Assembly: GCA_013375495.1 (NCBI GenBank)
Contig: JABXKC010000015.1
Location: 14,099-78,098 of the forward strand
From: Promethearchaeota archaeon
Lineage (GTDB): Archaea; Asgardarchaeota; Lokiarchaeia; Sigynarchaeales; SOKP01
Reading direction: 5' to 3'
DNA length: 64,000 bases
A program made the position numbers and the translations under genes. Of this stretch, positions 1-64,000 are shown piece after piece. The stretch's first letter is position 1. The number at the start of each line of letters is the position of its first letter. The notes beneath the pieces are model-generated. The model had not been told where the DNA came from. It saw only the letters and a program-made list of their open reading frames with translations, and did not search any database.

Positions 1-275
1 CTTCTAGATTTTATTATTTTCTTAAAAGCTTCAGTAAAATCCTTAGTGTTTGGAAAAAAAGCATTTTGGATTGTATCATTGATGGATTTTAGAAAGATTT
101 CACCATTATTCTTAGGAAAGTGGAGCTTCATGTTTTTTAATCTTTGAATAAGAGCTTCCTTTGCCCCTGGAATACTTTCTATATCTCTTTTTTCTAGTTC
201 TTCAATGGCACTTTCTAAACCTTTTTCAAACTCTTGAAGTAACCCTTTCCAAGTAGTATCTTGATGAACTTCCAT
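1..275 (-). CDS. Hypothetical helical protein, 3' end cut by window edge
   Basis: An open frame starts at the ATG complementary to 273-275 and runs off the left edge without a stop. The visible 91 residues begin MEVHQDTTWKGLLQEFEKGL and are rich in Glu, Lys and Leu, so probably helical. I recognise no motif. It lies 34 bases downstream of the zinc-ribbon gene on the same strand, so it may be the last gene of that transcription unit. Its C-terminus and function cannot be judged from here. Confidence 0.55.
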   Translation of the reverse strand, partial: MEVHQDTTWKGLLQEFEKGLESAIEELEKRDIESIPGAKEALIQRLKNMKLHFPKNNGEIFLKSINDTIQNAFFPNTKDFTEAFKKIIKSR

Positions 276-309
276 TATTTTCACTGAAGAATTTATTTAT
301 TATTATTAT

Positions 310-1272
310 CTACCAATTTAATTCTGCTTGAATTTTCTTTAACGATTTAATCAGAGGAGTAATAAGCTTTCTATCATAAATATTTGGAGAGGCTACTCCT
401 CTTTGTGTTTTCCAGCCCATTTGTGTACCTTCTCCAATCTCTCTTTGCCCATATTTTAAAATATTATTTAAATCTCTCATCCACCAATAAAATCTAAGCC
501 ATTTTTTATTTGGGTTATCTTTAGAATAGATAACTGCTATAGCTTTCCATTCCCCCATTAACCATTTCACGGTAATACCGCTTACGGGCATATAATAATT
601 AATAGGAAAGTTAGCCTGAAAAGTTAAATCGAGTTCTTTAGAGGGTATATTAAAGATTGGTTGATTGTAGCCTTCAAGGATAACTATTTCACCACAATGT
701 TGGCACTCGTAATGAGACTTCTCTTTAACCATTTTTTTTTGGCATTTTGGACAAGTTCGATTTTCAATTATCCGGTATTTGAGAAGGTCTAAAAATTTCT
801 CTTTTTCTATGACTTCTTTTGTCTTAGGTTCTTGTTTTCCATACTTTCCGGTCCATGTCCAAATATCGTCGAAGCTTGTATTAATTTTTTCTAAGGATGC
901 AATAACATTTTTCAAAACATCTTTTTCGTAGATTTTAAACATTCCAGCATGTTGATAACTTTTCCACCATGACAATCTTACATATTTATCATCTTTTAAA
1001 TAGGAACTATGGCAAATCAATGTAGCAAATAAACGCGTTTCAGATTTATTTATAATAATTCCCTTTTCACATATTTCATATTGTTTATTAAGACTTGCGT
1101 TCTTATGGAAATATTCTCCTTCAAGAAATTGACCTGATTCGACTTTTTTTTCCATGTCTTTTTCTACTGTTTCATCCTTTTGTTTTTGGATTTTTTTACA
1201 TTGAGGACATTGGTAAATTCCAGGAACTAAAGGATCCATTTCGACATTACACGCTGTACATTTCAAAATCAA
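310..1272 (-). CDS. Protein with two zinc ribbons and an internal duplication
   Basis: 320 residues, function unknown. There is an N-terminal zinc ribbon (CTAC near residue 5, CPQC near residue 22) and a second one mid-protein (CPKC, then CQHC, about residues 174-194). Each is followed by a similar module of mixed strands with a Trp pair (LSWWKS near residue 101; FYWWMR near residue 264) and then a helix ending in SLEKI or SLKKI. The protein therefore looks like a tandem duplication of ribbon plus aromatic module. Zinc ribbons of this kind usually bind nucleic acid or protein, but no family is recognised. Its ATG overlaps the end of the upstream gene by 4 bases, indicating translational coupling. 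Confidence 0.75.
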   Translation of the reverse strand: MILKCTACNVEMDPLVPGIYQCPQCKKIQKQKDETVEKDMEKKVESGQFLEGEYFHKNASLNKQYEICEKGIIINKSETRLFATLICHSSYLKDDKYVRLSWWKSYQHAGMFKIYEKDVLKNVIASLEKINTSFDDIWTWTGKYGKQEPKTKEVIEKEKFLDLLKYRIIENRTCPKCQKKMVKEKSHYECQHCGEIVILEGYNQPIFNIPSKELDLTFQANFPINYYMPVSGITVKWLMGEWKAIAVIYSKDNPNKKWLRFYWWMRDLNNILKYGQREIGEGTQMGWKTQRGVASPNIYDRKLITPLIKSLKKIQAELNW

Positions 1273-2369
1273 TCATCTTGATTAGTTATTAAGTATCTTT
1301 CAAAATCTAAATTTAATAATTTTAATTCTTTTTTTGTTAGTTTTTCAAGTTCATTATTAGCTTCTATCAACTCTTCTCTTAGCTTAATTAGAGCACTTTG
1401 AATAGTATTTACAATATTATCTTCATTAAAGGATACTTTCTCAATAAACTCGAGATAATTGAACTTTTTTCCCTTTCCTGAATAACATTCCTTAATTTCC
1501 AATATTTTATTTTCTAATTGCTTCATCTGGAATGAATAGTTTAATAATAGCAACATTTTAGAGTTCCAATCTTTATAAATTGAATTTTCGTTATCAATTT
1601 CATCATGGTCAAATTTATCAGGGAGCTCTATTTTTTCATGTTTCAAGTGTTTGATAATATCTTTATTATACTGTATAGCTTCATGAATTTTCTTTAAAAC
1701 CGGTTTTGTTCTTAATTTAGGCTCAAAAATATCAATAAATTCATCAATTTTTTCTTGTATCTCTAAATACCTCTGATAGATACCTTCGATTGTAATTTCA
1801 ATTTTAATTGCTTGATAAATATTACCGTATTGGTCTAAAATGTAATAAATATCATCAGGTATTACATAATCATGATCTCCTATTTCAGAGACAAACGGGT
1901 GGATCATATTACTCGTTTCACATCTTAGTCCCTTTAATTTTATTAAGGCTGAGTTAAAATTACGCCTTGTAAGAAACTTAAATTTTTTGTTTATTATCAA
2001 GAATAATGTATGATCTGGTACTGATATTGTGTCATTCTCTATTGTTACCGTTTCTTCCCCTAACCGGATTATGAAATCTCCCTCTTTTTGTTGAAATTCT
2101 CTCATACTTCGAATGTTTTTAAATAAACCTAAATCAACAGCCACTTCAATGAATTCATTATTCCAGAGGTTAAGGATATTGTTTTTAAATATTTCATCTA
2201 ATATTAAGACTTTCTCATATGATTCAATTAGTTCTGTATCATTTAAATCCCTAAATAAGTCGTTTCTAATAACATAGAGAAATAGAACGATATATCTCAT
2301 ATCAATATCGTCAAGAACCTTCTCTATCAAATTTTTATCGTTTTCTATTGACAAATTCGTATGTTCCAT
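1269..2369 (-). CDS. Hypothetical helical protein
   Basis: 366 residues with no recognised family. The first 130 residues are acidic and mostly helical. The C-terminal half (about 190-360) is Lys/Glu-rich and likely coiled coil, for example around ELIEANNELEKLTKKELK near the end. No signal peptide or membrane segment is visible. It is the first gene of a minus-strand pair with the zinc-ribbon gene, overlapping it by 4 bases, so the two products probably act together. About 200 bases of AT-rich sequence separate its start from the divergent Elf1 gene. Confidence 0.7.
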   Translation of the reverse strand: MEHTNLSIENDKNLIEKVLDDIDMRYIVLFLYVIRNDLFRDLNDTELIESYEKVLILDEIFKNNILNLWNNEFIEVAVDLGLFKNIRSMREFQQKEGDFIIRLGEETVTIENDTISVPDHTLFLIINKKFKFLTRRNFNSALIKLKGLRCETSNMIHPFVSEIGDHDYVIPDDIYYILDQYGNIYQAIKIEITIEGIYQRYLEIQEKIDEFIDIFEPKLRTKPVLKKIHEAIQYNKDIIKHLKHEKIELPDKFDHDEIDNENSIYKDWNSKMLLLLNYSFQMKQLENKILEIKECYSGKGKKFNYLEFIEKVSFNEDNIVNTIQSALIKLREELIEANNELEKLTKKELKLLNLDFERYLITNQDD

Positions 2370-2574
2370 ACCTAAAATCCACTTGCATTATTTAAAATCA
2401 ATCATTTATTTCAGCTAAAAAGAGTAATTGAATTAATTAATCATTCCTAAAAAATCTTTCGGTTTCCTCTATTCTACAATTAAAAAAGCGAAAATTTTTT
2501 AGTTTTGATTTCTACTTACTTATTGATTGAGGAATTTCACAATTAAAATAAAAATATTTAGAGCGTGAACTTCG

Positions 2575-3156
2575 ATGGGAAGACGTAAAAGAAAGCAACA
2601 AACCTACAAAAGAGTTAAGAAAGTTCCAAAAATTTTCACCTGTCCTAATTGTGGTGAAAAATCTGTAAAAGTAGAGAATATTAGAAAAAGTGCGATTGCT
2701 ACAGTAAAATGTGGTCATTGCGGTTTAAAAAAAGAAGTTCTGGTTAATTCGATATCAGAACCTGTTGATGCGTTTGGAGATTTTATCGATATTCACTATG
2801 CTGATCAAGAACTACAGAGATTAGAAAAACGTATTGAGAAGCTTAAAAAAAAGAACGAGTGGGGAGAATTAACTTTATCTTATTCAATTTTGTCTGATAT
2901 ATGTAAATTTAAAGCTGCCGAAGCCTTAGAAGACGAAGATAATGTCAATCTCGATGAAGTAAATAAATGGAAAATTAAAGCTGAAGAATATAAAAGGTTA
3001 GAAAAAGACGCTTTACTTCAATTAGACTCGTTAGAGTTGGAAAAGGGAATTAAAACTGATGATGAAACTTTATTTACAGAACACGAAGAAAGCGACATAA
3101 AGAAAGAAAAGAAAATTGAAGATATATTTGACGATCCTGGTTTTCTTGAATTCTAA
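2575..3156 (+). CDS. Transcription elongation factor Elf1 homologue with C-terminal extension
   Basis: 193 residues. The first 85 match the eukaryotic Elf1/ELOF1 pattern: a basic start (MGRRKRKQQ), a zinc ribbon with CPNC near residue 23 and CGHC near residue 47, then a strand, SEPVDAFGDFID and a short helix. Elf1 binds RNA polymerase II near the downstream DNA channel and aids elongation through nucleosomes and lesions. Beyond residue 90 there is an acidic, coiled-coil extension of about 100 residues that yeast Elf1 lacks in this form. The gene stands alone, divergent from the preceding gene pair. Identification rests on the ribbon spacing and the SEPVD motif. Confidence 0.85.
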   Translation: MGRRKRKQQTYKRVKKVPKIFTCPNCGEKSVKVENIRKSAIATVKCGHCGLKKEVLVNSISEPVDAFGDFIDIHYADQELQRLEKRIEKLKKKNEWGELTLSYSILSDICKFKAAEALEDEDNVNLDEVNKWKIKAEEYKRLEKDALLQLDSLELEKGIKTDDETLFTEHEESDIKKEKKIEDIFDDPGFLEF

Positions 3157-3186
3157 ATTAATCTAATTCTCGTCTTCAAGATATTT

Positions 3187-4935
3187 TTATAATTCAGTAT
3201 CTAATATTTTTTTTACAACATTATGGGGGATATGCTTCCATATAGGAAGTTTAAAGAGTGTATTAAAAAAGCGAGTTCGATTAAGTTTTCTTCTTAAAAT
3301 GAAGTAGCTCCAGTTGTAAAACGCTAATTTATTGAAAAGGTTCATTAAATTCACACCAAAAGGATTAAATCTTGAAGTGAGAAATCTTGCTATATATGCT
3401 CCTAATCGTTTAGTTTGAGGAATTGATTCTGGATAAACTGATTCTGAAAGAGATCTGTTAAAAATTTCGTAAATTGAAAAAATGGGTATAAGATTGTCAA
3501 TATACTCGTTTACTATCTTTTTATAATCATAATTGTCTAAAGATAATGTTGAAAGCGTGCTTAATTTTTTTAGGGCAAAGTTAAAATGCTTTTCTTTAAA
3601 GTATAACCACATAGTTCCCATAATATCCCTAATCTTCTCCAATTCATTTAAGACTTCTAACTCTTTAAAAGTGAAGCCATTAGTTTCCTCAAAATGAGTT
3701 ACGTATAGTAAAAATATTGAGCCTATTGATTTATTATCAAAATTGGTAACAAACCTATTTTCGGAGGTCTTTTGAAGATCAGTTTCCTCATTTATAGCGT
3801 AATGAATGGTATGAGAATATAGTGGGGAAGTCCATAGCATTTCTATAAGTCGTTCCATAAGCTTAATATGAAGAGAATATTCTTGAATCTTAGAATACCG
3901 TTTAGAAAGTTTCAAACGGGGGATAGAAAAAGTTTTAGATTGACCAATTCTAAATTTTATTCTTTCTATTCTTTTCATGTTGTTAATATATTCTTTTTTT
4001 TGCTTTTTATAGCGCAGAATCTTTTTAATTAGTAGATTTTTTATCGCTATTAAACTCTTTAAATATTTATTGAAATTGACATTATAATTTTTTACAATAT
4101 ATTCGTGAGTCATTAGAGGTATATTTATTGTCGGTTTCTGCATTTCTTTTTCTATATTCATAGCGTGATCTCCAATAGAATAAGAAAACACAATATTTTC
4201 AAGAGTTTCTTCTAAATTTGAATATACACCTAGTTTTTTTGGATCTTGGGTAAAATATCCATGTAAAAGAGTATTTGTTCCTTTAAACATATTATTTTCG
4301 TATTCTGAAATAATTACTGATTCAAATTCTCCAGGATGATGCCTTTTAATCCCATACCTCTTACCGACTAAAAATATTGCTTGGTTAGCTCTATGACAGA
4401 TTGTATGGCTCCATTTAAACAACGGTTCTAATATTTTACCAATAGTTAAAATATAACCATAAAATTCTGGTCCAAAGTAAATTGGGAATCCAAAGCCTCG
4501 AGATGTGGAAAATGTGAATTGGAAAACATGTCTTATTTTTTCACCTTTTAAGAGTCCGGGAAATTTATAATGTAGTGCTAATCTAGGATACAACGCGCCA
4601 AATCCCAAATTCATCCAAGCTTCAAATAATATTATGCTATCAGGAAATCGAAAAGCATCTTTTTTATGTAGTAAATCCTCACTTAAAACACTTAAAGCGG
4701 TAGGAAGAGTATAGAGCCAATCCTTATCGTTTTCTATAGTTTTTAATCCTTCTTTAAACTTTTTTAATGCTAAGGGTTTCAATTTCGCTTGTACGTCAGA
4801 TTTATTGTGATAATAGTTATTTATGACTCTGATGAGAGAGGGAATTTCTAATATTTGTTTTTGAAAATCGTGAGCAATTTTTACTTGAGTGACTTCTGAA
4901 TCCTTATTTACTGATTGTTGCACTGAAAATACCAT
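3187..4935 (-). CDS. Large hypothetical protein
   Basis: 582 residues, no recognised domain. It is basic and rich in aromatic residues. The central part has His/Trp-rich stretches (KWSHTICHRANQA near residue 175; TNTLLHGYF near 220; GDHAMNIEKE near 256), and a basic helical segment follows at about 300-330. The C-terminus ends in helices with several Arg and Trp. There is no clear signal peptide and no convincing membrane helix. The gene is single, convergent with Elf1 (30 bases apart), with a 170-base AT-rich gap upstream. The His-rich motifs could be a metal site of an uncharacterised helical enzyme, but that is a guess. Confidence 0.7.
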   Translation of the reverse strand: MVFSVQQSVNKDSEVTQVKIAHDFQKQILEIPSLIRVINNYYHNKSDVQAKLKPLALKKFKEGLKTIENDKDWLYTLPTALSVLSEDLLHKKDAFRFPDSIILFEAWMNLGFGALYPRLALHYKFPGLLKGEKIRHVFQFTFSTSRGFGFPIYFGPEFYGYILTIGKILEPLFKWSHTICHRANQAIFLVGKRYGIKRHHPGEFESVIISEYENNMFKGTNTLLHGYFTQDPKKLGVYSNLEETLENIVFSYSIGDHAMNIEKEMQKPTINIPLMTHEYIVKNYNVNFNKYLKSLIAIKNLLIKKILRYKKQKKEYINNMKRIERIKFRIGQSKTFSIPRLKLSKRYSKIQEYSLHIKLMERLIEMLWTSPLYSHTIHYAINEETDLQKTSENRFVTNFDNKSIGSIFLLYVTHFEETNGFTFKELEVLNELEKIRDIMGTMWLYFKEKHFNFALKKLSTLSTLSLDNYDYKKIVNEYIDNLIPIFSIYEIFNRSLSESVYPESIPQTKRLGAYIARFLTSRFNPFGVNLMNLFNKLAFYNWSYFILRRKLNRTRFFNTLFKLPIWKHIPHNVVKKILDTEL

Positions 4936-5107
4936 GTTAAAACAAATATTTGTTTATAGTGATATATTCGTCTTTAAATTTTAATTTTAATTGATTTCAT
5001 ATATTTTTTTAATAGAAATAAGATTGTTAATTGAATAATCAAAAAAAAATCAAAGTAGTTTTATTTTAGCAGAGTAAATTACATTTAACCCAATATTAAA
5101 TTCTTAA

Positions 5108-5566
5108 TTATTGTCCTGATTGATTTCTTTTTGAAAATAACTGCTTTAGTTCGCCCATTATAGCACCTCTCAAACTCACTGGACTTGCTGGACGCGGCCC
5201 TCCAGGTCCTCCAGGTCCTCCAGGTCCTCCAGGTCCTCCGGGCGGAGGAGGGGGTCCACCAGGGGGTCCACCAGGGGGTCCTGCGGGTGGAGGTGGTGCA
5301 CTAGCAGGAGCGGAAGGAGCTGCGACAACTGGAGATATTCCAGTCCCTCTTGTCCTCAATGCTGAAACTTCATTATTCAGAGTAGTAATTCGTGATTCTA
5401 ATGTAGAAATTCTTTGTGCGACGCCTGCTAAAGACTGATCTACTAAATCGGGTATCCTTAGAATTACAGACATCATCCTTTCAACGATATCTCCGAAAGC
5501 GTTTAATTTTTCTTCAAGTGGAGCCTTTTTAGTCTCTTGCATGAAATTTGCGAATTCTTCTGCCAT
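5108..5566 (-). CDS. BRK1/WASHC3-like coiled-coil protein with Pro/Gly-rich segment
   Basis: 152 residues in three parts. Residues 1-50 are helical. Residues 51-75 form a regular coiled coil (QRISTLESRITTLNNEV). Residues about 85-130 are almost only Pro and Gly with a few Ala, including a run of five prolines and GGP repeats. A short basic helix (about 132-148) closes the protein. The helix followed by a short heptad coil resembles eukaryotic BRK1/HSPC300 and WASHC3, small trimeric subunits of the WAVE and WASH complexes. Polyproline runs are classic ligands of profilin. The similarity is short and inferred by eye; a generic oligomerising protein with a low-complexity tail is the alternative. 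The next gene upstream is the helical protein at 5703. Confidence 0.7.
   Translation of the reverse strand: MAEEFANFMQETKKAPLEEKLNAFGDIVERMMSVILRIPDLVDQSLAGVAQRISTLESRITTLNNEVSALRTRGTGISPVVAAPSAPASAPPPPAGPPGGPPGGPPPPPGGPGGPGGPGGPGGPRPASPVSLRGAIMGELKQLFSKRNQSGQ
5201..5285 (-). repeat. Short tandem repeats coding the Pro/Gly tract
   Basis: Four perfect copies of the 9-base unit tccaggtcc run from 5201 to 5236, followed by two 12-base units of the type gggggtccacca (about 5250-5285). They lie inside the gene and keep its frame, coding GGP and GGPP repeats. The patch is GC-rich in an otherwise AT-rich sequence, which suggests recent expansion by slippage. Confidence 0.85.
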
Positions 5567-5702
5567 TTTACTCTCTCTATTTTAATTATGTCGATTTATC
5601 CTATTAATTTTTTAATAAGTATATATTTGACCTATTTAATAAATTTAAGCTCATACAAAACAATAGAATTAATAAATAAAATTAAAAAAAAAAAGATAAT
5701 AC

Positions 5703-6326
5703 TTAGCTAGATTTATTAACCGCGTTTTTTAAATTAACCCAGAGATCATCTACTTCTTTTTTAACTTGTAGAAATTGATTAATTTTTTTTAGTAATACGT
5801 CCCGTGCGCGATCAAAATCTCTCTGAAGATCGTTCAATTCGGATTCTAAGATTTTTATTTTTTCTCCTTCAATTAAATCGTTCTTCTTTTTTTCGACAGA
5901 TAAAGCTTTTTTAATGACCACACTTCGCTTATTTGCAACTTCTCTTAATGCTGAAGCAAATTCGTGTTTTTTTTCCACCAAATAATCTTTTTTTATAGCA
6001 AGATCTTTAATCGAATCTATGTATTTATTGTTTACATTAATATACTCGTCGTTTTTATGGATAATATCCTGAAAATATTTTACTTCATCTTCTTTAATAT
6101 TAGATCTTCTTTCTCTTACTAGAGTTTGCATCTGTTTCAATACATCTCTAAAAGTTCTATTTAGCATATCCCGTGCTAAATTTGCCTTTCTTAGATTATC
6201 AGCGTATTTTTTTTGAGAATCGATTAAAGCGCTCTGAGCTTTCGCTAATTTTTTTATTTGAGTTACTAATTCTTTTTCCATACTTGCTAATTCAAGTTCA
6301 TCTTCATGCGTTATAATTGGGCTCAT
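5703..6326 (-). CDS. Long alpha-helical coiled-coil protein
   Basis: About 207 residues from the ATG at 6326; a TTG at 6335 would add three. The sequence is almost entirely helical and heptad-rich with alternating Lys/Glu, in three segments (about 10-80, 85-150, 155-205) separated by short breaks. There is no Cys, signal peptide or membrane helix. Such three-helix proteins of about 200 residues include BAR-type membrane-curving dimers and subunit-D-type stalk proteins; sequence alone does not decide. It is on the same strand as, and directly upstream of, the BRK1-like Pro/Gly protein, 136 bases apart, so the two may be co-transcribed. Confidence 0.65.
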   Translation of the reverse strand: MSPIITHEDELELASMEKELVTQIKKLAKAQSALIDSQKKYADNLRKANLARDMLNRTFRDVLKQMQTLVRERRSNIKEDEVKYFQDIIHKNDEYINVNNKYIDSIKDLAIKKDYLVEKKHEFASALREVANKRSVVIKKALSVEKKKNDLIEGEKIKILESELNDLQRDFDRARDVLLKKINQFLQVKKEVDDLWVNLKNAVNKSS

Positions 6327-6421
6327 TATAATCAAACCAACTTACTAACGATTAATAATAATATACGATATAATTCTAATGTAAATTCATTATTATAAGA
6401 TTTAGTCTTTTTAATTGCTAA

Positions 6422-7459
6422 CTATTTATAAGGAAATAAAGCAGTAAGTATATTATCTCTATAGTTTGCTTTAATAATTTTTGCTACTATAACTTTTCCA
6501 ATTAATTCTTCAGAAAATACGATTGGTTTTTTCAATAAAATTTTAATTCCAAGACTATCGTTGATTTTTCCAATACATTCGTTCATCCACCTTCCCCTTG
6601 AAACAATTTTGATTTTGATTAGGTCGCCTTTTTTAAGATTTAAAGTGGAAACCTGAGCTCTCTTATGAATACCAAAATCTTTTGGTCCAAGTTTCAATTT
6701 AATCCCGTATTTTTTTTCTAATCTTGATAATTGGGAATAAAAATAGCCCCAGGATTTTGGTTTGATTTTTTTTAGCGTTCTACCCGTTTTATAGATTAAA
6801 TACTTCTGAATACCGATTTGAATTTGTTGCTCCAAAAATCCCTCACCTCTTAATTTGATGACTAATTCTATTATTTCTTCAATATCCTTCTCATTTTCAC
6901 CTGGAAACCAAACTGGTGCTACTAAAACTTGAATATTGCAATTCAATAGAGTATATATATTTCTTAATAGTTTATTCACATCATAGTGAATACAATTACA
7001 TAGATAACAATCTTTTTCCTCTTTTAGGCTATTTAGACTGACGTTAATTCTTGTAAGATGGTTATTCTTTAACTTTTCAATGATTTTTGGCGAAAGCAAC
7101 AACCCGTTGCTTTGCATTGAAATAGTTGATACTCCTTCGATTTCCGAGAGGTTATTTAGCAATTCAAACAATTCTTTATACAGTAAGATTTCACCGTAGG
7201 GTGAGAGATGAATCTCGAGATCGTAGTTCCCCTTTATTTTGGCGATTTCTTTGACTTTTTCAACTAAAGAATAGGAATTAACAATAAAATTAGTGGTATA
7301 ATCACCAGAGCTGACAAAACAATACTTACATCGCAAATTACACAGGGTTGAAGGTTTAAGCTCAATAACGTTTGTTCCTCTATCAATTACGCCAAGAAAA
7401 TCTACACCCATTAAGGGTATTTCTGATTTGATGTCTATGTATTTAATATCTTCATTCAT
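6422..7459 (-). CDS. Radical SAM protein with C-terminal TRAM-like domain
   Basis: 345 residues. The radical SAM signature CNLRCKYC (CX3CX2C, about residues 38-45) binds the 4Fe-4S cluster that cleaves S-adenosylmethionine. A TIM-barrel-type region follows to about residue 265, with HLSPYGEILLYKE as the glycine-rich SAM contact. Residues about 270-345 are a small beta-rich domain resembling TRAM, which binds RNA in methylthiotransferases. The layout matches the archaeal family of predicted Fe-S oxidoreductases COG2100. The substrate is unknown, but the TRAM-like end hints at an RNA target. It is 30 bases downstream of the Pelota gene on the same strand. Confidence 0.8.
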   Translation of the reverse strand: MNEDIKYIDIKSEIPLMGVDFLGVIDRGTNVIELKPSTLCNLRCKYCFVSSGDYTTNFIVNSYSLVEKVKEIAKIKGNYDLEIHLSPYGEILLYKELFELLNNLSEIEGVSTISMQSNGLLLSPKIIEKLKNNHLTRINVSLNSLKEEKDCYLCNCIHYDVNKLLRNIYTLLNCNIQVLVAPVWFPGENEKDIEEIIELVIKLRGEGFLEQQIQIGIQKYLIYKTGRTLKKIKPKSWGYFYSQLSRLEKKYGIKLKLGPKDFGIHKRAQVSTLNLKKGDLIKIKIVSRGRWMNECIGKINDSLGIKILLKKPIVFSEELIGKVIVAKIIKANYRDNILTALFPYK

Positions 7460-7489
7460 TTTCGAGACATAAATTATTTTTTTGGTGTT

Positions 7490-8575
7490 CTAAATTTTAT
7501 ACCTTAAAATAGCTACGAGAGATCCTAAATCAATTATTTGTTGTCCAGTTGGGTGTTCACTGCTTAAAATATGAATTATACCACCCACCGTTTCAACCCC
7601 ATTTAAAATACGCTCGATTTGTAGTTTTTTTTCTTTTATAGCCCCTCTTATTAAAATATCAGCGCAAAACAATTCTTTTACGGCACCTTTTTCAATTGCG
7701 TTAGAAATCTCGTCAAATCCAATGGCGATAAGATCAGAATTTGTGGCAAATAAGCGCATTATTTCTTCAATTTTCTCGGTTTCTAGCAAAACTTTTACAT
7801 TTTCCTTTAAACTTTGTAATTCTTTCGATTTCAATGTCTCTAAAATGGCACTCTCCGTTCCGGAGCTAGCTTGAATGCAATAAGTTTTTGGTAAATTGGG
7901 TATTTGAACTTTTTCTTTAATAAATTGATTAAAACGGTCCTTCGTGCTTCCAGGACCACAAATTATTATTGTATTTATTTTTACATTCTTTATTTTTTCG
8001 TTAAGAATTCTACTTACATCGCTAAAAAATTCTTCGTAAGCTTTATTCCTAAATGATTGTTCGTATCTTTTGCCAGGTATATTTTTTTTGATTGTAGCTA
8101 TCCTATTATGACTGAAGTTTGTTATAAGAGCTATAGTTGCTAATCCGGTTTCGATTGCTATCATTAACATATTAAAATCTGTCTCGAAAGTAGATGATCT
8201 TTTAAGACGTTTTATTTCGCTCTTTAACCACTTTTCTTTTTTAATAGTCAATTTCTGTCTAGGTTCTATATTGAAGGTGTGGTATGTTCCATAAGTAACG
8301 AAATCTTCTGGGCCTTCTAATATGGTCCCCTTTACTCTTAATCTATTTGTAAATTCGTGGAAAGAGACAGATTCAACGTTTAGTTTCAAGTTCATTTGTT
8401 TTCTTTCTCCCTTAGATCCTTCCTTTAACACAATTCTTCTGTGAGTTCTAGCAGAGATTTCGTCATTTTTATCAATTACATTATATAGCGTCCATAAATC
8501 GTTTAAATCTTCGGTCCTTAAAGAAATATTTTCGTTCTTTTTATCTATTTCCAGAATTTTCAACAGTAAAAGCAT
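7490..8575 (-). CDS. pelA: Pelota (Dom34 family) ribosome rescue factor
   Basis: About 361 residues from the ATG at 8575. The N-terminal beta domain shows the Pelota pattern LNDLWTLYNVIDKNDEISAR followed by HRRI. The central eRF1-like domain (about 125-255) and the C-terminal L7Ae-like domain (about 260-360) complete the fold. Pelota enters the empty A site of stalled ribosomes and, with aEF1A and ABCE1, releases them; it lacks the GGQ loop of release factors, and none is seen here. The frame is open up to 8704, but the extra 43 residues are a low-complexity hydrophobic stretch absent from the family, so I place the start at 8575. Confidence 0.9.
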   Translation of the reverse strand: MLLLLKILEIDKKNENISLRTEDLNDLWTLYNVIDKNDEISARTHRRIVLKEGSKGERKQMNLKLNVESVSFHEFTNRLRVKGTILEGPEDFVTYGTYHTFNIEPRQKLTIKKEKWLKSEIKRLKRSSTFETDFNMLMIAIETGLATIALITNFSHNRIATIKKNIPGKRYEQSFRNKAYEEFFSDVSRILNEKIKNVKINTIIICGPGSTKDRFNQFIKEKVQIPNLPKTYCIQASSGTESAILETLKSKELQSLKENVKVLLETEKIEEIMRLFATNSDLIAIGFDEISNAIEKGAVKELFCADILIRGAIKEKKLQIERILNGVETVGGIIHILSSEHPTGQQIIDLGSLVAILRYKI

Positions 8576-8711
8576 ACTCCCAATTTCAAATTTGCACAAT
8601 AAATGTGTATAAATAAGTATAGTATAAACAAGAAGATAAATAGTATCTAAGTCTGTTTTCTTACAAAATATAAAGAAAAAAAATAATAAAAATACGAAAA
8701 ACACAAAAAAT

Positions 8712-8867
8712 TTAATCTTTTGCTCCTAAGGCTGCTTTGACTTTTTCTAATTCTTCCATTCGTTTCTTTTTCTCTTCTTCACGTTGTTTCATGTCTTCCT
8801 CGTCAACCTTTTGGAGAGTAACACCTTTTTTGATTTCTTCTTTTAATTCGGTACCTAATGGCGTCAT
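8712..8867 (-). CDS. Small charged helical protein, 51 residues
   Basis: An ATG at 8867 opens a 51-codon frame that starts MTPLGTELKEEIKKG and ends KAALGAKD. It is dense in Lys and Glu (EEEKKKRMEELEKVKA), predicting one long charged helix. An aaagga motif lies about 10 bases upstream of the start. It sits upstream of Pelota on the same strand, with its stop 137 bases before the Pelota ATG. No family is recognised. Codon pattern, ribosome-binding-like motif and position between same-strand genes support a real small gene. Confidence 0.55.
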   Translation of the reverse strand: MTPLGTELKEEIKKGVTLQKVDEEDMKQREEEKKKRMEELEKVKAALGAKD

Positions 8868-8976
8868 AATCACTCAATCCTTTTACTTTTATTTCCTTTT
8901 TTGAGCACATTATTAATACGTTCTATACAAATTTTATAATAGAATTTATTTATATATCTTGGTTTTTAGAAAAAGA

Positions 8977-9423
8977 TTAAATGTTCAAAATCATTAAGTA
9001 AGCACTTTCCTTTTGCCGGTAGTAGTTTTCTATTTTCTGAATGACTCGAAAGTTAAATTTCTGATACAATTTTATAGCCGTTTTATTTTGGGAGTTCACA
9101 TTCAAAACAATAGTTTTAATATTAGGCATTTCTTTAACTTTTTTCATTGTATAATTCAAAAGATAACTCCCCCAACCTTTATTATGATTGTTTTTTCTGA
9201 TTAAAAGATTAATTAAATTTACTCTATCTTCTCGATCTTGAACAATAATAATGAATCCTATAATTTCATTCGATATTTCGTCATCAATAAGCTTAAAAAA
9301 AAAAGTGTTCTTTATTATCAAATTTAGTATTAAATCTTTAGAAAAGGCGTCTTTCTTAAAAGATTTTCTTTCCAAATTGTAAATTTCATCTAAATCCTTA
9401 AGAGTGACGGTATCAATTATCAT
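8977..9423 (-). CDS. GNAT-family N-acetyltransferase, RimI/Ard1-like
   Basis: 148 residues spanning a single GNAT domain. Motif A, the acetyl-CoA pyrophosphate loop, is RKNNHNKGWGSYLL (about residues 76-89). A later NSQNKTAIKLYQKFNF matches motif B of RimI/Ard1 enzymes, and the YYRQKESAYLMIL ending is also typical of that group. Archaeal members acetylate protein N-termini, including ribosomal proteins. The gene overlaps the end of the upstream radical SAM gene by 11 bases, so they are co-transcribed. The substrate is not determined by the sequence. Confidence 0.85.
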   Translation of the reverse strand: MIIDTVTLKDLDEIYNLERKSFKKDAFSKDLILNLIIKNTFFFKLIDDEISNEIIGFIIIVQDREDRVNLINLLIRKNNHNKGWGSYLLNYTMKKVKEMPNIKTIVLNVNSQNKTAIKLYQKFNFRVIQKIENYYRQKESAYLMILNI

Positions 9424-10564
9424 TTAGTCCCATCTCTTTCTTGAATAACTTGATAGGTGTTTTTTCTGTTATTTGTTGGTATAAATCTTCTCGAAATGGG
9501 GTCATTTCTATTATATATCCTTTTAAATTATTTTGAATTAATAGATTTATAAATCTTTCTTCTATAGCAAATGTAATCGGCAAGTTAATAATAGTTTCTT
9601 TGCAAGATAAAAAATTTTGAGGGATTTTTATTTCATTTAATAAAATCGTATGAATCTCTTTAATATCTATTTTCTCCCCTTCTATTTGAGCGTATAATAG
9701 CAAACCATCGCTCGTGATTTGTTCGTATGGCAATTTAATAGTTTTTGCTCGTCTTAAATACCTTTCTCTCAATTGCCAATAATCTTTAGCTCTAATCGTA
9801 CAAAAGTGAATTTTTAGTGAAACTTTTGGAGCGATATCTTTTACCAGCTGAATTGCGCACTTTTTACTATTCCGTACAGAAGCTATTGTACCTACCTCCA
9901 ACATAAAATTACGCTCCTTAAGATGTTGACTATTTGGTGAACAATACTCAAATTCATTCAAATTAATAAAATCTGCGCCTATTTTATCTAAATAAAAAAT
10001 CAATTTTTTCAAATTGCCTATATCTTCCGCTTCTGGAATCACGGGAACTTCAGCACCTACATTCATTCCCTTGTTTAATGCGCATTTTATCACATTCCAA
10101 TTTTTTTTTGAAGGATTGAACCTAATTTCGTCTAACCCTACTCGAGCAAGTTTTTTAGCAATTTCTTCGTTAAAATTAAGTCCGTTGGTATACAGGTGGA
10201 TGTGAAACTTATTGCCCATATTTTCTTTAACATATTTGATATATTCTACAGTTTTTTTTAAGTTTGGTTCGTATAACGGGTCTCCACCCGTAATACTCAT
10301 CCCTTTCGCGTTGATAGTTTTAAGTTCGTGTAGTATCTGTTCTTTAGAAGATATTTGAATCTCGTTTATGTAGGTATCTTTCTTTCCTTTACGTTTTTCA
10401 GAGATTGGGCAATACCACCAACAATGCTTTGGATTCTGACAGATTCCATTAAGAAATAATACAGCTTTAGTACCCTTTAAACATTGCTGACATCCTTTAG
10501 GGATTCCCTTTTTTTTTATGTAAAATGTATGTGCTTTAGATTCTACAATAACGGGTTCTCTCAT
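9413..10564 (-). CDS. Radical SAM protein, COG2108-like (PFL-activase related)
   Basis: 383 residues. A Cys pair (CQQC near residue 25) precedes the cluster motif CQNPKHCWWYC (about 42-52), spaced CX5CX3C instead of the usual CX3CX2C. ITGGDPLYEP (about 93-102) is the SAM-binding GGE/GGD motif. A barrel follows to about residue 270, with a C-terminal domain to 383. The arrangement resembles the archaeal family COG2108, related to pyruvate formate-lyase activating enzymes and functionally unassigned. Its ATG overlaps the end of the upstream nucleotidyltransferase (ATGA), and its end overlaps the acetyltransferase, forming a tight three-gene operon. Confidence 0.8.
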   Translation of the reverse strand: MREPVIVESKAHTFYIKKKGIPKGCQQCLKGTKAVLFLNGICQNPKHCWWYCPISEKRKGKKDTYINEIQISSKEQILHELKTINAKGMSITGGDPLYEPNLKKTVEYIKYVKENMGNKFHIHLYTNGLNFNEEIAKKLARVGLDEIRFNPSKKNWNVIKCALNKGMNVGAEVPVIPEAEDIGNLKKLIFYLDKIGADFINLNEFEYCSPNSQHLKERNFMLEVGTIASVRNSKKCAIQLVKDIAPKVSLKIHFCTIRAKDYWQLRERYLRRAKTIKLPYEQITSDGLLLYAQIEGEKIDIKEIHTILLNEIKIPQNFLSCKETIINLPITFAIEERFINLLIQNNLKGYIIEMTPFREDLYQQITEKTPIKLFKKEMGLNDN

Positions 10565-11268
10565 CGTTGTGTCAACTTTTTTCTCACAATCGATTTTTTA
10601 TTAGCTAATTTTTTTAATACATCTTCGGTACTTTCGTTCATTTCGATTGGTCTCTTTAGGAATACACCAGTTTTTCCGAACCTTTCCCTTTTTAAAAGAA
10701 CTTTTTTTCTTTCATTAATTAAATCAATACTAACATTTAATTTCTTCGCAGCTAAATGTTCATTCCCAATAATCGAACTTTCTTCATGTCCATCAGTAAT
10801 GGGTTGAATTAGGACTAACCTTTTATCAATTCCAGGCACTCTAATATTATTTTCTAATTGGTCCAGATTGATTTTTCCTCCAAAATCGTAAAACTCCTTT
10901 GATCTTTTTTCAAATTTAGATAAAGGAATTGTTATACTCTCTAACTCGTTTAAATAAATATAGAGTTTTATTGCATCAGCAGGAGTTGCCATAATAATTT
11001 CTCTGAAATAATTATTAAAACCGTTCTTGTCGAGCAATACTTCTATTTGATATGGTGCAATTGATTGTACAATAACTAGGTCTATATCGCTATCAGTATG
11101 AACATCGCCTCGAGCAATACTGCCATATATAAAGGGTTTCATACCCTCTTTAGCAAACATATCCAGTAGAATTTTAGATCGCTCTCTTTTTTCGCGTAAT
11201 AGTTTCAAGTGGTTTTCAGAATATATAACAGTATTAAAATGGTCTCTTAGAATTTTATATCCTTTCAT
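10561..11268 (-). CDS. MNT-type nucleotidyltransferase domain protein
   Basis: 235 residues. The nucleotidyltransferase core is clear: YGSIARGDVHTDSDIDLVIV (about residues 47-66) has the GS motif and two metal-binding Asp residues in DxD. A helical and basic C-terminal part follows, ending KKSIVRKKLTQR. It fits the archaeal predicted nucleotidyltransferase family COG2413; related domains adenylylate proteins or RNA ends, but the target here is unknown. It is the first gene of the operon with the COG2108-like radical SAM protein and the acetyltransferase. Confidence 0.8.
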   Translation of the reverse strand: MKGYKILRDHFNTVIYSENHLKLLREKRERSKILLDMFAKEGMKPFIYGSIARGDVHTDSDIDLVIVQSIAPYQIEVLLDKNGFNNYFREIIMATPADAIKLYIYLNELESITIPLSKFEKRSKEFYDFGGKINLDQLENNIRVPGIDKRLVLIQPITDGHEESSIIGNEHLAAKKLNVSIDLINERKKVLLKRERFGKTGVFLKRPIEMNESTEDVLKKLANKKSIVRKKLTQR

Positions 11269-11293
11269 TAGAAATTAATTGCTTTTATCTTAT

Positions 11294-12106
11294 TTACTTC
11301 TTCTCTATATATCTAATTATTATGCTTAAGAGTATAGTTTCGTAATTCTTGAACCTGCTTTTAGCTTTTTGAATAATAGTATGTTTGCTGTTTTTAAATG
11401 TTTCATCATCTAGTAGAATCTTTTTAACTTTTTTGTTTTTAAAAACCGGATTTAATTTCTCACTAAATATAGTAATTAATTGAGGATATTTGTTTGAATC
11501 GTTTAATAAAGTTGAAATCACTCCCAGATTGTAAGATTCTAAGCGGGGATTAATTAGAATTAGACTCCGACAATCTGAATCTTTTAAAAGAAAATTGTAA
11601 GGTAATAACCTTTTATTAAAGTCAATAACATTATATTCTTGATTCACTGTGTCAATATCTTGATTATAATACTTAATAATAGCAGGAAATGTTTGGTGCA
11701 ACTCTTCTTCAACTTCCGAAGCCATTCCATTTGTTCCACTATTAGGTAAACTTCTTAATTGTAAATTTATTACACTATAGCCAAAAGAACAAAACGCTTC
11801 TGTAAGTGCTTTCAACAACATCAGTTTTCGATACCTTCTTATTATGATTATTGTCGGTTTTGTTAAATTTTCTTGCTGAGAGATGTTGGACATAATTAAA
11901 GCGCACTTTTTTATAGAAATAGTCGAAAATTGAGTGTTAATATCCGGAAGTCTATCAACTCTACGAATTGTAGAAGCATTTGAAAAAAAAAATCTCCATC
12001 GGTATACTTCTTTAAGTACCTTAACACCAATTAACAAAAGTATTAATAATACAATTATGATGATATCAACGGTAATCCAATCAACGTGAAAAATGTCAAA
12101 TGTCAT
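11294..12106 (-). CDS. Membrane-anchored, degenerate alpha/beta-hydrolase-like protein
   Basis: 270 residues. One strong membrane helix lies at about 13-32, followed by a Lys/Arg/Trp stop-transfer region. The soluble part has a hydrolase-like beta start (PTIIIIRRYRK near residue 84) and then SVINLQLRSLPNSG, which mirrors the usual GYNVINLDLRGHGNSG pattern. The oxyanion His-Gly is replaced by Arg-Arg and no GxSxG nucleophile elbow is evident, so an active esterase is unlikely. It follows CutA on the same strand with a 24-base gap. A non-catalytic scaffold or a diverged enzyme are both possible. Confidence 0.65.
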   Translation of the reverse strand: MTFDIFHVDWITVDIIIIVLLILLLIGVKVLKEVYRWRFFFSNASTIRRVDRLPDINTQFSTISIKKCALIMSNISQQENLTKPTIIIIRRYRKLMLLKALTEAFCSFGYSVINLQLRSLPNSGTNGMASEVEEELHQTFPAIIKYYNQDIDTVNQEYNVIDFNKRLLPYNFLLKDSDCRSLILINPRLESYNLGVISTLLNDSNKYPQLITIFSEKLNPVFKNKKVKKILLDDETFKNSKHTIIQKAKSRFKNYETILLSIIIRYIEKK

Positions 12107-12130
12107 AATATTTACAATACAGTAGTTATA

Positions 12131-12445
12131 TCAATCTACAACTTCATTAATCCAATCCAAATATTTCTCCGAGCCTTTTTCAATTTTGAAAGCGACACAT
12201 TCAGGATTCGAATAACTATGAATTTCTCCGACTTTTTGAATTATCAAATCGCAATTTTTTTCTGTGGTTTTAATAATTAACAACAATTCATTTTCTTTTT
12301 CTATATTTCCCTTCCATCTATAAATTGAAAACACATTTTGTACTATGTTTACGCAAGCAACTAACCTGTTTTCAACTAAGTAGTTTGCTATTTTTTTACC
12401 CTCTTCAATGTTTGGAACCGTAACTAGAAATATATAATAATCCAT
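12131..12445 (-). CDS. cutA: CutA-family protein
   Basis: 104 residues, the usual length. The conserved pattern is complete: FLVTVPNIEEGKKIA, VACVNIVQNVFSIYRWKG and a C-terminal YLDWI. CutA forms very stable trimers with a ferredoxin-like fold. It was first linked to copper tolerance in E. coli, but its general role is unsettled. It is the first gene of a minus-strand pair with the degenerate hydrolase. Confidence 0.93.
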   Translation of the reverse strand: MDYYIFLVTVPNIEEGKKIANYLVENRLVACVNIVQNVFSIYRWKGNIEKENELLLIIKTTEKNCDLIIQKVGEIHSYSNPECVAFKIEKGSEKYLDWINEVVD

Positions 12446-12710
12446 TTAATTCCCTTAGTTGTCATCTATTATAATTATTAATACAATTTCAAATTTCAAT
12501 TTATTTAAGAAATCTAGAAGGGTACGAAAATTGCTTAAAATTCCTAATTTTTTCTTGAATTTGAACAAATCGTAAAATTCGTATTAGTTAAATTTTTATC
12601 AACTCTTTTTTTTTTTTTATTATATTTAAAACCGGTTTTACAAAAAATGAAGATATAAATTATTAAAATTTATATAAATAATAAAAAAAATATCATTATA
12701 CATTGAGGAG

Positions 12711-13445
12711 TTGATTGTAATCCTTCATAACGTTTACCTAATATCAAATTTTACGGGCATTTGTTTAATCCATAGAAAGTATGGAACTATAGAATTTAAC
12801 CAAGATTTAGTATCTGGGTTTTTAACAGCATTAAAAGATTTTTCAGTGGAGTTCTCGAAAGGATCCGGTGAATTGAAAATTATTGATATGCAAATTTTTT
12901 ATCTCCTTCTTGTTTTTAAGGAAGGAATCTTGTGCACTGCAGCAGCTGATAAAAATGATGACGCCAAAATCACCCATAAAATTCTTAGTGGGATTATCGA
13001 TAAATTCCTTGATGGGTATGGAAACTTAATGGAGAGTTGGTCAGGAGATGTAAGGATGTTCAAAGGATTCGAAAATGTTATGGATGTTATGCTAAAGGAT
13101 GGCCATATAGCGGAAGTTCCACTAAGAATTCCAATTTTAAAGATATTTGAAAAAGATTTTCTCAAGTCTCAAAAGCTAATTGAGAAGAAGGGTATGGTTC
13201 TTTCGGAGGAGGATTTACGGAACATTCAGAACCAGAAACCCGCGTGGACCTCTAAGCGCCTTCCCACTCAGGTGATTATCCAAGGTTTTTTAAACAAGGA
13301 ACAGTATAAAATTGCGCATTTTGCTGACGGTTTTCACACTGTAGCGGACATAGCCGAGGAAGCGGGCGTACCAAAGGCAGAGATTGATGTTATTATTGAC
13401 GATTTAGACGATCTTGGTTTGTTGAAATTTATTGATGTAAAGTAG
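12711..13445 (+). CDS. Longin-like domain protein with C-terminal winged-helix-like region
   Basis: 244 residues. The first 130 have the longin pattern: two strands (VILHNVYLISNFTGICLIHR), a helix (LVSGFLTALKDFSVEF), three more strands with IDMQIFYLLLVFKEGIL, and a long helix ending YGNLMESW. Longin domains in SNARE, TRAPP and Mon1/Ccz1 proteins contact small GTPases. The last 60 residues (FLNKEQYKIAHFADGFHTVADIAEEAG, then a second helix) look like a small winged helix. The start is TTG directly after GAGGAG, with a TATA-like tttatataaat at about 12669. A similar N-terminal domain occurs in the gene at 51826. Two possible jobs, GTPase regulation or transcription, remain open. Confidence 0.7.
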   Translation: MIVILHNVYLISNFTGICLIHRKYGTIEFNQDLVSGFLTALKDFSVEFSKGSGELKIIDMQIFYLLLVFKEGILCTAAADKNDDAKITHKILSGIIDKFLDGYGNLMESWSGDVRMFKGFENVMDVMLKDGHIAEVPLRIPILKIFEKDFLKSQKLIEKKGMVLSEEDLRNIQNQKPAWTSKRLPTQVIIQGFLNKEQYKIAHFADGFHTVADIAEEAGVPKAEIDVIIDDLDDLGLLKFIDVK

Positions 13446-13527
13446 CGCGTTGTAGCCTTTACAACCTCCCTCTTACTTATTTTTATAGATTTATCTTATT
13501 TAGTGTTTTTAGAAATTTGATTTTTGT

Positions 13528-15078
13528 TTGAAAAAAATATATCAAAATCGTGTTAAGACGATTAATCATAAGATTTATGATAATGATATCACTATTACAG
13601 ATAGTATGAATGTGAAAAAAGTTGATGACAATATCTATGAGATTCCACAGAAAGCATTGATGGCTCGTGTGGAGGGGAAAATCGAGAAATTTCAAATGAA
13701 AGTGCCGGTACGTATTTATGCAAACGATTATATTTTAGAAAAGATTAAAAGTGACAGGACTCTTGACCAAATTAGTAATGTTGCTTGTCTTCCAGGCATA
13801 CAGAAGCACGCTATTGCTCTTTCTGACGCTCATCAAGGTTATGGTTTTTGTATAGGTGGTGTTGCTGGGACCGACGCTGAGACTGGTATGATTTCGCCGG
13901 GAGGAGTAGGCTATGATATTAATTGCGGCGTAAGATTGTTAAGAACTAATCTTTACCAAAAGGATGTAATGAAAACGATTCCTAATTTATTAAACACAAT
14001 TTTTCACAATATTCCATCAGGTTTAGGAAGTAAGGGAAAATTAAACATAAATTATTCGGATTTAGATGAAGTTTTGGACAATGGTTTAAATTGGGCGTTA
14101 GATAAAGGTTATGCAACTGAAGATGATATCGAACATTGTGAAGAAAACGGTTTTTTGAAAAACGCAGATTCGTCATTAATTTCCCAAAAAGCTAAGCAAA
14201 GAGCGATAAAGCAACTTGGTTCATTGGGAAGTGGTAATCATTTTCTTGAAATTCAGAAGGTAGAAACAATTTATAACGAGAATATAGCTAAACAGCTTGG
14301 AATTTTTGATAAAAACCAAATAACAGTCATGGTTCATACTGGCTCGCGAGCTCTTGGCCATCAAGTATGCACTGATTCTTTGCGAAATGTCGAACAGGCA
14401 ATGAAAAAATACAATATTAAGGTTCCAGATCGCGAATTAGCGTGCGTACCAGCTAATACTCCGGAAGCAGTAAAATATTTGCAAAGTATGGCTTGTGCAG
14501 CAAATTTTGGTTTTAATAATCGCCAATTAATTACGCATTGGCTAAGAGAATCTTTTCAAGAGCATTTTAAAAGGAGTTTAGACGATCTTGATTTTAATTT
14601 GATTTATGGTGTTTGTCATAATATTTTAAAAATAGAAGAACATGAAGTAGACGGAAAAAAGATGAAATTAAATATTCATAGAAAAGGAGCGACAAGAGCT
14701 TTTCCACCAGAGCACCCAGATCTGCCTATTGATTATAAAAATATTGGGCAACCTGCTTTAATTCCGGGTACTATGGGATCGGCTTCCTATTTGTGCGTTG
14801 GAAGGGCAAAAGCGATGGATCTTTCTTTTGGATCTACTGCTCATGGAGCTGGCAGAGTAATGTCAAGATCTAAAGCTACAAAAAAATATTGGGGGCCAAA
14901 GATCAAAGAAGATTTAAAAAATAGAGGGATTGTCATAAAAGCTGCTTCTCCTAAAATAATTGCTGAAGAAGCTCCAGGGGCATACAAAGACATTGATCAA
15001 GTAGTACAAGTAAGTCAAGATCTTGGAATCGTTGAAAAAATTGTAAGGTTAATTCCAATAGGGGTTGTAAAAGGATAA
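13528..15078 (+). CDS. rtcB: RNA-splicing ligase RtcB
   Basis: 516 residues. RtcB joins 2',3'-cyclic phosphate and 5'-OH RNA ends using GTP and Mn2+, and in archaea it seals tRNA exons after intron removal. Conserved metal and guanylate motifs are visible: DAHQGYGFCIGG, GVGYDINCGVRLL with the metal-binding Cys, GSGNHFLEIQ, HTGSRALG, and the C-terminal GSASYLCVG and HGAGR, whose His is guanylylated. The frame is uninterrupted and has no intein. The start is uncertain: TTG at 13528, or ATG at 13606 (490 residues, closer to the usual length). It faces the archease gene, which boosts RtcB turnover. Confidence 0.95.
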   Translation: MKKIYQNRVKTINHKIYDNDITITDSMNVKKVDDNIYEIPQKALMARVEGKIEKFQMKVPVRIYANDYILEKIKSDRTLDQISNVACLPGIQKHAIALSDAHQGYGFCIGGVAGTDAETGMISPGGVGYDINCGVRLLRTNLYQKDVMKTIPNLLNTIFHNIPSGLGSKGKLNINYSDLDEVLDNGLNWALDKGYATEDDIEHCEENGFLKNADSSLISQKAKQRAIKQLGSLGSGNHFLEIQKVETIYNENIAKQLGIFDKNQITVMVHTGSRALGHQVCTDSLRNVEQAMKKYNIKVPDRELACVPANTPEAVKYLQSMACAANFGFNNRQLITHWLRESFQEHFKRSLDDLDFNLIYGVCHNILKIEEHEVDGKKMKLNIHRKGATRAFPPEHPDLPIDYKNIGQPALIPGTMGSASYLCVGRAKAMDLSFGSTAHGAGRVMSRSKATKKYWGPKIKEDLKNRGIVIKAASPKIIAEEAPGAYKDIDQVVQVSQDLGIVEKIVRLIPIGVVKG

Positions 15079-15300
15079 ACCTTAATTTTATTTATTATCC
15101 TAAGAATTATTTTATAAAAAATGAAAATAAAAATATAACTACATTAAGTAGTTTATGTCAGCGGAAGAGTTCCTGCACATCCCGGCAAATTCAATCCCCT
15201 TTAAATTTGATTCAATTATATTCAAAATTGATTAACATTGAGAATTTTCCAAACTCAACAAAATTTTGAAAGATCTTATTAGTCAAAAATTACTCTAAAG

Positions 15301-15747
15301 TTAAATATCAAATACTATATCAATTACGGTGTTTTCGCGTTTTTCTTCTATGTTTAGGAAGGAATAGGTTATCGCTTTAACTTCTATTCCTATTTCGTGC
15401 TTATCCAAATCGAATTTTTCACCTTTTAGAGAGGCCTGGAGTATAAATTTATCGTTAACTTTTTCGATTTTACTAACATAGATTTGGTTAAAAACAAGCT
15501 CATCTACATCAAAAATATACAAAAACTCGGAGAGAAAATCAAATAGAAGGGCTTCTTTATCCTCAGCTTTAATAATTATTTTTTTTTCGATTTCAGGAGT
15601 TATTATTTTTAAGTTTGGCGTTATAGTCGCCATTAAACTATAAGCAGTTTGGGAAAAGGCTTCTTCTAAAGATGAACCCCAACTTCTTACCTGAACATCT
15701 GCTGTATGCTCTTTAAACTCAAAACCAGCTTTTTTCATAAGAATCAT
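15301..15747 (-). CDS. Archease
   Basis: 148 residues. The pattern FKEHTADVQVRSWGSSLEEAF near the start, YSLMATI in the middle and a beta-rich end (HEIGIEVKAITYSFL) are those of archease, a metal-binding protein that lets RtcB complete multiple turnovers and accept other nucleotide cofactors. The metal-binding Asp (HTAD) is present. The start may be the ATG at 15747 or the one three codons later. It lies tail-to-tail with rtcB across a 222-base spacer that holds no gene I can see. Confidence 0.93.
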   Translation of the reverse strand: MILMKKAGFEFKEHTADVQVRSWGSSLEEAFSQTAYSLMATITPNLKIITPEIEKKIIIKAEDKEALLFDFLSEFLYIFDVDELVFNQIYVSKIEKVNDKFILQASLKGEKFDLDKHEIGIEVKAITYSFLNIEEKRENTVIDIVFDI

Positions 15748-15858
15748 ATTATTTTCAGTATAGATTTACTATAAATAGTCTCGTTTAAAAATTAAGGTTT
15801 TGTTGTTCAATTTAATTTTCTTAGGAGTTTAAAATAATAGGTCTGAAATCTTAATTAT

Positions 15859-16374
15859 ATGTTGAGTACGACCCATAACTCATTTATTGATGATATGCTT
15901 TTTTATCAGAAATTATCCGTAAGAAAGAAATTCTCAAATAAAGAACTATTGCTCTATCACTACTTCTACGATTCTACTAAAATTTTTCCGAGAAATATTA
16001 TTATTGTTAAAGATATTGTGTTTTTCTTTCTTGATAATGAAAAGTATTTTGAAGCGAATTCAAGACTACCGTATCTAAGAAAGAAATTTCAAAATAGGAG
16101 AATTGTGCTTGTTCGGGAAGAGGGTGTTTTAGTTAACTTAATTTTTGGTTTTTTTCCGGATCCATATATTCACAGAATAAGAATAGGAAAAAATACTAAT
16201 ACTGGACAGATCCTAATAATTATAGGGTTTCTCTCCTACGAAGAACGAGGAATTGCCGTAGGTTGTAATGGGGATTATATAAAAGCCATCAATAGCATCT
16301 TCGAAAACTATGTTAAATTTACAGATTACCAAGGATTTCAAATAAAAATTAGGTGCGAAGTTGTTAATTTATGA
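15859..16374 (+). CDS. NusA-like KH-domain protein
   Basis: 171 residues. The C-terminal half carries a NusA-type KH domain: a strand pair with DPYIHRIRIGK, then LIIIGFLSYEERGIAVGCNGDYIKAINSIF, where GCNG is the RNA-gripping loop between helices. Archaeal NusA-like proteins consist of two such KH folds and lack the S1 and N-terminal domains of bacterial NusA. The N-terminal 70 residues are less conserved and contain many aromatic residues. It stands alone, convergent with CarS. Role (termination, antitermination or ribosome-linked RNA binding) is inferred from the family only. Confidence 0.7.
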   Translation: MLSTTHNSFIDDMLFYQKLSVRKKFSNKELLLYHYFYDSTKIFPRNIIIVKDIVFFFLDNEKYFEANSRLPYLRKKFQNRRIVLVREEGVLVNLIFGFFPDPYIHRIRIGKNTNTGQILIIIGFLSYEERGIAVGCNGDYIKAINSIFENYVKFTDYQGFQIKIRCEVVNL

Positions 16375-16380
16375 AAAAAC

Positions 16381-17154
16381 CTACCAAGGAACTTCTTTCA
16401 AGTTAATCAAATAGGCAATTGTATTAGCAATAAGACTAACAGACGGAGTTAGAATTAGAAGAAAAATTATAATATTAATATCAGGGATTAGATAGAATCC
16501 CGGAAAAAATATTGCGGGAACTATAGCAAAAATAATAGCACCTACAGCAAAATCTAGTTGATCTACAACCCAAAAAGGTGCTCCACTTTTTATATTAAAT
16601 CTTCTTTTAAGAAATGATCCTGCTAAATCCCCAAATGCTGCGCCATATGAACAAAATACGATTCTAAACACTATCATCAGGATTCCAATTGGTATTGGTC
16701 CCCCTATAAAATAATATTGATAGTAAAAAATCTCAGAGTATAATCTATACAATCCCAATGACGCTCCGTCCATCGGAATCTGTTTTATAGCGGGCCATAA
16801 TAATAAAAACAATAAAAATAAACCGCAACTTAATGGAATACCAATATATAATGGTCCCTTTACAAGTCCAGAAATTGTTTTGTGATCTCCTAAAATTCTT
16901 CTCCCATCTCGCCAAAGTTTCCCCCTATCTAAAGGTTTTCCACCACCTACAATAACCATTCCAGCGTTAGAAAAATACGCGGGAACGATAAAAAGCACGC
17001 TAAATATAAGTGTTGCTAACCAATCAGCCCATGTAAAAACGATAGAGATAACCAGAAAGTTAAAGAAGAGCAAACTAATGAAGATAATCGTTAAAAGTAT
17101 CGCAAGTTTAATGTCTTTTCTGTCAATATCTCCTTTATTATTATGTGGTGGCAT
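16381..17154 (-). CDS. carS: CDP-archaeol synthase CarS
   Basis: 257 residues with about five to six membrane helices. CarS activates unsaturated archaeol phosphate (DGGGP) with CTP, making the precursor of all archaeal polar lipids. Family motifs are intact: PAYFSNAGMVIVGGGKPLDRGK, DGRRILGDHKTISGL, GDLAGSFLKRRF and a closing PFWVVDQLDF. The N-terminus is a short hydrophilic stretch before the first helix. This places the organism among ether-lipid archaea. The gene is divergent from orc1/cdc6 across a 308-base spacer. Confidence 0.93.
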   Translation of the reverse strand: MPPHNNKGDIDRKDIKLAILLTIIFISLLFFNFLVISIVFTWADWLATLIFSVLFIVPAYFSNAGMVIVGGGKPLDRGKLWRDGRRILGDHKTISGLVKGPLYIGIPLSCGLFLLFLLLWPAIKQIPMDGASLGLYRLYSEIFYYQYYFIGGPIPIGILMIVFRIVFCSYGAAFGDLAGSFLKRRFNIKSGAPFWVVDQLDFAVGAIIFAIVPAIFFPGFYLIPDINIIIFLLILTPSVSLIANTIAYLINLKEVPW

Positions 17155-17397
17155 AAAAGTTTCTATACTTATAAGAATTAGATTGGTTAATTTTTGATTG
17201 AAATTAAATTTTGGTAAATATAATTTGTTCTACTAAACCCTTAATAATATTGCTTCCTAAATAATTATCTTTTAAAGTTCCGACAATAATATTATAAATT
17301 ATCGATCTAATCGTTGCAATTCGGATAAAATGAGAACAACATATTAAAGCTTTAACATATTATCATTAATTTTTCGATTAATAATCAAGTTTAAATA

Positions 17398-17412
17398 TCG
17401 TGGAATTGAAAT
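17398..17412 (+). promoter_or_regulatory. GTGGAA motif, site 1
   Basis: TCGTGGAATTGAAAT, 50 bases before the orc1/cdc6 start. Its first 11 bases recur exactly at 19445-19455, on the far side of orc1/cdc6 next to polB. It shares the GTGGAA core of Orc1/Cdc6 recognition boxes. Confidence 0.4.
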
Positions 17413-17427
17413 ATTATTCTAGTGATC

Positions 17428-17445
17428 ATTTCGAGTGGAAATAAT
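17428..17445 (+). promoter_or_regulatory. Candidate mini-ORB (Orc1/Cdc6 binding site)
   Basis: ATTTCGAGTGGAAATAAT. The core TTTCGAGTGGAAAT differs at two of 14 positions from TTTCCAGTGGAAAC, the mini-ORB form known from Pyrococcus and other archaea, and keeps the ATTTC/GAAAT dyad. A GGG run follows 10 bases later (17455-17457), as in full ORB elements. It lies about 20 bases before the orc1/cdc6 start, so it could serve autoregulation, origin recognition or both. Confidence 0.5.
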
Positions 17446-17462
17446 ACAAATAGTGGGATTAA

Positions 17463-18785
17463 GTGTTGACGAATCAGAATGATAAAGGTATGTTTTCTTT
17501 TAATATTGATAAATTTTATCAAAACTATTTGACAGGTCCAAAACTTTTTAAAAAAAGAGAAGCACTCGAGCCATCATTTATTCCTGAAGAATTACCACAC
17601 CGAAACTCTGAGATAGAAAAAATTGCAGGCATAACTGCGTGTGCATTAAAAGGAGATGTACCACCTAATTTCTTATGCTACGGGATGACAGGTACAGGTA
17701 AAACAGCAACTGTCCGTTATATTTCGCAAAAGTTAGCTCAGCACTGCACTAATAATCCACCTTGGTGGGTATATATTAATTGCACAGTAGTGTCGACCCC
17801 ATACCGAATTTTGGCTCATATTTATAACACTATAGTGGGAAAAGAGAAAATACCTGCAACCGGTTTGCCGAAAGACATTATCCTGAAAAAATTGCTTGGA
17901 TTGTTGGACCAATTAATCAAAGATAGCGTTTGCTTTCTTGTATTAGATGAAATCGATATTTTAATAGAGAAAAAAGGAGGAAATGAAATACTTTATAATT
18001 TAACGAGACTTAATGAAAATTTGGACTTGTGTAGAACAAGCGTTATTGGAATATCTAATAAGTTGAAATTTATGGAATACCTAGATTCGAGAGTTACTTC
18101 TAATTTAGCAGAAGAAGAACCTATCGTTTTCCATCCCTATGACGCAAATCAATTAGCAGATATTCTAAAACTAAGAGCAGAAATTGCATTTAAGGATAAT
18201 GTTATTGATAATGGCGTAGTTAAGTTGTGTGCAGGCCTTGCTGCTAAGGAACACGGCGATGCAAGAAAAGCTCTTCAATTACTAAGAAAAGCAGGAGAGA
18301 TTGCCGAAAGAAATCAAAGTAGGAAAATTATGGAAAACCATGTAGAAAAAGCTCAAAAGGATATAGATAAGGATCACATTGTTGAATACATCTTTTCAAT
18401 GCCCCTTCAAACCCAATTAACTTTAACAGCAATTTACCTGTTATCTAGATTTACAAAAGAACACATAATCACTTCGGGAGACATTTACGAAGTTCACTCA
18501 GAACTTTCAAATAAAATTCCGGGCTTGAAACAATTAACACGTAGAAGAATTAGTGATTATATTAACGAGTTAACTTTATCAGGATTAATTACAGCAAATA
18601 CAAGATCAATGGGACATTACGGGCGCACTAAAATTATTAAACTTGATATAGAACTTGGGCTATTAGAACGAGTATTATCTCAAATTAAGAAAATTCAAGG
18701 ACATAGATTGTTAGACTATAAGCCCATAATACTCCAAACCGATAAAGTTAAAATAAAGAATATAGTTTTTAGAAAGTTAATTTAA
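17463..18785 (+). CDS. cdc6: Orc1/Cdc6 replication initiator
   Basis: 440 residues, starting GTG. It is an AAA+ ATPase with Walker A GMTGTGKTATVR (about 75-86) and Walker B LVLDEID (about 160-166), an initiator-type helix between them, sensor 1 around IGISNK and sensor 2 near HGDARKAL. A C-terminal winged helix (about 310-420) contacts origin DNA. Archaeal Orc1/Cdc6 binds ORB sites and recruits the MCM helicase. It ends 4 bases inside the convergent DUF2240-like gene. Candidate binding sites lie just upstream. Confidence 0.95.
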   Translation: MLTNQNDKGMFSFNIDKFYQNYLTGPKLFKKREALEPSFIPEELPHRNSEIEKIAGITACALKGDVPPNFLCYGMTGTGKTATVRYISQKLAQHCTNNPPWWVYINCTVVSTPYRILAHIYNTIVGKEKIPATGLPKDIILKKLLGLLDQLIKDSVCFLVLDEIDILIEKKGGNEILYNLTRLNENLDLCRTSVIGISNKLKFMEYLDSRVTSNLAEEEPIVFHPYDANQLADILKLRAEIAFKDNVIDNGVVKLCAGLAAKEHGDARKALQLLRKAGEIAERNQSRKIMENHVEKAQKDIDKDHIVEYIFSMPLQTQLTLTAIYLLSRFTKEHIITSGDIYEVHSELSNKIPGLKQLTRRRISDYINELTLSGLITANTRSMGHYGRTKIIKLDIELGLLERVLSQIKKIQGHRLLDYKPIILQTDKVKIKNIVFRKLI

Positions 18786-19429
18786 ATGACAAATTCCCAT
18801 TTATTAATATCGTTAGTAATATTTTCGAGAAATAAAGTTGCTCCTTTTTCGTCCTTTTCTTTAAGTAGAAGAAATAATTTAGCTAAATGCTTACAGAATT
18901 TTTTATTTTGCGCTCTTTTGGTTTGGAAATCGTTACAATCGTGTTTTAAGAGCTTTTCCTTTGTGGATATTTCAATAATATAAGGGGTTTTTTGAGAACC
19001 TTTAACTTCGGCTTTAATAATTTTATTATGAGGATCGAATGTACTAATAGTAATCGCACTATCTGATACGAGTACGGCTCTATTTATAGTACCTGTATCT
19101 AAAAACGCTTTTAATAAAATATTAAACTTATTCGAGCTATTTTTTTTATAATTATCGAAATTTTGGGCTATACTCGTAGATTTATTTACTTTTTTTAAAA
19201 TTTCTACACTTCTTTTTCTATGCCAATTCTTTAGATCAAGAGTTAATGCATTTGATAAGCTAAGCTTGTTATCATTATCTATTATTAAAAAACCATTGTG
19301 AACTGCCTTCTTAATGAATTCTTTTGCTTCTTTAGGAGAGAAGAGAAATAATTCGAAAGATAGTTTATATATTAAGTCACTAATAGATATCCATGGGAGT
19401 TCAATAATTTTCCAGATATATAAAGTCAT
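18782..19429 (-). CDS. DUF2240-like protein with SWIM-type zinc motif
   Basis: 215 residues. The N-terminal part (about 1-85) resembles the archaeal DUF2240 family, a small helical domain often near replication genes. The C-terminal part has a SWIM-like zinc arrangement: a strand with EVKGSQKTPYIIEIS, then HDCNDF, a spacer, and KFCKHLAKLFLLL, matching Cx..Cx..H types that bind DNA or protein. It lies between orc1/cdc6 and the PolD small subunit on the latter's strand. A role in replication is inferred from this neighbourhood only. Confidence 0.65.
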   Translation of the reverse strand: MTLYIWKIIELPWISISDLIYKLSFELFLFSPKEAKEFIKKAVHNGFLIIDNDNKLSLSNALTLDLKNWHRKRSVEILKKVNKSTSIAQNFDNYKKNSSNKFNILLKAFLDTGTINRAVLVSDSAITISTFDPHNKIIKAEVKGSQKTPYIIEISTKEKLLKHDCNDFQTKRAQNKKFCKHLAKLFLLLKEKDEKGATLFLENITNDINKWEFVI

Positions 19430-19444
19430 ATCAGAATAATTATT

Positions 19445-19455
19445 TCGTGGAATTG
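19445..19455 (+). promoter_or_regulatory. GTGGAA motif, site 2
   Basis: TCGTGGAATTG, identical in 11 bases to the site before orc1/cdc6 at 17398 and followed, after TG, by the same AAAT. It sits in the 71-base spacer between the DUF2240-like gene and polB. Repetition flanking orc1/cdc6 supports an initiator-binding role. Confidence 0.35.
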
Positions 19456-19500
19456 TGAAATTTATTTGAATACACCTATCATGTCGTTAGTTTTACAAAT

Positions 19501-21264
19501 TTAATCGATTTTTTTAAAGTCTAATTGGAAATAGTTCAAGGAATCAAGTTCTATTATTGGTATAATACCAGGAGTAGGATTTATTCCAAAACTTCTCATA
19601 AAATCAGTTTGAGCTTGAAAACATCCAGAATTAATGAGTGTCACATTCCGATATTTCCCCATTCCATTAATATGAATATGCCCTGTATGAAAAATATCTG
19701 GGATTTTATTTAATACAAGCATATCGCTATTGATAGGTGCTAATTGTGTCTTTTCACCAAATACTGGAGCGAGGTGCCTACAAATAAGGAATTCTTTCAT
19801 AGTTTCAATAGGTTTATTAATATCTAAATCGTGAATTAACCTATTTATGTCATGCATACTTTCTCCATGATATATCAGTGTATTAACATTGTGCGTTTTT
19901 ATAAGAGAAGGATTACCCAAACATTTAATCCCTAAATTAATTAAATCTTCACAATATTTTTTTGGTACGGCTGGTCGAGGTATTGCGTTTCTGACAGGTT
20001 CGTGATTACCCGACACATAAAACACCTTAATATATTCTGGAATTTCTGATAATAAATCTGAAGCTTTTTTGAACTGTTTAAATATATCTGATATAACTAA
20101 ATCTTCTTTTTGGTTAGGGTAAATTCCTATACCATCAATTAAATCGCCGTTAATGACGAGATATTTTATTTTACCCGCATTTTCTCTTAAAATCTTATTA
20201 CTACTTTTCCCGTTCAAAAATTTTAGAAACTTTTTAAATAAATCTTCTTCAAATTCTTTACTACCAATGTGAGTGTCAGATATTAATGCAATAGACAATG
20301 GATCAGGAGAACTATTTGGTTTAAAGTTAGTTGGAATATCGATTTTTGAAATATAATCAGCAAAAATTATTCCTTTTCTTCCGTTTTCACCAGGGTTATA
20401 TATTCCTTTGACAAAAAGCATCTGATCCCTGAAGGTTCTCTCAATAATGTTGACATATTCCAAATTTTTAGAATCATTCTGAATTAAAACGCTAATTTTT
20501 CCTGTTAAATCCTCTAGACTCAATAAAAAATTCCCTTTTTTTGTTTGATGTACATTTTCCACCAGACCAACAGTAGAGATTTCAACGCTATTTGATAATC
20601 TAAAAATATTATTTATATTCGTTGCTGAACTTGCTTCGGGTCTTTTTCTCATGAGATTTCGAAGCGTATTGTATTTATCGAGTGTTAATTCGTAAAAATC
20701 TTCATAACTCCCATTGGTGTATATTTTCCCAGTAGGGTCACTTATTACCTCAAATTTAAAATCATGATCCTTTGCGAGAGGTCTAAATGCAAAAACAGAT
20801 TTCGTCGATTCATAGATTTTAGCTTTATTTTTTATCGATAATGTTTTTTTTATTGGCGATGAATTAGGAATAACATGGCTCATTTCTTTAGGTAGAGAGG
20901 TTTCGATAATTTGTTTAACATTTTTTGGTTCAATTTCTTGTTTGAAATTTTCTGCAATTGATTTGTTTAGAGTTACCGCTATTTTACTTTTAGCTCCTTC
21001 TTTCAGAGGAAGAGAAAGGGATTTAGATAACGCTCGCTTTAGAGTCTTTTGTAATTCTTCGTTTGATATTTCATGAACAATATTTTCCGTTAAATGACTT
21101 TTAAATGAGGGAATGAAACTAGTTTCCTTAATAAGCATGTTTATCTTGTTCATCGGATTTTCGAGATTTAGCACACAGTCTAACATTTTGGGACTAATGT
21201 TAATACCAGAATTAACTAATTTTTTTAAAATTACTTGTTTCTGTTCAGATATCTCGGTCTTCAA
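19501..21264 (-). CDS. polB: DNA polymerase D small subunit (DP1)
   Basis: 587 residues. DP1 provides the 3'-5' exonuclease of the archaeal replicative polymerase PolD. The C-terminal phosphoesterase domain keeps all metal motifs: DTHIG (about 343), NGDLIDG (about 385), GNHE (about 435), the His in YHGESMHD and GHIHINGMG near 530. An OB-fold region precedes it (about 200-330). The N-terminal 190 residues are poorly conserved and Lys/Ser-rich, as in other DP1s. The large subunit begins 270 bases away on the opposite strand, so the two genes are divergent rather than in tandem. Confidence 0.95.
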   Translation of the reverse strand: MKTEISEQKQVILKKLVNSGINISPKMLDCVLNLENPMNKINMLIKETSFIPSFKSHLTENIVHEISNEELQKTLKRALSKSLSLPLKEGAKSKIAVTLNKSIAENFKQEIEPKNVKQIIETSLPKEMSHVIPNSSPIKKTLSIKNKAKIYESTKSVFAFRPLAKDHDFKFEVISDPTGKIYTNGSYEDFYELTLDKYNTLRNLMRKRPEASSATNINNIFRLSNSVEISTVGLVENVHQTKKGNFLLSLEDLTGKISVLIQNDSKNLEYVNIIERTFRDQMLFVKGIYNPGENGRKGIIFADYISKIDIPTNFKPNSSPDPLSIALISDTHIGSKEFEEDLFKKFLKFLNGKSSNKILRENAGKIKYLVINGDLIDGIGIYPNQKEDLVISDIFKQFKKASDLLSEIPEYIKVFYVSGNHEPVRNAIPRPAVPKKYCEDLINLGIKCLGNPSLIKTHNVNTLIYHGESMHDINRLIHDLDINKPIETMKEFLICRHLAPVFGEKTQLAPINSDMLVLNKIPDIFHTGHIHINGMGKYRNVTLINSGCFQAQTDFMRSFGINPTPGIIPIIELDSLNYFQLDFKKID

Positions 21265-21532
21265 ATCACTTTTAACCAGAATAGAATTAATTTATTTATA
21301 AAATGATACAATTAAATTGTTTATTATTAAAGAACAAACAAATTTTTTTAAGTATTAGGAGTGTGTATCAATTGTCATACTTTCATTATAAACTGTGAAT
21401 CTCCTCAAATTCTTATAATAAAATTCAACTAACCTATTAATAGAATATTTTATTTTAAAAGTCAGAATTTAAAATTATGTATCTAGTTTTCAACATTGAG
21501 AGTATTTTAGTAATTTTAAAGTGCGTTGTATT

Positions 21533-24500
21533 ATGGTAGAAATGAGCAAAGAAACAGAGGAATATTTTTCTAACTTACAAAAAGGTGTAGATGAGTGTTA
21601 CGAAATTGCTGAAAATGCTCGCCAAAAAGGGTTAGATCCTGAAATCTTCGTAGAATCTCCTCAAGCTAAAGATTTAGCGGGAAGAGTTGAAAAACTCGTG
21701 GGTCCTCAAGGAGTAGCTAAATTAATAAGAAAATTAAAAATTCTGGGTAAATCTGAGGATGAAATAGTATTTCAAGTAGTTTCTGATATTCTTGGGCAGA
21801 AAATTGGAGTTATTAACTCACTCGAAGAGAGAGTTGAGAGAGCGATACGTGTTGGGCTTGCTATAAAAACGATGGGTGTTGTTAGTGCCCCACTTGAAGG
21901 GATTTCCAAAATCTTAATACGAGAGGATCAACACCACAATAAGTATTTATCGCTGTATTTTGCGGGACCTATTAGAGCCGCAGGAGGGACAACAGCCGCA
22001 TTATGTGTTTTAATTGCGGATTATGTGAGGAAAAAGTCAAATATTCCAAAATATGAAGCAACTGAGGGTGAAATTGGGAGATATGTAGAAGAAGTTAAAC
22101 TTTACGACAGACGAGTTCATTTACAATATCCATCCTCAAATGATGAAATACGATTTGCAGTAGAGCATCTACCCGTGGAAATAAACGGAGATTCCACTGA
22201 AGATGAAGAAGTCTCTGCTTTTAGGAAACTTCCGAGAATCAAAACAAATAAAATAAGAGGTGGTGCTTGTCTAGTTTTAAACGATGGTATCCTTCTCAAA
22301 GCTCCAAAACTTCTAAAAATTGCAAAAAGTATGAACTTGGAAGGTTGGGATTGGTTAGGGAAACTGAAAGATATCGCACAGAAAGATGAAAAGAAAGTTG
22401 ATTTAGACGCCACGGATAAAAACAGTAAGGTAATTATTCCACCTAATTCAAAATATGTTTCTGATGTTATCGCGGGGAGACCTGTATTTAGTCATCCTTC
22501 TGAAATTGGTGGACATAGAATTCGATACGGAAGATCCCGAAACACAGGATTAGCTGCGGCTGGGTTACATCCTGTAACAATGACACTATTAGATGATTTT
22601 ATTGCAATTGGCACGCAATTAAGAATTGAAAGGCCAGGAAAAAGTGCAAGTATCTGTCCGGTTAGCTCAATAGAGCCCCCGATTGTAAAGTTGAAAAATG
22701 GGACTGTGATGAAAATTCCAAACATAAAAATGGCAAAAGAATGCTTTCAAAACATAGAAAAGATTCTGTTTTTGGGCGATATCCTTTTTGGGTTTGGTGA
22801 ATTTTCTGAAAACAATCATAAATTAGTTCCTTCGGGTTACGTTGAAGAATGGTGGGCTCTAGAATTAGAGGATGCGATACAAAATTCTAACTTGGAGTTG
22901 ACTAAGTATATAGAAAATCCATTTAATAATATTCCTTCCGCTAAAGAAGCTTTAGATATAGCCGAGAAATATAAGATACCTCTTCATCCAAAGTATACTG
23001 ATTTCTGGGGAAATATATCAGGGGGAGAATTATTAAATCTAAGGGAAGCTTTAGTTTCCGGATATAACAAGAGTACCAACAGAATCGGTTTAAAAAACAC
23101 TAAAGAATTGAAGGATATTTTAGAAAAAGCGTTTATTTCTCATACGATTGATGATTCGAATATAAAATTGGATGATTTAACAAATGAAATTTTCATATCT
23201 ATATTTGATTTGAAGAATAAAAAAGATCACAATCTAACTAAAGATAATGATGTTTTTACTCTTTTTTCAATGTTTTCTCCAATAGAAATTAGAAATAAGG
23301 CTCCATTTTTCATGGGTACTCGTATGGGACGACCTGAGAAGTCCGAAAGAAAAAGCATGAAAGGAGTTCAGAGTTTATTCCCACTTAGTGACAAGGTGGG
23401 GAACACAAGATCTATAGAGAAAGCTGTAGAACTTGGAAAGGTAAAGATTGACATTTGTAGAAAGAAATGTCCTAAATGTAACGCAATTACTCCCTTTAAC
23501 CTATGTCCTAAATGCGGAACGCACACAGAGTTTCAGAAGATATGTCTTAAATGCAATAAGTATTATCCTAAAAACGAAGAAAAATGCCATCAATGCGGGG
23601 GATTACTGAATTTTTCTAAAGAAGCTTCCTTCAATATTAAAAATTATACTGAATCTTTATCGAATTCGCTAAATGTCAGGTTACCAAGTAAATTTAAGGG
23701 AATTCTTGGATTAACCAATAAGTTTAAAGTTCCAGAACCAATAGTTAAGGGAATGCTCAGAGCTAAAAACGGATTAATGGTTTATAAAACTGCTGAAATA
23801 CGTTACGATGCCACTGATATCCCATTAACTCATTTCAAACCAAAAGAAATCAACACACCAGTACGCAGATTAATAGAACTAGGATATAAAAAAGATTACA
23901 AAAATAATGATTTAACCACTCCTGATCAGATACTAGAACTTCAAGTGCAAGATGTTCTATTATCTGATGATTGTGCTGACTATTTCGTGAAGATTGCTAA
24001 TTTTATAGACGACGAACTAGAGTATTTTTATAAGATGGACAGGTTTTATCAAATTTCGAAAAGAGAAGACTTAATTGGCCACTTAGTAGTAGGTCTAGCA
24101 CCTCATACTAGTGCCGGAATTGTAGGAAGAATTATTGGCTTTAGCCCCGCCCGATCAATATACGCTCACCCGTTTTGGCATGCCGCTAAACGTCGTAATT
24201 GTGATGGAGATGAAGATGGGATTATGCTTCTTTTAGATCCTCTTTTAAACTTCTCTAGGTTTTATTTACCGAGTAAAATAGGAGGTAGAATGGACGCCAC
24301 TCTCGTTATATCTTCGGTGTTAGACCCTAATGAAATAGATAGCGAAGCTCATAATATAGACACTCTATATAAATACCCTTTAGAGTTTTATAAGGCAACT
24401 CAGAAGTATGTTATGCCCTTAGAAATAGAAGAAGTAATGAATTTAGTAAAAAAACGATTAGGAACTTCCGATCAATACATAAATCTTGGTTTTAATATCC

Positions 24501-24958
24501 CAACTAGAGATATTAACGAAGGCCCTCTAACCACAGCATATAAAACTTATATAACTATGGAAGAAAAAATCAACGCTCAATTGCATCTTGCAAAAATTAT
24601 TAAAGCTGTCAACGAGAAAAATGTTGCTGAAAAGATTTTAGCTACTCATTTCAACCCAGACATCTTAGGAAATTTACGAAAATTTGCTGTGCAGAATTTT
24701 AGATGCGTAAAATGTAATGAAAAATTTGCCCGTCCACCCCTTTCAAACGCGGGAAAGTGCCCAAAATGTGGTAATAAAGTCATATTGACAGTTAATCGAG
24801 GAGGCATCGAAAAATACATCCCTAGAGCTATAAACCTGTGCAAAGTTTTTAACTTAGACGATTATACAATTCAGAGGATGGAATTAATAGAAGAATATGT
24901 TGAAAGTCTTACTAATAATCCTAAGATAAAGCAACAGAAGTTATCTAATTTCTTTTGA
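21533..24958 (+). CDS. polC: DNA polymerase D large subunit (DP2)
   Basis: About 1141 residues, the normal length for an intein-free DP2. This is the catalytic subunit, with a double-psi beta-barrel active site like RNA polymerase. The catalytic motif is intact (AAKRRNCDGDEDGIMLLLD). Three or four zinc modules are visible (CRKKCPKC, LCPKCGTH, CLKCNKYY and a late CVKCNEKFA with CPKCGNK). The N-terminus (about 15-130) matches the family pattern YFSNLQKGVDECYEIA and GRVEKLVGPQGVAK. The frame opens at GTG 21521, but ATG at 21533 or 21542 fits the family better. The C-terminus ends KLSNFF, a plausible PCNA-binding tail. Confidence 0.96.
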   Translation: MVEMSKETEEYFSNLQKGVDECYEIAENARQKGLDPEIFVESPQAKDLAGRVEKLVGPQGVAKLIRKLKILGKSEDEIVFQVVSDILGQKIGVINSLEERVERAIRVGLAIKTMGVVSAPLEGISKILIREDQHHNKYLSLYFAGPIRAAGGTTAALCVLIADYVRKKSNIPKYEATEGEIGRYVEEVKLYDRRVHLQYPSSNDEIRFAVEHLPVEINGDSTEDEEVSAFRKLPRIKTNKIRGGACLVLNDGILLKAPKLLKIAKSMNLEGWDWLGKLKDIAQKDEKKVDLDATDKNSKVIIPPNSKYVSDVIAGRPVFSHPSEIGGHRIRYGRSRNTGLAAAGLHPVTMTLLDDFIAIGTQLRIERPGKSASICPVSSIEPPIVKLKNGTVMKIPNIKMAKECFQNIEKILFLGDILFGFGEFSENNHKLVPSGYVEEWWALELEDAIQNSNLELTKYIENPFNNIPSAKEALDIAEKYKIPLHPKYTDFWGNISGGELLNLREALVSGYNKSTNRIGLKNTKELKDILEKAFISHTIDDSNIKLDDLTNEIFISIFDLKNKKDHNLTKDNDVFTLFSMFSPIEIRNKAPFFMGTRMGRPEKSERKSMKGVQSLFPLSDKVGNTRSIEKAVELGKVKIDICRKKCPKCNAITPFNLCPKCGTHTEFQKICLKCNKYYPKNEEKCHQCGGLLNFSKEASFNIKNYTESLSNSLNVRLPSKFKGILGLTNKFKVPEPIVKGMLRAKNGLMVYKTAEIRYDATDIPLTHFKPKEINTPVRRLIELGYKKDYKNNDLTTPDQILELQVQDVLLSDDCADYFVKIANFIDDELEYFYKMDRFYQISKREDLIGHLVVGLAPHTSAGIVGRIIGFSPARSIYAHPFWHAAKRRNCDGDEDGIMLLLDPLLNFSRFYLPSKIGGRMDATLVISSVLDPNEIDSEAHNIDTLYKYPLEFYKATQKYVMPLEIEEVMNLVKKRLGTSDQYINLGFNIPTRDINEGPLTTAYKTYITMEEKINAQLHLAKIIKAVNEKNVAEKILATHFNPDILGNLRKFAVQNFRCVKCNEKFARPPLSNAGKCPKCGNKVILTVNRGGIEKYIPRAINLCKVFNLDDYTIQRMELIEEYVESLTNNPKIKQQKLSNFF

Positions 24959-25028
24959 ACTTTTTAATATATATTTTATTTTTCGGTTATAATTTAGGTT
25001 CTATGCAGATTACAAATTTAGTAAAAAA

Positions 25029-25113
25029 TGCAGGAGGAGGGATTCGAACCCTCGAACTCCTATGAGACTAGAGCCTCGGTCTAGCACCGTTGACCAGGCT
25101 TGGCAACTCCTGC
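25029..25113 (-). tRNA. tRNA-Leu (GAG)
   Basis: Class II tRNA on the minus strand. The acceptor GCAGGAG pairs with CTCCTGC, the anticodon stem CTAGA pairs with TCTAG, the loop is CCGAGGC, there is a long variable arm (TCTCATAGGAGT), and the T-arm is GAGGG-TTCGAAT-CCCTC. Anticodon GAG reads CUC/CUU. Discriminator A73 fits leucine; CCA is not encoded. Position 33 reads C instead of the nearly universal U. No intron is present. Confidence 0.9.
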
Positions 25114-25376
25114 AAATATTCTTAATATAATCAGATATTTTTTTATTAATTTTCTTGAACTTAATAGCATTAAAGAATAGAAGCATTAAAAAATTTTTTT
25201 TTTGTTTTCTTTGATTAGATAATAGTGAAATGAAGTAGACACTGACTTTAATAGGAGAAATTTGCACATATCTTATAGGTATGTATTTAACAAAATTTTT
25301 ATTCATAAGTTTTAAATATTTATATAATTGGTTTGTTTAGAATTTGATTTAATAAGAAAAACGAAGTTTAGAAAGG

Positions 25377-26393
25377 ATGTCGGTTGATACAAAGAAATTA
25401 ACAGCCTTACTCCAATGGTATAAACAGAGCTTGGGTGAGGATTTAGTTGCGGTGCTTGTCGTAAATAGAGATGGTTTAATTATGGATTCTTTAATTGGTT
25501 CTTCAGAAAAAACACTTGATGAAGAAATAATTGGGGGAGTAAGCGCTTTAGTTGAACCGGTATTAACTAGAATCACGGAAGAATTTAGTTCAGGATCGTT
25601 CGGAACGGGAACTTTTGATACTGAAGAATACCGATTCATATTTTGCGAGTCCGGACCGGAAGCGGTTCTAGTTACTGTTTTAAATTCTTCATCTGGAGTA
25701 GACGCGGTTTTCCCTTACGCTTATTTGGCAGCTGAAAAGATTGCGCGAATATTTGATGGAAGAACTGTGAGTCCCGTTATTCCAAAATTAGTTTTAGAGC
25801 CTGGTGTAAATCATATCCAGCGAAAAGTAGATAAAGTTCAAAAAGTTAAAATTAAAGCTAAGGAATACGCTTTTAAATTAATTCTAGGCGGAGATGGCGC
25901 TGTAGGTAAAACGAGTATGGTACATCGATATGTTGAAAATGTTTTTGCTAAAGACTATAAATCAACTATAGGAACATCAATTATGAAAAAGGAATGCTCC
26001 TTCAAAGAGCTTGAAAGCACCGTTAGGTTTGTAATTTGGGACTTAGCGGGCCAAGCTCAGTTTAAACGGGTTAGACAGTCATATTTAGCTAATGCAGAAG
26101 CAGGAATTTTAGTTTATGACGTAACTAATCGAGCTAGTTTTGAAAATGTGGAACAAAATTGGTACAACGAGATTAAAAAAAGTTCTCCTAATATTGCGCT
26201 TATTTTAGTTGCGAATAAGATAGATTTAAAAGAAGAAAGAGTTGTTTCAAGCGCAGAGGGAGAATCGTTATCGAAGAAATTAAAGCTAACATATATTGAA
26301 ACATCTGCTAAGACGGGAGAGAATATAAATGATGCTTTCAAAATGCTCGCTCTACAAATTATTAAAAGGTATATAGAAACGCAGGACATATAA
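25377..26393 (+). CDS. Roadblock/LC7-small GTPase fusion protein
   Basis: 338 residues. Residues about 5-130 form a roadblock/LC7 (MglB-like) domain: a helix, VAVLVVNRDGLIMDS, a long helix, and paired strands ending VLVTVLNSS. A basic linker (about 145-160) leads to a Ras/Rab-type GTPase (about 165-335) with G1 GGDGAVGKTS, G3 WDLAGQ, G4 NKID and G5 ETSAK. Roadblock proteins act as GTPase regulators or scaffolds (MglB for MglA, Ragulator for Rag), so the fusion joins a switch to a possible regulator. There is no C-terminal prenylation Cys. An aaagga motif precedes the ATG closely. It ends at the tRNA-Thr gene, convergent. Confidence 0.92.
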   Translation: MSVDTKKLTALLQWYKQSLGEDLVAVLVVNRDGLIMDSLIGSSEKTLDEEIIGGVSALVEPVLTRITEEFSSGSFGTGTFDTEEYRFIFCESGPEAVLVTVLNSSSGVDAVFPYAYLAAEKIARIFDGRTVSPVIPKLVLEPGVNHIQRKVDKVQKVKIKAKEYAFKLILGGDGAVGKTSMVHRYVENVFAKDYKSTIGTSIMKKECSFKELESTVRFVIWDLAGQAQFKRVRQSYLANAEAGILVYDVTNRASFENVEQNWYNEIKKSSPNIALILVANKIDLKEERVVSSAEGESLSKKLKLTYIETSAKTGENINDAFKMLALQIIKRYIETQDI

Positions 26394-26394
26394 A

Positions 26395-26488
26395 TGGAGC
26401 CTTTGGGGGGAGTTGAACCCCCGATCTACTGATGATTCGAATTAATTAATTGTACGAATCAGTTGCTCTACGACTAAGCCACAAAGGC
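26395..26488 (-). tRNA. tRNA-Thr (CGU) with canonical 37/38 intron
   Basis: Minus-strand tRNA. The acceptor GCCTTTG pairs with CAAAGGC, followed by U73 and an encoded CCA. The anticodon stem ACTGA/TCAGT encloses TTCGTA, a 19-base intron (26434-26452) and A38. The splice region forms a textbook bulge-helix-bulge: central helix TTCG/CGAA, 3-base bulges TAC and TCA cut after their second base, and inner helix AATT/AATT. Spliced, the loop is TTCGTAA, with anticodon CGT. U73 agrees with archaeal tRNA-Thr. Confidence 0.9.
26434..26452 (-). other. tRNA-Thr intron
   Basis: 19 bases between positions 37 and 38, flanked by a symmetrical bulge-helix-bulge that the archaeal splicing endonuclease EndA would cut. 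RtcB, coded in this window, would join the exons. Confidence 0.85.
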
Positions 26489-26539
26489 TATTAATTGAAT
26501 ATAATAAATATAAATTTTAAAAAATTATAAAATTTTCTA

Positions 26540-27556
26540 ATGAATAAAAACGATATCGTTAGTGCAATAGGAGAAGTAAAGCTAATCCATATTATAGAAG
26601 AGATAATTCTTAAAAAAACGGGTAAAGAGTTAATTAGGGACGATTCTTTTTTTTTTGAAATTGACAATAGGAAAGATACAGACTGTTTAATTCTTAACTC
26701 GGATATGTTTAATGCCACAACCGACGCTCCTGTACAAATGAATTTTTATCAGATGGGACGGAAATCTGTTCTCATGAATATTAGCGATCTCGTTGTTAAG
26801 GGCGTAAAACCCGAAGCAATTATTGTTTCTTTAGGGTTTCCGGAAGAACTGAAAATCTTAAATTTTAAAAGTTTAATTGAGGGCATCGTTGATTATTCTA
26901 AAGCATGGAATTTAAAGTATCTTGGGGGAGATATTAATACTTCGCACGAGATTATTATAAATCCAACTGTCTTTGGTTTTAAGAGGCTTAATAAAATAAT
27001 TTACCGAAGCGGCGTAAAACCCGGTAATATTGTGGCAATTAACAATAAATTTGGTCTGACAGGTGTAGGGTTTGATATAGTTTTACACAGGAGTGGGAGG
27101 TTAGAAGATTTTCCTAACTATAAAAGAGCAATAAAAAGTGTGTTAGAGCCAAACGAATTGGGAATGGAAGGAATTATTTTGGCTGATAGTGAATTAGCAA
27201 CAGCTAGTATTGATTCTTCAGATGGATTATCGAAATCTTTAAAAGATTTAATGTTGTCAATTCCTAATTTGGGTTTTGAAATCGAATTTAATGAGAGTTT
27301 AATTCATCCTGATGCGTTACAATATTCTAAAGAATTCCTAATTTCGCTTGAAAAACTAGTCTTTAGCGGTGGAGAGGAATTTATTCATCTTTTTACAATT
27401 GACAGAAAAAACTTTAAGATCGCTCAAAAGTTGGTAAATTCTAAAGGTGGGAAATTAATTAAGGTTGGAAAAGTTATTCCTGAGGAGAAAATTTATTTTT
27501 TAAAAGAAGGAAAAAGGATTGAACTAAAAGATCAAGGATATGAACATTTCAAATAA
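26540..27556 (+). CDS. thiL: AIR-synthase-family kinase, ThiL-like
   Basis: 338 residues. The PurM/ThiL fold is shown by an early Asp pair (RDDSFF, about residue 34), an SDM segment near residue 54, NISDLVVKGVKPEAIIVSLGFP (about 79), GGDIN (about 132) and SIDSSDGLSKSL (about 226), the metal-ATP positions of thiamine-monophosphate kinase. ThiL makes thiamine diphosphate from the monophosphate with ATP. Several motifs deviate slightly from the consensus, so another AIR-synthase relative is possible. The ATG follows a spacer after the tRNA-Thr gene, on the opposite strand to it. Confidence 0.75.
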   Translation: MNKNDIVSAIGEVKLIHIIEEIILKKTGKELIRDDSFFFEIDNRKDTDCLILNSDMFNATTDAPVQMNFYQMGRKSVLMNISDLVVKGVKPEAIIVSLGFPEELKILNFKSLIEGIVDYSKAWNLKYLGGDINTSHEIIINPTVFGFKRLNKIIYRSGVKPGNIVAINNKFGLTGVGFDIVLHRSGRLEDFPNYKRAIKSVLEPNELGMEGIILADSELATASIDSSDGLSKSLKDLMLSIPNLGFEIEFNESLIHPDALQYSKEFLISLEKLVFSGGEEFIHLFTIDRKNFKIAQKLVNSKGGKLIKVGKVIPEEKIYFLKEGKRIELKDQGYEHFK

Positions 27557-27705
27557 CTTCACTTAAGGAAATTACTCTAGGACCATAGAACATACATGAT
27601 TACAGAAAAAGTTATAAATTATTCTAGATTTGATCTATTACAATTTTACTTATGTATCTTGTTTATAGAAAAAAACATTTGATCTTAGTAAAATGTATTA
27701 GTTTA

Positions 27706-27809
27706 GGGCCATTAGCGCAGGCAGGTAGCGCAGCAGGCTTTTAACCTGAAGGTCGTGGGTTCGATACAATCGTTCGTTTAGAATTAATGCGAAATTCCCA
27801 CATGGCCCG
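27706..27809 (+). tRNA. tRNA-Lys (UUU) with an intron in the T-loop
   Basis: The acceptor GGGCCAT pairs with ATGGCCC, with G73 as in archaeal tRNA-Lys. The D-arm is GCGC-AGGCAGGTA-GCGC and the anticodon arm is GCAGG-CTTTTAA-CCTGA, with no intron there. The T-stem GTGGG/CCCAC holds TTCGAT, 30 extra bases (27766-27795), then T. Removing them gives the loop TTCGATT. The junction folds as bulge-helix-bulge: central helix TTCG/CGAA, bulges ATA and ATT. CCA is not encoded. The mature length is 74 bases. Confidence 0.88.
27766..27795 (+). other. T-loop intron of tRNA-Lys (position 59/60)
   Basis: 30 bases interrupting the T-loop. The flanking TTCG and CGAA can pair, placing the cuts after the second base of each 3-base bulge, the same geometry as in the tRNA-Thr intron nearby. 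The inner helix within the intron is weak (CA/TG and little more), so the exact cut sites are inferred. Confidence 0.75.
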
Positions 27810-27954
27810 TATTTTTCTTTAATAGGTATAGTATCTGAGCTTAATCCTTAAATGAAATTCCAATTTTTACTGAAATTTAAAAAAATAATACCGATAAAAA
27901 TTAATTTTGCTAAAAATTAACAAACATAATAAAATTCTTTTCAAATTAAACTGT

Positions 27955-28965
27955 ATGCCCAATTCAGAATTTAAATTACCCTCTGACGAATCAGAGCAAT
28001 TATTAGTAAAGTCTCAAGATACAACAAATATAAATTATGGGAGCGATCCTCATAATAGAGATATAGAAGATCTCTTAAAGTATGGAGTTATCAACTTAGA
28101 CAAACCTAGTGGACCAACGAGTCACGAAGTTGTTTCTTGGGCGCGTAAAATATTAGAGATTGATAACGCAGGGCACGGAGGAACATTAGATCCAAAGGTA
28201 ACGGGAATATTGCCTTGCGCTCTTGGTAAAGCTACTCGAGTTTTGTCTGCATTATTATATGCAGGTAAAGAATATGTGGGAGTTATGTATTTACACGCAC
28301 CCGTGATGTTGAAAAAAATGGAAAAAGTATTTGAAATCTTTACGGGCAAGATTTATCAAACTCCTCCTATAAAATCGTCAGTAGTAAGAAGATTAAGAGT
28401 AAGGGAGATATATTACGCTAGCGTGCTTGAAGTGAATAAAAACCACGTGTTATTTAAAGTTGGATGCGAAGCAGGAACCTACATTCGAAAATTATGTTTT
28501 GATATAGGAGAAGCGTTGTGCTCAGGAGCTCATATGTTGGAACTAAGGAGAACTAGAGTTGGGCATTTTAAAGAAGATGAGAGTTTAATTAGCCTTCAAA
28601 ATCTAAAAGATTCTTATTCTCTCTATAAAGATGAGGGTGAGGAGTTTTATTTAAGAAAAATTATTTCACCGATGGAAAAAATTGTTTCCCACTTGCCTAA
28701 AATTTATGTAAGGGATACTGCTGTCGATGCGCTATGCCATGGTGCCGATTTAGCCTCTGCGGGAGTTTGTTATATTGATGCAAGAATTAAATCAGATCTA
28801 CAGGTTGTATATATGACTCTCAAAAAAGAATTGATTGGTTTTGGTACGGCAAAAATGGATGCTATGAAGATTTACAAAGCGAAGTCGGGCATTGTAGCTA
28901 AAACTAATAAGGTATTTATGGAACGAGGATTATATCCCAGGTGGAATGAAATCAAAAATAAATAA
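27955..28965 (+). CDS. truB: tRNA/rRNA pseudouridine synthase Cbf5 (TruB family)
   Basis: About 336 residues from the ATG at 27955; an in-frame TTG at 27907 would add 16 with no family support. Cbf5 is the catalytic subunit of H/ACA RNPs and also makes pseudouridine 55 in tRNA. The family opening is present (LLKYGVINLDKPSGPTSHEV), with catalytic Asp in GHGGTLDPKVTGILPCALG, substrate-site Tyr in GKEYVGVMYLH and a C-terminal PUA domain (about 250-330) beginning LPKIYVRDTAVDALCHGADL. It begins a plus-strand block with the methyltransferase and RNA polymerase genes. Confidence 0.94.
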   Translation: MPNSEFKLPSDESEQLLVKSQDTTNINYGSDPHNRDIEDLLKYGVINLDKPSGPTSHEVVSWARKILEIDNAGHGGTLDPKVTGILPCALGKATRVLSALLYAGKEYVGVMYLHAPVMLKKMEKVFEIFTGKIYQTPPIKSSVVRRLRVREIYYASVLEVNKNHVLFKVGCEAGTYIRKLCFDIGEALCSGAHMLELRRTRVGHFKEDESLISLQNLKDSYSLYKDEGEEFYLRKIISPMEKIVSHLPKIYVRDTAVDALCHGADLASAGVCYIDARIKSDLQVVYMTLKKELIGFGTAKMDAMKIYKAKSGIVAKTNKVFMERGLYPRWNEIKNK

Positions 28966-28982
28966 GAAGAAGCTCAGCAAAT

Positions 28983-29621
28983 ATGGATAAAAAGACCCAA
29001 CATTATTCAACTCAATTTCCTGATGTCAGAGTTAAAGTATATTCCGTTTCTGAAAGTCTGAGACATCACTTATATCTCTTTAAAACGGTTACAGGAGTAT
29101 TCTCGTTCAAAAAACTGGATTTAGGAACTAAAGTTTTTATAGAACACATGAAGATTCCAGAAAAGCAGTGTGTTTTACTTGATTTGGGATGTGGATATGG
29201 GCCAATTGGGATTGTATTAGCACAAAAGGCACCTCAGAGTACCGTATATTTAAGCGATGTTAATAAAAGAGCGCTTTGGTGCACAAGAGAAAACATAAAA
29301 TATAATTTAGCAGAGAGGTCAGGTAAAGTAATAGTTTTACCAGGAACTTATTTTGAACCTTTTAAGAATAAGAGCGTCAAATTTGATGGGATATATATGA
29401 ATCCCCCCTTACGTAATGGTAGGCGGGAATTTCTTACTTTATGTGAGGACATACCACGATATTTAAAATCCAAGGGACTGTTTCAATTCGTCATAAAAAA
29501 AAAAATGGGAGCAGAATATATACATAACTATTTGAAAAAACAGCTTTCGGAATTGTTTGAAATAATTGAGGTGACTTTTAAGAGATCGGGATACTGGATT
29601 TTCTATTTGATGTCCTTTTAA
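28983..29621 (+). CDS. Class I methyltransferase, RsmC-like
   Basis: 212 residues. SAM-binding motif I is LLDLGCGYGPIGIVLAQ (about 61-77), the acidic motif II is VYLSDVNKRAL, and the catalytic NPPLRNG (about 141) belongs to the N- or exocyclic-amine methylating group of the RsmC/COG2813 type. The first 50 residues show the family start (HYSTQFPDV and KTVTGVFSFKKLDLGT). The likely target is rRNA or tRNA. It starts 17 bases after cbf5, suggesting co-transcription of two RNA-modifying enzymes. Confidence 0.87.
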   Translation: MDKKTQHYSTQFPDVRVKVYSVSESLRHHLYLFKTVTGVFSFKKLDLGTKVFIEHMKIPEKQCVLLDLGCGYGPIGIVLAQKAPQSTVYLSDVNKRALWCTRENIKYNLAERSGKVIVLPGTYFEPFKNKSVKFDGIYMNPPLRNGRREFLTLCEDIPRYLKSKGLFQFVIKKKMGAEYIHNYLKKQLSELFEIIEVTFKRSGYWIFYLMSF

Positions 29622-29765
29622 ATATTTTACTGACATGTAATCGAATTTTTTAGCAATTTTCTATTTTCTGATTAGAAAAACAAAAGAAATTTTGAGTAAA
29701 AATGGAAAAATTTTTTAGAAATCGAATATTTTTTGAATTAATTAGCGAGGAAAGAGGCTTTTTTT

Positions 29766-30026
29766 TTGACTAAGAAAAGGAAAATAGATGTTTTACTTCA
29801 TGAACTAGTCCCTAAACATTACCTTCTGACAAAAGAAGAATCACAAAATTTGTTAGAGAAATATCAGATAAATATATCCGATTTACCTCAAATGTTTGAA
29901 AAGGACCCAGTTTCAGTTGCAATTGGTGCAAAAGAGGGAGATATTGTAAAAATTGTTCGGGAATCCCACACAACTGTAAAGAATATAAATTATTTTCGCT
30001 ACATCAAAAAAGAAAAAGTATCGTAA
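29766..30026 (+). CDS. rpoH: RNA polymerase subunit H (Rpb5 homologue)
   Basis: 86 residues, the archaeal length, equal to the C-terminal domain of eukaryotic Rpb5. Motifs are HELVPKHYLLTKEESQNLLEK, the middle LPQMFEKDPVSVAIGAKEGDIVKIVR and a YFRYI end. It sits in the jaw of the polymerase near downstream DNA. The start is TTG at 29766, without a clear Shine-Dalgarno sequence. It is followed by rpoB after 41 bases, as in many archaea. Confidence 0.95.
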   Translation: MTKKRKIDVLLHELVPKHYLLTKEESQNLLEKYQINISDLPQMFEKDPVSVAIGAKEGDIVKIVRESHTTVKNINYFRYIKKEKVS

Positions 30027-30067
30027 ATCTCTTTAATAATACTAATAAATTTGTAGGTTAATTAAAA

Positions 30068-33000
30068 TTGAGTTCTGAAAGATTATCTAATAGCGACAAA
30101 TGGGTTGTGCTAAAAAGCTTGTTTGATGAAAAAGGTTTAGTACGCCAACATCTCGATTCTTATAATAATTTTATAGAAGAAGAGATGCAAAGTATAGTTG
30201 ATGAGTCGGGTGAAGTAATACCTGATATTCCCGGATTTAAAATTAATTTTAGTAAAATTAAAGTTGGGGTACCTAAGGTTAGAGAAGCAGATGGTGCTAC
30301 AATGGAAATTACACCCATTGAAGCTAGGATACGGGAATTAAGCTATGCTGCTGATATTACATTAGAAATGACTCCTATAACTATTGATGAACGAACTCAA
30401 AGGGAAGAAGCGGAAGAAACTCTTGATATATATATTGGTAAAATACCAATCATGTTAAAAAGTTGCCGATGTCCTTTGGAAAGTTTATCTGAACAAGAAT
30501 TAATTAATAGAGGAGAAGACCCACTCGATCCTGGTGGATATTTTATAATTAATGGAACTGAACGGGTACTAGTAACACAAGAGGATTTAGCTCCTAATAG
30601 AATTCTAGCTGAAGAAGCTAGCCGAAGTTCCAGTGCTACACATCAAGCAAAGGTATTTTCCACGAGAAGTGGTTTTCGAGCACCAGTTACAATAGAAAGA
30701 AAGAAAGATGGAAACCTACGAGTATCTTTTCCTTCAGTACCTGGAAAAATTCCGTTGGCAATCTTAATGCGTGCATTAGGATTACACTCGGATAGAGAAA
30801 TCTTTGAAGCTATCTCCGAAAATGATGATATTCAAAAAGAGTTAATCCCAGTCATTGATGTTGCTTCTGAAATCCAAGTTTTAAAGGATCCGGAAAAATC
30901 TCAACAAAACTCTCTAGACTATATAGGAAAGAGGGTGGCAATAGGACAAACAAAAGATTATCGTATTAGAAGAGCACTTCAAGTCTTAGATCGATACTTA
31001 TTACCTCACGTTGGAAATGCGGAGGAGGACCGCATTAAAAAAGCTTATTATTTAGGACAAATGGCTCAGAAGGTTATGGAACTTGCTTTAATATTCCGCG
31101 AGCCTGATGATAAAGATCATTACGCTAACAAAAGATTGAAATTGGCTGGTGAGTTATTTACGTCCCTTTTTAGAGTTGCGTTTTTAAATCTTGTAAAAGA
31201 CATAAAATACCAACTAGAACGTACAGCCGTTCGAGGAAGAGCTCCTAATATTAAAACTGCTGTGAGAGCAGACGTAATAACTGAAAGAATAAGACATGCT
31301 CTAGCAACGGGTAATTGGGTCGGCGGTAAAGCAGGCGTTAGTCAATTATTAAATAGAACAAATCATGTAGGGACATTGAGCCATTTAAGGAGAGTTATAT
31401 CTCCATTAAGTAGAAGTCAACCTCATTTTGAGGCAAGAGATTTACACCCTACTCAGTGGGGTAAGATATGTCCCGCAGAAACTCCAGAAGGACCAAATTG
31501 TGGGTTAGTTAAAAATTTAGGACTAGCCTCTATTATCTCTGTAGGTACAGACGAGAGAGTAATCGAGAATATTTTGATCGATCTTGGAGTAATTCCTATT
31601 AACGAAGTGAAAAGTATAAAGGGGGAAAAAGTAAACATCTTTCTTAACGGTAAATTAGTTGGTATTCATCAAAAGTACAATCCCTTTACGAATCAGCTTC
31701 GAGAGAAGAGGCGTAGAGGTGAAATTGGTCAACACGTTAATATCGGTTATTATCACGATTCAAGAGAAATTCAAATAAATTGCGATGCTGGAAGAGCAAC
31801 TAGACCACTATTTATAATCAAAAATAAGCAATTACTTATCACAAATGAGGATATAGAAAAACTAAAGCAAGGCAAGTATACATGGACTGATTTAATTCAA
31901 AAAGGCGTTATAGAATATTTAGATGCTGAAGAAGAAGAAAACGCGTATATTGCGATGTTTGAAGAAGATATTACAGCAGAACACACACATTTAGAAATTT
32001 CCCCAGCAGCGATTCTAGGCATTTGCGCATCCATTATTCCATTTCCTGAACATAATCAGTCTCCACGAAACACATACGAAGCTGGAATGGTTAAACAAGC
32101 TTTAGGGCTTTTTGCGGCAAATATGCATTTAAGACTTGATACACGCGGTCATACGCTTCATTACCCTCAGCAACCTTTAGTAAAAACAAGCCCAATGGAG
32201 ATAATTGGAATTAATCGCCGACCAGCCGGCCAAAATTTCATAATCGGAATGATGAGTTTTGAAGGATATAATATTGAAGATGCGATCATTATAAACAAAG
32301 CCTCAATAGAGCGCGGATTAGCGCGAAGTCACTTCTTTAGAACTTACGATGCTGAAGAAAGGAAGTATCCGGGAGGAGAATTAGATAAATTCGAGATTCC
32401 AGAGAGAGGAGTTAGAGGATTCAAATCTGCTGAATCTTATAGGCTGTTATCTGAAGAGGATGGAATTATCGAACCTGAAACAGCTGTTAACGGTGGTGAT
32501 GTTCTAATTGGTAGAACGTCTCCCCCACGATTCATTAAATCTTACGAAGAATTTGAGTTAATGCAACCAAATAGAAGAGAAACTTCAAAAAACATGCGTC
32601 ATAATGAAAAAGGGATTGTAGATACAGTAATCATCTCTGAAACTGTTGATGGAAATAAATTAGTTAAGATTAAAGTTAGAGATTTACGAATTCCAGAGTT
32701 GGGAGATAAATTTTCTTCTCGACATGGTCAGAAGGGAGTACTTGGGCTCGTCCAACCCGCAGAAGACATGCCTTTCACATCAAATGGAGTAATTCCAGAT
32801 ATTATCGTCAATCCTCACGCCATGCCATCAAGAATGACTTTAGGACAATTATTTGAGGGTATTAGCGGGAAAATCGCCTGTGTAACGGGAAAATTAGGCG
32901 ATGCAACAGCGTTCGAGTGGAAAGATATAACGAAACTTCAAGAGCAATTAGTAGAAGCAGGTTTTGAATTTAATGGTAGAGAAGTGATGTATAACGGTAT

Positions 33001-33439
33001 TACCGGGAAAAAATACGAAGCCGGGATTTATTGCGCTCCAATTTATTATCAAAAATTATACCATCTCGTTGCAGATAAACTTCACGCACGAGCTAGAGGG
33101 CCCGTTCAAATCTTGACGAGACAACCAACAGAAGGTAGAGCAAGAGAAGGGGGCTTGCGATTTGGTGAGATGGAAAGAGATTGCTTAGTGGGCCATGGAT
33201 CGGCTCTATTATTAAAGGAGAGATTACTTGATGAGTCTGATCGAACAGTAATATTAGTATGTGAGAAATGTGGGCTTTTAGCGGTTTATGATCGAAACAG
33301 AGATAAGAGATATTGCCCAGTATGTGGAGAAGGGACTGTGATATCTAAAGTAGTATGCTCTTATGCTTTCAAACTTCTGCTTCAAGAAATGATGTCTCTT
33401 GGATTAGCTCCTAGACTTAAATTAAAAGAAAAAATATGA
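30068..33439 (+). CDS. rpoB: RNA polymerase subunit B (Rpb2 homologue), unsplit
   Basis: 1123 residues in one frame, so B' and B'' are fused. The start is TTG. Key motifs are seen: GGYFIINGTERVLVTQEDLAPN near residue 155, the fork and hybrid-binding regions around GNWVGGKAGVSQLLNRTNHVG, CPAETPEGPNCGLVKN, GYNIEDAIIINKAS, GDKFSSRHGQKG and the closing zinc ribbon CEKCGLLAVYD/CPVCGEG. The second largest subunit forms half of the active site. The usual downstream rpoA1 and rpoA2 are absent; the next genes point the other way. Confidence 0.97.
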   Translation: MSSERLSNSDKWVVLKSLFDEKGLVRQHLDSYNNFIEEEMQSIVDESGEVIPDIPGFKINFSKIKVGVPKVREADGATMEITPIEARIRELSYAADITLEMTPITIDERTQREEAEETLDIYIGKIPIMLKSCRCPLESLSEQELINRGEDPLDPGGYFIINGTERVLVTQEDLAPNRILAEEASRSSSATHQAKVFSTRSGFRAPVTIERKKDGNLRVSFPSVPGKIPLAILMRALGLHSDREIFEAISENDDIQKELIPVIDVASEIQVLKDPEKSQQNSLDYIGKRVAIGQTKDYRIRRALQVLDRYLLPHVGNAEEDRIKKAYYLGQMAQKVMELALIFREPDDKDHYANKRLKLAGELFTSLFRVAFLNLVKDIKYQLERTAVRGRAPNIKTAVRADVITERIRHALATGNWVGGKAGVSQLLNRTNHVGTLSHLRRVISPLSRSQPHFEARDLHPTQWGKICPAETPEGPNCGLVKNLGLASIISVGTDERVIENILIDLGVIPINEVKSIKGEKVNIFLNGKLVGIHQKYNPFTNQLREKRRRGEIGQHVNIGYYHDSREIQINCDAGRATRPLFIIKNKQLLITNEDIEKLKQGKYTWTDLIQKGVIEYLDAEEEENAYIAMFEEDITAEHTHLEISPAAILGICASIIPFPEHNQSPRNTYEAGMVKQALGLFAANMHLRLDTRGHTLHYPQQPLVKTSPMEIIGINRRPAGQNFIIGMMSFEGYNIEDAIIINKASIERGLARSHFFRTYDAEERKYPGGELDKFEIPERGVRGFKSAESYRLLSEEDGIIEPETAVNGGDVLIGRTSPPRFIKSYEEFELMQPNRRETSKNMRHNEKGIVDTVIISETVDGNKLVKIKVRDLRIPELGDKFSSRHGQKGVLGLVQPAEDMPFTSNGVIPDIIVNPHAMPSRMTLGQLFEGISGKIACVTGKLGDATAFEWKDITKLQEQLVEAGFEFNGREVMYNGITGKKYEAGIYCAPIYYQKLYHLVADKLHARARGPVQILTRQPTEGRAREGGLRFGEMERDCLVGHGSALLLKERLLDESDRTVILVCEKCGLLAVYDRNRDKRYCPVCGEGTVISKVVCSYAFKLLLQEMMSLGLAPRLKLKEKI

Positions 33440-33519
33440 TTTTTTTTCTCAATTCTTATTTTTTACTATATTACATTACATGTTTTATTCTAAAATAAAA
33501 AAAAAGGTTAAATTTTCAA

Positions 33520-33966
33520 TCATCCAAATTGAATAAACTGGTACAATTCTGGAATTAGAGAGTAAATAATGTACAATATGAACAATGTCAAAAGCGAAAC
33601 CCATAATGCGTGTTCCCAAGAAATCCCAAGTATGAATTTAGTTAGAGTTAATAACAAAAGAAAGAATATAATCGGGCCAAAATTCATCAGGTAGTTATGA
33701 CCTCCACCGTCAATAGCAGATCTTAAAGATGCTAATCCATCACCTAAAATATTCAGAACCATCATTATTGCTCCAACGATAATGGGAAGCACTAAAACCG
33801 ATATAAAAGCTAAGATCAGAATTAAAACCCATTTGTCTCGCGCTTTAGTTTTTGAAACCACTACAATGACAGCAATGTACATTATTAGAAATACTATCAC
33901 CGTTGCTAAGAGTAACCATAAGACGAAAAATAAAGGATCACCGATATTAATTATTTGAAATAACAT
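33520..33966 (-). CDS. Small membrane protein, four helices
   Basis: 148 residues with four predicted membrane helices (about 12-37, 47-72, 93-112, 117-140) and a basic loop (SKTKARDK) after the first. A Gly-rich loop (DGGGHN, about residue 86) separates the halves. No family is recognised. It is convergent with rpoB and on the same strand as another small membrane protein about 200 bases upstream; the two may form a unit. Confidence 0.65.
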   Translation of the reverse strand: MLFQIINIGDPLFFVLWLLLATVIVFLIMYIAVIVVVSKTKARDKWVLILILAFISVLVLPIIVGAIMMVLNILGDGLASLRSAIDGGGHNYLMNFGPIIFFLLLLTLTKFILGISWEHALWVSLLTLFILYIIYSLIPELYQFIQFG

Positions 33967-34170
33967 TTATTTTCTCCTACTTGTTGAATAGAATTTTATT
34001 AAGATATTAATTTAAGAAAAAAATATTCTCCTTCTTTTATAAATATTCATCATATTTTTTATTGATTATATTTGCAGTTAGAAAGATGGCAAAAAAAGGC
34101 TGTTATGTAAAAAATTAGTAAAAATAATATGATTTTACTTCTGGTCCGAATGGAAATTATATTAGATTTA

Positions 34171-34398
34171 TTATATTCCAAAAGTAATGAGGAAAAAGTG
34201 GAATGCAAACCCTAATAGGATAGCAGAAATGCTAATTGATATTATTGAGAGTTTAATTGATAATTCTCTTCCATATCTGGTATAGACAATTAAAACCGCT
34301 AAAGAAAAGAATCCAATGAAGAGAAAAACCCACGCCAAGACCCAAATAGTTATTGAAGGAACTTGAAAATCATCGATTTGAAGGAATAAAAATAACAT
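34171..34398 (-). CDS. Small membrane protein, two helices
   Basis: 75 residues with two membrane helices (about 14-36 and 48-72) separated by a short basic segment with YTRYGREL. No known family. It precedes the four-helix protein on the same strand, 204 bases away. The hydrophobic composition and clean start support a real gene, but little more can be said. Confidence 0.55.
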   Translation of the reverse strand: MLFLFLQIDDFQVPSITIWVLAWVFLFIGFFSLAVLIVYTRYGRELSIKLSIISISISAILLGFAFHFFLITFGI

Positions 34399-34514
34399 TA
34401 AAAATCATTACTTGTTTTTATGGTTTAAGTAATAACTTATCTTTTATTTTTTTTTAACTTTATTAATCTGATTTCATAAGTGTCGCCATGAGATAAAATG
34501 GTTGATAATTTTTA

Positions 34515-35399
34515 TTAAATTTTTGTAGAATTATAGATTTTTTTTGCTAATTTTATATATTTTGTGAGAAATGGTAAACCATTGAACTTATTCTCAAGGT
34601 AATTAACCAGGTCTTGAAATTCTAATTTTCTATGAAGACTTCCGTTTCTAAGCAGGGAAAAAATAAAAAAAATAAAATTTTTACGAAGAATTTTAAAATC
34701 TATAGAAAATTTATCAGTTCTCCTAAAAATATTAGATTCTTTCATAAAATGAAGCGTATTTTTTCTTATATTGTTCTCTATTTGTAAATTCTCTATATGT
34801 ATTGATATACTAAGAACAGAAGTTAAGTAATAGCTTTTATCGAAATATTTACATAAATAGAATCCGAATTTGAACACAGCCTTAGTAAATTCTCTCTTGG
34901 AAACCAAATTTTTCTCAGAAGAGCTACTTTCTTTTAGGCTTTTCTCTAGATGATAAAGGCTTCTTAGGAAAATATCATCGAAATCATATTTTAGATCAGA
35001 AATCTTGGGAAGTTGATTTCTTACATCTTTACCATATAAGAGTTGAGAGTTCTCTGGACGTTTCAAGTCTAAGATGCTCCACTCGTAATTAGCAAATGAC
35101 TCGTGGGCAAATACTTCTTTTTCTTTTAATCCTTGTAATGTATTATATCCTAGCCAAACATTAAAATCTTCGATATTTTTAGTTTCATATCGAACTTCTG
35201 TCCATTCAAGTTTAGGGATTTTATCGAAGGAATTAACTATGACAATTACATCGATATCAGTGTTTTTCCAATCAGAAGGAAGATTTTTATCAAAATAACT
35301 TCCTATACCATACACGCTGATGATATTATCTCTATAATTATCCTCTAAATAGTTGATAATGTTTGAAATTATACTATCTTTTGTTTTAATTTTGTTCAC
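34515..35399 (-). CDS. Nucleotidyltransferase-fold protein
   Basis: 294 residues. The N-terminal domain has the MNT core: SVYGIGSYFDKNLPSDWKNTDIDVIVIV (about residues 24-51), with the GS motif and two Asp residues spaced as in metal-dependent nucleotidyltransferases, followed by a third candidate Asp near residue 80. The remaining 200 residues are helical with conserved-looking Tyr and Lys, like AadA or kanamycin-type transferases. The gap between GS and DxD is longer than in most members. The substrate is unknown. It is transcribed divergently from the gene at 35494. Confidence 0.65.
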   Translation of the reverse strand: MNKIKTKDSIISNIINYLEDNYRDNIISVYGIGSYFDKNLPSDWKNTDIDVIVIVNSFDKIPKLEWTEVRYETKNIEDFNVWLGYNTLQGLKEKEVFAHESFANYEWSILDLKRPENSQLLYGKDVRNQLPKISDLKYDFDDIFLRSLYHLEKSLKESSSSEKNLVSKREFTKAVFKFGFYLCKYFDKSYYLTSVLSISIHIENLQIENNIRKNTLHFMKESNIFRRTDKFSIDFKILRKNFIFFIFSLLRNGSLHRKLEFQDLVNYLENKFNGLPFLTKYIKLAKKIYNSTKI

Positions 35400-35493
35400 T
35401 ACTTATTGCTTAAATTAAAATTTAAAGTTATGTTCTACTTATAATATCATTATTTAGATATTTATTATTAAAGAAATAATTTAACGAGTTAAG

Positions 35494-36276
35494 ATGCATT
35501 TTTTAAGCAAGGTAATCGAAACGCCAAATTTAGACGATCCCGCAAAAAAGCACATGTCTATTCATAGACATTTCTATAGATATTCTAAAGGAGATTTTAT
35601 TGGTCCTGCGCTAAAAATCTCTAAAACAAGTGGAAAAATAACCCTTAAAGGTGCTCATGAATACGAAGATTTAATCTTAGAGCTAGTTGTGAAATCGTTA
35701 TCGAATTCCCAACCTGATTTTGAGATTAAAGGGAAATTAATTACAGGAAGCGATTTACAAGAAACAATATCAAATCTAGGCTTAAACTGGGTTTTGAAAA
35801 GATCCACAGGCCAAACGAAAAATTACAAAGCTGATATTCTTGATCAAGTCAATAAGAGCCTGTTATTACAAGCAATAGAAATATTTAGAGAAAATAGCTA
35901 CTTACTTCTATCTTTCGTTATTAATCCAAATTGTAAAGTTACGACAAAAAAAAACATACCCCAACCATCGAAAAAAAAAGTTGAAGACGACGAAGTGGGT
36001 AAAAGAATTCAATTTTGTACTGGCGTACTGAGTAATACAGATGCTAATCTTAAGATGGTGTTAGATTTAGCTGTTCCTGATTTTACATCTGAGATCCCTA
36101 AAAATTGGAGATCCCTTACTATATTTAATAATTACAAAATAAAAGAGATGGAGATTCCTACAAATATCAAGGACTCTCGTTTATTAAGGATCATGGCTAT
36201 AAGAAAAGGAAAAATGTTTCGATCAATTGATATCAACGGTGAATTAATTGAAAAGCAATACTCAATTATAGTATAA
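35494..36276 (+). CDS. Conserved-looking hypothetical protein upstream of TFE
   Basis: 260 residues, no recognised family. An N-terminal mixed region includes HMSIHRHFYRYSKGDFIGPALKIS; the middle is helical with ILDQVNKSLLLQAIEIF; a Lys-rich linker (about 155-170) joins a beta-rich C-terminal domain beginning GKRIQFCTG. The two-domain layout and its place 64 bases upstream of TFE suggest a transcription or RNA-related role, which is inference. No membrane segment or metal motif is visible. Confidence 0.65.
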   Translation: MHFLSKVIETPNLDDPAKKHMSIHRHFYRYSKGDFIGPALKISKTSGKITLKGAHEYEDLILELVVKSLSNSQPDFEIKGKLITGSDLQETISNLGLNWVLKRSTGQTKNYKADILDQVNKSLLLQAIEIFRENSYLLLSFVINPNCKVTTKKNIPQPSKKKVEDDEVGKRIQFCTGVLSNTDANLKMVLDLAVPDFTSEIPKNWRSLTIFNNYKIKEMEIPTNIKDSRLLRIMAIRKGKMFRSIDINGELIEKQYSIIV

Positions 36277-36340
36277 AATTCAGCAAACTTAATTCTGATA
36301 ATTTAAAATTCAAAAAATTTAACTTTAACGAAAGTTTTAC

Positions 36341-36964
36341 TTGTACAACGAAAAGAAAAGATTGAGAAGATCAAGGATTATGAAAGAATTAAACCAGCTA
36401 TTAAAATCTTTTTTGTATATATTAGGTGGCGATATAGCTATAGAAGTTGGAATTGAATTATTAAATTCAGAAGAAGAAGATATAACTGATGAGGGCATTA
36501 CTGAAAATATTAAAAAACGTCTTGAAAACGAAAATTCCGATATAAGATTTGAAGATAACGAGGGAGAGTTTTTAAAATTAAATACTGTACGAAAGACATT
36601 ATATAAATTATATAGTGGAAAATTAGCTCAATTTAGAAGAATTCGCGATAAATCTACAGGTTGGTTTATATACTATTGGTGGCATGAATTTGACCTGTTT
36701 GAAGAAATATTAATGGAAAAAAGGAGATTAATGGAGAGTAAGTTAAGAGACCGGTTAAAATTCGAAGAAAATAACTATTTCTTTGTTTGTAAAGATTGTC
36801 AAGATTCACATAACAAATTTAATTTTGATAGAGCGTTTGAATTGAATTTCAGATGTCCGGATTGTGGTGGTCAATTAGAAGCTCAAGACAATAAGGAATT
36901 AATTCATTTTTTAAAACAGAAAGTTGTTCTTATTGAAAGTCTGGATTTATCTATTAGTTCTTAA
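36341..36964 (+). CDS. tfe: Transcription factor E, alpha subunit
   Basis: 207 residues from a TTG; the ATG at 36380 is an alternative that removes 13 basic residues. TFE stabilises the open promoter complex with TBP, TFB and RNA polymerase. The winged helix (about 15-95) contains VRKTLYKLYSGKLAQFRRIRDKSTGWFIYYWW, the family hallmark. A coiled linker leads to a zinc ribbon (CKDC near 149, CPDCGG near 172). The gene is convergent with MBF1, overlapping it by 4 bases at their ends. Confidence 0.93.
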   Translation: MYNEKKRLRRSRIMKELNQLLKSFLYILGGDIAIEVGIELLNSEEEDITDEGITENIKKRLENENSDIRFEDNEGEFLKLNTVRKTLYKLYSGKLAQFRRIRDKSTGWFIYYWWHEFDLFEEILMEKRRLMESKLRDRLKFEENNYFFVCKDCQDSHNKFNFDRAFELNFRCPDCGGQLEAQDNKELIHFLKQKVVLIESLDLSISS

Positions 36965-37497
36965 TTCTTTTTCTTTTTAACATAGGCGATATCACCTAAA
37001 GAAGAACCGCTAGATTTCTTCATATACTGACTTTGCTTAGCGGTTGGCTCAATTTCATCTACCTGTTTAAGAAGTTTAATTTTATAGACTTCTTCTATTT
37101 TCTTCGCTAACTTTATAGTAGGCTCAACTTTCCCAGCTTCAATTCTTCTTAATAAGGAAGGTTTTTCGTTTAGTTTTTGAGCAAACTGATCTTGATTAAG
37201 TCCAAGAGCATTACGAGCGTTTCTAATTCTTACGACATAATCGTCTACAATTTCTATACTTTCTTCGATTCTTCTCGGATGAACTACTTTTTTTTGAGAA
37301 GATTTAGGTTTAGGATATAATTCTTTAGATGTATCAGTCATTTTAGGCTTTGATTTGATTTTAACGCCAAATTGGGCACAACTTTGACACACGGTGATTT
37401 TTGCTCCTTCAATTAATACTTTTTCTCCTCTACCCCATATTTTTCCACCACATATGGGACATTCCTTCTCATATTCGTTAGCTATTTTTTTCGACAT
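36961..37497 (-). CDS. mbf1: Multiprotein bridging factor 1 (MBF1) homologue
   Basis: 178 residues. The N-terminal zinc ribbon (CPICGGKIWGRGEKV and CQSC) is the archaeal MBF1 addition. A Ser/Lys/Pro-rich linker follows, then a helix-turn-helix (about 92-150) with VVRIRNARNALGLNQDQFAQKL and RRIEAGKVEPTIKLAKKIE. Eukaryotic MBF1 links activators to TBP; the archaeal protein associates with ribosomes and may affect translation. Its 3' end overlaps that of tfe. Confidence 0.93.
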   Translation of the reverse strand: MSKKIANEYEKECPICGGKIWGRGEKVLIEGAKITVCQSCAQFGVKIKSKPKMTDTSKELYPKPKSSQKKVVHPRRIEESIEIVDDYVVRIRNARNALGLNQDQFAQKLNEKPSLLRRIEAGKVEPTIKLAKKIEEVYKIKLLKQVDEIEPTAKQSQYMKKSSGSSLGDIAYVKKKKN

Positions 37498-37724
37498 ATA
37501 ATATCCTATTCCTTGGTAATTTCCAAGAAAAAATATTTTGTGTAAGATCGGGATGTAAGACTCTTATAATTTTTGGTTTTTAGCCACTATTCGTTATAAA
37601 ATATAATCCAAAAATTTTTTAAAACTCAACTTCTTTCTGATAGTAGCGTATTACCTTAAGTTTAAATGATTATATTGTTATTATTTAATTAATTTATTAT
37701 CTTAAAATTGAAATAAGAAAGAAG

Positions 37725-38942
37725 ATGGGAAATTTAACGTCGGCTAAGGAAAGGAAAAAAAAAGAAGAAACGAAAGATGAAGAATATTTAATCACTTATA
37801 CAAGGCATTTAGAAAAAAGATTAAGAAATCTAGAAACCGAAAAGCAACTATTAGATGCTGAGCGTTTAAGACTAGAGCAAGAATTAAACAGTTTAAGAAA
37901 CGAAATTGATAGATTAAGAGAACCTCCATTAGTTTCGGCTACTGTAATTGATATGTTAGAAGACACGGGGAAAGTTATCGTAAAAAGCTCCACTGGACCT
38001 AGTTTTGTTGTTAACCCCAGTAGAAAAGTTAAAAATGAAAACTTAACTCCAGGAATGCGAGTCGCTTTAAATCAAAGAACTTTCGCAATAATGGAAATTC
38101 TACCCACTAAATTAGATCCGTTTGTGAAAGGTATGGAAGTCATAGATGAAATTCCAGATCTATCTTACGATGATGTAGGTGGACTAAATGACCAGATACA
38201 AGAGGTAAGAGAAACTGTGGAATTACCATTACTAAAGCCAGAGTTGTTTAAAAAAATAGGAATTGATCCTCCTAAAGGAGTTTTACTTTACGGCCCCCCA
38301 GGTACGGGTAAAACATTAGTTGCAAAAGCAGTTGCGCATGAAACTGAAGCTACATTTATTAGAATAATTGGTTCAGAGTTAGTTCAGAAGTTTATAGGAG
38401 AAGGCGCTCGTTTGGTAAGAGAAATATTCAATTTAGCAAAACAAAAAGCCCCTACTATCTTATTTATTGATGAATTAGATGCAATTGGATCTCAAAGATT
38501 AAAAATCGCAACATCTGGAGATAGAGAAGTTCAGAGGACTTTAATGCAATTATTAAGCGAATTAGACGGATTTGAAGAAAGGGGAGACGTAAAAATAATT
38601 GGTGCAACTAATCGAATTGATATACTAGATCCTGCTTTGTTAAGACCTGGTAGGTTTGACCGAATGATTGATTTTCCAATCCCAGATGAGGAAGCGAGAA
38701 AGTCGATCTTTAAAATCCACACAAGAGCTTTAACTATTGAGGGAGAAGTTAATTATAAAAAACTAGTTGAATTAACTGAGGGAGCAACTGGAGCAGATAT
38801 AAAAGCAATTTGTACTGAAGCTGGAATGTTTGCAATAAGGAAAGAAGCAGACCAGATAGTAAAAGATGATTTTCTTGAAGCTGTTAATAAAGTTATGAAC
38901 AAAATGAAAGATAAGGCTATTCAATCAAGGATGTATACTTAA
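37725..38942 (+). CDS. pan: Proteasome-activating nucleotidase PAN
   Basis: 405 residues. An N-terminal coiled coil (about 25-70) and an OB domain (about 75-125) precede one AAA+ module: Walker A GPPGTGKT (about 191), Walker [15 protein letters not shown] region [19 protein letters not shown]. The C-terminus ends MYT, matching the HbYX motif that docks into and opens the 20S proteasome gate. PAN unfolds substrates for the archaeal proteasome and is the ancestor-like form of eukaryotic Rpt1-6. No proteasome alpha or beta gene lies in the window. Confidence 0.95.
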
Positions 38943-39004
38943 CCATCTTTTTTGCAATAATCCATTTTTATTTTAATGTTAATTGATACAGAAATCAAAT
39001 TAAG

Positions 39005-39496
39005 ATGGAAACTAAACTATTTTTTGCTTTAAGAAAAGTAAAGGCTATTTCTGACTATCAATTCGGTCAATCGATAACTGATGTTCTATTTGAAGATGAA
39101 AATGAGATACATTTTAAATTTTCTAAAAACACCGGTAAAATAAAGCATGTGTATTATAAAGACAAAATTCTGCTAAATTTAAGACCAACTAATGGATTTT
39201 TTACGTTGAGCTTATTCTCCGCTGAAAAAATAATTAAAAACATACCACCGCCGAAGTTAAGAGCAATAGTAATGAATGAGATATCTGATTTCATTAGATT
39301 AGGTCGTAATGTCTTTTGTAAACATGTTATAGAGATAGACGATAATTTAAGACCCTCTGATGAGATTATTGTTGTGAATCAAGAAAATGAAATTTTAGCG
39401 ATTGGAAAGTTAATGATCCCAGTTCCGTATGTTCGTAGTTTTAAAACGGGAGTTGCGATAAAAGTTCGGAAAGGCATGGTTACATCAAAATTTTAA
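39005..39496 (+). CDS. PUA-domain protein similar to the C-terminus of archaeosine TGT
   Basis: 163 residues. The N-terminal half ends with LRPTNGFFTLSLFSAEKI, then a PUA domain (about 85-160): VFCKHVIEIDDNLRPSDEIIVVNQENEILAIGK and a closing VAIKVRKGM. This closely follows the C2-PUA end of archaeal tRNA-guanine transglycosylase, here without the catalytic barrel, so a stand-alone RNA-binding partner is likely. Position between pan and nac does not reveal the target RNA. Confidence 0.75.
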   Translation: METKLFFALRKVKAISDYQFGQSITDVLFEDENEIHFKFSKNTGKIKHVYYKDKILLNLRPTNGFFTLSLFSAEKIIKNIPPPKLRAIVMNEISDFIRLGRNVFCKHVIEIDDNLRPSDEIIVVNQENEILAIGKLMIPVPYVRSFKTGVAIKVRKGMVTSKF

Positions 39497-39544
39497 AATT
39501 TAATAGATAATTATAATATACATAGTTTGGAGTTGTTGAAAAAA

Positions 39545-40024
39545 ATGGTTAAATTACCTAAAGAGATGCAAAAAAAGGAAAAGAGTAAACCAACGCGTCC
39601 ACAAGCAACAAAAAAGAGAGAAGGACAGCAGTTTGCATCGAGACAGATGCGTCGTCGAATGCAACAACAAGGAATTGATATGGAGCAAATTAACGCTACA
39701 CGAGTAATAATAGAAAGTCATGAAAATACTCTCGTAATCGATCAACCTGAAGTCGTTTTAATGAAACAAATGGGACAAGAGATTTATCAAGTAATAGGTG
39801 ATGCAGAGGAATATCCTGTAGGTGAAGTTCAAATTGGAGAAAGGGAAGAAGGGGACATAGTAGATCTCATTGAAGAATCTGAAGCAAAACCGGTTATTAC
39901 CGAAAATGATATAATGTTAGTGGCAGCTCAAGCAAATGTAGATAAAGAAGAAGCGAACGCTGCGTTAATTGACAGTGAAGGAGATATTGCTAAGGCTATT
40001 TTATTTTTGAAAAATAAACCTTAA
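39545..40024 (+). CDS. nac: Nascent polypeptide-associated complex protein (archaeal NAC)
   Basis: About 159 residues from ATG 39545; in-frame TTG codons at 39527, 39533 and 39536 are alternatives. The NAC domain is seen in ATRVIIESHENTLVIDQPEVVLMKQMGQEIYQV (about 50-80). The last 45 residues are a UBA domain (NDIMLVAAQANVDKEEANAALIDSEGDIAKAI). A basic N-terminus contacts the ribosome. NAC shields emerging chains from misfolding and mistargeting. It is probably in the same unit as the PUA gene, 48 bases away, with a TATA-like tataatata in the gap. Confidence 0.93.
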   Translation: MVKLPKEMQKKEKSKPTRPQATKKREGQQFASRQMRRRMQQQGIDMEQINATRVIIESHENTLVIDQPEVVLMKQMGQEIYQVIGDAEEYPVGEVQIGEREEGDIVDLIEESEAKPVITENDIMLVAAQANVDKEEANAALIDSEGDIAKAILFLKNKP

Positions 40025-40108
40025 TATATTGAATTGTATTTATAGAAAAAATAAGAATTAAGAATCATTAACCATTCAATTTTTTATAATTAGTATGGGA
40101 AAAAAGAT

Positions 40109-40462
40109 ATGTCAAAAGTAAAGAAAAAACCTACTAGGTTACCAGGAGGATTATCTCAAGAGGAAATCGTAATTGAGAAAGTTATCTATTTTTCAGGTTG
40201 GATTTTTTTAATTGCTTTATTGCTATTATTAAGTGCGTTTTTTCTTTTTGACTCGATACTAGACTTGATCGAATTAGAGTTAAATGCGTCGACATTTACA
40301 CTAATAATTTTCACTGGAACAAATTCAGCAATTAGTTTTGCATTAGCGACACGAATAAAAAAAAATAGAGATCAAAAAAAGAAATTGTTCGTTGATTGGC
40401 TAATGGGCGAATTTATATTATGTATAATTGCAATTTTTGTTATTGCTGCTTATCAGTGGTAA
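40109..40462 (+). CDS. Small membrane protein, three helices
   Basis: 117 residues. A basic N-terminus (MSKVKKKPTRLPGG) precedes three predicted helices (about 26-50, 60-80, 96-114), with a Lys/Arg-rich loop after the second. No family recognised. It follows nac by 84 bases on the same strand. Its topology and charge distribution suggest a small inner-membrane protein with its N-terminus inside. Confidence 0.6.
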   Translation: MSKVKKKPTRLPGGLSQEEIVIEKVIYFSGWIFLIALLLLLSAFFLFDSILDLIELELNASTFTLIIFTGTNSAISFALATRIKKNRDQKKKLFVDWLMGEFILCIIAIFVIAAYQW

Positions 40463-40495
40463 TTTTTTTTTAATTCCATTTATAGTTGTGCCGAT

Positions 40496-40825
40496 TTATT
40501 TATAATCTTCTCTTGAAGGACTAAACACATCTATAACTTCTGAATCTTCCAATATTTTAGCCCCATGTTTTTCGTTTGATTCAAAAACATAACTATCTCC
40601 TTCTTCAGCCATGAATTCTTCATTTTCGGTGAAGAATTGTAATTTTCCCTTAATAACATACCCAATTTGATGTTCTTTATGTGAATGGAGGGGGACTTTA
40701 GAATTTTCTTCAAGTAAAAAATGGCATAGCATCATATTCTCGTTATAGATTAGAGTTTTTCGATAAATTCCCGGCAATGCTTCTAAAGCATCAACAGAAC
40801 TTTTATTAACAGTATTTTTTTTCAT
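40496..40825 (-). CDS. Small cupin-domain protein
   Basis: 109 residues spanning one cupin barrel. Motif 1 has the metal His pattern PLHSHKEHQIGYVIKGKLQFF (about residues 45-65), with the Glu position replaced by Gln-Ile-Gly. Motif 2 (GDSYVFESNEKHGAKIL, about 78-94) keeps its His. Small cupins act as isomerases, dioxygenases or ligand sensors; nothing here fixes the substrate. The gene is single and convergent with the membrane protein before it. Confidence 0.8.
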   Translation of the reverse strand: MKKNTVNKSSVDALEALPGIYRKTLIYNENMMLCHFLLEENSKVPLHSHKEHQIGYVIKGKLQFFTENEEFMAEEGDSYVFESNEKHGAKILEDSEVIDVFSPSREDYK

Positions 40826-41150
40826 TTTAAACGCTTAGATAATTTGATTTCATCTATTTTTTCTTTAAATATACTCGTATTCAATATATTTTAAATTTTT
40901 CATACATCGTTTGAAAATTACAAAACCAGTAAAGACGACAATTTTAAGTTTTCGAGTAAAATATCGAGAATTAAGAGAACACAATCGATTTATAGGTGAA
41001 AGTATAGATTTTACTGTGAATTTCCTAACTGGTGTATTAGATTGTGAACAAAAGATTAATAGAATAAGTTTATATTGGAAAAAAAAATACATTTTTATAT
41101 CATAAGAGGCAAAGTATTAACGAGAATATATAAATATTTAAGCTGTTATT
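40826..41150. other. Spacer before nrdD without a convincing gene
   Basis: AT-rich. Two overlapping short frames on opposite strands (about 64 and 75 codons) show no family resemblance and cancel each other, so I do not call either. A TATA-like atatataaatattta lies at about 41126-41140, suiting a promoter for the following reductase. Confidence 0.4.
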
Positions 41151-41206
41151 TCGGTCCATAAAACCGACAAAAATTTTCAGTTTATATAACGGTAAATTTC
41201 CGTTAT
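41151..41206 (+). promoter_or_regulatory. Two inverted repeats upstream of nrdD
   Basis: TCGGT-CCATAAA-ACCGA (41151-41167) and ATAACGG-TAAATTT-CCGTTAT (41186-41206), both with 7-base spacers. They follow the TATA-like sequence and end 42 bases before the nrdD ATG, so they fall around the transcription start or in the leader. They could be operator sites for a dimeric regulator or RNA hairpins. Confidence 0.5.
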
Positions 41207-41248
41207 CACTTAAATGAAAATAGCAAATTAAAAAAATAATTGATTAAT

Positions 41249-43378
41249 ATGGTTTTAACTCCTGAATCTGAAACAATTAACGAAAAAAAACTGTTAGAAA
41301 GTGGGTTTTTAAAAAATTTATTACCAAGAGTTTCACGAACAGAGGGTGATGTAGTACCTTTTAACCCGATAAAAATAAAAGAAAGCATTATGAACGAAAC
41401 GGGGCTAGATTCAAATTCTGCTGACAGAATTACTCAAAAAGTTGTGAGGAGAATCATTTCTTCTAACATTAGCTTTCTTTCAGGGCCACATATTAGAGAA
41501 ATCGTTTGCTCAATATTATCAGAACAGCACTACGAAGACGAGCGTAAGTTATATACCAGAATAGGTATGCCATTAATGGATTATGAATCGATCTTAGAGA
41601 AAGGCGTTAACGAAAACGCCAATCAAGATATGAATCCCGAAAGTATTCACCATTGGGCGGCAAATAGAATTTCTGATGAGTATGCCCTTTTAAGGATTTT
41701 AGATTCAGAAGAAGCGCATGCGCACTTATTTGGAGACATTCACGTACATATGCTAAGATACTTCGATTTAAGACCCTTCTGCCAAGAATGGGATCCACGA
41801 ATGGTTCTCGAGCACGGACTTCCTCCTGTGAATAGTTGGGCACACTGTAGTCGATCTGGTCCAGCTGGAAGCTTACGGGTTGCTGTAACCCATTTAGCCA
41901 AATGGTTAGGAATAATACAGGGCGAATTTTCAGGGGGTCAGGGTTACGATTACATAACGACATTCCTCGCTCCTTATGCGAAAGGTCTTACCGCAAAAGA
42001 AATTGAACAATCAATGCAATGTTTAATATATGAAACAAACCAGATTTTTGCAGCTAGAGGGGGCCAAGTACCCTTCACGTCAATTTCGTGTACGCCCACG
42101 GTGCCTGAAGGTTTGTTAACGATCCCCGCTATTGGTCCCCGTGGTAAAATTAGTGGTAAATATGGCGATTATAAAGTCGAGTGCTTAAAACTTTTTGACG
42201 CTCTAACCGATGTTTATACCCATGGAGACTACGACGGTAAGCTGTTTGCGTTTCCAAAGCACGAAATAAAAATTAAAAAAGAGTGGCTAAAAGAGTTCGA
42301 ACCGTCTTACATTAAATTGATGGAAGAAGTTGCTAAGATGGGCACTCCTTATTTTCTTAACATGTGCCCAGAATGGATGCCAGACGAAATTCATAGTCAA
42401 TGTTGCCGAAAATTTTTAAGTGGCAATCAAATTATAAGTAAATGTGTATTAGAGCCCGAAGAGAGGAAAAACACCAATGTATGGGAAAAGTACGTCTCAA
42501 TTGGTTCACTTCAAAGCGTTAGTCTTAATTTACCTAGATACGCTTACATGTCTGCTAACGAGGGCGACTACTATAGAATTTTAGATAAAAACATGGAGCT
42601 CTCGGCAAGAATTTTACTAAAAAAATGGAAGTTAATGGAAAAACGCTTAAGATCGGGCCATCTACCTTTATGTAGCGGTAAAATAGATGGAGAACCCATT
42701 TTTAACTTAAACGATCAGAATCTTTCTATTGGTTTTACTGGCTTAAACGAAGCTGTAAAAAGTCTGATTGGGTACGAATTGCACGAAGATGATACGGGGT
42801 ATGATTTTGGGAAAAAAGTGTTAGAATATATGGTAGCTAAATGTAATTCAATGACTGAAAGCAAAGGAGTTAGTTTTTCACTTTGGGAGCAGCCCAGTGA
42901 ATCGACGAGTAACCGGTTAGCTAAGTTAGACCTAAAACATTTTCCAAAAAAAGCGATAACTCAATCCTCTGGTAACTCTGCTTACTATACAAATTCTAGT
43001 CATTTTAGATACGATGCTGACATTAGTTTATCTGAAAGAATTAAAAAACAAGGAGATTATCACCCCATAGTTGAAGGAGGAGTAATAACACACATCTGGC
43101 TTGGTGAACAAAATCCAGATATTAATGGTTTATGGGAACTGACTAAGAAAATTTGCCTTAATACTAATACGGCTTATTTCGCTTATACAACCGATTTTAC
43201 TTATTGCCCTCATTGTAGAAAGATGTTTCGAGGTGGAAATTTTACTTGTCCTAAATGTTACTCTGGAGATGTTAAGGTATATTCAAGAGTTACCGGGTAT
43301 TATAGTGAAGTAAATAGATACAATTCTGGTAAGAAAGAAGAATGGGAATCTAGAAAAAGATATGATTTATTTTCCTAA
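41249..43378 (+). CDS. nrdD: Anaerobic ribonucleoside-triphosphate reductase NrdD
   Basis: About 709 residues from ATG 41249 (TTG at 41240 also possible). It makes deoxyribonucleotides with a glycyl radical and formate or a thiol donor. An N-terminal ATP-cone (about 20-105) senses dATP/ATP. The barrel has INSWAHC-type and FTSISCTP active-site regions. The C-terminal zinc site (CPHC, CPKC) precedes the radical loop SRVTGYY, Gly about 26 residues from the end. Its activase NrdG is not in this window. An oxygen-sensitive enzyme of this kind fits an anaerobe. Confidence 0.95.
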   Translation: MVLTPESETINEKKLLESGFLKNLLPRVSRTEGDVVPFNPIKIKESIMNETGLDSNSADRITQKVVRRIISSNISFLSGPHIREIVCSILSEQHYEDERKLYTRIGMPLMDYESILEKGVNENANQDMNPESIHHWAANRISDEYALLRILDSEEAHAHLFGDIHVHMLRYFDLRPFCQEWDPRMVLEHGLPPVNSWAHCSRSGPAGSLRVAVTHLAKWLGIIQGEFSGGQGYDYITTFLAPYAKGLTAKEIEQSMQCLIYETNQIFAARGGQVPFTSISCTPTVPEGLLTIPAIGPRGKISGKYGDYKVECLKLFDALTDVYTHGDYDGKLFAFPKHEIKIKKEWLKEFEPSYIKLMEEVAKMGTPYFLNMCPEWMPDEIHSQCCRKFLSGNQIISKCVLEPEERKNTNVWEKYVSIGSLQSVSLNLPRYAYMSANEGDYYRILDKNMELSARILLKKWKLMEKRLRSGHLPLCSGKIDGEPIFNLNDQNLSIGFTGLNEAVKSLIGYELHEDDTGYDFGKKVLEYMVAKCNSMTESKGVSFSLWEQPSESTSNRLAKLDLKHFPKKAITQSSGNSAYYTNSSHFRYDADISLSERIKKQGDYHPIVEGGVITHIWLGEQNPDINGLWELTKKICLNTNTAYFAYTTDFTYCPHCRKMFRGGNFTCPKCYSGDVKVYSRVTGYYSEVNRYNSGKKEEWESRKRYDLFS

Positions 43379-43416
43379 TTCACTGATAATAAATATTTGA
43401 GTATATTACATTATTT

Positions 43417-43734
43417 ATGAAAGAAGATTTATCGCTTAAAGAATTTCAAAAAAAAATTGATAGTTGGATTTTAAACCACGGTGGCTATTGGCCTCCTCTT
43501 TCTATGTTTAGTGCAGTAGTGGAAGAAATAGGTGAATTAGCAAAAGAGATAAATTACATGGAAGGAATTAAACCAAAAAAGTCTGACAAAAACACAACAA
43601 AAATAGGTGAAGAGCTCGCAGATGTTATTTTTGCGATAATTTGTGTTGCTAATTATTATAAAATTGACATACACGAAGAATTAGACCTCGTAATTGAAAA
43701 ATATACTAAGAGAGATTCGAAGCGATTTAGTTAA
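43417..43734 (+). CDS. MazG-like nucleotide pyrophosphohydrolase
   Basis: 105 residues, a single MazG domain. The metal motif EEIGELAKEINY (about 32-43) and the second acidic motif GEELADVIFAI (about 66-76) give the EExxE...ExxD pattern. Such small enzymes hydrolyse non-canonical or excess NTPs/dNTPs to monophosphates. Placement 39 bases after nrdD suggests a joint role in nucleotide pool quality. Confidence 0.88.
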   Translation: MKEDLSLKEFQKKIDSWILNHGGYWPPLSMFSAVVEEIGELAKEINYMEGIKPKKSDKNTTKIGEELADVIFAIICVANYYKIDIHEELDLVIEKYTKRDSKRFS

Positions 43735-43866
43735 GTATGTATTTTACCGTTCTTAATAGAATTCTCCTAAAATAAATCTGAATTTGTAAAACTTTAATTC
43801 TTTTACGCTTTTTATTTTTTAGAATTATAGGAAATTATAACAATAATTAATTATTCACCATAAAAA

Positions 43867-45048
43867 ATGGAAAAAAACGGTTTAGAAAAACAAAATATAC
43901 TTCATTTACTGGAAAAAAAGCTAAAGAAAGATTTTTCCTACGATTCAGGATCAATTTTAGGCTCTATGTGCACAGAACCGTTAGATTTTGCTAAAGATAT
44001 CTATCTCAAATATATTTCTAAAAATTTAGGAGATCCCGGGTTATTCCCAGGTACTGCTGCATTGGAGGATGAACTTATCTCTGAAATTGGCGATTTATTT
44101 GGAAATAAAAACATAATAGGAACTTTTACTACAGGTGGATCTGAAGCAAATTTGATAGCTATGAGGATTGCCAGAAATATGCGATCTGATATTAAAAATC
44201 CGGAAGTTGTTGTTCCAATTTCTGCTCATATTTCTTTTGATAAAGCAGCAGATTTGTTACACCTTAGACTGAGGAAGGTAAAATTACTGGATAATTACGA
44301 GGTAGACTTACACCATTATGAATCGCTCATTAACAAAAACACGTGCGCAGTTGTAGGAGTTGCGGGTACAACTTCATTAGGCATAGTTGACCCGATTGAA
44401 GAAATAAGTAATCTTGTCGAAAGAAAAGATATTTTCTTTCATATCGATGCCGCTTTCGGGGGATTTGTTTTACCATTTCTCAAGAGATTAGGTTATCAAG
44501 TTCCTATATGGGATTTCTCAGTAAAATCTGTAGGTTCGATTACAGCGGACCCTCATAAAATGGGTTTAGGAATAATTCCTACTGGTGGTTATTTTGTTAA
44601 AGACGCTTCAATATTACAGAAAACAGGTTTTGAGATTCCTTATTTAGCGGGAGGGCCTTTTAAACACTTTCATATCGTAGGAACTAGACCCGGAGGTTCA
44701 ATCATAGCGTTTTGGGTAATATTAAAGTATTTAGGCGTAAACGGTTTTAATGAGATCGTAAAGAAATGTATGGATAACACTGAATACTTAGTACAACGAA
44801 TATCTGAAATTCGCGGGATAAAATTAGCTGTGGATCCTGTTATGAATGTGGTAGGTATCACCACGGAAAATGGAGTTAGTATCTGTGAACTCGAGAAAGC
44901 ATTACGTAATAATAATTGGATGTTAGGGAAATTCCTAGATTTAAATTTAATTAGAGTTGTGATCATGCCGCATGTAAAAAGAGAACATCTATCTAATTTT
45001 GCTGTTGATTTAGAAAAAATTGTAAAAAAACTAAAATATAATAAGTAA
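43867..45048 (+). CDS. mfnA: PLP-dependent decarboxylase MfnA (aspartate/tyrosine type)
   Basis: 393 residues, typical length. Group II decarboxylase motifs: FTTGGSEANLIAMRIARN for PLP phosphate binding, HIDAAFGGFVLPF, and the PLP lysine in TADPHKMGLG (about residue 238). In methanogens MfnA makes tyramine for methanofuran; in Thermococcus-type archaea the homologue decarboxylates aspartate to beta-alanine for CoA. With no methanofuran genes seen and panB nearby, the beta-alanine role is more likely here, an inference. Confidence 0.9.
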   Translation: MEKNGLEKQNILHLLEKKLKKDFSYDSGSILGSMCTEPLDFAKDIYLKYISKNLGDPGLFPGTAALEDELISEIGDLFGNKNIIGTFTTGGSEANLIAMRIARNMRSDIKNPEVVVPISAHISFDKAADLLHLRLRKVKLLDNYEVDLHHYESLINKNTCAVVGVAGTTSLGIVDPIEEISNLVERKDIFFHIDAAFGGFVLPFLKRLGYQVPIWDFSVKSVGSITADPHKMGLGIIPTGGYFVKDASILQKTGFEIPYLAGGPFKHFHIVGTRPGGSIIAFWVILKYLGVNGFNEIVKKCMDNTEYLVQRISEIRGIKLAVDPVMNVVGITTENGVSICELEKALRNNNWMLGKFLDLNLIRVVIMPHVKREHLSNFAVDLEKIVKKLKYNK

Positions 45049-45158
45049 GAATTTAGTTTTTAATTATATCCCTCAGAAATATATTTATTAGTCGAGAAGT
45101 TATTTATTATTTTATACAAGATTATAGGGTAAAATTCCTCTTTCGAACGGAATAGAGA

Positions 45159-45875
45159 ATGGGAAAAGATAAAAAAAAAACACTTGGAATAAAGACAACC
45201 CGATATTTTACGAAAAATTGTCCTAACTGTATGTTCGAATACCCAAATTGGTTTACAAATTGTCCTAAATGTGGTACCGCTTGGGATGCTGCTAAGGCAG
45301 AAGCAGCTTTAGGGCAGAAGGATATATTAAAAAAAACAATCAAAATTGTAGTTAAAATAACAGAAGAAGATTTCAACAATACATTAGAAAGAGTTCAATT
45401 AATTTTTAGCGCTGATCATGGAAAGGCGTGGTATCGCATGCAAATGGAGAACGAATTAGATTATTATATAGCAGAAATAGCAGATGTCCCAATTAATTCT
45501 ATTATAATCTATTATATTGAAGTACTACTGGCTCATGGCGAAGTTGTCACTGAAAACAATGAAGGGAAATACTTTCATTATAAGGTTGGTGTTCCTATCG
45601 AAGAATCAGAAGCGTATAAAAACACATTCCCTGAGCCTAAACTAGATTTAAACAAGCAATTAAACGATTCATCTCCTCCAGTATCTCAAATTTATATTAA
45701 CAATAAAGATATTCAACAACCACAACAACCAAAAAGATACAGTGCTGAGGAGAATGTAACCATTTTTGGAAAACTTCAAACTCAAATAGATCCAGATTTA
45801 AAAATTTGTCCTTATTGTAATTCAAAGATCAAAAAATTGTGGAGCACTTGCCCCATCTGTGGCAAAAATCTTTAG
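45159..45875 (+). CDS. Protein with zinc ribbons at both ends and a beta-rich middle
   Basis: 238 residues. Zinc ribbon 1 (CPNC/CPKC, about 21-40) is followed by a likely Ig-like or beta-sandwich domain (about 55-150, with VQLIFSADHGKAWYRMQM), a Gln/Pro-rich linker and zinc ribbon 2 at the very end (CPYC, CPICGKNL). The C-terminal ribbon resembles that of the convergent Rab-like GTPase, which ends CNKCGNKL only 38 bases away on the other strand. Function unknown; a partner of that GTPase is a reasonable guess. Confidence 0.7.
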   Translation: MGKDKKKTLGIKTTRYFTKNCPNCMFEYPNWFTNCPKCGTAWDAAKAEAALGQKDILKKTIKIVVKITEEDFNNTLERVQLIFSADHGKAWYRMQMENELDYYIAEIADVPINSIIIYYIEVLLAHGEVVTENNEGKYFHYKVGVPIEESEAYKNTFPEPKLDLNKQLNDSSPPVSQIYINNKDIQQPQQPKRYSAEENVTIFGKLQTQIDPDLKICPYCNSKIKKLWSTCPICGKNL

Positions 45876-45913
45876 AAAAACCACTTGAAAAAGATTTTTT
45901 TGAGGTTTAAAAA

Positions 45914-47728
45914 TTATAATTTATTACCGCACTTATTACAGAATGTGTAATCAGAAGATAAAATTGACCCGCATTGTTCACAGATTAATAGATCCTTAGA
46001 TTTATTTTTTGGTTTTTCTTCTTGAGCTGGTTGAGTAGGCGTAAACGCTGTAAAAGCATTAGATTCAGCTTCAATATCCGCTACATTAGGTATAATTCTT
46101 AATTTAGATGTCCCCCCTTCCTTAGGTTTACTTTCTCCCACAAGAGGCATGAAGGGAACGCTTTGGATTGGTGTGGAGTCTTCAGTTTTTTGAGCGAGAG
46201 TTTGAAATAAAGAATCTATCTCAGGTGTAGGTTTTGTTGGAGTAGAAGTTTTTGAAGGTCTAGATTTTGTTGGTTCAGATTTCTTTTCTTTTTTATCTTT
46301 TTTCGATTTCTTCATAGCTTCAATTAATTTCTCTTGCTTCTCCTGTTCTTCAATGTTTTTCTTCTCTTTTTCAATCTTGGCCTTTTCTTTGTCTTGTTTC
46401 TTTTTTTCCTTAGCTTTCTTTTTCTTCTCCTTCTTGTTTATTATTGCTTGAGGCATATAATCAATTAACGAATCAGAAGAAGATGCGGGAGTTGTCGGGG
46501 GTTGAAAAATCGGGGATTCGCTAACCAAATCTGGTTGGGGCTTAGGGTTAGGTTCGAATGTCATTGAAGCGGGTTGTGGTTTAAGAGGTTCTTCCCTTTT
46601 AATTACGCGAAATGGGGTATGACTTATAGTACTTTCTGTTAGTTTTTCTGAGTAAGAGCTCTGAAATTCTTTGGGAGGTGGTGCGGGTTCTGGAACATTA
46701 GATGTAAAAGGAATTGTTTTTGGTTTATAAATCTTATCATCACTGACACTATCAAACACTAAAGTTTTTCCTTTGGATATATCATCATTATTTAAGGCTT
46801 CTAGTTCTGATTTCACAGCATCTTTAATCAAAATTTCATCGGGAGTTTTAAATTCTATTTCAGTTTGTTCGGGTATTGAGATTTCGGGAATATATTGCGG
46901 TTCCGTCGTTGGTGCTGGTTCGGGGACTGGTGGCGCCTCAAATTCAATCTCTGGTTCAGATTCAAAATGAGGAGCGGGTTCTATTAATTCACTTAATTTC
47001 GGTTCGGGGACTGGTGGCGCCTCAAATTCAATCTCAGGCTGTACTTCTTTGATTTGGGTAGGCTCGGGGACAGGTGGGGCAATATATGTGTCTTGAGGTT
47101 CGCTAGAAGGCGTTCTAGGGAGGGAGATTTGAACTCCTTCTTTGATAACGTGTCCTGGAGCATAGACTGTAGTATTAGCAACCAGTTGCTCAGGAACACC
47201 TTGTCCTATCATTAAACAGGCAAGAATGTAAAAACAATCTCCTACACCATCACCTGTTTTAGCTGAAGTTTCCATATAATATAAATTGAAATCTTTGGTA
47301 AATTTACTAATCTCCTCAGCTGAAACGGCTCTTTGGTCAATTAAATCGCTTTTATTTCCAACAAGCAATACTGGAATTTCAGCTTTTATGTTTGCTCTAA
47401 CTTCTTCTATCCATTGTGGCAAATGTTCAAAACTTGCGGAGTTTGTTAGATCAAAAACGAGTATTGTTCCTAACGATCCCCTATAGTACATTGGTCTTAT
47501 GGAACTAAATCGTTCTTGGCCCCCCGTATCCCAGAGCTGGAGTTTACACTTAATCGGACCTTCAGATGTGTCAATTGAAATTGTTTTCACGTGAAAATCA
47601 ACCCCAATTGTCATTTTATAATCCTCGGTAAAGAATCCTTTTGAAAACCGGAGTGTAAGAGCTGTTTTACCAACTCCTCCATCACCTACAACAATAGATT
47701 TAAAAAGATAATCGTATTCATCAGCCAT
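45914..47728 (-). CDS. Rab-like GTPase with long disordered tail and C-terminal zinc ribbon
   Basis: 604 residues. Residues about 8-175 form a complete Rab-type G domain: GDGGVGKTAL (G1), TIGVDFHVK (switch I), WDTGGQERF (G3), NKSD (G4), ETSAK (G5). The next 400 residues are Pro/Glu/Ser-rich, with three PPVPEP-type repeats and a Lys-rich helical stretch (about 430-490). The last 25 residues are a zinc ribbon (CEQC, CNKC). Rab proteins switch on membrane traffic in eukaryotes. There is no prenylation Cys, so membrane attachment, if any, must use another route. Confidence 0.92.
   Translation of the reverse strand: MADEYDYLFKSIVVGDGGVGKTALTLRFSKGFFTEDYKMTIGVDFHVKTISIDTSEGPIKCKLQLWDTGGQERFSSIRPMYYRGSLGTILVFDLTNSASFEHLPQWIEEVRANIKAEIPVLLVGNKSDLIDQRAVSAEEISKFTKDFNLYYMETSAKTGDGVGDCFYILACLMIGQGVPEQLVANTTVYAPGHVIKEGVQISLPRTPSSEPQDTYIAPPVPEPTQIKEVQPEIEFEAPPVPEPKLSELIEPAPHFESEPEIEFEAPPVPEPAPTTEPQYIPEISIPEQTEIEFKTPDEILIKDAVKSELEALNNDDISKGKTLVFDSVSDDKIYKPKTIPFTSNVPEPAPPPKEFQSSYSEKLTESTISHTPFRVIKREEPLKPQPASMTFEPNPKPQPDLVSESPIFQPPTTPASSSDSLIDYMPQAIINKKEKKKKAKEKKKQDKEKAKIEKEKKNIEEQEKQEKLIEAMKKSKKDKKEKKSEPTKSRPSKTSTPTKPTPEIDSLFQTLAQKTEDSTPIQSVPFMPLVGESKPKEGGTSKLRIIPNVADIEAESNAFTAFTPTQPAQEEKPKNKSKDLLICEQCGSILSSDYTFCNKCGNKL
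46917..47035 (-). repeat. 35-base direct repeats inside the GTPase tail
   Basis: Identical 35-base copies lie at 46917-46951 and 47001-47035, 84 bases apart, with a diverged third at about 47060-47080. They code for EIEFEAPPVPEP. The identity at DNA level points to a recent in-frame duplication in the disordered tail. Confidence 0.9.
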
Positions 47729-47999
47729 CTTAAATCTTCCATTAATGTGTTTGATCTTTATTTTTAAATTTAAAACAACAAATAAAGTTCTTATATTATT
47801 ATTATTATTAATAAAAATTTATTTAATTATACTTTTGGATAATTTACATCTTATTCTCTAAATTCCCCTTGATTAATGAAAAGGTATTTTGAATATATTT
47901 CGAGGGTATATTCATGTATTCGAATATATAACTCATATAAAATACTCAAACAACTTTATATCCAATTTATTAGGTTATTTTGTTATGAAAACCTTGTTG

Positions 48000-48875
48000 T
48001 TATTTTAGTTCTTTTTCTAGTTCAATATTTTCAAACCAACTTTCAATCTCATTCAATTCCTCTTTTGGAAATTCGTAGGAGTGTTCAATATCGGGATATA
48101 ATCCTTTTTCTACCTCTTTTCTATAGTCATTTATAGCCATTCGAACGGAATTACCAATATCCCCAAAATATTTGAGAAATTTAGGTTTAAAATCTGTAAA
48201 AAGTCCCAACATATCGTTTATGACTAGTATTTGCCCATCGCAATGCGATCCAGCGCCAATACCAATTGTAGGGATGTCTACCGATTTTGTTATTAGTTTT
48301 GCAATTTGCCAGGGAATGCTCTCAAGCACGATTGAAAAAACTCCTGTTTTTTCTAACTTTTTAGCGTCAAAAATTAACTTTTTGGCGGCTTCTACGGTTT
48401 TTCCTTGTACTAAGAAACCTCCAAATTCATAGATTGCTTGAGGAGTTAGTCCTATGTGCCCCATTACTTGTATATCTGCATCGATCATAGCTTTTATCGT
48501 CGGACAAATTTTCGCCCCACCCTCAACTTTCACGGCTTCCGCGCTACCTTCTTGAATAAATCGTCCCGCGTTTTTTACTGCCTCTTTGATCCCGATTTTA
48601 TAAGATAAAAACGGCATATCGGCAACTACCATAGAATTTGACACTCCTCGAGCTACTGCTTTAGTATGGTGAATCATTTCGTCCATTGTGACCGACAATG
48701 TATTTTGATATCCAAGCACTACCATGGAGAGGGAATCACCTACGAGAATTAAATCTATCCCACAATCATCGACGATTTTAGCAAAAGAATAATCGTATGA
48801 GGTAATGGTTACGATTTTTTCTCCCTGCTTTTTTTTCTCGATGATTTTCTTGGCTGTCATTTTTTGAAGCGCCAT
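48000..48875 (-). CDS. panB: 3-methyl-2-oxobutanoate hydroxymethyltransferase
   Basis: 291 residues. PanB transfers a hydroxymethyl group from methylenetetrahydrofolate or a C1 carrier to ketoisovalerate, making ketopantoate for CoA. Motifs are intact: TSYDYSFAKIVDDCGIDLILVGDSLSMVVLG, the metal Asp in VADMPFLSY, and EAVKVEGG. The sequence extends slightly beyond bacterial enzymes with an acidic C-terminal helix. With MfnA 3 kb away, it suggests a local source of both halves of pantothenate. Confidence 0.94.
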   Translation of the reverse strand: MALQKMTAKKIIEKKKQGEKIVTITSYDYSFAKIVDDCGIDLILVGDSLSMVVLGYQNTLSVTMDEMIHHTKAVARGVSNSMVVADMPFLSYKIGIKEAVKNAGRFIQEGSAEAVKVEGGAKICPTIKAMIDADIQVMGHIGLTPQAIYEFGGFLVQGKTVEAAKKLIFDAKKLEKTGVFSIVLESIPWQIAKLITKSVDIPTIGIGAGSHCDGQILVINDMLGLFTDFKPKFLKYFGDIGNSVRMAINDYRKEVEKGLYPDIEHSYEFPKEELNEIESWFENIELEKELK

Positions 48876-48986
48876 ATATGAACTAACCTTATACTTTAGA
48901 AAAATATTTTGTTTATTTGAAAAAAATAAAAATTTTATAAAAATAGATATAGAGGAGAAATAAGTAAATATTGGTTTAGTTCGAAT

Positions 48987-49931
48987 TCATGTAAAACTTG
49001 TTTGTAAAATATGTCTTAGTTTTTCTAATTCAATCTTAATTTCATTAATATTACTTACTGTCGCACTAATTCCGATGTAAAAAGTATTATCTTTATTCTC
49101 CGATAAGATTGAAAATTTTTTAACATAATCAGTTTTATCCTTCGAGAGTGCTATTCTATCGTCTATGTTGACATCCTCATCCTTTAACCTCTGAAAAAAT
49201 TCGAGATCCTCACTAATCTTGCTGCTTATTTTCGCTTCAAACTCTCTTATGTCCATTGTATCTAGATAGTGATCGGATATAATTATACCCGAATCTGTGT
49301 ATAAAATTGCATATCTACAATCAAATTGATTTACTAACTTATTTAATCCGTCAGCTATATCGTCTAAATTTAATAAACTATTTAACGAATGAGAAAAGGC
49401 TTTAGAAATTGATGATATATCGTAATATGATGTGTTGTAAAATTCAAATTTAATATCCTTGTTCTGCGATTTAATCAAATTTTTAATCATATTCGCTCTA
49501 TCTAGAAACTCTTCGCTATTCCTAAACTTGGGATCAAATTTGTTAAAACATAGTATTACCTCATTTGAATAACTCAAAGTTCTATAGATATCAAGTAATT
49601 CGTGAATGTACTCAATAGTTTCTTCAAATTTGATTTCATCTTGAATGTCTATAAGATAATAAATATAATCTGTATCTTCAAAATAAATAGGATTATTCAT
49701 GTAAATTTTTCTGAATTTTTTTTGTCCCCCCATGTCCCAGAGATTAATTCGGAAGGTTTTAAGAAACTTGAAAGAGCTATAATCTATTTTTATTGTAGGT
49801 TTTAAATTTTTAACTCGCTCATAAAAGTTATACTTTTGCCTTAACGCTATCAAAGCGCTCGTTTTGCCAGCGTTATCTAGTCCTGCAATAACCAGCTTAA
49901 ATTCTTTTGATTTACGAGGATTTTTGGTCAT
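48987..49931 (-). CDS. Rag/Arf-like GTPase with C-terminal roadblock-like domain
   Basis: 314 residues. G domain (about 12-190): GLDNAGKTSAL (G1), WDMGGQKKF (G3), FNKFDPK in place of NKxD (G4). The layout and the K-x-D-P variant recall Arf, SRbeta and Gtr/Rag GTPases. The C-terminal part (about 195-310) has roadblock/longin-type strands (CRYAILYTDSGIIISDHY; TFYIGISA), as in Rag proteins that dimerise through such a domain. Rag GTPases signal nutrient state at lysosomes in eukaryotes. A second gene of the same build lies at 58923. There is no signal for lipid attachment. Confidence 0.85.
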   Translation of the reverse strand: MTKNPRKSKEFKLVIAGLDNAGKTSALIALRQKYNFYERVKNLKPTIKIDYSSFKFLKTFRINLWDMGGQKKFRKIYMNNPIYFEDTDYIYYLIDIQDEIKFEETIEYIHELLDIYRTLSYSNEVILCFNKFDPKFRNSEEFLDRANMIKNLIKSQNKDIKFEFYNTSYYDISSISKAFSHSLNSLLNLDDIADGLNKLVNQFDCRYAILYTDSGIIISDHYLDTMDIREFEAKISSKISEDLEFFQRLKDEDVNIDDRIALSKDKTDYVKKFSILSENKDNTFYIGISATVSNINEIKIELEKLRHILQTSFT

Positions 49932-50131
49932 AATACTCGAGCATTAACTTTTTTTAATAGACATTTTCTAAAATTAATTTATAAATCTTGTTTTTTTTAT
50001 TTATTTTTATTGATTTTTCCGTTGATTTACCAAAAAATATCGATTTAGAATAATCTAATTATTATCAATAAGGTTTTTTAGTATACTATTCATTAAATAA
50101 ATCTGATAAAATAAACAAGAATTTGATAATT

Positions 50132-51157
50132 ATGGATGCTAAAGAGATAGATTATTATTCTCTAGGTTTCGATTTTATTGAAACTAAAGAAATGTTCGTT
50201 TCAAATTATGAAGATGCCAACTGGGATAAAGGAAAATTAAAACCTTTCGGTAATTTTGAAATTTCCCCCGCTGCCTGTGTGTTAAACTATGGGCAAGGAA
50301 TTTTCGAGGGCATGAAGGCTTTAAAAACTAAAAAAGGAGAGATTGTTCTTTTTAGACCAAAAGAAAACGCAAAAAGGTTCAACGATAGTGCCGACAGATT
50401 GTTAATGCCAAATTATGATACAGACGATTTTGTTTCTGCTGTAAAAGAAGTAGTGAAAGCTAACGAAGATTACATACCTCCTTATGATAGTGGTGGAGCG
50501 CTCTATATTCGACCTATAATGATTGGAACGGGCCCCATAGTCGGAGTAAAACCCGCTAAAGAATATAAATTAATCATATTTACGGTTCCAGTAGGACCAT
50601 ATTTTCCAGAAGGTTTTAAGGGTATTGATTTAGAAATTACAAAAAAGTATACGAGAGCTGCCCCTGGCGGAACTGGTGCTTCAAAAACCTGCTGTAATTA
50701 CGCAGGATCTATGCTACCCGCGAAAGAAACGAAAGAAAAGGGATTTTCACAAGTAATATTTCTAGACGCTGTCCATATGGAATTTATAGATGAGGTCGGA
50801 ACAGCAAATTTTTTTGCGGTGATTAATGGAACTCTGGTAACCCCAAAAACGGCTGGAACGATTTTACCTGGCATTACTCGAAAATCAATACTAGAATTAG
50901 CTTCAAAGAAAATCGGAATGAACACGGAAGAGAGAGATGTTTCCTACAAAGAATTGTTTGAAGATTCTTGTACTGAAGTTTTTTGTTCGGGAACTGCTGC
51001 TGTTGTCACTCCAATTAAATCTGTTGCACTTGACGATAAAAAACGGATTTTTAGCGAAGGTGAACCAGGTGAATTTACGAGAAAAATATACGAACTCTTA
51101 ATAGGAATTCAGCGTTTAGATACCGAAGATGAATTTGGATGGATTGAGAAAGTTTAA
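50132..51157 (+). CDS. ilvE: Branched-chain amino acid aminotransferase
   Basis: About 341 residues from ATG 50132 (TTG at 50123 in frame). Fold type IV PLP enzyme: YGQGIFEGMKALK near residue 53, the substrate Arg in LFRPKENAKRFNDSADRL, the PLP lysine in GASKTCCNYAGSM, and EVFCSGTAAVVTPI. The sequence belongs to the longer group II (eukaryotic and many bacterial) branch. It interconverts valine, leucine and isoleucine with their keto acids; ketoisovalerate is also PanB's substrate. Divergent from the Rag-like gene at 48987. Confidence 0.93.
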   Translation: MDAKEIDYYSLGFDFIETKEMFVSNYEDANWDKGKLKPFGNFEISPAACVLNYGQGIFEGMKALKTKKGEIVLFRPKENAKRFNDSADRLLMPNYDTDDFVSAVKEVVKANEDYIPPYDSGGALYIRPIMIGTGPIVGVKPAKEYKLIIFTVPVGPYFPEGFKGIDLEITKKYTRAAPGGTGASKTCCNYAGSMLPAKETKEKGFSQVIFLDAVHMEFIDEVGTANFFAVINGTLVTPKTAGTILPGITRKSILELASKKIGMNTEERDVSYKELFEDSCTEVFCSGTAAVVTPIKSVALDDKKRIFSEGEPGEFTRKIYELLIGIQRLDTEDEFGWIEKV

Positions 51158-51182
51158 TAATTCTTTTAATTAGCAGGTTAAT

Positions 51183-51692
51183 TTAAAGAAACAGATTTCC
51201 TATTAAAATTCTAAAAGCTTTTTCAATATTTTCCCCATTCTTAGACGATATTTTTATATACGTTATTATATTCTCATACTCTTGCTTAATTTCTGAGATG
51301 AAATTGTCGATAGCTTGGTATTCATAAGGGGTAATTAAATCACTTTTGGTTCCTATCAATATAATAGGAATATTACCGAAAGTTTCTAGTGTAACTAGCC
51401 AATCATTAACGTTTTCTATGGTATTGATTCTCGTTAAATCAAAAAGAATAAAAGCGGCTAGAGAGCCTTCAACAAAATCATTTAACAGCGTTTTAAATTG
51501 AGATTGCCCGGCAAAATCCCACATAATAAAATTGAATTCAGTTCCGTTAATATAAATACTTTTTGAGTAAAAATCAACGCCTCTAGTCAATTCACTATTA
51601 TCTTCAAAACTATCGTTAACGAGACGATTTAAAAATGAGGTTTTTCCTACTCCGCCATCTCCAGAAACTATGACCTTTACTGTTTTTTTCAT
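51183..51692 (-). CDS. Single-domain small GTPase, Rab/Ras-like
   Basis: 169 residues, just a G domain: GDGGVGKTSFLNRL (G1), RGVDFYSKS (switch I), WDFAGQSQF (G3), TKSD in place of NKxD (G4), and SSKNGENI (G5). Thr in place of Asn at G4 is found in some small GTPases and usually keeps guanine binding. No C-terminal Cys. It lies 133 bases downstream of the longin/TPR-like gene on the same strand, suggesting the two act as a switch and regulator. Confidence 0.9.
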   Translation of the reverse strand: MKKTVKVIVSGDGGVGKTSFLNRLVNDSFEDNSELTRGVDFYSKSIYINGTEFNFIMWDFAGQSQFKTLLNDFVEGSLAAFILFDLTRINTIENVNDWLVTLETFGNIPIILIGTKSDLITPYEYQAIDNFISEIKQEYENIITYIKISSKNGENIEKAFRILIGNLFL

Positions 51693-51825
51693 GATTACTA
51701 GTATCTGTGTAGATAAAGATTAAAAAAATACTAATTACGGTTAATTTGTGTAATATTAACACGTAAAAAAGTTTTTACTTATTTTTAGCTTATTAGATTG
51801 TTACAAAAGTGTCTAATACGTAAAA

Positions 51826-53199
51826 TTAAATTTCTTCTCTAAGCTTTAAGATTTTTCTCTTAAATTTCTTTATCCTAGGGTCGGTTATATTATAGACTTT
51901 AAAGCCATCAAGTATTTCTAAAGCTTTTTGATAATGATTGATGCTGTTAATAAAATCACCGTATTTTTCAGCGTTTTCTGCTTTTTCAATATTGAACTCT
52001 AATTCTATGTACTTGGATTTATGTTCTAAATTAATGATTTTTTGCGAAATCTTATTAATTTCTTCTTTAAATTTAAAATCCTTAGCTATATACAGCGCTT
52101 TATTGTACTCATTGAGTGTAACTTGATATCTTGAATCTTTTTCTGCCGTTTTTGCTTTACGCATTATTTCCTTGACTAACTTTTTTGCTGAATATTTGTC
52201 CATCGTTTCTAATTGGTCTTTCAATGTGTCAATATCAGTATTATTCATGGTAATTGATGATATTGAGCTAGTTTTTATCTCTTTTTTTTGATCAGCTGCT
52301 TGAACTGATTCAATATTATCTGCTATTGCTTCTATTGAAGTAGGAGTGAACACATTTCTTTCAAGAAGCTGATGAATTTCATAAATAACGACTTCGTCTT
52401 CAATATTTACGATTTTATTTAAGCGTTTAAGCATATTATAAATAAAAAAGAATGGTTTCACCGTAAGCATTTCCTTTGCGAGATTATATATTGCGTTTTG
52501 AACTAAACTTCTTTTTACTTCTTCTAACTCATACGGGGGGATTGATCGAGCTAATGTCATTGGAAACATAATATTTATATTAAATGACTCTACGATAGCA
52601 TTAATCATATTTTTAAAATCAATAGCACCGGTATCTTGAAATATAATAAGCTCATCTTTGAAGGATTGTTCAAATTCTTCTACAAATCGAAAAGTATGAT
52701 TTTTCAGTTTATTGGAAGCTTTATGATCGAGTATTAAACATATTCTAACATAATCTCCATCCTTGAGAAGAATGTTAAAGCTTTTATATTGAAATTCATA
52801 ATAATTATATTCAAACGAAGGTATAATATATTGGTCTGAAACTTCTCCCGATTCGGAAAAAGTTATATTGGCTTGAATAAAGCCACTCAATAAATCTGCA
52901 TCGATATCGACTCCCGAGACTGCGTAATTTAATAAGGTTAGCCCTGATCCCTTATCCATTATAATAATGTGCTTAATGTTTAACACATCCAAGAACTTCT
53001 GCCAAATTGTTTCTCTTTCCAATTTTTGCTGCTTTTCAATGGAATCTACTTTATAAATCTCTATGGTTGAATCGAATTCGAACCCTAATTCCTTTAATCG
53101 GGTTTTTATACATTCTATGCAAGATAACTTCTCTTTTGGGCACTTATTCTCGTTATACCCGCAATTATATCCTAACCCGTTAATCTTAAAGTAAACCAT
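51826..53199 (-). CDS. Longin-like protein with TPR-like C-terminus
   Basis: 457 residues. A short Cys-rich start (CGYNENKCPKEKLSCIEC) may bind metal. Residues about 70-185 show the longin pattern: HIIIMDKGSGLTLLNYAV, helix with LLSGFIQANITF, strands with YEFQYKSFNILLKDGDYVRICLILD, then a long helix. A helical mid region and two or three TPR-like helix pairs follow (about 350-440, e.g. YQVTLNEYNKALYIAKDF and FINSINHYQKALEIL). Longin proteins in TRAPP and Mon1-Ccz1 are GTPase exchange factors. Genes for longin and GTPase are adjacent, supporting such a link. Confidence 0.78.
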   Translation of the reverse strand: MVYFKINGLGYNCGYNENKCPKEKLSCIECIKTRLKELGFEFDSTIEIYKVDSIEKQQKLERETIWQKFLDVLNIKHIIIMDKGSGLTLLNYAVSGVDIDADLLSGFIQANITFSESGEVSDQYIIPSFEYNYYEFQYKSFNILLKDGDYVRICLILDHKASNKLKNHTFRFVEEFEQSFKDELIIFQDTGAIDFKNMINAIVESFNINIMFPMTLARSIPPYELEEVKRSLVQNAIYNLAKEMLTVKPFFFIYNMLKRLNKIVNIEDEVVIYEIHQLLERNVFTPTSIEAIADNIESVQAADQKKEIKTSSISSITMNNTDIDTLKDQLETMDKYSAKKLVKEIMRKAKTAEKDSRYQVTLNEYNKALYIAKDFKFKEEINKISQKIINLEHKSKYIELEFNIEKAENAEKYGDFINSINHYQKALEILDGFKVYNITDPRIKKFKRKILKLREEI

Positions 53200-53409
53200 A
53201 AAAAACCCCTGAAATGAATCTGTTCTTTCTACTTATTATTTGCGAGACTATTTCTAAAATAATGGAAGTTCTTCCTCTTAAAATTAAGTTAAACGAAAAA
53301 AAAAGAGGGTTTATAAAAGAATTTTACAAAATAATGTTTAGAATAGATAAGTTATTTTAATTTAATATTAAAATCGAAATATCTTCTATAAAGTCAAAGG
53401 TTATAAAAA

Positions 53410-54228
53410 ATGGAAAGTAAAAAGAAAAAGTTTCTATATAGTATCTTTACCATAATTCTCGTTTTAACGATCTTCTTTAGCGTTTTATACTATTTGTATT
53501 GGCCTACTTTAATTGCTACGATCTTTAGCAGTGAAGGTTTATGGATAGGCGTAGTCCTTATAATTTGCAGAACCTTAATACTAGGAATTATGTCGTTCTT
53601 TCTTTATCGAAAGTGGTTAAGACAAGAAGCAATATACATATCAGATGCTTATTTTTTATTCGGATCTTTTTTTGGAATATTAACTTGCGCAAAAGTCTAC
53701 GATCTTTTTTACAATTTGGTAATAATCTCCGGTGTTTTTAATCCTGAATTCGTTTTACTTTTAGTAAAAATACGGTTTTTCATAATAATTGTGAACTTAT
53801 TACCTGTATTATACATTGGTTTAGACGCGATTCTTATATATATTAATATGAATAAGAATAAAGAGATGGATAAGAAGCAATTTAGCAAGTTAAGGTTAAG
53901 AATAATGTTTGGTTTTGCTTTGGTAACTGCGCTGGTGATTGTTTTAGCACCAACATTGAATTTCCTTAATCTCGTGTTTCCCTTCATCACTATATTAATC
54001 TACATTGCAATTGCTTTCATGTTTTTGTTCATGTACAAAAATAAGCGTCTCACTCAAGCTAACGGATTGATAATCGGAATTGCTTTCATTTGCTTTATCG
54101 TTTCAAATTTGCTGAGGACTATATTAATTAATATAAATCTTTCTTATAGTATTTTTGCTGAATTAATCGATATTGGTATCAATTTATTCATGTTTATTGG
54201 ATTCATTTCCAAACCTAAATATGCATAA
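53410..54228 (+). CDS. Polytopic membrane protein, seven to eight helices
   Basis: 272 residues. Predicted helices at about 10-32, 43-63, 76-98, 108-145 (long), 163-183, 186-208, 214-236 and 246-266, with basic loops (RKWLRQ; NKEMDKKQFSKLRLR) that face inside by the positive-inside rule. No family is recognised. It is followed 154 bases later by a second polytopic protein on the same strand. Confidence 0.65.
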   Translation: MESKKKKFLYSIFTIILVLTIFFSVLYYLYWPTLIATIFSSEGLWIGVVLIICRTLILGIMSFFLYRKWLRQEAIYISDAYFLFGSFFGILTCAKVYDLFYNLVIISGVFNPEFVLLLVKIRFFIIIVNLLPVLYIGLDAILIYINMNKNKEMDKKQFSKLRLRIMFGFALVTALVIVLAPTLNFLNLVFPFITILIYIAIAFMFLFMYKNKRLTQANGLIIGIAFICFIVSNLLRTILININLSYSIFAELIDIGINLFMFIGFISKPKYA

Positions 54229-54382
54229 TGACATCTTTCTAACGATCTAAATAAAGGTAAATCTGACCCTTTTTTTTTGAATTTTTACACTTTTAATATT
54301 CTTCTTCAGTTTGGGGGATTATTTTCGAGCTTTAAAAACTTTAATTTAAAAATACTATAAGAATAACCATTTGGTGGTTTAA

Positions 54383-55081
54383 TTGAAGTTAATTAAAAAT
54401 TGGAAATTATTTGCTTCGTTATTCATAATATTCGGTCCCGCTCAGTACATCGTATTAACGGCTGTAGCTATGTTGTTTTACGCAGGAGGAACTATGATAA
54501 ACCCTCTAAGCCCAGGGTATTTTTTTTGGGGTAATTTTTTTAGCGATTTAGGCCGCGTTATAGCGCTTTCAGGAGCTCCAAACGTCGTTTCCTTTACTAT
54601 ATTTACGATAACTGCAATAATACTAAGTCTTTCTTTTATCCCCTTTGCGCTCGTAATATCATCGTATTTCAAAAGCAATAAAACGCAGTATTTAGTAGCT
54701 AGAATAGGGTCCTTAATCTGTCTAACTTCCATAATTTTTTTAATAGGTACTATTCTTACTCCTTGGGATATCTTTGACAGAACGCATTTGATGTTTGCCA
54801 ACTTGTTTAACCTTACCGGTCTGCTTGGCATAGTTTTTTTTACAATCGCCGTTCTATACAATAAAGACTACCCTAATTTGTACGGTTTCGTATATATCGC
54901 GTTGTTAGTCATAGCAGTTATTTACACCATAGTTTTAATCAGCATACCAAAAGCTATAACGTTAGATGGACTAATATTACAAGCTTCCATGCAAAAATTC
55001 TCTCAATATTCTTTCTTACTCTGCTTTTTAATTCAAGGCTACGGAGCATGGAAACTACAAAAATATAAAGTGAAATTATAG
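54383..55081 (+). CDS. DUF998-like membrane protein
   Basis: 232 residues with six predicted helices (about 10-34, 70-96, 106-126, 134-158, 166-190, 204-222). The sequence FFWGNFFSDLGR between the first helices is the hallmark seen in DUF998 and related families of six-helix proteins. The start is TTG at 54383. Function is unknown in the family. Confidence 0.7.
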   Translation: MKLIKNWKLFASLFIIFGPAQYIVLTAVAMLFYAGGTMINPLSPGYFFWGNFFSDLGRVIALSGAPNVVSFTIFTITAIILSLSFIPFALVISSYFKSNKTQYLVARIGSLICLTSIIFLIGTILTPWDIFDRTHLMFANLFNLTGLLGIVFFTIAVLYNKDYPNLYGFVYIALLVIAVIYTIVLISIPKAITLDGLILQASMQKFSQYSFLLCFLIQGYGAWKLQKYKVKL

Positions 55082-55180
55082 ATTTTAAGCCTCAGTCTTG
55101 AAAACTTTCTGTTTTAGGGTTGAGTTTTTTATTCTTTTTTTTATCCTAAGTTAGGTAAGATAATATAGTTTATGTAGAAA

Positions 55181-56653
55181 TTAAGCTAAGTTAGCATTTT
55201 TTGATTCCTGAACTAAAATACTAAAATTCTTAACCATTTCTTCCAAACTAGGAAAGTTAGGCAGATTATGTTGTCCTAATTGGTTTGAGATTCTCTGTAC
55301 TTCCTTTGCTTCACCCACTAACCAGAAATAAAACGGTTTGGGTGCTTGTTCAGCAATTCTAACGATCTCATCAATGTTGTTTAAGGCTCTGAATTGCTTT
55401 GAGCAAAAAAGCATATTAAAAATGCCTTCTATGTTAGGATCATTTATTAAGGCTTTGTAGACTTGACTTGTTACAACTTCAGGTTCTATATTATTCATCA
55501 TAGCTTTTTCCATTGCAGGCCAAATATCTACAAAAGCAAACCGATTTGGAGGCATCCAATCAGGAAAAAACTCAAGGAGAAGACTATATGCTTTATCTCC
55601 TAGATTGGGAAGTTTCAAACCGTACTTCATAGTAAGATCGGCAGTTATTGATCCAGCTCCTCCAGAACCTGCTACGAATGAAACATTACCTTTTTTTGGG
55701 AAAGATTTTCCGGTTTTATACATAATTGAGAATGAACGAGCGTATTGAAAAAGTTCGTAAAAGCTGCTAACATAGATTACCCCTGATTGTTTAATAACTC
55801 CGTTGATTAATCGCGCATTTTCGGCCATAGACCCCGTATGACTACGAATAGCTTTTTGACCTTGAGAGGTAACCCCACTTCTAAGCAAGATTATAATTTT
55901 ATTTGGCATAGATCTGGCTTTTTTACATAGATCAATAAATTTCCTCGGATCTTTAAAAGATTCTAAATAAATAGCAATAACATTTACCGTATCGTCCGTT
56001 AGCATATATTCTAAAAATTCGATTTCGCTCAAGTCTGTTTTATTTCCAACCGAACAAGAATATCTAAACCCTAAATTTGGATATTGCGTCATTAAGTGCA
56101 TTAGATATCCCCCATTCAACATTCCGGATTGACTAATTATTCCAATATTACCCCTTTTAAAAGTAGAAAACACGCCAAATCCGGAGAAAAATCCTTCTTT
56201 TTCCTCGCTGTCGCTGTCCCCATCAAAAGTACTAAGCCCCATACAATTAGGCCCGACGATTCTGATTTTAGTGAAATTTTGTGTTATTTCGATTATTTTT
56301 TTTTTTAATTCCAAGCCTTTGTCGCCGACTTCTTCGAACCCTGATGCTTCAATAATCGCACCTTTAACGCCTTTTTTTATGCAATCTTTTAGGAGGTCAG
56401 GAATAAATCTATTTGGAACGTAAAAAATCGCGATATCAACATCTTCTTTGATATCCAAAATAGATTTTTTGAATTCTAAGTCGTATAGTTTGCCTTCTGC
56501 GTTTGGGTTTACAAGATAAACTTTTCCTTTGAAGTTATTAGTTATAAGGTTAGTAGTGATTCGAAATCCGCCTTTCGCGAATTTTTTTGAGGCTCCAATG
56601 ACAGCCACAGATTTTGGGTGCAAAAACACATCTATTATTTCCGAGTTTACCAA
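55181..56653 (-). CDS. ADP-forming acyl-CoA synthetase, alpha-type subunit
   Basis: 490 residues. CoA-binding Rossmann domain (about 8-130) starting PKSVAVIGASKKFAKGG; succinyl-CoA ligase-like domain (about 155-300) with GIISQSGMLNGGYL and the SHTGSMAENARLI segment; a second ligase domain to the end. These enzymes make ATP from acetyl-CoA or other acyl-CoAs in anaerobic archaea. The ATP-grasp beta part is absent and is not in this window, so a partner must be coded elsewhere, or the protein is a diverged homologue. Confidence 0.85.
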   Translation of the reverse strand: MVNSEIIDVFLHPKSVAVIGASKKFAKGGFRITTNLITNNFKGKVYLVNPNAEGKLYDLEFKKSILDIKEDVDIAIFYVPNRFIPDLLKDCIKKGVKGAIIEASGFEEVGDKGLELKKKIIEITQNFTKIRIVGPNCMGLSTFDGDSDSEEKEGFFSGFGVFSTFKRGNIGIISQSGMLNGGYLMHLMTQYPNLGFRYSCSVGNKTDLSEIEFLEYMLTDDTVNVIAIYLESFKDPRKFIDLCKKARSMPNKIIILLRSGVTSQGQKAIRSHTGSMAENARLINGVIKQSGVIYVSSFYELFQYARSFSIMYKTGKSFPKKGNVSFVAGSGGAGSITADLTMKYGLKLPNLGDKAYSLLLEFFPDWMPPNRFAFVDIWPAMEKAMMNNIEPEVVTSQVYKALINDPNIEGIFNMLFCSKQFRALNNIDEIVRIAEQAPKPFYFWLVGEAKEVQRISNQLGQHNLPNFPSLEEMVKNFSILVQESKNANLA

Positions 56654-56836
56654 TTCTATGCAACTGTGTGATTTTTTTAAGGTTAAATCTTATAAATTAA
56701 ATCTGACAGAATGTGATAATAAAACTTAATTAGTTTCGTTAGAAAAAGAATGAACCAAGTTAAATTATTCGAAATACAACTTGTTTGTTATTGTAACTCG
56801 AAATAATAGAAAACTCTCATAGTCATCTCCCTTATA

Positions 56837-57085
56837 ATGATGACCTTACATTCAAATGTTACTATGCAAAATATTGATTGGAATATTTATCGTCATCCTA
56901 AATTTCTTCAAACTTTAGATATTACTTTAAACGAGCGTAAATACCTGAATTTATTCTTAAAAAGAAGTAAATTTGAAAATATCGGAAATTTAGAAGATAT
57001 GAGAAAAAGCAGGTTAGTTCCGGCTAGTAAGGGATTCATTTCCTCAAAGTATTTCGTTCAAGAAAAAGTCGGTATCGATATTTAG
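56837..57085 (+). CDS. Small hypothetical protein
   Basis: 82 codons from ATG 56837 (a second ATG follows at once). The peptide is basic with a plausible composition (ERKYLNLFLKRSKFENIG) but no recognised motif. It sits alone between the acyl-CoA synthetase and the wHTH gene, with no clear Shine-Dalgarno sequence. It might be chance. Confidence 0.3.
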   Translation: MMTLHSNVTMQNIDWNIYRHPKFLQTLDITLNERKYLNLFLKRSKFENIGNLEDMRKSRLVPASKGFISSKYFVQEKVGIDI

Positions 57086-57220
57086 CAAGATTCTCATTAA
57101 ATTCATTTCTGATTTTTAATGTAGATACTTATTAATCCTCTTTTTGGTTATCTTAAGCTTATTTTATTTAAAAAAAAACAAAACTCAATACAAACATTTA
57201 AATAGAAAAAGTAATAATTG

Positions 57221-57253
57221 TTTTTATAGTAAAAAGGATTTTTACAGTAAAAA
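57221..57253 (+). promoter_or_regulatory. Tandem operator-like repeats before the wHTH gene
   Basis: TTTTTATAGTAAAAA at 57221-57235 and TTTTTACAGTAAAAA at 57239-57253, 18 bases apart, each a near-dyad. A TATA-like TTTAAATA lies at about 57197, so the repeats cover the expected transcription start. They are good candidates for autoregulation by the winged-helix protein coded 17 bases downstream. Confidence 0.5.
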
Positions 57254-57269
57254 AGTATTGTGATTTTTT

Positions 57270-57698
57270 ATGCCAGAAAATGATCAAAAAAAAGAGAAAA
57301 AGAAGCCAATCTTTGAAAAGGTTGGTCTTGTGTTTCGAAATCCTATGAGAGTAGAAATACTTAGGGAGCTTTCTTCAAGTTCTCAGCGACCTGTAGATTT
57401 AGCAAATAAATTGGAAGTTGAACGTCAAAACATTAATTATCACATAGGTGCGTTAAAGAGAGGAGGAATAATTAAAACGCAGAAAATGGAAGTTTCAGAA
57501 GAGGAAGCTTCAAAACTGAAAGGTGCAATAGTGAATAAAGTAACTGAGAATGGAAAGTTAAAAATTTCTTATGGAGTCGAACTTACAAAGAACGGAAAAG
57601 AGATAGCTAACCAATTTATAGATCCTCTTTACGAAGAGGCAAATTTAGAAGAAGCGCATAAAAAAGAGCGTAACAATAAAAAAAAAGGAGGAAAATAG
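57270..57698 (+). CDS. Winged-helix transcriptional regulator (ArsR-like)
   Basis: 142 residues. Lys-rich start, then a winged helix (about 20-100): FRNPMRVEILRELSSSSQRPVDLANKLEVERQNINYHIGALKRGGII, the recognition helix being RQNINYHIGALK. A Lys-rich tail ends KKKGGK. Such proteins act as dimeric repressors. Its end holds a strong GGAGG for the next gene, whose ATG follows after 3 bases, so the two are one operon. Confidence 0.88.
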   Translation: MPENDQKKEKKKPIFEKVGLVFRNPMRVEILRELSSSSQRPVDLANKLEVERQNINYHIGALKRGGIIKTQKMEVSEEEASKLKGAIVNKVTENGKLKISYGVELTKNGKEIANQFIDPLYEEANLEEAHKKERNNKKKGGK

Positions 57699-57701
57699 GT
57701 T

Positions 57702-58733
57702 ATGAAGAATGTAAGCGTTCAAATTGTAGAAATGTTGTTTGAAAATCCATTAGAAATTTTGGAATTCGGAAAACTTCAAGCTCACGGTAATATGACAATT
57801 ATCCCGATTATCTATAAGGGTAAAACCTTAGAATTTATTAGCGTTAAAGAAGCCGAAGAACTCGGTTTAATAAGTATAAATGAGACAGACACAGTTAGTC
57901 AATTGGAAGTTGTTAACAATAGCGATAAACAAGTCTTAATCCCTTTTGGAGTAACAGTTCATGGTGGAAAACAAGATAGAACCATATGGGAACCGATTCT
58001 TTTAGCAGCAGGAGGAAAGCAAAATATTTCCGGTACCAATAAAGGAGCAATGGAGCAAAAATACACGATCCCCGCGAAATGTGTAGAACAATCGAGATGG
58101 AACTATCGCAAGGGAAAAGGATTTAAATCTTCCAATACAAGACTACATCCCAATGTTGCTTACGAAGCTATATCATCTGCTGGTCAGGGCTCAGTTTGGA
58201 ACGAGATCCAAGCGTATAGATCTGAAATGAAATACAGCAGTGGTATTGCCCCAACTCAAAGCTATCTAGAAATGACCGAAAACATTGAAAAAGAAACAGA
58301 AAAAATCGTAAAAGCGTTTGAAAATCTAGAGGATCAATGTGGGATAGCTACTTTTATCAACGGTGAGTTCATTGGTATAGAATTTTATGCCAATCCGCAT
58401 GTATGGGAAGCAATGAGTAAAGACATCCTTAAAGCGTTTGCCATCGAATCGCTGAGATTTAAAGACAAATCCTTTAACGAGAAAGCAGATCTAAGCGAGA
58501 ATCAATTGATTAAAGTTCTACAGCGCCTTAAATTGAAATTAACTACTAGAAAAGGTATTGGCCTTGGCGAAGTGGTCGAATTTGAGTCGCAAGATAAAAA
58601 ATGGCGGGGTAATACTCTTGTACACGAAAATTCATTAGTTCAGTTTTATATCGTGTCGAAGAGAGGAGGAAGTACTCAACAGAATCAAAGAGAGCAGTTT
58701 TTTCAAACGAACATTAGTCAGAGGTATATTTAA
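57702..58733 (+). CDS. ARPP-1 domain protein
   Basis: 343 residues. The pattern matches the ARPP-1 family (ARG- and rhodanese/phosphatase-associated, DUF6569): NMTIIPIIYKGK, a variable core, NNSDKQVLIPFGVTVHGGKQDRTI, then IPAKCVEQSRWNYRKGKGF and QGSVWNEI. The usual LLLDGEELVGGKQNR reads here GVTVHGGKQDR, keeping the GGKQ core. ARPP-1 is associated with signalling and phosphatase contexts but its activity is unknown. A GGAGG lies about 13 bases before the ATG. Partner of the wHTH regulator. Confidence 0.82.
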   Translation: MKNVSVQIVEMLFENPLEILEFGKLQAHGNMTIIPIIYKGKTLEFISVKEAEELGLISINETDTVSQLEVVNNSDKQVLIPFGVTVHGGKQDRTIWEPILLAAGGKQNISGTNKGAMEQKYTIPAKCVEQSRWNYRKGKGFKSSNTRLHPNVAYEAISSAGQGSVWNEIQAYRSEMKYSSGIAPTQSYLEMTENIEKETEKIVKAFENLEDQCGIATFINGEFIGIEFYANPHVWEAMSKDILKAFAIESLRFKDKSFNEKADLSENQLIKVLQRLKLKLTTRKGIGLGEVVEFESQDKKWRGNTLVHENSLVQFYIVSKRGGSTQQNQREQFFQTNISQRYI

Positions 58734-58922
58734 TATCTAAGGGAAAGGTAGGTAAAGTTTTTGAACATAAAACTTTAATTTCATTTTTTTTTAATTCTTA
58801 TTTCTTTACATTATTGAAGCAAAATGTTAAATGTTCCTAATACTTAATTTGAAGATAAAATTTGAAAAGTTCAAAATCCGGAATCTCTCAATCAGCGCAT
58901 TTAAAAGTTATAATCCTAATAA

Positions 58923-59882
58923 CTATAACATTTTACTTTTAACAATACTGCTGAACATATTAACAAATGCGTTAAAATCTTTGTTCATATAATAGATACC
59001 CATTGGATCCCGGCTCTTTAATGCAAGCAAATAGTACGGCAAAGTTTTCTCCCCTAAAGTGACCGGTTTGAACAAGAAATATTTGCCCATTTTTCTAACA
59101 ACTATTTGATCTTCTTGTTGTTCCAACCCCATATCTTCAAAAACATCATTAAGTGTCAAAAAATAAGCAATTGTGCTACTTAAAAGTTTTTTTGACTCGT
59201 CATCATTGAAGAAGGAACCTAATATAATCGAATTTTTATCGGTAATGAGTAACCCCTCACAATCAAGTTTTTTCGCAAATTTCTCAATCGTTTTTTGTAA
59301 TAGCTCTGCTTTCGGATATAACTTAAGTAGTATTTTAGACATCGCATTCATGATTGTATATGGATTATATACTGACGTTGTAAAGAATTGAAGCTTCTCG
59401 TAATTCACCTTCTCAATAATTGCTTTATTTATCGCAAGTATTTCAGATTTTATTTGTTTTTCAACTCTATGAATTAATTTCGGATCATATTTATGAAAGA
59501 AAATATTGATATAGGGTTCAATTTTCAATTCTTTGAATTTTTCAACGACATCATATAAATAACTCAGAGATTCTTTGGTACGAGAAGCATCTAATATATC
59601 AATAACATAGATGGCGACTTCTGTATCGTCAAAATATTTGCTGGGGTTTTCTAGGTAGGAAATAAGAGAACTCTTTTGACCTCCTAAATCCCATTCGGTG
59701 ATTTCCCTTCCCAATAATTTAAAATTAGTTATCTGGGCACCCCTCGTTGGTTCAATTAAAGCAATTTTTGAGAATTCTCTCTGGAGAGCTAAAATTATAC
59801 TTGTTTTACCTGCTCCATCCAACCCTGTGAACAAAATCTTATACGTTTTTTCTTTAGGCTCCCCTTCCTTTTCATTAAACAA
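58923..59882 (-). CDS. Second Rag/Arf-like GTPase with C-terminal roadblock-like domain
   Basis: 319 residues. G domain (about 15-195): GLDGAGKTSI (G1), WDLGGQKSSL (G3), FHKYDPK (G4, close to the HKMD of Rag). C-terminal part (about 200-315) with CEGLLITDKNSIILGSFF and YFLFKPVTLG strands, roadblock/longin-like. It shares architecture and motif spacing with the gene at 48987; the two could form a heterodimer as Gtr1-Gtr2 do, but that is inference. Single gene with wide spacers on both sides. Confidence 0.85.
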   Translation of the reverse strand: MFNEKEGEPKEKTYKILFTGLDGAGKTSIILALQREFSKIALIEPTRGAQITNFKLLGREITEWDLGGQKSSLISYLENPSKYFDDTEVAIYVIDILDASRTKESLSYLYDVVEKFKELKIEPYINIFFHKYDPKLIHRVEKQIKSEILAINKAIIEKVNYEKLQFFTTSVYNPYTIMNAMSKILLKLYPKAELLQKTIEKFAKKLDCEGLLITDKNSIILGSFFNDDESKKLLSSTIAYFLTLNDVFEDMGLEQQEDQIVVRKMGKYFLFKPVTLGEKTLPYYLLALKSRDPMGIYYMNKDFNAFVNMFSSIVKSKML

Positions 59883-60216
59883 TAAAGAATCTTCCAGTAG
59901 ATTTACACCTCAATACTTTATTAGCGTCGGATTGAAAAATAGCTTCGCCAAGAATTAAACGATTAAGTTGGTATTTAAATTTATGTTAATAATAATAAAT
60001 CTGTATTTATTATTGATCTCTATAAAATTTAAAGCTAAAAAAATAATTCTATCGTGTTTGAATTTGTTCATGATACAACATTAAAAAAAGTAATAATCTG
60101 GAACATACTCCCACTCTTTAATCTCGAAACATTAATCGTATTTTTTCACCAATAATATTATATTTCTACGTTCCCTATAATTTTTTGACAAATTTAGATA
60201 AAAAAAGGAACCGAAG
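59883..60216. other. Spacer with copy 1 of the 34-nt element
   Basis: 334 bases between divergent genes, AT-rich, no convincing gene. The only structured part is the conserved element at 60098-60131. Confidence 0.4.
60098..60131 (-). repeat. Conserved 34-nt element, copy 1
   Basis: On the plus strand it begins CTGGAACATACTCCCACTC and ends TCTCGAAACA. Read on the minus strand it codes CFEIKEWEYVPD, followed by a short tail and stop. It shares most of its bases with copies at 60698 and 63687. Confidence 0.7.
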
Positions 60217-60609
60217 TTGAAGGAAAAAAATAGACTTAAATTAACGTTAATTGCTTGGAAAATATTAAATAGTCTCTGTATTCTGTTCAGCGCATTTTTA
60301 TTAATGACTATTTTAACGGCTTTTTATTATCTCACTGCTGAACCTCCAAATACACCGTGCCTTATGTGTGTTGGTTGTCCCTGCCCATACAGAGATTTTA
60401 TCATCGCCAGAAATTATTATCTTAATTTTTTATTCCCAGCCTTACTTTTACTTAATATCATATCTATCTCTATTTGTCTTCTTTTAATTACATTTCTGAA
60501 ACATAGGTATGACTACCTCAAATTAACCCTTTTTAAAAAAAAATATGGAAACAGTGAGGATTTATTGAAGAATTATAAGGCTACACTTCAATCTAGTGAA
60601 TTAAATTAG
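60217..60609 (+). CDS. Small membrane protein with Cys cluster
   Basis: 130 residues, TTG start. Two membrane helices (about 12-42 and 68-96) flank a loop with CLMCVGCPC, four Cys that could bind metal or form disulphides on the outer side. The tail is basic. No family recognised. The 34-nt element lies 86 bases upstream, as another copy lies upstream of the next gene. Confidence 0.55.
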   Translation: MKEKNRLKLTLIAWKILNSLCILFSAFLLMTILTAFYYLTAEPPNTPCLMCVGCPCPYRDFIIARNYYLNFLFPALLLLNIISISICLLLITFLKHRYDYLKLTLFKKKYGNSEDLLKNYKATLQSSELN

Positions 60610-60697
60610 AGCGGAACGATCCTGAGAAGTCCTACGAACTTCGAAATCTCTTCTAATTCTCAATTTTAGAAAAAATTGAAAATTGAAGTAAATAACT

Positions 60698-60731
60698 CCG
60701 GAACAAGCTCCCATCCTTCAATTTCGAAACA
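60698..60731 (-). repeat. Conserved 34-nt element, copy 2
   Basis: Plus strand CCGGAACAAGCTCCCATCC ... TTTCGAAACA. On the minus strand it codes CFEIEGWELVPE inside a 23-codon frame with two ATGs (60666-60737), ending FNFF. It lies 117 bases before the ATC-hydrolase-like gene. Confidence 0.7.
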
Positions 60732-60847
60732 CATCATCGTCCAACTAAATATTTTTACATAAATGGGGAAAAAATAAAAGTGAAAATATCCTACTTCTGA
60801 TTAAGTTTTAATCCACATAAAAAATTAAAATTGGAGGAAAATCTAAT

Positions 60848-61585
60848 ATGCCTGAAAAAATTGTAAAAGATTATTATATGAAAAATAAAGCAAAATTTAT
60901 GACTCAGTTCGATAAATTCATTCACATTTCAAAAGATTTATTGGTAAAACAATTCAATGAATCACAGATGGAAGTAATATTCGATAAAATGCGAAAAGAA
61001 TATGAGAATTTGATCCCAGAAATACCATATATCGGTGGTAGAAGAAATCCATTTACATCCATGCTCGTTGATTGTGTTGCTATGCTCGCGTTTTTTCGTA
61101 CTCTTGAAAATGAGGGCTTGTCTTACGGTGAAATTGGCGAATTTAATTATGGATTTTGGGAAAAAATTAACAAGATTAGAGTTCATAAATTAGAAAAATT
61201 GGGACAAAATCCTATTGATCAATATTTTAATGAGACATATCTCACTTTTACTAAAAATCTCGCAAAAACTTCACAACTGAGAAAATATCCAGACGATTGG
61301 GTCATGGAGTACGTAGAAGGTGATGGTAAGACATTCGATTACGGTAATAAATTCACTGAATGTGGAGTTCATAAAGTATTCAAGAAACTAGGGGCTGAAA
61401 AATACGTTCCTTTCTTATGTTTGACCGATTTCGCTCTGGGTAATGTATATGGATTTGGATTTACTCGAACTCAAACCCTCGGAAATGGCGATCCAATATG
61501 TGATCATACCTTTTTGAAAAAAGGAACAACTCCGCGAGCATGGCCCCCAGATAAATTACAAGAATTTAAGATGAAATTAGAATGA
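60848..61585 (+). CDS. ATC-hydrolase-family protein
   Basis: 245 residues. The sequence follows the L-2-amino-thiazoline-4-carboxylic acid hydrolase family: an N-terminal helical part, GGRRNPFTSMLVDCVAMLAFFRTL near residue 60, ECGVHKVFKKLGAEKYVPFLCLTDF near 177, and TLGNGDPICDHTFLKK near the end. The named activity opens a thiazoline ring to give cysteine derivatives, but most family members are unstudied. A GGAGG lies 10 bases before the ATG. Confidence 0.8.
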   Translation: MPEKIVKDYYMKNKAKFMTQFDKFIHISKDLLVKQFNESQMEVIFDKMRKEYENLIPEIPYIGGRRNPFTSMLVDCVAMLAFFRTLENEGLSYGEIGEFNYGFWEKINKIRVHKLEKLGQNPIDQYFNETYLTFTKNLAKTSQLRKYPDDWVMEYVEGDGKTFDYGNKFTECGVHKVFKKLGAEKYVPFLCLTDFALGNVYGFGFTRTQTLGNGDPICDHTFLKKGTTPRAWPPDKLQEFKMKLE

Positions 61586-61900
61586 AATCTGACATCCTAG
61601 ATTTCGTTGTAAGGTTTAGATGTACTAATAGATTTAATCTTTTTTTTTAATCTTAAATTTTCATTGAAATCAGACTCTGAATTTACCATTCACTAATTTT
61701 TTTTAAATCCTACGATGCTCTCTTCCTTCAAGTCACTAAACTTTGCATTTTTGCAGTAAAGGAGAACGAAAATAAATGGAAATATTATAAGTTAATATAC
61801 AATTTCTGAGGGATAAACTATTTACATCATCGTTCTTTTTCTTAAATAGTTCAGTATGAACTGATAAAAAAAAAATTTTATATGAAAACTGGTTTTAAAA
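61586..61900. other. Spacer before the cold-shock gene
   Basis: 315 bases, AT-rich, no gene. Near its right end are a small palindrome AGTTCAGTATGAACT (61848-61862) and a TATA-like TTTTATAT (61876-61883), placing the expected start of transcription close to the TTG start codon. Confidence 0.4.
61848..61883 (+). promoter_or_regulatory. Palindrome and TATA-like promoter of the cold-shock gene
   Basis: AGTTCA-GTA-TGAACT lies 13 bases upstream of TTTTATAT, which is 17 bases before the start codon. The palindrome could be a regulator site next to the BRE; the short distance suggests a leaderless or nearly leaderless mRNA. Confidence 0.4.
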
Positions 61901-62143
61901 TTGACTATAGGTACAGTTAAATGGTTTGATAACCGTAAAGGTTATGGATTTATTGCAACTGAAGAAGAAGGAGATATCTTCGTTCATCACTCTGCTATTG
62001 TTAAGGAGAATGATGAATATGCTACACTAAACGAAGAGGATAAAGTAGAATTTGAGATCACTCAGGGTGATAAGGGTCCTGCTGCGAGTAATGTAGTAGT
62101 AACTGAAGCCGCTCCTGCGCAAGTTCGAGATTTTCGATATTAG
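61901..62143 (+). CDS. Cold-shock domain protein
   Basis: 80 residues, TTG start. The cold-shock OB fold is complete: GTVKWFDNRKGYGFIATEEEGDIFVHHSAI holds RNP1 (KGYGFI) and RNP2 (DIFVHH), single-stranded nucleic acid-binding motifs. The end (about 68-80) is an Ala/Pro-rich tail. These proteins act as RNA chaperones. CspA-type proteins are common in bacteria and patchy in archaea, so acquisition by transfer is possible. Confidence 0.95.
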   Translation: MTIGTVKWFDNRKGYGFIATEEEGDIFVHHSAIVKENDEYATLNEEDKVEFEITQGDKGPAASNVVVTEAAPAQVRDFRY

Positions 62144-62271
62144 ACTTCTTTTTGTTACAAATCAATAAAATATAATAATATTTAATAGGTAGTAGGTAGT
62201 AATTAGTAAGACTTAGTTTTGCGATTGTTATCGAATCTTATCTTTTTTTATTTCTTGAAGAAAGAACGTTT

Positions 62272-62664
62272 TTAGATGAGAGGAATGTTATTAATATCTA
62301 AAGATTTAGGAATTCTTCTATTTCGTTCTAAATAAGAAACTTCATGCCGTAAATATCTCCAAGATATTTCGCATTTCTCTGATTTACCAGCAACTGCCGT
62401 TTCAAATTCCCAAGGATTAATTATAACTAAATCCCCTTTTCTTATCCACACCCGTTTTTTGATTTTTCCTCGAATTCTCCCATTACGGTGTTTTCCGTCT
62501 TCACAATAAACACCCATCCGCTCTTGACCATAAATGTCAGTAACCCGAGCAAACATTTCTCCATTCTTTCTATAGGGCATTTTTACTCTCGATACTGTTG
62601 GAGTTGGAGAAGGCGTGTAACTCCTCCGTCCTCTTTTTACCTGTTTTTTTTTCATCTTTGGCAT
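62272..62664 (-). CDS. Translation initiation factor aIF1A
   Basis: 130 residues. S1/OB-fold factor that, with aIF1 and aIF2, places initiator tRNA on the small subunit. Motifs: MFARVTDIYGQERMGVYCEDGKHRNGRIRGKIKKRVWIRKGDLVIINPWEF (about 37-87) and a helical C-terminus with YLRHEVSYLE. The N-terminus is a basic tail (KKKQVKRGRRS), as in eukaryotic eIF1A. Single gene, convergent with the cold-shock gene. Confidence 0.94.
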   Translation of the reverse strand: MPKMKKKQVKRGRRSYTPSPTPTVSRVKMPYRKNGEMFARVTDIYGQERMGVYCEDGKHRNGRIRGKIKKRVWIRKGDLVIINPWEFETAVAGKSEKCEISWRYLRHEVSYLERNRRIPKSLDINNIPLI

Positions 62665-62985
62665 ATTTATTCTGCTCTTTAGTTTTTTAAGCTAGTTAAT
62701 ATTATAAATCCGATTTCCTGTAAATGGAAAGATTTGAATTTTTTATTCGAAGTGAAAATCGGAATATGCTTCGCATAAAACTCGCAAGATGCGAATTGAA
62801 AATGTAAAACTCGGTTAAATTTAAAACATATCTTTATAATCTAATAAGATAATACTAATTTCTTTATAGCTTTTTCTTAATCATTTCAATTTAATTTTTG
62901 GTTTCTTATTCCAAAAAATCACAAGAAATCTTGGCTATATGCCAATGGAGTAAAACCTCCGGAATCCTTTTTCGCAACATCAATC
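62665..62985. other. Spacer with a hairpin-forming repeat upstream of aIF1A
   Basis: 321 bases without a clear gene. TTCGCAT (62770-62776) pairs with ATGCGAA (62789-62795) around a 12-base loop, about 105 bases upstream of the aIF1A start. No other structure stands out. Confidence 0.4.
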
Positions 62986-63168
62986 ATGGCCACTTTTCCC
63001 GTTTTACGATATAAAATGACCAATATTTATCCCCACGATAAATTAACCTATTTCTATACCATATTATTGTTTATCTCTAACCTTTTAGCAAGCTCTATAT
63101 GCATTATTATATTTGCGTATACACTTAGCAAGATGAAAACATTTAGGAAATCTTTGAAGAAGCAATAA
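62986..63168 (+). CDS. Possible small single-helix membrane protein
   Basis: 60 codons from ATG 62986, with a basic N-terminus, a predicted membrane helix (about 24-46) and a Lys-rich end (KTFRKSLKKQ). The positive-inside charge pattern is consistent with a real membrane protein, but no family or ribosome-binding site supports it. Confidence 0.35.
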   Translation: MATFPVLRYKMTNIYPHDKLTYFYTILLFISNLLASSICIIIFAYTLSKMKTFRKSLKKQ

Positions 63169-63242
63169 ATTTTTCAATGTTTACTAAAGAATACTTCAGC
63201 CTCGAAACCTTTATCGTTTGCTACTCATAAAAAATTAAAGCT

Positions 63243-63554
63243 TTAATAAGGTAGCAAATCCGATACCATATTCCATACAGCGTCGTATATTACGGAATAT
63301 CCTAAAATAAAATACACAATTGTGCCTACAATATAGATAACTATCGCGGCAATCGATTTCCATTTTTGTTCTGTCTTATTATATCCAATTATCCCAAGGA
63401 TTAACCCCATTAAACCAGTACCGCTTACGGCTAAGGAACCAAAAATAGCTACACTTGGAAGTATTCCTTGGCTTGTTAATATCGCCAATATAGGACTTAC
63501 CAAGCTTATTAAAGCCAAAATAAGAGCTAAATCCGCATATTTCTTTTTTTCCAC
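63243..63554 (-). CDS. Small membrane protein, DUF4190-like
   Basis: 103 residues with three predicted helices (about 8-28, 34-58, 68-92) and a GLILGIIGYNK turn like that of DUF4190 and similar small families. Basic N-terminus MEKKKYA. Function unknown. Confidence 0.55.
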   Translation of the reverse strand: MEKKKYADLALILALISLVSPILAILTSQGILPSVAIFGSLAVSGTGLMGLILGIIGYNKTEQKWKSIAAIVIYIVGTIVYFILGYSVIYDAVWNMVSDLLPY

Positions 63555-63897
63555 GTAAAATCACATTAAAATATAATTATTTAAAGAACTATAAGTCTTT
63601 TTTGTATTAAAACTTAAACTCGAAGAATTTCTAAAAGTACTTATTTCAGAAAAATCTGTGAAAATGAAAATTTTAGATTTAAAAATCCGGAACACACTCC
63701 CACCCTTCAAGCTCGAAATCAAAACAAGTTCTAAGGAGAAAATAAATAAAAAATAGAAGCAGTTAGTTTTTAATTAATAGAATTCTTGACGATGACTAAT
63801 AAAAGAAATAAAAATAATTATTTACTAATCTGGTTTGTAATAAAATGAATTATTATCTGCTTTTAAGATACGTGTAAACAACGTTTCTCACTTACAA
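63555..63897. other. Spacer with copy 3 of the 34-nt element
   Basis: About 340 AT-rich bases with no gene. The only recognisable feature is the conserved element at 63687-63720. Confidence 0.4.
63687..63720 (-). repeat. Conserved 34-nt element, copy 3
   Basis: Plus strand CCGGAACACACTCCCACCC ... GCTCGAAATC. On the minus strand it codes FELEGWECVPDF followed by a stop, within a longer open frame that lacks a start codon. No gene starts downstream within the window. Confidence 0.7.
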
Positions 63898-64000
63898 TTA
63901 GGAATATTTTCTACATTTAGGAAATAAAATGACTATAAATTTCATCTCTACGATGTGATGAAAGGTTTTAGGCGTAGACCCATAACGTTGAGGGGCCTTC
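63898..64000 (-). CDS. Possible C-terminal end of a gene cut by the window edge
   Basis: An open frame enters from the right edge and ends at the stop complementary to 63898-63900. The 33 visible residues include APQRYGSTPKTFHHI. The frame is too short to judge; it may be the tail of an unseen gene or chance. Confidence 0.25.
   Translation of the reverse strand, partial: KAPQRYGSTPKTFHHIVEMKFIVILFPKCRKYS

What the first reader, a model, noticed from the sequence alone, without database searches (positions are those of the whole stretch)
27706..27809. tRNA-Lys with an intron inside the T-loop
The T-loop of an otherwise normal tRNA-Lys(UUU) is interrupted by 30 bases between positions 59 and 60, while the anticodon loop has no intron. 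The flanks fold as a bulge-helix-bulge with a TTCG/CGAA central helix, the same geometry as the canonical intron in tRNA-Thr 1.3 kb away. Non-canonical tRNA introns are well known in Thermoproteales and need an endonuclease with broad specificity. In an Asgard-like genome this is unusual.
Basis: partly seen in the sequence, partly recalled or inferred. Interest (0 to 1): 0.72.

Follow-up and report, generated by a model that had tools for sequence, protein, structure and literature searches.

The report
tRNA-Lys with a T-loop intron
A lysine tRNA gene in a Lokiarchaeia-type Asgard archaeon is interrupted in its T-loop by a 30-base intron of a known archaeal type, and relatives show the same gene with no intron or with inserts at other places.

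Summary
Window 27706-27809 (+) is tRNA-Lys(UUU) with a 30-nt insert, 27766-27795, at position 59/60. G017 and G020 carry the same gene upstream of cbf5 without it (T-loop TTCGATT), which shows the empty site. In 40 T-arms from Lokiarchaeia a bulge-helix-bulge is kept by covariation: 122 double-change cells against 35 +/- 6 in shuffles, 0 of 500. In 24 of 24 relatives with this Lys-UUU allele no second Lys-UUU gene was found. The window encodes the ligase RtcB; relatives encode two EndA paralogs, the catalytic one with a lysine aligned to that of the Crenarchaea-specific loop. Likely route: EndA excision, RtcB ligation; no RNA data here. "Unusual for an Asgard" is not supported: T-loop inserts occur in 51 of 123 classified lysine-tRNA genes from 70 Lokiarchaeia genomes plus the window, and non-canonical tRNA introns are in print for other Asgards. 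New member of a known kind. The freshest lead is in G001 and G003, where this allele survives only as a 3' fragment behind an intact tRNA-Lys with a D-loop insert and a gene with weak homing-endonuclease similarity.

The parts
27706..27765 (+). exon 1 of tRNA-Lys(UUU), positions 1-59
   Evidence: cloverleaf parse; the same 60 nt at 100% identity in relatives such as G002, G004, G005
27766..27795 (+). 30-nt intron at position 59/60 (ACAATC...GCGAAAT)
   Evidence: absent at the same site in G017 and G020; BHB covariation
27796..27809 (+). exon 2, positions 60-73 (last T-loop base, T-stem 3' strand, acceptor 3' strand, discriminator G)
27760..27763 (+). 5' strand of the BHB central helix (TTCG, T-loop 54-57)
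27790..27793 (+). 3' strand of the BHB central helix (CGAA, inside the intron)
26398..26488 (-). tRNA-Thr(CGU) with a canonical 19-nt intron at 37/38, same TTCG/CGAA central helix
13528..15078 (+). RtcB tRNA-splicing ligase, the expected joining enzyme
   Evidence: PF01139, E 1.3e-167
27955..28965 (+). cbf5 pseudouridine synthase, the neighbour that anchors the comparison
   Evidence: DKCLD, TruB_N, TruB_C_2 and PUA domains; 20 Lokiarchaeota loci and one Altiarchaeota locus found with it

Best explanation
The insert is an archaeal bulge-helix-bulge tRNA intron at the non-canonical position 59/60. The pre-tRNA folds so that T-loop bases 54-57 pair with the 3' part of the intron, leaving two 3-nt bulges. 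A heteromeric EndA (alpha with Tyr/His/Lys, beta without the His) cuts each bulge, RtcB joins the exons to the T-loop TTCGATT, and the 30-nt intron is released, perhaps as a circle. Shown: gene anatomy, empty site, covariation, RtcB in the window, both EndA paralogs in relatives. Inferred: cutting, ligation, the circle, EndA in this very genome, EndA subunit assembly.
For: Empty-site orthologs upstream of cbf5 in G017 and G020 with the same mature sequence. Forty gapless 47-nt T-arm rows, 35 distinct (11 of 51 T-insert genes, of other length or not measured, were left out): 91.6% of 595 cells paired, 122 double-change cells against 35.2 +/- 6.4 shuffled (0 of 500) and 22-48 in slid versions; central helix 94.3% paired, with six G-C to A-U changes at its last pair. 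No second Lys-UUU gene in 24 of 24 relatives with the allele. EndA family matches in 82 of 83 Lokiarchaeia genomes: two or more in 68, one in 14, none in 1. In 8 genomes read, alpha and beta both in 6, one of the two in G017 and in G020. Alpha matches A. pernix 3p1z_B at E 1.8e-35 with K-P-R aligned to K44-P45-R46; that this loop goes with broad substrate range is from PMC12397907 (passages). RtcB in the window and in 6 of 6 relatives searched. In G001 and G003, where only a 3' fragment of this allele is left, the T-stem (both) and the central helix (G003) have decayed.
Against: No RNA reads. The window's own genome is not held, so its EndA and a second Lys-UUU gene are untested. The window's inner intron helix is weak, and its T-arm alone folds no better than 23 of 200 shuffles. 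In two of five T-arms folded alone (L163, L162) the minimum-energy fold lacks the central helix as drawn. Of the 35 distinct rows, L152 and L193 miss three of the four central pairs and L207 and L208 one.
Confidence: 0.95

Rival explanations
1. The locus is a decayed or unused tRNA copy, and another gene supplies tRNA-Lys(UUU).
For: Such decay exists nearby: in G001 and G003 the T-intron copy is a 3' fragment beside an intact tRNA-Lys. Two genomes without the T-loop Lys-UUU allele carry a further or unusual Lys-UUU-like gene that I left out of the count (L210 in G048, L212 in G046).
Against: The window's exons are identical to the intronless genes of G017 and G020; no second Lys-UUU gene in 24 of 24 relatives with the allele; the BHB covaries.
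Confidence: 0.03
2. The 30 bases stay in the mature tRNA as an enlarged T-loop.
For: No RNA evidence excludes it here.
Against: Pairing at the junctions is conserved while the insert's middle varies; orthologs lack the insert or carry one elsewhere; EndA and RtcB are present in the lineage. T-loop to D-loop contacts need a normal T-loop (recalled).
Confidence: 0.01
3. Assembly or binning artefact.
For: The window may come from a MAG; its source is not told.
Against: A T-loop insert in Lys-UUU appears in 24 other genomes, with diverged but structurally consistent inserts.
Confidence: 0.01

Closest known systems
Non-canonical archaeal BHB tRNA introns, position 59/60 among them (Crenarchaeota, Nanoarchaeota; reviewed in PMC4090602, passages read)
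   Same: position 59/60, BHB with a 4-bp central helix, EndA-type processing
   Different: host lineage (Lokiarchaeia); 40 of 51 T-loop inserts here are 30 nt
tRNA introns of Atabeyarchaeia and Freyarchaeia (PMC11291895, passages read)
   Same: Asgard hosts, introns often at non-canonical positions
   Different: that paper reports 92-95% of tRNA genes with introns in three genomes of other Asgard groups; its supplementary tables were not read, so positions were not compared
Crenarchaeal (alpha-beta)2 splicing endonuclease with the Crenarchaea-specific loop (A. pernix 3p1z/3ajv; PMC12397907, passages)
   Same: two paralogs, Tyr/His/Lys in alpha, K-P-R aligned to K44-P45-R46
   Different: oligomer not shown here; the word Asgard does not occur in that paper's main text
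Caldiarchaeum tRNA-Thr locus heterogeneity (PMC3293823, abstract and first part of the Discussion read)
   Same: an extra intron, a tRNA fragment and a mobile-element gene between fragment and intact tRNA, comparable to G001/G003
   Different: there a recombinase gene and a 5' fragment; here a putative endonuclease gene and a 3' fragment

Membership tests
Archaeal BHB tRNA intron | removal restores a standard cloverleaf | tested here: met
   the joined 74-mer equals the intronless gene of G017 and G020
Archaeal BHB tRNA intron | two 3-nt bulges around a 4-bp helix at the junctions | tested here: met
   of 35 distinct rows 2 fit poorly and 2 miss one pair
Archaeal BHB tRNA intron | pairing kept by covariation | tested here: met
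Archaeal BHB tRNA intron | EndA and RtcB in the same host | tested here: inconclusive
   RtcB in the window; EndA only shown in relatives, own genome not held
Archaeal BHB tRNA intron | spliced tRNA and excised intron observed | not testable with these tools
   no RNA data
(alpha-beta)2 EndA of broad specificity | separate catalytic and structural subunit genes | tested here: met
   both in 6 of 8 genomes read, one of the two in G017 and G020; His present in alpha, absent in beta by alignment (which residues are catalytic is recalled)
(alpha-beta)2 EndA of broad specificity | Crenarchaea-specific loop with its lysine | tested here: met
   sequence alignment of the G002 alpha to 3p1z_B; no structure made
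(alpha-beta)2 EndA of broad specificity | heterotetramer that cuts non-canonical sites | not testable with these tools
   needs purified protein
Intron transposition between tRNAs, as in Thermoproteales | introns of different tRNAs in one genome unusually alike | tested here: not met
   only Lys-UUU against Lys-CUU tested: 8 genomes with 30-nt T-loop inserts in both, mean 14.5 of 30 identical, permuted mean 14.9
Group I intron | match to a group I family | tested here: not met
   none at gathering score in the window nor at E <= 5 in 20001-36000

The most novel reading that the evidence does not exclude
In two close relatives of the window (G001, G003) a mobile gene swapped the tRNA-Lys allele. 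First stands an intact tRNA-Lys(UUU) without the T-loop intron but with a 31-nt insert in the D-loop; directly adjoining, on the other strand and tail to tail, a 297-aa gene with weak homing-endonuclease similarity; then a 3' fragment of the resident tRNA, from the anticodon loop on, still holding the T-loop intron. On the Cbf5 tree G003 pairs with G002, which lacks this arrangement, at 99% support, and G001 is nearest to the window, which suggests repeated spread or loss. On this reading non-canonical introns mark alleles that a tRNA-targeting element no longer cuts or enters, so such elements drive intron gain, loss and change of position.
Probability: 0.25. Interest if true: 0.68.

Novelty: new member of a known kind. 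Interest (0 to 1): 0.42.

Why it matters
It adds Lokiarchaeia to the lineages whose tRNA genes carry introns at many positions, with an endonuclease that has the loop linked to broad specificity. The Lys-UUU gene beside cbf5 gives a natural series (no insert, T-loop, variable loop, D-arm; anticodon loop in some Lys-CUU genes), useful for asking how tRNA introns arise, and it bears on the ancestry of eukaryotic tRNA splicing. Such genes are easily missed: ARAGORN and the Rfam cut-off both missed this one.

Tried and rejected
Intron transfer between Lys-UUU and Lys-CUU: no within-genome excess (8 genomes). Fold search for the putative endonuclease: model mean pLDDT 81.8 and pTM 0.63, no PDB match at E <= 0.001, so the fold is not named. 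Pfam gave only weak HTH matches and a few other weak ones, all below cut-off. PHROGs: for the G001 protein the best match is a family of unknown function (3.5e-6), then a homing-endonuclease family (1.6e-4); two of three relatives match an HNH-endonuclease family (9.5e-12, 1e-10), the third (P0010) nothing. NCBIfam: nothing above cut-off. The window's own assembly could not be read.

Limits of the Lys survey: 13 of 83 genomes gave no BLASTN match. Of the 135 match rows 127 were fetched; 122 were classified, plus the window. Not counted: L201 (Lys-CUU cut by a contig end), L210 (intronless Lys-UUU-like gene, G048), L212 (intronless Lys-UUU-like gene, G046), L220 and L221 (other tRNAs by eye). 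Not fetched: G013:C304 (seen in L013 as Lys-UUU with a variable-loop insert), G015:C160, G049:C24, two 3' fragments (G001, G003) and three rows that are second pieces of counted genes. Three T-loop cases (L155, L205, L206) were assigned by eye. In the G002 and G012 tRNA listings several parses are wrong and were not used.

Full report
What is there. Window 27706-27809 (+) is a tRNA-Lys(UUU) gene whose T-loop is 37 instead of 7 nt; the other arms are normal and the anticodon loop has no intron. The insert is 27766-27795 in the register that fits the bulges, position 59/60. ARAGORN does not list the gene and Rfam scores it below cut-off (26.0 against 29 bits).

Whose genome. Cbf5 next to the tRNA is 94% identical to that of a Candidatus Lokiarchaeota MAG, and 20 of the 21 loci found are titled Lokiarchaeota or Lokiarchaeia. 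No whole genome is held for the window.

Why it is an intron. G017 and G020 have the same gene upstream of cbf5 with T-loop TTCGATT and nothing inserted. Among 83 Lokiarchaeia genomes 70 had a Lys-tRNA match. Of 135 match rows 127 were fetched and 122 classified, 123 genes with the window's. Lys-UUU: 25 T-loop, 19 none, 16 variable loop, 7 D-arm. Lys-CUU: 26 T-loop, 25 none, 3 anticodon loop, 2 variable loop. Of the 51 T-loop inserts 40 are 30 nt, four 31, two 32, one 28, one 20; three were not measured. All 18 variable-loop inserts are 30 nt. On the 40 gapless T-arms the BHB pairs in 91.6% of cells with 122 double changes, against 35.2 +/- 6.4 in shuffles and 22-48 in slid versions. The window's nearest insert is that of G002, 26 of 30 identical. 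Against: the window's T-arm alone has a weak fold, and 4 of 35 distinct rows miss one or more central pairs. In 24 of 24 relatives with the T-loop allele no second Lys-UUU gene was seen.

Machinery. RtcB lies in the window at 13528-15078 and in 6 of 6 relatives searched. EndA family matches occur in 82 of 83 genomes, two or more in 68. In the 8 genomes first read the two paralogs differ: alpha has the Tyr, His and Lys known as catalytic (recalled), beta lacks the His. Alpha carries K-P-R aligned with K44-P45-R46 of A. pernix. PMC12397907 (passages) ties that loop to cutting of varied introns. Subunit assembly is inferred.

How common. In G002 a cloverleaf parse of 30 tRNA loci shows non-canonical inserts in at least 10 (T-loop in Lys-UUU, Lys-CUU, Arg and Asp; 5'-half inserts in Glu, Ile, Gly, Ser and Trp; variable loop in His); in G012 in at least 9 of 30 loci (T-arm in two Gly, one Ala and one more). 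These parses are automatic; several others in the listing are wrong, and by eye the Ile insert lies nearer the 5' end than the parser puts it. PMC11291895 reports the like for Atabeyarchaeia and Freyarchaeia (passages), and PMC4090602 lists 59/60 among known positions (passages). PMC8450103 does not mention Asgard in its main text (passages). I found no paper on Lokiarchaeia tRNA introns in the open-access PMC searches; subscription journals and tRNA databases were not searched, so this is no claim of priority.

Evolution. On a quick Cbf5 tree of 61 rows the T-loop state of Lys-UUU needs 9 changes, at least 6 by starred branches; the four states together need 15. Direction of change is not inferred. 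The window sits in a five-genome group (96% SH-aLRT) with G001, G002, G003 and G004.

The lead. In G001 and G003 the region is rearranged: an intact tRNA-Lys(UUU) with a 31-nt D-loop insert and no T-loop intron (L001 8699-8803, L003 8698-8802); one base on, tail to tail, a 297-aa ORF; then a fragment that matches the window from 27737 (L001) or 27739 (L003) onward, i.e. from the anticodon loop, and still holds the T-loop intron, with decay. Relatives of the ORF occur in 34 of 83 genomes. Of the 30 such places fetched, 7 hold tRNA genes in the fetched flanks, 12 tRNA matches in 103 kb; from 33 tRNA matches in 3.9 Mb of G002 about one would be expected, but the seven include three pairs that look orthologous, so about four are independent. 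The ORF family has invariant stretches such as AFEYDGIQHD and weak PHROG matches to endonuclease families; no fold match. Against a causal role: D-loop inserts also occur in G040, G041, G047 and G048, where the ORF has no match (G041, G048) or matches on other contigs only (G040, G047); 23 of 30 ORF places have no tRNA match nearby; the fragment begins in the anticodon loop, not the D-loop; identity of G001 to G003 is somewhat higher across the ORF (0.85-0.97 per 100 columns) than in the flanks (0.79-0.89), which does not settle how it spread. The nearest precedent is the Caldiarchaeum tRNA-Thr locus (PMC3293823).

Verdict. A real, most likely functional, non-canonical tRNA intron; ordinary for its lineage, and a new member of a known kind.

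Noticed in passing
L001 8699-9856; L003 8698-9855: Intact tRNA-Lys with a D-loop insert, a putative endonuclease ORF and a 3' fragment of the T-intron tRNA-Lys in a row.
   Followed up: partly
L224 1033-2513; L225 1292-2772 (G005, G007): A longer relative of that ORF stands tail to tail, about 59 bp away, with a tRNA-Ser(GCU)-like gene whose 5' end seems interrupted near position 7/8 (by eye).
   Followed up: partly
L102 (G002), L234 (G052), L237 (G060): tRNA-Ile(GAU) with about 30 extra bases near position 9/10 and what looks like a duplicated tRNA 5' end just upstream (by eye).
   Followed up: no
Lys genes of 70 Lokiarchaeia genomes and the window: Insert length is close to 30 nt at T-loop, variable-loop and D-arm positions alike; 18 of 18 variable-loop inserts are exactly 30.
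   Followed up: no
L210 (G048) and L212 (G046): Intronless Lys-UUU-like genes unlike the one beside cbf5; in G048 in addition to the D-loop-insert gene.
   Followed up: no
window 27604-27641: AT-rich block AGAAAAAGTTATAAATTATTCTAGATTTGATCTATTAC, 65-102 bases upstream of the tRNA, is nearly unchanged in L001, L002 and L003; possibly its promoter.
   Followed up: no
window 17463-24958: An Orc1/Cdc6-like gene, a DNA polymerase small-subunit-like phosphoesterase gene and the DP2 large subunit lie near each other.
   Followed up: no
window 25377-26393 and 45914-47728: Two Ras-family small GTPase genes with long extra regions.
   Followed up: no
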